Notes under the pieces: model-generated | What the model was told of the DNA's origin: nothing | Databases searched by the model: none | Seen by the model: only the letters and a program-made list of their open reading frames with translations | Shown: positions 1-23,627 of the stretch, piece after piece | Numbering within the stretch: the stretch's first letter is position 1 | How the letters are laid out: the number at the start of each line of letters is the position of its first letter | DNA from: a virus | Virus record (IMG/VR): IMGVR_UViG_3300044623_002022 | Location: 1-23,627 of that record | Strand: one strand, 5' to 3' | DNA: 23,627 nt | Made by a program: the position numbers and the translations under genes

Positions 1-1858
1 TATTAATACCTGCAGAAAATAATTGATGGGATTCAATAACTTCAGATGTATATATTACTTGGTTGATATTGTTATAGTATAGGTTATATGTAATTACATT
101 TTGATCTTGTTCAATTGAAAAATAATTATTGTTTAAAGAATTATAAATTTTAAACAAGGTTTGATTAGAGTTAAGGTTGTGATTACTAAATACACCGTAA
201 AAACAATCAACCTTAGTATTTAGAATATTAAAATTATCAAAGTTAAGGTAGCAAGTTTTTGTATTCCAAGAACTATTAGGCCTAAAGGTTATAAAGGTTT
301 CATCATCAATTGGTCCAGAAACGCTATTTTGAATTGACTTATTATCTTCATACAGTTCGGTTAAAGTTTTATCTGATAAAAAAATTTCTGGAAGTTCGTA
401 TTCAGGAGTTCTTAAAACTTTTGTTGTTGTTGTTAAATTATCAAAAGACCCTTGTTGCCATTGAGCAAAATCTGGATAACTGTAGTTAGCGGTGTAATCT
501 GCAAAAGAATAATCAATAAATGCAGATGTTCCTCCGTAAGAAGAGTTAATTCCTTCTGGAGAAATAACTCCTTGTCCATAAACCCATCTCCTTTTTGCTA
601 CATTTATAGGAACCTGATAAGAATAAATAGCAACACAGTCTATATCAATTGGAGTAATATCGTTATATGCATAAAATCCTAGCCAGTCTTGGCTTTTATT
701 TGATTCATTACGTTCTTCTGGTAGTTCAAGGTTATCAGTTTCAATTGTTAAAGATATAACTTCTTCTCCATTTAAAATTAAACTTGCAGCATTTCTAATT
801 AATCTAATTTGAATAAGCATTGGCCTAAACCATTCTCCAACAAAATGAGAAGAAAAGTTTTTACCTATTACTAATGTTAAAAATCCATTATCAGCATAAA
901 GACCATCTTCTGATGCTATTGGACCAAATATTTTTTTAGAAGTAGGAGAGTCTGAATTTATTCTTGCCCAAAACTCTACGGTGTAGTCTTTATACTGACC
1001 AACTTTATTTAAAAACCCTTTTCCTGGAACAATTAAGGATGGTTCTCCGCTAGGATTTGCTCTAAGAGTTGTTATATTTGATGCTCCATAAACTAAAGGT
1101 ATGCTTGTATTTTTTGCAAAAAGACTATTATCTGAAACTATATGATAGGCATTATTAAGAACATTACTTCCAGACACTCCGTAGGCTGGTGAAGGAATTA
1201 CTTGATCTGAAGTTAATGCTATTGCCGCTGGCATTGATATTGGGACAACCCCAAGTGATTGATAATTAAATTCTTCAGACCATTGACCAACGCTGACTCC
1301 ATTTATATAATACAAATAGTCAGAGGATGTTGCACCACCAGTTTGAGAAGTTATTTTTATTACAACCCTAAGTGTTGTATTTTCACTGACTATTTCTGAA
1401 GTTTGTGAAACAAAAACCCAAGAATTTTCTGTAAGATTTTCATAAGTTTTTAATTTTTGGACTACACTTGCTGTTGTTGTGTCTGTGTATTCAAAACCAA
1501 TAGATATAGAGTTTATGTGTACGCTGTCAACGTATATGTGAGCACCTACACAAAATGTACCAAGATCTGCATTTAAGTCTGAAAAGTTTACTAACTCTGG
1601 GCTGATGCAAACAATATCTGCAGTTGCTCCTGCAGGAACAGTTCCTAATAGTTTATTTACTTTTACTGTAGAAAATGGTGCGTCTACGTCTGATGTTTCT
1701 AAAGAGGCGGTTGCTCCACTTACCGTCCAAAAACTTTGAATATCCTGATAGTTTAAATTAAATAAACTTATATAGTCAACAGTTTGATCCAAAGCCCATA
1801 GCGCCAGAGGATGCTCAGAAAATATCTTTTCTGCATATAAGTTAGACGGGTTGGCCAT
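1..1858 (-). CDS. Phage structural protein with LamG/concanavalin-A-like domain (partial, 3' end beyond window)
   Basis: An open frame runs without a stop from the ATG at 1858 to the left window edge (619 codons, C-terminus missing). The start has a good ribosome binding site (AGGAG, 4 nt before ATG) and a TGCTATAAT box 17 nt upstream. The protein begins MANPSNLYAEKIFSEHPLAL. Around residues 285-370 it shows a beta-rich pattern (DYTVEFWARIN, LYADNGFLTLVIG, LILNGEEV) like LamG/concanavalin-A-like jelly-roll domains found in phage tail and adhesin proteins. It is rich in Asn, Ser and Thr, with no membrane segment or signal peptide. A role in the tail, baseplate or glycan binding is inferred from the domain and the adhesin genes in the same window. 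It could also be a cell-wall-binding virion protein. That it is a real gene is nearly certain; the function is moderately supported. Confidence 0.8.
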   Translation of the reverse strand, partial: MANPSNLYAEKIFSEHPLALWALDQTVDYISLFNLNYQDIQSFWTVSGATASLETSDVDAPFSTVKVNKLLGTVPAGATADIVCISPELVNFSDLNADLGTFCVGAHIYVDSVHINSISIGFEYTDTTTASVVQKLKTYENLTENSWVFVSQTSEIVSENTTLRVVIKITSQTGGATSSDYLYYINGVSVGQWSEEFNYQSLGVVPISMPAAIALTSDQVIPSPAYGVSGSNVLNNAYHIVSDNSLFAKNTSIPLVYGASNITTLRANPSGEPSLIVPGKGFLNKVGQYKDYTVEFWARINSDSPTSKKIFGPIASEDGLYADNGFLTLVIGKNFSSHFVGEWFRPMLIQIRLIRNAASLILNGEEVISLTIETDNLELPEERNESNKSQDWLGFYAYNDITPIDIDCVAIYSYQVPINVAKRRWVYGQGVISPEGINSSYGGTSAFIDYSFADYTANYSYPDFAQWQQGSFDNLTTTTKVLRTPEYELPEIFLSDKTLTELYEDNKSIQNSVSGPIDDETFITFRPNSSWNTKTCYLNFDNFNILNTKVDCFYGVFSNHNLNSNQTLFKIYNSLNNNYFSIEQDQNVITYNLYYNNINQVIYTSEVIESHQLFSAGIN

Positions 1859-1875
1859 AGTTCTCCTATCCTCTT

Positions 1876-1884
1876 ATTATAGCA
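1876..1884 (-). promoter_or_regulatory. Extended -10 promoter (TGCTATAAT) for the LamG-like gene
   Basis: On the minus strand TGCTATAAT lies between the reductase stop codon and the LamG-like start. Transcription would begin near 1869, giving a leader of about 11 nt that still contains the AGGAG ribosome binding site. It is one of eight TGNTATAAT-type boxes placed before genes in this window. Confidence 0.6.
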
Positions 1885-1893
1885 GGATGAAGG

Positions 1894-3927
1894 CTAGTAT
1901 AATTTAATTTCGCAAGCGTCTGTTGAGCAATACTTTTCAGACTCTGCGTCAAGATTATCCTTGCCATCATAGATAGCGGACCAATCAATTTTACCAATTT
2001 TTCCAACGTAAGAGTTATATTCTTCTCTTGTAATATTTGTATATGGTTGTTGAGGATAAGTTTTATTACCCATCGGCAGAAATGAAACTGCCTTTAATTG
2101 ACCTTCATACATGTGTAATGCTGGAGCAATATGCTTAGTCTCAGATTCCTTGTCAAATGATAAAGTTACAGATACTCCATTGTCAGACCAATACTTTTGA
2201 GCGGTAGCAGCCAAACCAATCTTTTCAAAAAGACTTACATCTTTTTCAGAACGAGGATGTCCAGATGCTACTGGGAAATATACTACTGAAGTGTTTGCAG
2301 ATACTACGTCATCTTCAATTTTATACCCTGCCGCTTTAAATAAATGCACCATTGGATCTGTATTGCCAAACCTTATAGCACGAAGATAGAATTCTCCTCC
2401 TGGACCCCAATGAACTCCTGGTGTTGCACCAGATAATAGGGAAACAGATCCTGAAGGTTTGACGGTAGTTACACGAATTGACTCACGTACACATAGCCAT
2501 TCTGAGTATGAGTGATCGTATGCACGAATCTTTTTATACCCTTCGTCCATCCACTCACGAATTACTGGCATACCTTTTGTGTCTGCAAATGATGCAATAC
2601 CAGTTAGAGATGTTCCAATACGACGATTACGTTGCATAATTCCATTTGTGGTTTGCCAATGTGTTGGCATAAGTGTAACGGTCTTACCATATAGATATGC
2701 AAACTTTAGTGTACGAAGAAAATCTTCTTTGTCTTCATGACGGTTTAAATGAACTTCTACAAGTGTGCATAACTCATAACTTTCTAATGGTTGTTCAGCG
2801 CAAGGATTGAATCCCATAACACGAGAATCTTTATAGTCTGCAGGATCTGCTAGTCTTCCATAATCTCTAGCAACGTCTAGCCAAATAAATCCTGGCTCAC
2901 CATTGTCTGCAATTAAATTAACATAGTCTTCATATTTTGTTCCAACCTCTGCAGCAATAGAATTATTAGACATCCATGCCCATCCTGGATTTTCTGAATC
3001 AAATGAGTTTCTGTCTGGAAAAACCTCTGCATTTTTTAAATTAATAAAATCTTTGTCTTCTGGTAATCCTAAAGCCAAGGTAGCAGAACGACGAACATTT
3101 CCAGAAACAACACATGTACCAATAAGGTTAACAATATCTACAATTGCACGAGAATCAAGTTTTTCTCCTGCTCTACCGCCGATTACTGCGTCTATCTTGT
3201 TATGTAGTGCAATGAGTGGTGCTGGACCGCTAGCAACCCCTCCAAAGCCTTTTATAGGGGCACCTAGAGGACGGATAAGGTCGTAGTTAAACTTTTGTAT
3301 AGCCTGATTAGGACGTAGGTATGAGTTTAATAACATTCTTACAGAGTCTACCCAACCTTCACGAGTATCTGGAATTTCCCATACATTTTCTGGCTCTGTA
3401 GGAGCATTAATAGTGATTTCTTTGTCTTGACCGACGGTATCAAAACCTACACCTATACCTAACATTAAAGCATCCATAACCCAAGCAAACAATGCTCCTG
3501 GATCATTACGATCAATATCACGAGTAGACACCATTGCACAGTTTTGTAGAGAAGCAGAGTTGCGCTTTTCCATAGTCATAGGAGTTCCAAATGCCCAAAG
3601 ACCTCTACCTGGCGGAGTCCATTTTAAATTAAACATACGGTCATATGCTTCTTGAGCAGATTTTTGACTCTTGTTATCGTTCCACGGTAGACGATTATCT
3701 TTAGCGTGGTTTTTTTGTACTGAGTACATTCCTTCAATTACCCGCTTACAAACCTCGTGCCATCTTTCTTTTGTTCCGTCTTCTTTCATACGAGAGTATG
3801 TGCGTATAAATGTAATTTCGCCTAATGAGTTAGAGCCTGCGTCTGAGAATCCAAAGGGTGCAGGAGTTAGTGAGTACTTTGTTACAAAGTCCTCTGATAG
3901 ACGAAATGAGAATACGCTTTCTGACAT
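1894..3927 (-). CDS. nrdJ: Adenosylcobalamin-dependent ribonucleoside-triphosphate reductase (class II, monomeric RTPR type)
   Basis: Reduces ribonucleoside triphosphates to deoxyribonucleotides using a cobalamin-generated thiyl radical; a cytoplasmic enzyme. The 677 residues carry the full set of class II monomeric motifs: Cys130 in LQNCAMVS, Cys376 and Glu378 in NPCAEQPLE, Cys387 exactly 11 residues later, the SGNVRRSA segment near 275-282, the loop KPSGSVSLLSGATPGVHW around 490-507, and a C-terminal redox pair Cys667/Cys672. These correspond to Cys119, Cys408, Glu410, Cys419, Cys731 and Cys736 of the Lactobacillus leichmannii enzyme (739 residues), with the 11- and 5-residue spacings kept. 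The segment between the first two cysteines is about 40 residues shorter, perhaps in the effector-binding region. The start follows AAAGG with a long spacer. No thioredoxin gene is seen, so host reductant and host B12 are presumably used. Confidence 0.95.
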   Translation of the reverse strand: MSESVFSFRLSEDFVTKYSLTPAPFGFSDAGSNSLGEITFIRTYSRMKEDGTKERWHEVCKRVIEGMYSVQKNHAKDNRLPWNDNKSQKSAQEAYDRMFNLKWTPPGRGLWAFGTPMTMEKRNSASLQNCAMVSTRDIDRNDPGALFAWVMDALMLGIGVGFDTVGQDKEITINAPTEPENVWEIPDTREGWVDSVRMLLNSYLRPNQAIQKFNYDLIRPLGAPIKGFGGVASGPAPLIALHNKIDAVIGGRAGEKLDSRAIVDIVNLIGTCVVSGNVRRSATLALGLPEDKDFINLKNAEVFPDRNSFDSENPGWAWMSNNSIAAEVGTKYEDYVNLIADNGEPGFIWLDVARDYGRLADPADYKDSRVMGFNPCAEQPLESYELCTLVEVHLNRHEDKEDFLRTLKFAYLYGKTVTLMPTHWQTTNGIMQRNRRIGTSLTGIASFADTKGMPVIREWMDEGYKKIRAYDHSYSEWLCVRESIRVTTVKPSGSVSLLSGATPGVHWGPGGEFYLRAIRFGNTDPMVHLFKAAGYKIEDDVVSANTSVVYFPVASGHPRSEKDVSLFEKIGLAATAQKYWSDNGVSVTLSFDKESETKHIAPALHMYEGQLKAVSFLPMGNKTYPQQPYTNITREEYNSYVGKIGKIDWSAIYDGKDNLDAESEKYCSTDACEIKLY

Positions 3928-3988
3928 TTATTATTTACCTTTCATAGCAAAATTGAGTGAGTACTTCTTATTTTACGAAGTGGTCTTA

Positions 3989-3997
3989 AGTATATCA
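3989..3997 (-). promoter_or_regulatory. Extended -10 promoter (TGATATACT) for the ribonucleotide reductase
   Basis: On the minus strand TGATATACT stands 61 nt before the reductase ATG, giving a predicted leader of about 55 nt. No convincing -35 box is seen. It deviates by one base from the TGNTATAAT form of the other boxes. Confidence 0.45.
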
Positions 3998-4104
3998 CAA
4001 ATTTAAAAACAAAAACACGCTTAAAAAAATATGTAAATCTTTTGTTGAGGGTTAGTGCTTTTGTTTTTTTAAAGTCTATATATTATTTATAATGCCTGCT
4101 TTTA

Positions 4105-4113
4105 TGGTATAAT
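4105..4113 (+). promoter_or_regulatory. Extended -10 promoter (TGGTATAAT) for the plus-strand GT-like gene
   Basis: TGGTATAAT lies 30 nt before the ATG at 4144 in the divergent 216-bp gap. Transcription would start near 4120, leaving a 24-nt leader with the GGAGG ribosome binding site. No -35 consensus is visible. Confidence 0.6.
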
Positions 4114-4143
4114 TATAGAAAGTTTACCACAACGGAGGTGCCT

Positions 4144-4800
4144 ATGAATAATGTTTGGATAGTAGTTCCAGTCATTTCTAACGATATTGATTTAACATCA
4201 TATGTTAATAGACTATCTGGCGGTTATACCGCCCCAGAAACATATGAAAAAACTGTTTTTAACCCTGAAACACAAGCAAGTGAAAAAGAAGATGTGGCTC
4301 ATCCATATGCTGGTCAAGTGTCACATGATTTTTCAAATAAAATTATTTTTGTAAACAAAGTAGACGGGTACGGCGAGTATGAAGGCGTAGTTCATTTGGA
4401 AGATTTTAATGATATAGGCATATACCGTTATTGGAATACTGGACTAGAGTATGCTTTTGCAAATGGGGCAGACTCAGTAATCTTAACAAATGGTGTTTTT
4501 GAATTTGATCCATTTGTAATTAAAGAAGCATATGATGAATTTTCTAAGGGTGAATCAGAGGTTATAAATATCTCTGATGGGGCTATGTTGTTAGTTTCAT
4601 CATCTTCTAGCCTACGTGCTGATGAGCAATTTCAAATATGGTTTGGTGATAATGACTTTTATCGTAGAGCAGAGCCTGTATTAGGATATTCTCGTTCAGA
4701 ATATTTATGGGGAGACTACTTAATTGATTCTAGTTCTACCGAATCTTTTGATAGCATTGTTGCTTCTGATCAAGTAAAATATAATGCTAAGTGGAACTAA
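4144..4800 (+). CDS. Putative GT-A glycosyltransferase-like protein
   Basis: A 218-residue protein on the opposite strand to its neighbours. The ATG at 4144 is chosen because GGAGG ends 5 nt upstream; an in-frame GTG at 4138 overlaps that ribosome binding site and is rejected. The layout resembles small family-2-like glycosyltransferases: a nucleotide-binding beta strand at the N-terminus (VWIVVPVISND, residues 4-14), a central YWNTGLEYAFANGADSVILT segment (96-115), and a late FGDNDFYRRA motif (168-176). The usual metal-binding Asp pair after the central strand reads Asn116-Gly117-Val118, so catalysis may be altered or lost. It ends in a 14-bp tail-to-tail overlap with the minus-strand GT-B gene, and no terminator is seen. 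The family assignment rests on pattern only. Confidence 0.5.
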   Translation: MNNVWIVVPVISNDIDLTSYVNRLSGGYTAPETYEKTVFNPETQASEKEDVAHPYAGQVSHDFSNKIIFVNKVDGYGEYEGVVHLEDFNDIGIYRYWNTGLEYAFANGADSVILTNGVFEFDPFVIKEAYDEFSKGESEVINISDGAMLLVSSSSSLRADEQFQIWFGDNDFYRRAEPVLGYSRSEYLWGDYLIDSSSTESFDSIVASDQVKYNAKWN

Positions 4801-5761
4801 TTTTTTCAAACAATCTATTCCACTCTTTAGACCTTAAATCCCAAGAGTAATTTTCATTATAAAAATCTGATTGCTTTTGTAATTTACTTTGTGTTTCTAT
4901 AGACCAATAATTGTCAATCTCTTCATTTAGTGTTTTTGCATATGCTGGAATAAATGTTTCTGGTACCGCTTGCATTGGCATAAGCCTTGCATATTCTGAT
5001 CCAGTTTCATATAATGCACCAAGATTAGTTGTAACCATACGACATCCCGCAGCACCAGCCTCAACCATAGCCAAACAACATGTTTCTTCAAACGTACTTG
5101 GGTATGCAAATATATGAGATTCTTGTAAGGCTTTTTTAATTACATCATTTGTAGCGTATCCCATATAATTAACGTTTTTCATATTACGGGCTATTTCAAA
5201 ATGTTCTTCGTATACCCCGTTTGTATGAGCCTCATATCCAGTTCCATACATCTTTGCTGATGAATAAATATCAAGTTCAACATCATCTCTATTTAACATT
5301 TCAAATGCTGGCAAAAGCATGTCTAATCCACGAAATGGGGCAGAAGTATAAATTAACTTTATCTTGCCATCTTTTGTCTTAGGTTTAAACTCTATTGGGT
5401 CAATAGCATTTTTAATTACATATGCATTTTCAAGAGGGATTTTAAATATCCAGCGATACTTTTCATGTTGCCAGTGAGAAATATATACAAATGAATTTAT
5501 GGCATTCATAAATGAGGGATCTGTATATCCTGATCTTAACGATTCATCACTATGAGCCAAATGCTGCCATAGCAAATTCTTTTTTGTATATTTTACATTT
5601 TTAAAATATGGATTAGATAGCAAAAGGTGAATATCTTCATGCTGTGCTATATTAGTATATTTATATAGTCCAGATTTTAATATTTCTGTACCGCCCATTG
5701 GGGGCAAAGATTCTTCTACCACCGCAATATCGTTTTGTGGAACCTGCTGCAACCAATCCAT
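4787..5761 (-). CDS. GT-B glycosyltransferase (GT4-like)
   Basis: Expected to transfer a sugar from an activated nucleotide donor to a glycan or protein acceptor in the cytoplasm. The 324-residue protein shows an N-terminal PMGGTEIL acceptor-side loop (21-28), the linker strand region YISHWQHEKYR (93-103), the donor-domain opening KIKLIYTSAPFRGLD (133-147), and the E-x7-E signature Glu226/Glu234 in ETCCLAMVEA, typical of GT4 enzymes. The ATG at 5761 is preferred over one at 5794 because AGGAG lies 5 nt before it and the upstream stop codon (TAG, 5770-5772) overlaps this site, implying translational coupling. It is the last gene of the sulfotransferase-led cassette. Substrate unknown. Confidence 0.85.
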   Translation of the reverse strand: MDWLQQVPQNDIAVVEESLPPMGGTEILKSGLYKYTNIAQHEDIHLLLSNPYFKNVKYTKKNLLWQHLAHSDESLRSGYTDPSFMNAINSFVYISHWQHEKYRWIFKIPLENAYVIKNAIDPIEFKPKTKDGKIKLIYTSAPFRGLDMLLPAFEMLNRDDVELDIYSSAKMYGTGYEAHTNGVYEEHFEIARNMKNVNYMGYATNDVIKKALQESHIFAYPSTFEETCCLAMVEAGAAGCRMVTTNLGALYETGSEYARLMPMQAVPETFIPAYAKTLNEEIDNYWSIETQSKLQKQSDFYNENYSWDLRSKEWNRLFEKISST

Positions 5762-5769
5762 GCTATCTC

Positions 5770-6492
5770 CTAATTGTAAGTTTTTTTCTGCCAAAACTGT
5801 TGTTTATATGAACGAACTATTTTTGATTTTAATAAAAAACCATTTTTACGATTTTCTTCTTCATCAAATTCTACAACATCGCTTTTCCAGTCTTCTCTCT
5901 TAAATGGAATAACCTGACAGATAGGAGTTCCCTTTTCAAGAATAAAAACATTTTTGTCAATTATGGAATCCAATAGTTGAAATGGAAACTCAACACCAAG
6001 TTTATACATATCAGTATCCACAACACCAGAAAATGTTCTAAATGGAAGATCGTGCCTGTTTGTTGGGTGCGTAAACAGACAACTATAGCCTTTTGGAGTA
6101 ATAACTCTCCATCCTGGTCTCCACTTAAGAAGACTTGGAGAGCCACCAAATGGTCCTGGTAATCCTGGTGCTTGATCTGGTCCGTGTTGTCCTATAAGAT
6201 TAATATTTGTTGCCCAACGAACATTAATCATTCCTTTATCATTTTTTCTAAACTCCATATCAAATGGTAATTCAAACATGTAGCCTGTACTTAAAGCGTC
6301 AAGAAAAGGAGAGCATCCCTTTAATGTTAAGTTACTAACTGCAACCCCATCTTTTGATAAACCGTCTAATTTTTCTTCATCCATTCTTGTTGGCATATCT
6401 TTATACCATTGTGGAAGAGACTGAACTGCTGGCTTTGGACTTTCAAACAAAAGTTCTGTTTCTTTATCAAATGCTTCAAATTGTAATTTCAT
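5770..6492 (-). CDS. DUF6065-like protein, copy 1
   Basis: A 240-residue protein of unknown biochemical function. It is clearly paralogous to the protein at 21173-21919. Shared landmarks are a Trp before residue 30 (LPQWYKDMP), a Cys-Pro-Phe-Leu-Asp-Ala motif (60-66, with Ser after Cys here), FRKNDKG, WRVITPKGYSCLFTHP (128-143), NRHDLPF (145-151), SGVVDTD (155-161) and KGTPICQVIPF (187-197). The overall order resembles proteins I recall as DUF6065 (see the entry at the right edge); this is memory-based and unverified. The start overlaps the upstream stop by one base (TAATG), so it is translated with the GT-A gene. No signal peptide or membrane segment. Constant company with glycosyltransferases suggests a role in glycan handling, which is inference. 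Confidence 0.8.
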   Translation of the reverse strand: MKLQFEAFDKETELLFESPKPAVQSLPQWYKDMPTRMDEEKLDGLSKDGVAVSNLTLKGCSPFLDALSTGYMFELPFDMEFRKNDKGMINVRWATNINLIGQHGPDQAPGLPGPFGGSPSLLKWRPGWRVITPKGYSCLFTHPTNRHDLPFRTFSGVVDTDMYKLGVEFPFQLLDSIIDKNVFILEKGTPICQVIPFKREDWKSDVVEFDEEENRKNGFLLKSKIVRSYKQQFWQKKTYN

Positions 6493-7196
6493 TATTTATT
6501 TTCCTGTGGATAATTTTTTTGTAAAACATCCATCCAATGAAGTTTAAATGTTTTTTGATGAGTTACTCTAACTTTGGGATCCGCCCAAATTTCAAAACCA
6601 GAATTAATGGCTTTTGTACACCAAGAAAGATCTTCACCAATAAGTATAAACTCAGGATTTGTGTCTTTGTTTTCATCTGTATTGGGTATTGCTACTGGGC
6701 CAAACCAAGGTCTTGGCATTTTTTCAAATACCCCTTGTTTAACGGCTAGGAACCCAAATCCAGCCCCAGCAACTTTGAATGGCTCATTCTTATCAAGGAG
6801 CATTTGTTCTGGCATCATTCCGCCTCTAGGCTGATTATAAATAGGAACGTGGCGATCTTCCATTAAATAGCATCCAGAAATAATATCTTTTTCAGAATTA
6901 TATAATGCAAAAAAGTCTGATGGCTCCCACTCAATATCTGAATCAATCCAAATAATTTTGTCGTAAGTCCATTCACCACTACATGGCTCTGTCATATTTA
7001 TATTATTTGTATCCCAGCCACCAATTGTACACTCACGGGCCATTGCAACTAAAGATCCACCTTGATTTAAAAAGTTCCAAGATAAGCCTTCTTCATTTAG
7101 TATGTATGTTGTTTTAAGAATACTTCTCATATATCCAGGAGTAAATCCATTTCCTGGAGTAGCGATTACTACATTAAAATGTGGCTTATTTGCCAT
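6492..7196 (-). CDS. GT-A fold glycosyltransferase, paralogue A
   Basis: A 234-residue family-2-like glycosyltransferase. It opens with the donor-binding strand FNVVIATPGNG (7-17), has the metal-binding Asp85-Ser-Asp87 in IIWIDSDIEW, a GAGFGFLAVKQGVFEKM segment (144-160), the catalytic-base-like Glu188-Asp189 in LIGEDLSWC, and a late His213 that may complete metal binding. It is a tandem paralogue of the next upstream gene, sharing IDSDI, GFGF, KQGVFE, RPWF and GEDxSWC. It overlaps that gene by 11 nt and couples by TAATG to the gene downstream. The ribosome binding site is weak (AAGG, about 10 nt away), consistent with coupling. Donor and acceptor are not deducible. Confidence 0.85.
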   Translation of the reverse strand: MANKPHFNVVIATPGNGFTPGYMRSILKTTYILNEEGLSWNFLNQGGSLVAMARECTIGGWDTNNINMTEPCSGEWTYDKIIWIDSDIEWEPSDFFALYNSEKDIISGCYLMEDRHVPIYNQPRGGMMPEQMLLDKNEPFKVAGAGFGFLAVKQGVFEKMPRPWFGPVAIPNTDENKDTNPEFILIGEDLSWCTKAINSGFEIWADPKVRVTHQKTFKLHWMDVLQKNYPQENK

Positions 7197-7857
7197 AGTT
7201 ATCTAACCTTACCTTTACTTTTTTATAATGCGACAAACTTACTGTAGGATCTAAGTATATCTTAAATCCTGCTTTCTGTGCTTTTTTGCACCAAGAAAAA
7301 TCTTCTCCGTAAGGAATAAAAATTTCTTTTTCCCCATCTTCTGAAGTCATTTTTTCAAATACTGACTCAAACCATGGTCTTTTTATATTTTCAAATACGC
7401 CTTGTTTCATTGCTATAAAACCAAATCCTGCAGCAAAAATTTCTTCTTCCTTATTGCTTTTTAAAATTTTATCAATTTCTGTTGCTGCATCTTCTACTGC
7501 TACAGAAAACATTGGTACCATTTTTTCATTAAAATATAAACCAGAAACAATATCTTTATCAGATTCATATATTTTCATAAAGTCTGTTATTTCCCATCCA
7601 ATATCAGAATCAATCCAAAAAATTTTATCATATGTTACTTGTCCACGAACTGGGCTATTATTAAAAGGATCGAGATATTGATCCCCCATTGCTGTTGCTT
7701 CTCTAGCGGTACTAACCATAGATGAATATTCATTTAAGAACATATATGAAATACCTACTTGATTTAGATATGAAATAGTTTGTATTAGACTTTTTACATA
7801 TTCTGCTTCCATATTTCTACCAGGAGTAGCGATAAGAATATTTACATGTGGATTCAT
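7186..7857 (-). CDS. GT-A fold glycosyltransferase, paralogue B
   Basis: A 223-residue paralogue of the next gene, with the same order of motifs: HVNILIATPGR (4-14), Asp83-Ser-Asp85 in FWIDSDIGWE, FAAGFGFIAMKQGVFENI (141-158), PYGEDFSWC (182-190) and His210. The ATG at 7857 is chosen: GGAG lies 7 nt before it and the stop of the sulfotransferase gene overlaps the start (TAATG). An in-frame TTG four codons upstream coincides with the ribosome binding site and is rejected. Two adjacent, diverged copies point to tandem duplication and possibly sequential addition of two sugars. Specificity unknown. Confidence 0.85.
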   Translation of the reverse strand: MNPHVNILIATPGRNMEAEYVKSLIQTISYLNQVGISYMFLNEYSSMVSTAREATAMGDQYLDPFNNSPVRGQVTYDKIFWIDSDIGWEITDFMKIYESDKDIVSGLYFNEKMVPMFSVAVEDAATEIDKILKSNKEEEIFAAGFGFIAMKQGVFENIKRPWFESVFEKMTSEDGEKEIFIPYGEDFSWCKKAQKAGFKIYLDPTVSLSHYKKVKVRLDNYGK

Positions 7858-8672
7858 TAGTTTCTCCAAAATTCTTGACCAGAATATTTATTTATTACAT
7901 ATTCAGATAATAGTTCTTGTTTATTTATATTTCGACGGGATATAGAAGATCTTACATCATGTTGTCCTATAAGTCCATAGACATTATCATCTTCTTTAAT
8001 GTTGTTTGCTATATTTGAATAATCATGGGTAAATCTTTCAATGCCGTAAAAATCGTAAATCTTATTAATTTCCTCTTCTGGATTTACTATTAAATCATCG
8101 TATTCTACAAAATGGAAATACTTTCTATTATCTGGATGCATTGCAAATGCTATACCGTATAAGCAGTTATCAATAATACCTTTTGGCCTCATTAAACTAT
8201 CACACCTAATATCATCTGCTGGACGGTAAAAATTAAATTCCTGTCTTGTCTGTATTTCAGAATCAATAAAATTATTTTTATTTGGATTTTTCTTAACTAG
8301 ACTTATAAATGATGCAAGGATATCTGTTATTCCTCTTACTGGTAGTATTATTTTTGGTTCATATCCAAGATTTCTTTGCAATACCCCGAAATGTTCAGGC
8401 ATTGACCATTCTCTTGATTTATCAATAATGATAGGTTTATTTGTATCAGAGTAGTATCCTTCTAATACCCCCATAATTGTATTTGGCATTACTACAGGTT
8501 TGGGATATGCAGAGTACTGTTCTGATGCCAAAATACTACGTTCTAAATTAAATATCATTCCACACATAGGTGAATTTGCTGATGAATAAATATCAGGATT
8601 TTGATTTAATATAGATGATATTAGAGTACTACCAGATCTTGGAAGACCTGCCATAAAATAAAAATTTTTCAT
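7857..8672 (-). CDS. PAPS-dependent sulfotransferase
   Basis: Expected to move a sulfuryl group from 3'-phosphoadenosine 5'-phosphosulfate to a glycan or other acceptor. The 271-residue protein starts with the 5'-phosphosulfate-binding loop GLPRSGSTL (9-17). It carries the 3'-phosphate-binding signature with Arg113 and Ser121 in PVRGITDILASF, spaced by eight as in the family, followed by a C-terminal segment with VEYDDLIVNPEEEI that matches the usual region ahead of the last helix. It heads the lower glycan cassette, with its own TGCTATAAT box and a GGGGG ribosome binding site 4 nt before the ATG, and couples by TAATG to the GT-A gene. No PAPS synthesis gene is in view, so donor supply would come from the host or elsewhere in the genome. 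Confidence 0.88.
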   Translation of the reverse strand: MKNFYFMAGLPRSGSTLISSILNQNPDIYSSANSPMCGMIFNLERSILASEQYSAYPKPVVMPNTIMGVLEGYYSDTNKPIIIDKSREWSMPEHFGVLQRNLGYEPKIILPVRGITDILASFISLVKKNPNKNNFIDSEIQTRQEFNFYRPADDIRCDSLMRPKGIIDNCLYGIAFAMHPDNRKYFHFVEYDDLIVNPEEEINKIYDFYGIERFTHDYSNIANNIKEDDNVYGLIGQHDVRSSISRRNINKQELLSEYVINKYSGQEFWRN

Positions 8673-8690
8673 ATTACCCCCGTAATATCT

Positions 8691-8699
8691 ATTATAGCA
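8691..8699 (-). promoter_or_regulatory. Extended -10 promoter (TGCTATAAT) for the sulfotransferase-GT cassette
   Basis: The box is 18 nt before the sulfotransferase ATG. Predicted transcription starts near 8684, leaving a leader of about 12 nt that includes GGGGG. It sits in the 47-bp gap after the giant adhesin gene and could uncouple the glycan cassette from tail-gene transcription. Confidence 0.6.
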
Positions 8700-8719
8700 G
8701 AGAGATATTTTTTTTCAAA

Positions 8720-11700
8720 TTATGCAAGTTCAATATCAGTTAAATTATAATTAGATATTGGTAATGTCAATGCTTGAGTAGTCCATGTAGCACCATCAGT
8801 TGATACATATATGCCTAGGTTTTCATTTACTGTTGAGGTATTTATGTCTCCTGATCCTGAAATTGCTGTCCATAGGTTGTTGCCATAGTTTACTGAGAAT
8901 ATATCATTTACAAAGTTTAAGGTTTTGGTAGTCCAGGTTACTCCATCGGTTGAAGTTCTTAGGGCTCCAAAATTGCCACCTGCTACCCAAATACTGTTTC
9001 CGTAGGCTATTGATCGTATAGTTACACTTTCAAAGTTAGAGGTTTGGGTAGTCCAGGTAGTGCCGTCTGTTGAGGTACGGAGTGTGCCTGAAATTCCACC
9101 TGCTATCCATAGGTTATTTCCGTAGGCTACTGATATTATACGTGTAGTTCCAAAGTTAGAGGTGCGTGTAGTCCAAGTTATGGCATCGGTTGAGGTGCGC
9201 AATTGGCCTGTATCCCCACCTGCTATCCAAAGGCTGTTGCCGTAGGCTGCTGACCATATAGTGGTATTTCCAAAGTTAGAGGTTTGGGTAGTCCAGGTAG
9301 TGCCGTCTGTTGAGGTACGGAGTTGTCCTATATAGCCAGTTGCTACCCAAAGGCTGTTGCCGTAGGCTACTCTTTGTATTTGTGTATTTCCAAAGTTAGA
9401 GGTGCGTGTGGTCCAGGTTGTTCCATCCGTTGAGGTACGTAACTGGCCTGTATTTGCACCTGCTACCCAAAGACTGTTACCGTAGGCTACTGAGTTTATC
9501 TGTGTATTACCAAAGTTGGAGGTGCGTGTGGTCCAGGTTGTTCCGTCTGTTGAGGTACGGACTTGTCCTGAACCACCACCTGCTACCCACAGATTATTGC
9601 CATAGGCTACTGATGTTATAAAAGTATTGCCAAAGTTGGAGGTTTGTGTTACCCATCTATTTGGTGTTTTTCCATCTACATATATTGAATAAGTGTTATT
9701 ATAAGAATTTACTTTTTCTACCCAACCCAAAACTCCTGTTCTAGTTGAGGCATATGTAGAATTTGATGTATTAAATGTATAAAATATTCCTTGATCTGAT
9801 GCTAATATATCTGTGTTTATTGATGTAATAATTGGTGATATTGATGGGGTGTAGGAAATTCGTAGTTGTCCTGCCTCACCACCTATTGCCCATAGGTTAT
9901 TTCCGTAGGCTACTGAGTTTATAACGGTACTTCCAAAGTTAGAGGTTTGGGTAGTCCAGGTTATGGCATCTATTGAGGTACGTAACTGGCCTGCATCTCC
10001 AACTATTACCCAAAGGTTGTTAGCGTAGGCTACTGAGTTTATAGTTGTAGCACCAAAGTTAGAGGTGCGGGTGGTCCAGGTTATTGCATCAGTTGAGGTG
10101 CGGAGATTGCCTGCCTCACCACCTGCTACCCAGAGGTTGTTGCCGTAGATTATTCTGTTTATAAGTGAAGCACCAAAGTTTGAGGTTTGGGTGGTCCACG
10201 TTATAGCGTCTGTTGAGGTGCGGAGTTGTCCTGAATATCCACCTGCTATCCAAAGGCTATTACCATAGATTGCTGTGCGTATACCTGAAGTTCCAAAGTT
10301 TGAGGTTTGGGTAGTCCATGTTATTGTATCTGTTGAGGTGCGGAGTTGGCCTGTCTGTCCAACTGCTACCCAGAGGTTATTTCCGTAGGCTATTTCGTTT
10401 ATAAGTGAAGCACCAAAGTTTGAGGTTCTGGTAGTCCATGTTATTGCATCTGTTGAGGTGCGGAGTTGGCCATTAGCCCCTCCTATTACCCAAAGGTTGT
10501 TGTTATGGGCTAATGCAAATATACTGTCAGCAGCAGAAAAGTTAGAGGTTTGGGTAGTCCATGTTATTGCATCTGTTGAGGTGCGTAGTGTGCTAAAGAT
10601 TCCACTTGCTACCCACAGGTTATTGCCGTAGGCTATGTCTCTTATAGCAAGGTTTCCAGAAATATTTGAAGTTTGAGTAGTCCATTGCAAATTTTGAATG
10701 GTATATGAAATTAAATTATTACTAGTAACAAAATTATTATCTGCTATTAATCCAAATTCTCTATTTCCAAATGCAGATATTGACTTTATATTGTTGAATA
10801 ATGGTGTTACGGTTGAGGTACGGAGTTGACCTGTAATACCACCTGCTACCCAGAGGCTATTACCGTAGGCTATTCGGCGTATAGTTGTATTTCCAAAGTT
10901 AGAGGTTTGGGTATTCCAGGTTGTGCCATCTGTTGAGGTGCGGAGTATGCCTGTGTAGCCACCTGCTATCCAAAGGCTGTTGCCGTAGGCTACTGATTGT
11001 ATACGTGTACTTCCAAGGTTAAGGGTTCTACTAGTCCATGTTATGGTATCTGTTGAGGTGCGGAGTTGTCCATAATGTCCACCTGCTACCCAAAGGTTGT
11101 TGCTATAGGCTATTGAATATATATTTGCCGTAAAATTAGAGGTTCGGGTAGTCCAGGTTATGGCATCTGTTGAGGTACGTATTTGGCTTCCAGCACCGAC
11201 TGCTGTCCATAGATTATTGCCGTGGGCTATTGCAAATATATTTGAGATTCCAAAGTTGGAGGTTTGGGTAGTCCAGGTTGTGCCGTCTGTTGAGGTACGT
11301 AACTGGCCTGTGTAGCCACCTGCTGCCCAGAGACTGTTGCCGTAGGCTATTGAATCTATGCGTGTAGTTCCAAAGTTAGAGGTTCGGGTAGTCCAGGTTA
11401 TGGCATCTGTTGATGTGCGGATTTGTCCTGTAATACCAACTGCTACCCAAAGGCTGTTGCCATAGGCTACTGACTGTATATTTGTAACTCCAAAGTTGGA
11501 GGTGCGGGTGGTCCAGGTTATGGCATCTGTTGAAGATCGGAGTTGCCCACTTTGTCCACCTGCTACCCAGAGGCTGTTGCCGTAGGCTAAATCTTGTATA
11601 TGTGAATTTCCAAAGTTAGAGGTGCGGGTGGTCCAAAAAATTCCTGCCTGATACAAACTTTTATATTGATTATATTGATCTGTATTTCTATCAGAATATA

Positions 11701-13885
11701 AAAGTGATCCATTTATATTTGATATTGCTTTATAGCGTTCTGTTGTTGCTATGCCGCTTGATTTTACGTTGGTATCTACAGAAGCAATAGCATTTAAAAT
11801 ACTAATAGTAGTCCATGATATTCTATCAGTAGACACTCTTGTATTTGTTCCTGTTGAAGATGCTACTGTTGATATATTTGGATTATATAATAAGATTGAG
11901 GTACGGAGTTGGCCTGACTCTCCACCTGCTACCCAAAGGCCGTTTCCATAGGCTACTGATGTTATACTTGAAGTTCCAAAGTTGGAGGTTTGCGTAGTCC
12001 AAGTTATTGCATCTGTTGAGGTGCGGAGTTGGCCTGTATTTCCACCTGCTACCCAAAGACTGTTACCGTAGTCTACTAAGTTTATCTGTGTATTACCAAA
12101 GTTAGAGGTGCGTGTGGTCCAGGTCGTACCATCCGTTGAGGTACGTAACTGGCCTGTATCCCCACCTATTGTCCATAGGTTGTTGCCATAGGATATTGCT
12201 CTTATGGCTGTACTTCCAAAGTTTGAGGTACGGGTAGTCCAGGTTATGGCATCTGTTGAGGTACGAAGTGTTCCTGTATAGCCGCCTGCTATCCAAAGAT
12301 TGTTTCCGTAGTTTAACCTTAGTATATCCGTATTACCAAAGTTTGAAGTTTGGGTAGTCCAGGTGGTGCCGTCTGTTGATGTTCGTAGTTGTCCTCTATT
12401 TCCACCTGCTACCCAGAGGCTGTTTCCATAGGCTATTGAGTGTATAAAAGAGGTTCCAAAGTTAGAGGTACGAGTGGTCCAGGTTGTGCCATCTGTTGAG
12501 GTGCGTAGTGTTCCTGCATTACCACCTGCTATCCAAAGGTTATTGCCGTAGGCTATTGAGTATATACGTGTACTTCCAAAGTTGGAGGTGCGGGTATCCC
12601 AGGTTGTGCCATCTGTTGAAATTCGTATTTGTCCAGTATCTCCACCTGCTATCCATAGGCTGTTGCCGTAGGCTACTGAGCGTATTGTTGTATTTCCAAA
12701 GTTGGAGGTTTGTGTATTCCAACTAGATATTGCATTATTATTTTCAGCAATTTGTACATTATTTATATTACTCGATCCAAATCCAGCATCTATTGTTGTC
12801 CATGATATGGAGTCGGTAGAAAATAAGAGTCTATTATTGTTCCCGCCGACAATATAATTATTTAAAGTAGGATTATATGAAATATCGTTTAAAGAATCAT
12901 CTGCTGAAGTGCGGATTTGTCCTTGATTTCCACCTGCTACCCAGAGGCTGTTGCTATAGGCTACTGAGTATATATCTGAAGTTCCAAAGTTAGAGGTTTG
13001 GGTGGTCCAGGTTATGGTATCTGTTGAGGTGCGCAATTGGCCATATTGCCCACCTGCTACCCAAAGACTGTTGCCGTAGGCTACTGAGAATATACTTGTA
13101 TTACCAAGGTTTGAGGTTCTGGTAGTCCAGGTTGTGCCATCTGTTGAGGTACGGAGTGTGCCTGAATTTCCACCTGCTATCCAAAGGTTATTGCCGTAGG
13201 CTACTGAGCCTATAGATGTACCACCAAAGTTGGAGGTTTGGGTAGTCCAGGTTATGGCATCTGTTGAGGTGCGTAAGGTGCCTGTATTTCCACCTGCTAT
13301 CCAAAGACTGTTGCCGTAGGCTATTGAGCGTATTGCTGAAGTTCCAAAGTTTGAGGTTTGAGTGGTCCAAGTTGTGCCATCTGTTGAGGTGCGCAATTGG
13401 CCATATTGCCCACCTGCTACCCAAAGGCTGTTGCCGTAGGCTACTGAAAATATATTTGTATTACCAAAGTTTGAGGTTTGAGTGGTCCAAGTTGTGCCAT
13501 CTGTTGAGGTGCGCAATTGGCCTGTATAGCCGCCTGCTATCCATAGGCTGTTGCCGTAGGCTACTAATCGTATATCCGTATTTCCAAAGTTGGAGGTACG
13601 AGTGGTCCAGGTTATGGCATCGGTTGAGGTGCGAAGTGTGCCAGATTGCCCACCTGCTACCCAAAGGTTATTTCCATAGGCTACTGCTCTTATCTGTGTG
13701 TTTCCAAAGTTTGAGGTTTGTGTGGTCCAGAATGTGCCATTATTTGACGGTATATTAATATCAAAAGTTGTTAAATCTCCAGTAGATGATCTTAATGTTC
13801 CATCAGTTCCAGTAATAAAAAGTTTTTTTAAAAAGTTGAATGTTGATACAAATACAGCGCTAGCAGTAATTCCTAAGATTGGCAT
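8720..13885 (-). CDS. Giant propeller-repeat adhesin / tail protein (35 x 40-residue units)
   Basis: A 1721-residue protein, probably a virion adhesin or tail fibre. After a short N-terminus (MPILGITASAVFVSTFNFLK) it consists of 35 units of about 40 residues with a framework WTT(Q/R)TSNFG, an Ile near position 14, YGN(N/S)LW(V/I)AGG, G-x-L-R-T-S-T-D. Units occur in five runs of exactly seven (about residues 52-331, 388-666, 750-1028, 1067-1348, 1410-1689), separated by linkers of 57, 84, 39 and 62 residues. The STDGTTW segment resembles the Asp-box of BNR/sialidase-like propellers, so each run could be a seven-bladed beta-propeller. The ATG at 13885 is preferred: it overlaps the upstream stop as TAATG, whereas an in-frame TTG at 13915 would overlap the fibre gene by 31 nt. 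Ligand unknown. Confidence 0.85.
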   Translation of the reverse strand: MPILGITASAVFVSTFNFLKKLFITGTDGTLRSSTGDLTTFDINIPSNNGTFWTTQTSNFGNTQIRAVAYGNNLWVAGGQSGTLRTSTDAITWTTRTSNFGNTDIRLVAYGNSLWIAGGYTGQLRTSTDGTTWTTQTSNFGNTNIFSVAYGNSLWVAGGQYGQLRTSTDGTTWTTQTSNFGTSAIRSIAYGNSLWIAGGNTGTLRTSTDAITWTTQTSNFGGTSIGSVAYGNNLWIAGGNSGTLRTSTDGTTWTTRTSNLGNTSIFSVAYGNSLWVAGGQYGQLRTSTDTITWTTQTSNFGTSDIYSVAYSNSLWVAGGNQGQIRTSADDSLNDISYNPTLNNYIVGGNNNRLLFSTDSISWTTIDAGFGSSNINNVQIAENNNAISSWNTQTSNFGNTTIRSVAYGNSLWIAGGDTGQIRISTDGTTWDTRTSNFGSTRIYSIAYGNNLWIAGGNAGTLRTSTDGTTWTTRTSNFGTSFIHSIAYGNSLWVAGGNRGQLRTSTDGTTWTTQTSNFGNTDILRLNYGNNLWIAGGYTGTLRTSTDAITWTTRTSNFGSTAIRAISYGNNLWTIGGDTGQLRTSTDGTTWTTRTSNFGNTQINLVDYGNSLWVAGGNTGQLRTSTDAITWTTQTSNFGTSSITSVAYGNGLWVAGGESGQLRTSILLYNPNISTVASSTGTNTRVSTDRISWTTISILNAIASVDTNVKSSGIATTERYKAISNINGSLLYSDRNTDQYNQYKSLYQAGIFWTTRTSNFGNSHIQDLAYGNSLWVAGGQSGQLRSSTDAITWTTRTSNFGVTNIQSVAYGNSLWVAVGITGQIRTSTDAITWTTRTSNFGTTRIDSIAYGNSLWAAGGYTGQLRTSTDGTTWTTQTSNFGISNIFAIAHGNNLWTAVGAGSQIRTSTDAITWTTRTSNFTANIYSIAYSNNLWVAGGHYGQLRTSTDTITWTSRTLNLGSTRIQSVAYGNSLWIAGGYTGILRTSTDGTTWNTQTSNFGNTTIRRIAYGNSLWVAGGITGQLRTSTVTPLFNNIKSISAFGNREFGLIADNNFVTSNNLISYTIQNLQWTTQTSNISGNLAIRDIAYGNNLWVASGIFSTLRTSTDAITWTTQTSNFSAADSIFALAHNNNLWVIGGANGQLRTSTDAITWTTRTSNFGASLINEIAYGNNLWVAVGQTGQLRTSTDTITWTTQTSNFGTSGIRTAIYGNSLWIAGGYSGQLRTSTDAITWTTQTSNFGASLINRIIYGNNLWVAGGEAGNLRTSTDAITWTTRTSNFGATTINSVAYANNLWVIVGDAGQLRTSIDAITWTTQTSNFGSTVINSVAYGNNLWAIGGEAGQLRISYTPSISPIITSINTDILASDQGIFYTFNTSNSTYASTRTGVLGWVEKVNSYNNTYSIYVDGKTPNRWVTQTSNFGNTFITSVAYGNNLWVAGGGSGQVRTSTDGTTWTTRTSNFGNTQINSVAYGNSLWVAGANTGQLRTSTDGTTWTTRTSNFGNTQIQRVAYGNSLWVATGYIGQLRTSTDGTTWTTQTSNFGNTTIWSAAYGNSLWIAGGDTGQLRTSTDAITWTTRTSNFGTTRIISVAYGNNLWIAGGISGTLRTSTDGTTWTTQTSNFESVTIRSIAYGNSIWVAGGNFGALRTSTDGVTWTTKTLNFVNDIFSVNYGNNLWTAISGSGDINTSTVNENLGIYVSTDGATWTTQALTLPISNYNLTDIELA
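8819..9658 (-). repeat. Propeller block 5: seven 120-bp units
   Basis: Seven in-frame units, the first opening WVTQTSNFG and the seventh diverged (WTTKTLNFVND). After the seventh, a half-unit (YVSTDGATWTTQ) and a short tail end the protein, as would fit strand exchange closing a propeller. Confidence 0.9.
9842..10687 (-). repeat. Propeller block 4: seven units of about 120 bp
   Basis: Seven units; the first two are 41 residues rather than 40 (SNISGNLAIRD and SNFSAADSIFA). A 62-residue non-repeat linker (9659-9841) separates it from block 5. Confidence 0.9.
10802..11638 (-). repeat. Propeller block 3: seven units of about 120 bp
   Basis: Seven units; the fifth is one residue short (SNFTANIYS). 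A 39-residue linker (10688-10801) follows towards block 4 and looks like half of a worn unit. Confidence 0.9.
11888..12724 (-). repeat. Propeller block 2: seven units of about 120 bp
   Basis: Seven units, starting WNTQTSNFG and ending GQLRTSILL. An 84-residue linker (11639-11887) follows, containing a worn unit fragment (VSTDRISWTTI). Confidence 0.9.
12893..13732 (-). repeat. Propeller block 1: seven 120-bp units
   Basis: Seven units of exactly 40 codons, ending RTSADDS. A 57-residue linker (12725-12892) follows, containing YIVGG and LLFSTDSISWTTI, a diverged copy of the unit framework. Confidence 0.92.
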
Positions 13886-16593
13886 TATGCGCTTAAATCC
13901 CCTACAGCCACCCAAGTATTTGCTGCTCTTTTAACAATTGTGGCGACAGACCATTGTCCTCTTAGTTTTAAACCAGGACTTCCATTTACTGTTGTAGTTG
14001 CTGGAGTTACCGCTGCAATTGTTATTTGTCCTGCTCCAGTTTGTAAAATATTTATTTGTGATCCTATTGCAAAATTTGCAGTAGCATCTGTTGGTATATT
14101 TAGTGTACCCGCAGTTGCTCCATTACTTAACTCAAGCCATTTATCTTTATCTGCTAGAACTACTGTGTATGCATTTGTTGTAAATGTAGGTGTTGAAATA
14201 GTTAAAGTAGAAGAAGCAAACTCAACTGCTTGTGACACCGAATTAAGAGTGCCCCCAACAAGAATTTTGTCATTAGTAGAATCCCAAGCAATTCTGCCAT
14301 CTGTTGTAGAAGATGTAGTAGATAGAGTAAGGAGTGGTGTATCGATTGTTGGACTTGTTAAAGTTTTATTTGTAAGGGTTTCAGATACATCTTTAAGAGC
14401 AGTTCCATTCATAGAGTATGACTTACCAGAAGCAAGATTTATGTGTTCCGATGAAGTCCAAGAATCTGTAGAGTCAACCCAGTTAAAGGTTTTATCGGTT
14501 GTGCCTTTAAGTGTAATACCTCCGCCATCGGCAGTTATGTCTGTTGGAGTTTCTACATCTCCAAGAATAATATTTTTATCTTCAACAACTAGGTTAGTTG
14601 AGTTAATATTTGTAGTTGTACCGTTTACGGTAAAGTTTCCAGATACCGTCAAAGAAGGAACTGTAAATTCTCCAGATGAAGATACATTAGCAAGGATTGT
14701 TCCGCTTGAGTTTTGCCATTCTTGAAGGTTAGCGGTTTGTGATGCTAATCCTTTAACAATAAACCCAACCATACTTGTGTTATATGGTCGCCAAGGTACA
14801 GGGCCATAAGAATCAAATTGTGTGGCAGAAATAGATAGTGAGTAAGGATTGCCATCAACACCTAATGTAATTACGCTACCTGCTGGTCCTCGAAGTGTTG
14901 GAACAATTAATTTGCCGCTAGCATCCATACTTGCCATTACAGTACCGCTACTATTCTGCCACTCTTGCAGATTGGCAGTTTGTGATGCTGCGCCCTTGAT
15001 AATTAAAGGAATATTAGTTGAAGATAATGCATTGGCTGTTATATTGCTAGAACTAAATGAAAAATATGGCCCGTTTGCTGCAGCGTTTTGGACAAAAGAA
15101 ACGTTAATAGTATTATTAACATATAATCTGCCGTCAGCACCAACGCTAGTAAGTACAGAACCACTACTATTCTGCCACTCTTGAAGGCTAGCAGATTGTG
15201 AGGCTGCGCCTTTGACCGCAAACGGAACTACGGAGGCGCTAAGTGTAATTGCAGTAACTGGGCTTCCAGAAGTCATTGAAAGATAAGAACCACCACCGCC
15301 AGCAGGTTGATAAAATGGTGCATAGTTAGCAGCAGTATTAAGTACTCCGCTAGAAGACATATAGGCAACTGCGCTACCAGCACTATCCTGCCATTGTTGA
15401 AGGTTGGCGGTTTGGGAGGTTGCACCACGAACAACTATTGGAGTAATTGCTGCCGTACCTGCAACAAAACTTCCAACGGCAGACAAAGTAAATGTTCCAC
15501 CCGTACCTGCTACATCTGTAAATCCTGAACCAAGAACTGTAAAAGTTGTTGATGTAACTGCTGTTACTGTCCAAGTTCCATTGTAAGTGCCACCACTTAC
15601 TGATGCCACTGTAACTCGCTGACCTGCTTGCACAAGTGATGTGCCACCATAGGTAAAGACTGCAACTGTCGCAGATGTATATGCAGCCGATGTGATTGCC
15701 GTAGTAGTTGAACCATTGATGCTTGTGGTAGTCCCTGCGTATATTTGTCCAGCAGAATTAATTCCTGAAAGAACAGTTCCAGCACTACCCCTCCATTGTT
15801 GTAGGTCTGAAGTTTGAGTTGAAATACCTATTACTTGTAAAGATGGATAACTTCCTGCTGTTGATGTGACAGCAAAATAGGCAGAATTATTTCCTGATTG
15901 AAATACTAGTTGGCTTCCTCCGCCACCTACATATCCCATTGAACCTGAAATACGTAAATTACCACCTGCCTGGATTGATGCCAACGTTGTACCAGCATTA
16001 TTCTGCCATTGTTGAAGGTCGTTTGATTGTGACGTTACGCCTTTCACAACTATTCCAGTAGTAGTATTATTTATAGGAATTACTGATAATTGTGTTCCTG
16101 TTATTAAGGTTCCAAGATTTAGTGCGCCAGTATTTCTTAGGCTTGCCCTTACCGTTCCATCAAAGTTGTGCCATTCTTGCAGGTTAGCGGTTTGAGATTC
16201 GGTGCCCTTTACAATTAAACCAACAGTTTCAGCATTAGCAGTAGTAATCTGTTGCACTCCACCAGTAAATGTATTGGCGGTAGCAAGATAAGGAACACCA
16301 GTAATTGCTGAATTTGCTGGAATTGTGACGGTACCAGTAAAAGTAGGAGAAGCAAGTGGGGCTTTAGCATCTATCTGAGTTTGAATTGCTGAAGTTACAC
16401 CATCTACATAATTTAATTCTGTAGAAGTTGCGGTAAGATCAACGTTCTCGTTAATTTTTGGGGTAGTTAAAGTTTTATTTGTAAGAGTTTGTGTATCCGA
16501 TGTGGTAATAACTTGATTACCATTGACCGTAGCAGAGTTTCCTTCTACTATCAAACCATTCTTGACCCTAAAATCTTTATTTGTTGTAGTCAC
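13885..16593 (-). CDS. Phage tail fibre protein with seven LQEWQ-type repeats
   Basis: A 902-residue tail fibre protein. The N-terminus (KDFRVKNGLIVEG, 6-18) matches that of the next fibre gene and may be a shared attachment tag. TLTNKTLT motifs lie at 36-43 and 739-746. Seven fibre units centred on LQEWQ or LQQWQ at residues 138, 193, 264, 398, 470, 542 and 623 follow. An extra module at about 300-372 (AGQRVTVASVSGGTYNGTWT) interrupts the series. From about 650 comes a segment known from cyanophage fibres (VVEDKNIILGD, TADGGGITLKG, FNWVDSTDSW). The C-terminal 90 residues (VVLADKDKWLELSNG to NTWVAVGDLSA) are a common fibre end module. The start is GTG, with AGGGA about 7 nt upstream. Location in the tail is inferred from the family. 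Confidence 0.88.
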   Translation of the reverse strand: MTTTNKDFRVKNGLIVEGNSATVNGNQVITTSDTQTLTNKTLTTPKINENVDLTATSTELNYVDGVTSAIQTQIDAKAPLASPTFTGTVTIPANSAITGVPYLATANTFTGGVQQITTANAETVGLIVKGTESQTANLQEWHNFDGTVRASLRNTGALNLGTLITGTQLSVIPINNTTTGIVVKGVTSQSNDLQQWQNNAGTTLASIQAGGNLRISGSMGYVGGGGSQLVFQSGNNSAYFAVTSTAGSYPSLQVIGISTQTSDLQQWRGSAGTVLSGINSAGQIYAGTTTSINGSTTTAITSAAYTSATVAVFTYGGTSLVQAGQRVTVASVSGGTYNGTWTVTAVTSTTFTVLGSGFTDVAGTGGTFTLSAVGSFVAGTAAITPIVVRGATSQTANLQQWQDSAGSAVAYMSSSGVLNTAANYAPFYQPAGGGGSYLSMTSGSPVTAITLSASVVPFAVKGAASQSASLQEWQNSSGSVLTSVGADGRLYVNNTINVSFVQNAAANGPYFSFSSSNITANALSSTNIPLIIKGAASQTANLQEWQNSSGTVMASMDASGKLIVPTLRGPAGSVITLGVDGNPYSLSISATQFDSYGPVPWRPYNTSMVGFIVKGLASQTANLQEWQNSSGTILANVSSSGEFTVPSLTVSGNFTVNGTTTNINSTNLVVEDKNIILGDVETPTDITADGGGITLKGTTDKTFNWVDSTDSWTSSEHINLASGKSYSMNGTALKDVSETLTNKTLTSPTIDTPLLTLSTTSSTTDGRIAWDSTNDKILVGGTLNSVSQAVEFASSTLTISTPTFTTNAYTVVLADKDKWLELSNGATAGTLNIPTDATANFAIGSQINILQTGAGQITIAAVTPATTTVNGSPGLKLRGQWSVATIVKRAANTWVAVGDLSA
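14662..16218 (-). repeat. Seven degenerate LQEWQ fibre repeats
   Basis: Units share (V/I)KG, SQTxxLQ(E/Q)WQ, (S/A)GTVLAS and a closing Gly. Spacing between the LQ-W cores is 55, 71, 134, 72, 72 and 81 residues; the long gap holds the inserted module. Such units usually trimerise into a fibre shaft. Confidence 0.8.
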
Positions 16594-16621
16594 TGAAGTT
16601 CCCTATCCCCTCAGATACATA

Positions 16622-18703
16622 TTAGGCTTCTATAAGCGTCTTATGCACCTTTACTGTTGTCTCGTTTGATGCCGTTACAAGTAGTCTAACATTTCCGCCT
16701 GAGTAATCTGCATTAGTTGTTCCTAAAGATGCTGCTGCATTGATTACATCTGCATATTCTGTAAGAGCAACGTTGTTGCCTCCGTCTACGTTAACAAGGA
16801 TTTCTATGGTTTGAACTTCTGTACCCTTTTTCATTTGTACTAAATATTTAGCACTTGAGTATGTGGTTGCTGACCAAGAGTCAACTACGGTTGCAGTTCC
16901 ATCTGTAAGTGCTTGTGTAGCAGTTCCAATTAATGCATCTGTCAGTGTAAGCGATGTTGCAGTTGCTGCACCAATGTTTGGAGTTGTAAGTGTTGGAGAG
17001 GTGCCAAATACTAGAGCGCCAGACCCTGTTTCGTCAGAGATTACTGATGCTAGTTCTGTTGAAGTGGTTGCTGCAAAAACGTCCAATTTGTTGTTTGTAA
17101 GAGCAACAGTACCTGTAGCATCTGGAAGAGTAATTGTTCTGTCTGCAGTTGGATCAGTTACTGTAATAGTTGTTTCATGGTCGTTTGCTGTAGCACCTTC
17201 AAGAACGATACTTCCGTCTGAAAGGGTAAGTCCTGAAATTGTTGGTGATGTTAGAGTTTTGTTTGTTAAAGTGTCCGTTGAAGAGGTAGTGACAACATTA
17301 ACACCTTCAACAGCAATAACACCTGCTGAAACTCTTGAAATTGTTGTGTCTGTAGCATGGCCTAACTCAACAGTTCCTACACCTAAAGCGGTGGAAGTTG
17401 AAGCAACTAATCCACTAATCGGTAAGCCAGTTGCATTTGTTAAAGTTCCTGATGCTGGAGTTCCAAGTGCTGGAGTAGTTAATGTTGGCGATGTGAGAGT
17501 TTTATTTGTAAGGGTTTGTGTACCTGTTAATGTTACTACTGTTGAATCAATATCAAGAGTGTTTCCAGTCTTGTCTAATCCTGTACCCGCAACAATTTGT
17601 CCTAAGCCAGTAAATTGGGTAAATGTAAGGGCTGTAGTTCCAACTGTGATTGCACCATCGTTAGTTAATACATAACCTTGATCAGCGTTAACAGTTCCTT
17701 GTTCTACAAATACCGCAAAATTTGAAGTAAGTTCAGTATTTGTATCACAATCAGGTGAACGAGTTGCAGGACCAACTATTGCAACTCTATAGATACCGTT
17801 TTCTGAAGCATCTGACTGATTCTTAACAAGAACACGGTCAAACATGCTAAGAGTTACTCCGTCAATAATATCGTCAGGGCTAAGATCACTTGCAATGTTA
17901 ATGTTTGTAGTTGTTGCTGCACGTACTGATGGTTTCCAGTCAATACCTTGTGCTGCTGAATCTACATAAGCCTTTGTTGCTGCATCTGAGTCAGTCTCTG
18001 GTGTACCAAGACCTGTAATCTTGTAAGTTGCCATACTGACGTTGCCAGTTGGTGCTCCAACAGCGCTTAGTGCAAACTCTGAAGGGTCTACAGAAATTGC
18101 GCCTGTTGAATCATCATAGTCAAGACCATTTCCTACAACAGTTCCAATTGCATCTTGTGCTCTTTCGTCTGTGAAGTATTTGTTTGTTGAACCTTCTGCA
18201 ATATCGTCAGATCCAAGAGTACGTGAACCACCAAGAGATGTTGATGTACCGTTAATAGTAATTGCTGAGTTTGATAGTTTATCGTTTGCAATTGATCCTG
18301 CAAGCATTGTGTTTGTTACAGAACCTGTATCTCCAGTTGTTACAACAGTTCCAGTTACGTCTGGAAGAGTAATTGTACGGTCTGCTGTTGGATCTACTAC
18401 TTGAAGGGTAGTTTCAAAGTCATTTGCAGTTGCACCTTCAAATGAAACGCTTGCTTGAAATACTCCAACTGGTTGTGTTTCTTTCCAGGCAATTCCATTT
18501 GTTGCTTGATCGTCTGCTGTAAGCACATAGTTATTTGTTCCAACTGCTAGACGAGTTACTGCATCTGCACCAGATGCAACTAGTAAATCACCTTTTGCGT
18601 CTACTAATGCTTCTGTTAATATATCGTGGTTGTTTACAGTTGCAGTTGATCCTTCAACTACTAGTCCCGCTTTTACTCTAAAATCTTTTGTTACGGTTGC
18701 CAT
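16622..18703 (-). CDS. Phage tail fibre / structural protein
   Basis: A 693-residue fibre protein. It begins with [13 protein letters not shown] (6-18), nearly the same tag as the downstream fibre gene, then a [15 protein letters not shown] segment, two copies of an EGATAND[16 protein letters not shown] module (near 90 and 505), [13 protein letters not shown], and a long domain typical of phage fibres ([56 protein letters not shown]). [11 protein letters not shown] repeats follow. The last 75 residues ([24 protein letters not shown] onward) resemble the end of the next upstream small protein. The ribosome binding site AAGGAG lies 6-7 nt before the ATG and overlaps the end of the upstream gene, so translation is likely coupled and strong. 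Confidence 0.87.
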
Positions 18704-18718
18704 CTTATATCTCCTTGG

Positions 18719-19165
18719 TTAGGCCTTTAATCCCATACGCATGTAGCGTAGGGTTATAGGTGTAATTCCCCCTACTGGAACAACAGTTAGTGAAACTGTG
18801 TCTCCAGCCCTTGAAACAGAGATGGTGCCAATATTCCCATCGTTGTCAATTGTTGCATACTGAGTAAAGTTAACATCTGTACCGTCAATCAGAATGCTAA
18901 GTTCTGTAGAAAAGTACTTGTTAGCCCCACCTACCACATATTTGAGTGAGATCATATATTTCATTGATCTAAACTCGCTTGCTAAAAAGTTATCAAAAAC
19001 CGTTGGGTTTTCAATTCCATTAATTGTTGACTCGTTATTACCATCTGATCCAAGATCGGTAGACCTAGCAGAAGTACTATCAATTAAGTCTATATAGTTT
19101 TGTTCCGTTGGTCTATCACCTGTTTGAAACAGGGCTTTTACATTGGTGGTTGATATCTTTGCCAT
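18719..19165 (-). CDS. Small virion structural protein with shared beta-rich C-terminus
   Basis: A 148-residue protein. The first 50 residues (MAKISTTNVKALFQTGDRPTE, with NYIDLIDST) resemble the opening of phage fibre and neck proteins that start with a short anchor and a GDxPTxxNY pattern. The C-terminal 80 residues (KYMISLKYVVGG, LSILIDGTDVNFTQYA) resemble the end of the fibre protein encoded just downstream. The start codon lies 6 nt after a TGCTATAAT box, and no ribosome binding site is visible, so a leaderless message is likely. Its position in a run of tail genes supports a virion role; the exact location is unknown. Confidence 0.75.
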   Translation of the reverse strand: MAKISTTNVKALFQTGDRPTEQNYIDLIDSTSARSTDLGSDGNNESTINGIENPTVFDNFLASEFRSMKYMISLKYVVGGANKYFSTELSILIDGTDVNFTQYATIDNDGNIGTISVSRAGDTVSLTVVPVGGITPITLRYMRMGLKA

Positions 19166-19171
19166 AGGTCT

Positions 19172-19180
19172 ATTATAGCA
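19172..19180 (-). promoter_or_regulatory. Extended -10 promoter (TGCTATAAT), leaderless geometry
   Basis: Only AGACCT separates the box from the ATG at 19165, placing the expected +1 on the A of the start codon. No -35 box is seen at 17 bp (AACTAT). Confidence 0.65.
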
Positions 19181-19185
19181 TTATG

Positions 19186-19446
19186 TTAAAGAATATAGTT
19201 AGAAAAACCAATCATCTGAACACCAATTACTGGTGGATTGTTTGGGCTATAGCCTTGAATGCCAATATTGGTTATGCTTAGTCTAAATGGAAGAATTTCT
19301 GTTAATATAACTACCTTCGAATAATTGACTAATGCAACAGGATTTGATGCTGGCTTAATGTCTGAAATTGCTATTGTTGGAGAAATTGTTGCTGCTGAAA
19401 CTAATACCGCTAAAGCAATACCTTGGGAAATCGAGGTTGTTGCCAT
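19186..19446 (-). CDS. Small hypothetical protein in tail gene run
   Basis: An 86-residue protein not recognised as any family. It opens MATTSISQGIALAVLVSAAT and is rich in Ile, Val and Ala, with short alternating hydrophobic stretches (SKVVILTEILPFRLSI). The early hydrophobic stretch (9-25) could be membrane-seeking, but the rest looks like a small beta protein. It couples to the upstream gene by a TAATG overlap with AGGA about 8 nt before the start, so it is co-translated with the neighbouring structural protein. A small virion component is the likeliest guess from context; a holin-like role cannot be excluded on length but has no positive support. Confidence 0.65.
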   Translation of the reverse strand: MATTSISQGIALAVLVSAATISPTIAISDIKPASNPVALVNYSKVVILTEILPFRLSITNIGIQGYSPNNPPVIGVQMIGFSNYIL

Positions 19447-19892
19447 TATGAATCCTGATCTGTTACTTCACCAAGCATAATCATTTCGCCTTGACATACT
19501 GTCCAAATACGATCATTGTCTGTTAGTTGAATATCAAAAACATCTCCAGTTCTTAACTGTTTTGATTGTACTGCAGATACCGTTACTGTAAATTCTCCTG
19601 GATCATCAAACTCTGTTGCATAAGGATAGACTGTAAATAATAAATCATCTCCGACATCGTCTGAATACCTTCTAAAATCTCCTTTTATGTCCCAACCAGT
19701 GATATCTCCACTTTCATCATTTGTATAATCTAAAGGATTTCCTAAATCATCTTCTACGTAAATTCTAAAAGATATAGTATCTCCTATTACAGCAGTCCAG
19801 TTAATTAATGGTGGCTTATTGCCAAGGTTATATACTGAAGGTGCTGTTACATTTGTAATTGAACTTTCATCAGGGTTTCTATATGTAGCCAT
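19446..19892 (-). CDS. Small beta-rich structural protein (baseplate/adaptor-like)
   Basis: A 148-residue protein with an Ig-like or baseplate-upper-protein-like pattern: GDTISFRIYVEDDLGNPLDY (residues 37-56), a WDIKGDFRR strand, then GEFTVTVSAVQSKQLRTGDV and DIQLTDNDRIWTVCQGEM near the end. Phage proteins with the order 'diffuse N-terminus, linear-combination strand, DxQL-x-G' are often tail or baseplate adaptors; the assignment is by resemblance only. The ATG lies 6 nt after a TGGTATAAT box, with no ribosome binding site, and the gene follows the upstream stop codon by only 15 nt. Confidence 0.7.
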   Translation of the reverse strand: MATYRNPDESSITNVTAPSVYNLGNKPPLINWTAVIGDTISFRIYVEDDLGNPLDYTNDESGDITGWDIKGDFRRYSDDVGDDLLFTVYPYATEFDDPGEFTVTVSAVQSKQLRTGDVFDIQLTDNDRIWTVCQGEMIMLGEVTDQDS

Positions 19893-19898
19893 TATTTA

Positions 19899-19907
19899 AT
19901 TATACCA
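19899..19907 (-). promoter_or_regulatory. Extended -10 promoter (TGGTATAAT), leaderless geometry
   Basis: The six bases TAAATA separate the box from the ATG at 19892, so +1 would be the start codon. The box directly abuts the stop codon of the upstream gene. Confidence 0.65.
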
Positions 19908-20429
19908 TTAAGCAAGTCCATTTTTTAATGCCCCCCATGTTCCGTTGCCCTTTGGTTGACCAACAATCAATATTCCAGTAGTTGCATTAGATTTTGCTAC
20001 TACTGCTACCGCTCCAGAACCAGTTGCTGGTTGTGTTGCTGTTAATCCTCCACCATCTGCTACATAAAGAACATTGCCAGCAGTAAATGAATTTGTATTT
20101 GCATCAAGGATTACACCAGAAATAGTAACAACGCCATCTGTATTATTTCCAATTGCAGAACTTGTTAGTCCTAATACTGGAAATGTGGCAATGTTATCAG
20201 AGTCACATTTTCCTATTGTTGTTTTTGTATTAAATCCAGTAACAAAAACTGGTGTTGCTTTTGCAATACTTGCACCACTTACATTTCTAACCTCTATTGT
20301 ATGATTTACAAGATCAGGAAGAATTAATTCAATTTGTTCCGCTAAGTCTTGCAAATCTTCATGAATGTTTACTGGATCGCTAGAAAGCGGAAAGGGAATA
20401 TCATAATTTGCGGTTGCACCAGTAGCCAT
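19908..20429 (-). CDS. Small virion protein with capsid/tail-fibre-like domain
   Basis: A 173-residue structural protein. After an N-terminal anchor (YDIPFPLSSDPVNIHEDLQDLAEQ) comes a domain often seen in phage fibre and decoration proteins: EVRNVSGASIAKATPVFVTG (46-65), FPVLGLTSS, GVVTISGVILDANTNSFTAG (98-117) and NVLYVADGGGLTATQP. No signal peptide or catalytic motif. It is the first gene of the tail-gene run below the divergent intergenic region. Its start is 9 nt after a TGGTATAAT box, without a ribosome binding site (AATAAGATT precedes ATG). Confidence 0.75.
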   Translation of the reverse strand: MATGATANYDIPFPLSSDPVNIHEDLQDLAEQIELILPDLVNHTIEVRNVSGASIAKATPVFVTGFNTKTTIGKCDSDNIATFPVLGLTSSAIGNNTDGVVTISGVILDANTNSFTAGNVLYVADGGGLTATQPATGSGAVAVVAKSNATTGILIVGQPKGNGTWGALKNGLA

Positions 20430-20438
20430 AATCTTATT

Positions 20439-20447
20439 ATTATACCA
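20439..20447 (-). promoter_or_regulatory. Extended -10 promoter (TGGTATAAT) for the tail-gene run
   Basis: The box lies 9 nt before the ATG at 20429, predicting a leader of about 3 nt. It is one half of a divergent pair with the lysin promoter. Confidence 0.6.
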
Positions 20448-20494
20448 CTTCCTAAAGCAATATTTTTAATAAATGTGCGGGTATATTGATAAAG

Positions 20495-20524
20495 TTGACT
20501 TTAATCCCTAAATCATGTTATAAT
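20495..20524 (+). promoter_or_regulatory. Strong sigma70-type promoter for the lysin gene
   Basis: TTGACT (20495-20500), an 18-bp spacer, and TATAAT (20519-20524) with an extended TG at 20516-20517. It is the only box in the window with a clear -35 element. Expected +1 is 20531. Confidence 0.8.
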
Positions 20525-20530
20525 TAATAT

Positions 20531-20546
20531 ACTACCGAAAGGTAGT
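20531..20546 (+). promoter_or_regulatory. 5'-terminal mRNA hairpin with GAAA tetraloop
   Basis: ACTACC-GAAA-GGTAGT forms a 6-bp stem with a GNRA loop, beginning at the predicted first transcribed base and followed by a short T run. Likely an mRNA-stabilising 5' structure; an attenuator is possible but would terminate almost at once. Confidence 0.6.
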
Positions 20547-20571
20547 TTTTGTTTCTAAGGAGGTAACACTA

Positions 20572-21123
20572 ATGAGAAACATTGAAAAGAAGGTTTGGTT
20601 GGGGTTACTATCTATTGTTGGTTTGGTTGCGCCTTTTAGCAATTCTGCTAATGCTTTAGATAATAATTTATTGACTAAACCCTCCGTTGAAGCCGTTCCA
20701 GCCCCTACAGGGGCTTTTCTGGTTTCTAAGGAGAGTATATTAAAAAAATATGAAAATGCTCATAAATTAACTGATAGCCAGTTAGTTGACCTATTGAAGG
20801 CTATAGGGTTTAAAGGTGATAAATTAAGAACAGCATGTGCAATTGCAAAGGCTGAATCTAATGGAAGACCCTTTGCTTTTAATGGCAACTCAGAAACTGG
20901 AGATAGTTCTTATGGAGTATTTCAAATAAACATGATAGGAAAACTGGGTCCTGATCGTAGAGAAAAATTCGATCTTGACTCTAACGTTGAATTATTTAAC
21001 CCAGTTACTAATTCACAAATAACATTTCACATGACTAAGGGTGGTAAAGATTGGTCAGCATGGAGTTCTGTGAACGGACCACGGTACCTAGAATGGTACA
21101 GCAAATACCCTTGTAAGGTCTAA
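20572..21123 (+). CDS. Secreted lysozyme / transglycosylase-like lytic enzyme
   Basis: Expected to cleave peptidoglycan glycan strands during host lysis. The 183-residue protein has a clear signal peptide: basic RNIEKK, hydrophobic WLGLLSIVGLVAPF, and an ANA cleavage site after residue 28. A lysozyme-like fold follows, with the probable catalytic Glu95 in AKAESNGRP and SSYGVFQIN at 112-120, then WSAWSS near 161-166. Cys89 and Cys181 could form a disulfide after export. The ATG has a near-perfect ribosome binding site, AAGGAGGT at 20557-20564, 7 nt upstream. The gene stands alone on the plus strand, between its own strong promoter and a terminator, like a moron or independently timed lysis gene. 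No holin is recognised nearby; export by the host Sec system could replace it. Confidence 0.82.
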   Translation: MRNIEKKVWLGLLSIVGLVAPFSNSANALDNNLLTKPSVEAVPAPTGAFLVSKESILKKYENAHKLTDSQLVDLLKAIGFKGDKLRTACAIAKAESNGRPFAFNGNSETGDSSYGVFQINMIGKLGPDRREKFDLDSNVELFNPVTNSQITFHMTKGGKDWSAWSSVNGPRYLEWYSKYPCKV

Positions 21124-21133
21124 TAATGAAAAT

Positions 21134-21164
21134 ACCCTCCTTGCTTTTGGCTTGGAGGGTTTTT
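21134..21164 (+). terminator. Rho-independent terminator after the lysin gene
   Basis: ACCCTCC (21134-21140) pairs with GGAGGGT (21154-21160), with an inner GC/GC pair, and is followed by TTTT to 21164. The minus-strand reading gives the same stem followed by ATTTTC, so it may also stop the glycan operon ending at 21173. Confidence 0.85.
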
Positions 21165-21172
21165 ATAATACT

Positions 21173-21919
21173 TTAAAAAACCTTCTTATTCCAAAGATTA
21201 TCTCTATAGTATCCAGACTTGGTTTCTGAGTATCTTTGATCGTTTACCTTATCCCGTTCGATTTTGTGTTCAAGGTTTGGAATATCTAATACCTCGTGGC
21301 TCCATTCATTTCTATAGAATGGAATAATTTGAACATATGGAGTTCCCTTTGGAATAGTGCCCTCAAATCCTTCCTTAAGTGCAAAATTTAAAACATCTGA
21401 CCCATGCCAGTTATCTGTATCAGTAATTCCAGAAAGGGTAAAGAATGGAAGATCTGTCCTATTTAAAGGATGGGTAAATAAACAACTCACACCTTCTGGT
21501 GTTTTAATTCTCCAGTAGGTTGACCAAGCATATGAGAATGGGTCAAATCCAGGCATTGTCGCAATATGTGATTGAAAATATTTTTGGTATTGCACTTGTC
21601 CATATCCAAACTCGACAGTTTTTTCATTGTCTCCATAAGAAATTATAGGGTTGCCGTCTTTTCTAAATATATGAATGTCTGTCCAAGTAGTTAAAAAATA
21701 TCCGCTAGTCATAGCATCTAAAAATGGCATGCAGTGTCTTACCGTTAAGTTGTGATAACCAGTACCTTTATCAGCAACCATTTCTTTATCATTGTTTTGA
21801 AACCTTGGTGTTTTTTTAAACCAGTCTGGTACAACAGATGAAGACTTTGTTGGTTTATTGACATATTTTGTAACTAACTTTGAGTTATTTTCTATTGGTG
21901 TAAAAATTATCTTATTCAT
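21173..21919 (-). CDS. DUF6065-like protein, copy 2
   Basis: A 248-residue protein of unknown function, paralogous to the one at 5770-6492. Matches include VPDWFKKTP (30-38), CMPFLDAMTSGY (63-74), FRKDGNPI, WRIKTPEGVSCLFTHPLNR (136-154), DLPF, SGITDTD (163-169) and KGTPYVQIIPFYRNEW (191-206). The conserved SCLFTHP-x-NR-x-DLPF segment is the best candidate for a functional site. The start overlaps the upstream GlcNAc-transferase-like gene by 8 nt, with AAAGG 6 nt before the ATG, so the two are translated together. It ends just before the lysin terminator. Predicted cytoplasmic; association with glycosyltransferases is the only functional clue. Confidence 0.8.
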   Translation of the reverse strand: MNKIIFTPIENNSKLVTKYVNKPTKSSSVVPDWFKKTPRFQNNDKEMVADKGTGYHNLTVRHCMPFLDAMTSGYFLTTWTDIHIFRKDGNPIISYGDNEKTVEFGYGQVQYQKYFQSHIATMPGFDPFSYAWSTYWRIKTPEGVSCLFTHPLNRTDLPFFTLSGITDTDNWHGSDVLNFALKEGFEGTIPKGTPYVQIIPFYRNEWSHEVLDIPNLEHKIERDKVNDQRYSETKSGYYRDNLWNKKVF

Positions 21920-22943
21920 ATAAAGCCTTTAGTGATCTAATATTTTTTTCATTTATTAATAATTTTTTTAATGAGTCATAGTAGTCTTTAAAGTTTGAAC
22001 CAACTGCGATTTCGTATTCATCTAATAATTCTTTGTTTGGTGCACCCCAATAACCAAAATAATCTCCTAAGAATATATCTTTTATTCTTCTATAAGATGG
22101 CAAGATAGTTTGTAGGTGTGCAAAGTATAGTTTTTGATCATATCTATTATGATTTTGTCTCCAGTCATTTTTATCTGGAAATTGCCCACCTTTGTTTTTA
22201 TGCCAGACTATTGGTTTTTTTATTGTAAATATTTTATATCCTCTTGTAAAAGATCTTAATGCCATAACTATTTGATCACCCCCCCAAGATATTAATGGAT
22301 CATTCATGACTTCTTTAATAAAAGAAAAATCTGAAAAAAGAAAATTACCAGATAAACAAAAATGTTCTTCATATGTTTTTTCATCATTCCACTCAACATG
22401 TTTTCCAGCAACATCTATATATTTTTTACTTAAACCTTCTCTGTGGTTTTCTATTTTTAAAGCATGACTAAAAAATAAATTATTGGTAGAAAAATTATTT
22501 ATATCTTCTACTACTTTATTGTTTGTTGATAAAACTATTTCATTTTTTTCATTATAATACCACCATGGAGTATATGTAGATATAATGACTTTTTTATGGT
22601 TTTTTGAAATTAAATTATAAGAATCTATTAAATCTATATCCCAATTATTTTCAAATAACATGTGTGCATCTACCTGCAAGTAAAAATCACACTCTCTATT
22701 ATTTAACATAGAACTATTTAATCTAGGAAGTCCAACACCAAATGGTGAATTATAGGTTGCCTTTAAATGATAAATATTTTTATTATTATTTTTAAAGTTT
22801 GCAAATTTGTTATCTGAAGAACATTCAAAAATTCCAAAAAATAGTCTATCTGGATTGGTCGCATTATTAATTGCTGATACAACTGTTTGTTCTAAATCTA
22901 TTTCATTAAAAGCACAAATACTTATAAAAATTTTTTCATTCAT
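21912..22943 (-). CDS. GlcNAc-transferase-like glycosyltransferase (GT60-like)
   Basis: A 343-residue GT-A enzyme resembling the GlcNAc transferase family first known from Skp1 glycosylation. It opens IFISICAFNE (5-14) with TVVSAINNATNPDRLFFGI (20-38). A GLPRLNSSML segment (71-80) precedes the metal-binding Asp92-Ala-His94 in YLQVDAHMLF, with WDIDLI after it. Later come FCLSGNFLFSDFSFI (195-209), DPLISWGGDQIVMALRSFTR (215-234) and a C-terminal IVWHKN with His248. All of these follow the family order. Family members usually modify hydroxyl side chains or glycans; the acceptor here is unknown. It overlaps DUF6065-like genes on both sides by 8 nt, so the three form one translational unit. AGGAG lies 9 nt before the start. 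Confidence 0.8.
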   Translation of the reverse strand: MNEKIFISICAFNEIDLEQTVVSAINNATNPDRLFFGIFECSSDNKFANFKNNNKNIYHLKATYNSPFGVGLPRLNSSMLNNRECDFYLQVDAHMLFENNWDIDLIDSYNLISKNHKKVIISTYTPWWYYNEKNEIVLSTNNKVVEDINNFSTNNLFFSHALKIENHREGLSKKYIDVAGKHVEWNDEKTYEEHFCLSGNFLFSDFSFIKEVMNDPLISWGGDQIVMALRSFTRGYKIFTIKKPIVWHKNKGGQFPDKNDWRQNHNRYDQKLYFAHLQTILPSYRRIKDIFLGDYFGYWGAPNKELLDEYEIAVGSNFKDYYDSLKKLLINEKNIRSLKALYE

Positions 22944-23627
22944 AATTGATGTCTCCTGGAGTTGGCTTAAATGGTTTATCTAAAAATTGCTTTGCTTCAT
23001 CAGTTAAACCATTAACACCTTTTTTATACATATTTGCAAATTTTCCTGGATTTTCTTCGTAATATTTTTTTCTTTCGTTATGATATTTATTTATTTTAGT
23101 ACTTTCATTTTGTGACATTTGTTTAATTACAAAGTTTGTATTTTCTAAAAGATCTTTTGGATAATTCATAATAAATAAAAATGGATCTCCTGCTTTAAAT
23201 AAAACTGGTTTATTGGGTGTTGTAATTTGCCAACAATATTGTAGTGTGGTTGTTTTATACCAATCACTTCTTATTAAGGCTGTCATTGGTTTTGCACCTT
23301 GAACAAAATGGTTTGGCGGACCCATTAATATTGAGTAGTGATCTGGATCTGTTTCTATAAATAAAGAAAGATTAAATGCAATTGTTGCATTTGCTGTTGA
23401 TGTATCTACAACTTTATTTCCATTATCAGAATACTCTCCTTTTAAAATTTTTACATGATTAGGTTCTGTATTAGAGATACCATCCCAGATTACTTCAATA
23501 TCATGTTTTAAAATAAACTCCCAGCCATGCAAATTAGCGGTAGTTAATGGTTGACAATGATACCCATGTGCATTATGAGTATTATCTAAAAAATCTTTTT
23601 TAAGATTTCCTTTTTTAATATCAAACG
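22936..23627 (-). CDS. DUF6065-like protein, copy 3 (partial, 5' end beyond window)
   Basis: The frame is open to the right window edge, giving at least 229 residues; a TTG at 23532 is not the start, because in-frame codons upstream encode YHCQPLTTANLHGWEF, which fits the family. From memory, this is the copy most like DUF6065: HGWEF, VIWDG, a FIETDPDHYSILMGPPNHF strand pair, a SDWYKTTTLQYCWQITTP segment, and FKAGDPFLFI before a charged C-terminal helix. It shares with the other two copies the order 'Cys-Pro, Gly-Tyr/Trp, Gly/His-Pro-x-Asn, Asp-Trp/Asp, Lys-x-Gly-x-Pro'. No function is known to me. The gene overlaps the GlcNAc-transferase-like gene by 8 nt. The database name needs a profile search to confirm. 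Confidence 0.78.
   Translation of the reverse strand, partial: FDIKKGNLKKDFLDNTHNAHGYHCQPLTTANLHGWEFILKHDIEVIWDGISNTEPNHVKILKGEYSDNGNKVVDTSTANATIAFNLSLFIETDPDHYSILMGPPNHFVQGAKPMTALIRSDWYKTTTLQYCWQITTPNKPVLFKAGDPFLFIMNYPKDLLENTNFVIKQMSQNESTKINKYHNERKKYYEENPGKFANMYKKGVNGLTDEAKQFLDKPFKPTPGDINYE

Follow-up and report, generated by a model that had tools for sequence, protein, structure and literature searches.

The window analysed here is a stretch of 23,627 nucleotides of viral DNA (IMG/VR record IMGVR_UViG_3300044623_002022) that encodes a giant repeat protein on its minus strand, next to structural and fibre-like genes:

8720..13885, minus strand: giant repeat protein of 1721 residues; its ATG at 13885 and the stop codon of the preceding gene overlap (TAATG)
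12902..13729, minus strand: run 1, seven units and a predicted seven-bladed propeller (repeat pattern and AlphaFold2 model); missing as a block in the relative L014
11894..12721, minus strand: run 2, seven units (repeat pattern); a different allele in L014 and L015
10811..11635, minus strand: run 3, seven units (repeat pattern); block-exchanged between the window and L004
9851..10684, minus strand: run 4, seven units (repeat pattern)
8828..9655, minus strand: run 5, seven units (repeat pattern)
13885..16593, minus strand: upstream structural, fibre-like gene of 902 residues, matching a PHROG for a virion structural protein; in L086 its C-terminal domain is joined to units
16622..18703, minus strand: fibre-like gene of 693 residues; its C-terminal domain corresponds, without rings, to the scaffold in which rings are set in L013, L017, L025 and L026

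The listed open reading frame of the repeat protein (8720-13915, minus strand) begins at a TTG 30 bases upstream of the overlapping ATG, which is most likely the true start. Downstream, at 4787-8672, lie glycosyltransferase and sulfotransferase genes, with three genes between them that have no Pfam match over the cut-off; surface or virion sugars are perhaps changed by these enzymes. A lysozyme-like gene (SLT_3) is found on the plus strand at 20572-21123, among minus-strand genes. No near DNA match to the window was found among 50,697 phage records.

The pattern W-x-[TS]-[QRK]-T-[SL]-N matches 35 times in the 1721-residue protein. Within runs the units are mostly spaced by 40 residues (one spacing is 39 and two are 41), and the spacing is broken after units 7, 14, 21 and 28, yielding five runs of seven units; the gaps between runs are 56, 82, 38 and 61 residues if a full 40 are allotted to the last unit. 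The scan confirms the original prediction of 35 units in five runs of exactly seven, and the linkers, first put at 39-84 residues, come to 38-82 by this count. Tandem Repeats Finder reported 120-base periods across the same stretch. At a lax profile cut run 1 counts as eight units, since a portion of linker 1 is then picked up as a weak blade, at 4.0 bits. Compared pair by pair, the 35 units are on average 61% identical as protein and 68% as DNA, which excludes a chance origin of the repeats. The copy number recurs in L004, L005, L007 and L008; these contigs, which are assemblies rather than long reads, each bear a different IMG/VR metagenome number, and their coding sequences are identical to one another, 96.0% identical to that of the window and of the same length. 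The coding sequence in L003 is 100% identical to that of the window and may be the same record.

Against Pfam the protein reached 65.3 bits for DUF6242 (cut-off 29) and 62.2 bits for Kelch_6 (cut-off 25.3), both summed over the repeats, and 33.8 bits for PBSX_XtrA (cut-off 29.7), a match that looks spurious. The motif STDGTTW had been likened to the Asp-box of BNR propellers, which reads S-x-D-x-G-x-x-W. This likeness did not hold up: the units mostly read S-T-D-[GA]-x-T-W, one residue short, and BNR was not among the five Pfam families found at E ≤ 1.

With 48 sequences, mostly seven-unit runs from relatives, residues 1-392 were modelled by AlphaFold2 at a mean pLDDT of 77.0, with 263 of the 392 residues at 70 or above and with values of 76-96, by blocks of ten, over residues 61-330. 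Run 1 in this model repeats the strand order D-A-B-C seven times. In VIA-align, residues 52-330 align with the seven-bladed design 7BIG at a Z of 32.8 (2.3 Å, 272 residues aligned), and run 1 aligns with 2YMU at a Z of 32.3. The model and the structural alignments make a solenoid unlikely and support run 1 as a predicted closed ring of seven four-stranded blades. The structure prediction that had been proposed as a check thus returned a seven-bladed ring for one run of the five. A model of residues 1-1108 made with seven sequences had a mean pLDDT of 39.1, too low to use. The suggestion that all five runs are seven-bladed propellers is supported for run 1 by the confident model and by the run lengths of relatives; runs 2-5 would close in the same way on the strength of the shared repeat.

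Relatives were gathered by profile scans of viral contigs, one of them with the N-terminal scaffold, and from phage records; after removal of contained open reading frames, 57 of 255 were kept as non-redundant, and one-unit runs were dropped. Removing runs more than 90% identical to another kept 81 of 87, and removing runs at contig ends kept 74. In these 74 bounded, non-redundant runs of at least two units, which still include a few contig-end runs (for example in L011, L044 and L018), the automatic count was seven in 48 cases, fourteen in three and another number in 23, of which some, not all accounted for, are weak-blade misses or contig ends. With a laxer cut, multiples of seven are reached by both runs of the L017 protein, which has two rings, by a run of 28 in L072 and by one of 21 in L010; still off are two runs of 6 in L010, runs of 8, 8 and 9 in L038 and one of 19 in L018, and the first runs of the window, L004, L012 and L015 become eights. 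Five-unit runs that contain no degenerate blades, as assembled, are present in L011 (residues 553-752, at the position of run 5) and in L086 (residues 38-236); these could be true five-bladed rings, oligomers or collapsed assembly. The expectation that relatives keep multiples of seven is supported by the sevens and fourteens, with the 23 other counts and the fives of L011 and L086 standing against it. Selection on blade number, as first proposed, is plausible; the exchange of whole rings likewise holds the number at seven. In L012 (10012-13236) and L035 (4696-8781), a 14-unit run contains near its start a unit with a shortened first strand and, later, a degenerate unit; this run may be a ring inside a ring.

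When the runs are removed, the sequence that remains is recognisably common to relatives. The runs act as complete ring cassettes within this conserved scaffold, and relatives gain, lose and swap rings whole. In L014, the N-terminal piece is joined directly to linker 1, at the place where the window, L004 and L015 have run 1; by eye, run 1 is also absent from L010 and L049. L035 lacks a ring that is present at the matching site of L012, the DNA flanks being 96% (138 bases) and 94% (180 bases) identical, and has a ring just ahead of the C-terminal strand where L012 has none, the preceding 144 bases being 90% identical. In DNA, the window and L004 are 97-100% identical segment by segment, with the exception of run 3; this run is 83% identical and, as 16% of the gene, holds 141 of the 208 base differences; the differences in run 3 extend from gene base 2280 to 3066 and the run itself spans 2251-3075 (some of these positions are zero-based). 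In L015, run 1 is 98.9% identical and run 2 is a different one, with a best match of 78% to run 2 of the window. Four scaffold segments were found in L027 at 86-97% identity, and the best matches of the window's rings to this contig are at 76-81%; at the position of run 3 it has fourteen units end to end. Recombination through the conserved scaffold flanking a ring would be the simplest account of such exchange. A simple chain with unique linkers, as originally pictured, has become doubtful, as the flanks form a conserved scaffold that holds whole rings and parts of it can be read as blades:

13730..13885, minus strand: N-terminal scaffold piece, interpreted as strands B, C and D of hub blade 1 (AlphaFold2 strands at 21-26 and 31-33, low confidence)
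12722..12901, minus strand: linker 1, interpreted as hub blade 2 followed by the A strand of blade 3 (P 94.8 and E 5.2e-8 with hhalign)
11636..11893, minus strand: linker 2, read as the rest of hub blade 3 and blade 4 (blade 4 missed in the window and found in the L012 counterpart)
10685..10810, minus strand: linker 3, interpreted as hub blade 5 (the hhalign match is weak, P 11.7, and 1 of 30 shuffles did as well)
9656..9850, minus strand: linker 4, read as hub blade 6 and the start of blade 7 (blade 6 undetected in the window)
8720..8827, minus strand: C-terminal scaffold piece, read as the end of hub blade 7 and the closing strand A of blade 1 (a reading of the sequence)

Taken together, the N-terminal piece, the linkers and the C-terminal piece may make up a seven-bladed hub closed by the C-terminal strand, a reading for and against which we hold the chances to be about even. 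Eight scaffold pieces, taken as blades 2, 4, 5 and 6 of the window and blades 4-7 of L012, were compared with the unit profile by hhalign, with 30 shuffles each; two control domains were negative. The match of linker 1, as hub blade 2, was equalled by none of its 30 shuffles. The L012 counterparts of blades 4, 6, 5 and 7 gave probabilities of 80, 56, 9 and 8, respectively, low for blades 5 and 7, again with none of 30 shuffles as high, and the window's own blades 4 and 6 were undetected in this comparison, 17 and 18 of their 30 shuffles scoring as high. The AlphaFold2 model places strands, at low confidence, where those of the linker-1 blade are expected, and the C-terminal ending looks similar, by eye, in L010, L012, L035 and L044. 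The N-terminus of the hub had no match at E ≤ 1 in the 50,697 phage records. In L012 (9970-10060) and L035 (4650-4745), the scaffold is split over two adjacent genes, the first stop and the second ATG being one base apart, and AGGCGGT precedes the ATG of the second gene; the hub of these two relatives may be completed by two proteins.

Rings are also held by other proteins. In L013, L017, L025 and L026, runs split a different domain. A profile of this domain, made from its two flanks joined in six proteins, matched, on both sides of the insertion point, the C-terminal domain of the gene at 16622-18703 (P 93.8, E 1.7e-7, equalled by 0 of 40 shuffles); the gene at 18719-19165 matched it over 30 residues only, with the insertion point outside the match. 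A third type of host comprises short one-ring proteins in L046, L080, L081, L037 and L072. In L046, L080 and L081, three adjacent genes encode one ring each with different N-terminal flanks, as if one phage had several such proteins at its disposal. In the short proteins, the sequence on either side of the ring hinted at a Collar domain as host of the ring; this candidate was rejected, Collar (PF07484) being found in 0 of 15 records at E ≤ 1 and being unlisted for four such proteins. Actinomycetia phage DSL-LC01 encodes a stand-alone protein of 290 residues with seven units and short ends.

Among the columns of the unit, entropy is highest at 10, 12, 14, 28 and 29, both in the window (32 of the 35 units used) and across 382 units (35 columns compared). 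In the model of run 1, columns 10 and 12 lie between strands D and A, column 14 is the second residue of A, and columns 28 and 29 lie between B and C. The D-A and B-C loops of propellers are on one face, and by this geometry the five variable columns would all lie on one face of the predicted ring. Between the window and L004 the five columns carry 24 nonsynonymous and 6 synonymous changes, as against 60 and 69 in the other columns (Fisher p 0.001), a comparison that is partly circular because the columns were chosen for variability in the same protein. Run 3 accounts for 25 of the 30 changes in these columns (19 nonsynonymous and 6 synonymous), and 5 and 0 fall elsewhere. As for a diversity-generating retroelement, 0 of 14 records, which may be fragments, matched the reverse transcriptase family PF00078, which control genomes did match.

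As for its place in the virion, the repeat protein follows a structural gene and a fibre-like gene, one of them with matches to tail fibre PHROGs, and neighbouring genes match PHROGs for head decoration, virion structural protein and tail fibre. In L086, units are fused to a domain that shares 62% identity with the end of the adjacent upstream gene (13885..16593) and is matched by a PHROG called minor tail protein. The protein is thus encoded with tail-fibre parts, in adjacent genes, and joined to such a part in the L086 fusion. Gene order and this one fusion suggest that it is likely a tail adhesin, and its position, its variable face and the receptor-binding propellers already known point to a putative role in receptor binding. 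A search of 15 records for a T4-type capsid protein (Gp23) gave no match, with the control equally silent. The ribonucleotide reductase has Mycobacterium phage Gaia (60.6%) and Actinomycetia phage DSL-LC01 (59.9%) among its best matches, which would indicate an actinobacterial host.

We consider it probable that the protein forms the far end of a phage tail fibre, where the cell would be bound, and that it has five complete seven-bladed rings, each set in its own loop of the conserved scaffold. In a closed ring the first and last strands would be neighbours, so that a whole ring could enter, leave or be swapped in a loop with the scaffold undisturbed; a partial exchange would leave a broken ring. 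Five variable positions per blade on one face would give about 35 variable positions per ring for a ligand, which for the predicted face is probably a host surface sugar or protein. One may go further and picture a propeller of propellers, with a degenerate seven-bladed hub whose loops hold the rings, the rings serving as a general plug-in cassette that is grafted into unrelated tail-fibre domains and exchanged whole for receptor specificity, and with the hub of L012 and L035 made from two proteins. We put this fuller picture forward tentatively, as one with a little less than an even chance of being right.

The main alternative is that of the original prediction, five propellers strung like beads and joined by ordinary linkers, with neither hub nor insertion. 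The free-standing ring of DSL-LC01 with its short ends, the end-to-end fourteen of L027 and the undetectable blades 4 and 6 of the window all fit a chain of this kind. Linker 1, on the other hand, is clearly a blade, the scaffold continues across empty sites in L014 and between L012 and L035, and in L013, L017, L025 and L026 the rings split another domain; with this evidence on both sides, we regard the simple chain as a real possibility, though a rather doubtful one. A second alternative, that the sevens are an assembly artefact of short repeats, might be raised on the ground that every sequence is an assembly and that the repeat unit is 120 bases long. We judge it very improbable: the units average only 68% identity in DNA, so that reads should separate them in most places, four other contigs give the same length, and seven recurs across diverged relatives.

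It is also conceivable that every run arose by recent amplification of one blade, with selection trimming it to seven. Highly repetitive propellers are known to grow mainly from single blades, with a bias to the usual number of their family, according to the available text of Pereira and Lupas (PMC9218822), and local duplication does occur in this family, since 87 of all 382 units have their nearest relative in the same run, as against 4.5 expected at random. For the window, however, a recently amplified propeller of the WRAP type was rejected: its units are 68.4% identical in DNA within runs and 67.6% between runs, and of the 33 units tested only 3 had their nearest relative in their own run, 9 being closest to a unit of a different run in the protein and 21 to one on another contig. 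This nearest-relative test omitted L004, L014, L015, L021, L022, L023, L054 and L127, units below 30 bits and units failing a filter for length and tryptophan. Recent amplification is accordingly an improbable origin for these runs. Lastly, the protein might be a decoration or capsid-surface adhesin, or a sugar-cutting enzyme, rather than a tail receptor-binding protein. Propellers can be enzymes, and the neighbours match head decoration and virion structural PHROGs besides tail fibre, but the joining of units to a minor tail protein domain in L086 and the presence of distant units (27.9% identity) in the baseplate wedge protein of cyanophage S-CAM9 (L022:4001-4771) argue for the tail, and we hold this alternative to be unlikely, if less so than recent amplification.

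Several known systems come close to this protein. Seven-bladed propellers and chains of them have been described before; the unusual feature is that the ring serves as a movable cassette in at least two fibre scaffolds and that a single protein has five of them. The solved structures nearest to the run profile were the designs Ika8 and Tako8, followed by Ycf48 (8AM5, E 4.2e-5), which is also among the Foldseek matches of the run 1 model. Ycf48 has one ring of diverged blades and a role in photosystem assembly, and the seven-unit protein of DSL-LC01 is annotated as a photosystem II assembly factor. Despite the likeness to Ycf48 (2XBG, 5OJ3, 8AM5) in profile and by Foldseek, the window protein shows no sign of photosystem function. 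The structures 6G6O, 6G6M and 7BIG are the artificial proteins Ika8, Tako8 and v13WRAP-T, of which v13WRAP-T gives the highest structural Z; Ika8 and Tako8 are eight-bladed, as stated in the available part of PMC6327176. The WD40 propellers of the WRAP type (Npun_R6612, 2YMU) likewise consist of near-repeat blades of about 40 residues, and 2YMU has 14 near-identical blades that form two seven-bladed rings, as far as the accessible text of PMC6805158 describes it. By such partial accounts, WRAP blades are nearly identical and derive from one amplification, whereas the blades of the window differ and its rings sit in a scaffold and are swapped whole between relatives. Among phages, phi11 Gp45 and PRD1 P2 have five-bladed propellers and PhiKZ gp131C a seven-bladed one; in these cases the propeller belongs to a proven or putative adsorption protein, and in phi11 an N-terminal strand closes the ring, of which there is one per chain, compared with the five proposed for the window protein; ring cassettes in loops find no mention there (PMC4901313, from the portion of the paper at hand). 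A literature search for one propeller inserted into another gave no match, from which we do not claim that none is in print.

Our findings indicate that the closed ring is apparently the unit of gain, loss and exchange in these proteins. The movement of rings as wholes would amount to a counting system, and none accompanies the growth of repetitive propellers from single blades as described in the available text of PMC9218822. Given the putative binding function, the arrangement resembles a set of plug-in parts by which the virus could alter what it adheres to. If this is true, a phage could change several binding surfaces without refolding its fibre, and the places where recombination breakpoints fall could be predicted. 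The protein would then also offer a natural example for protein design, in which closed domains are inserted into loops.
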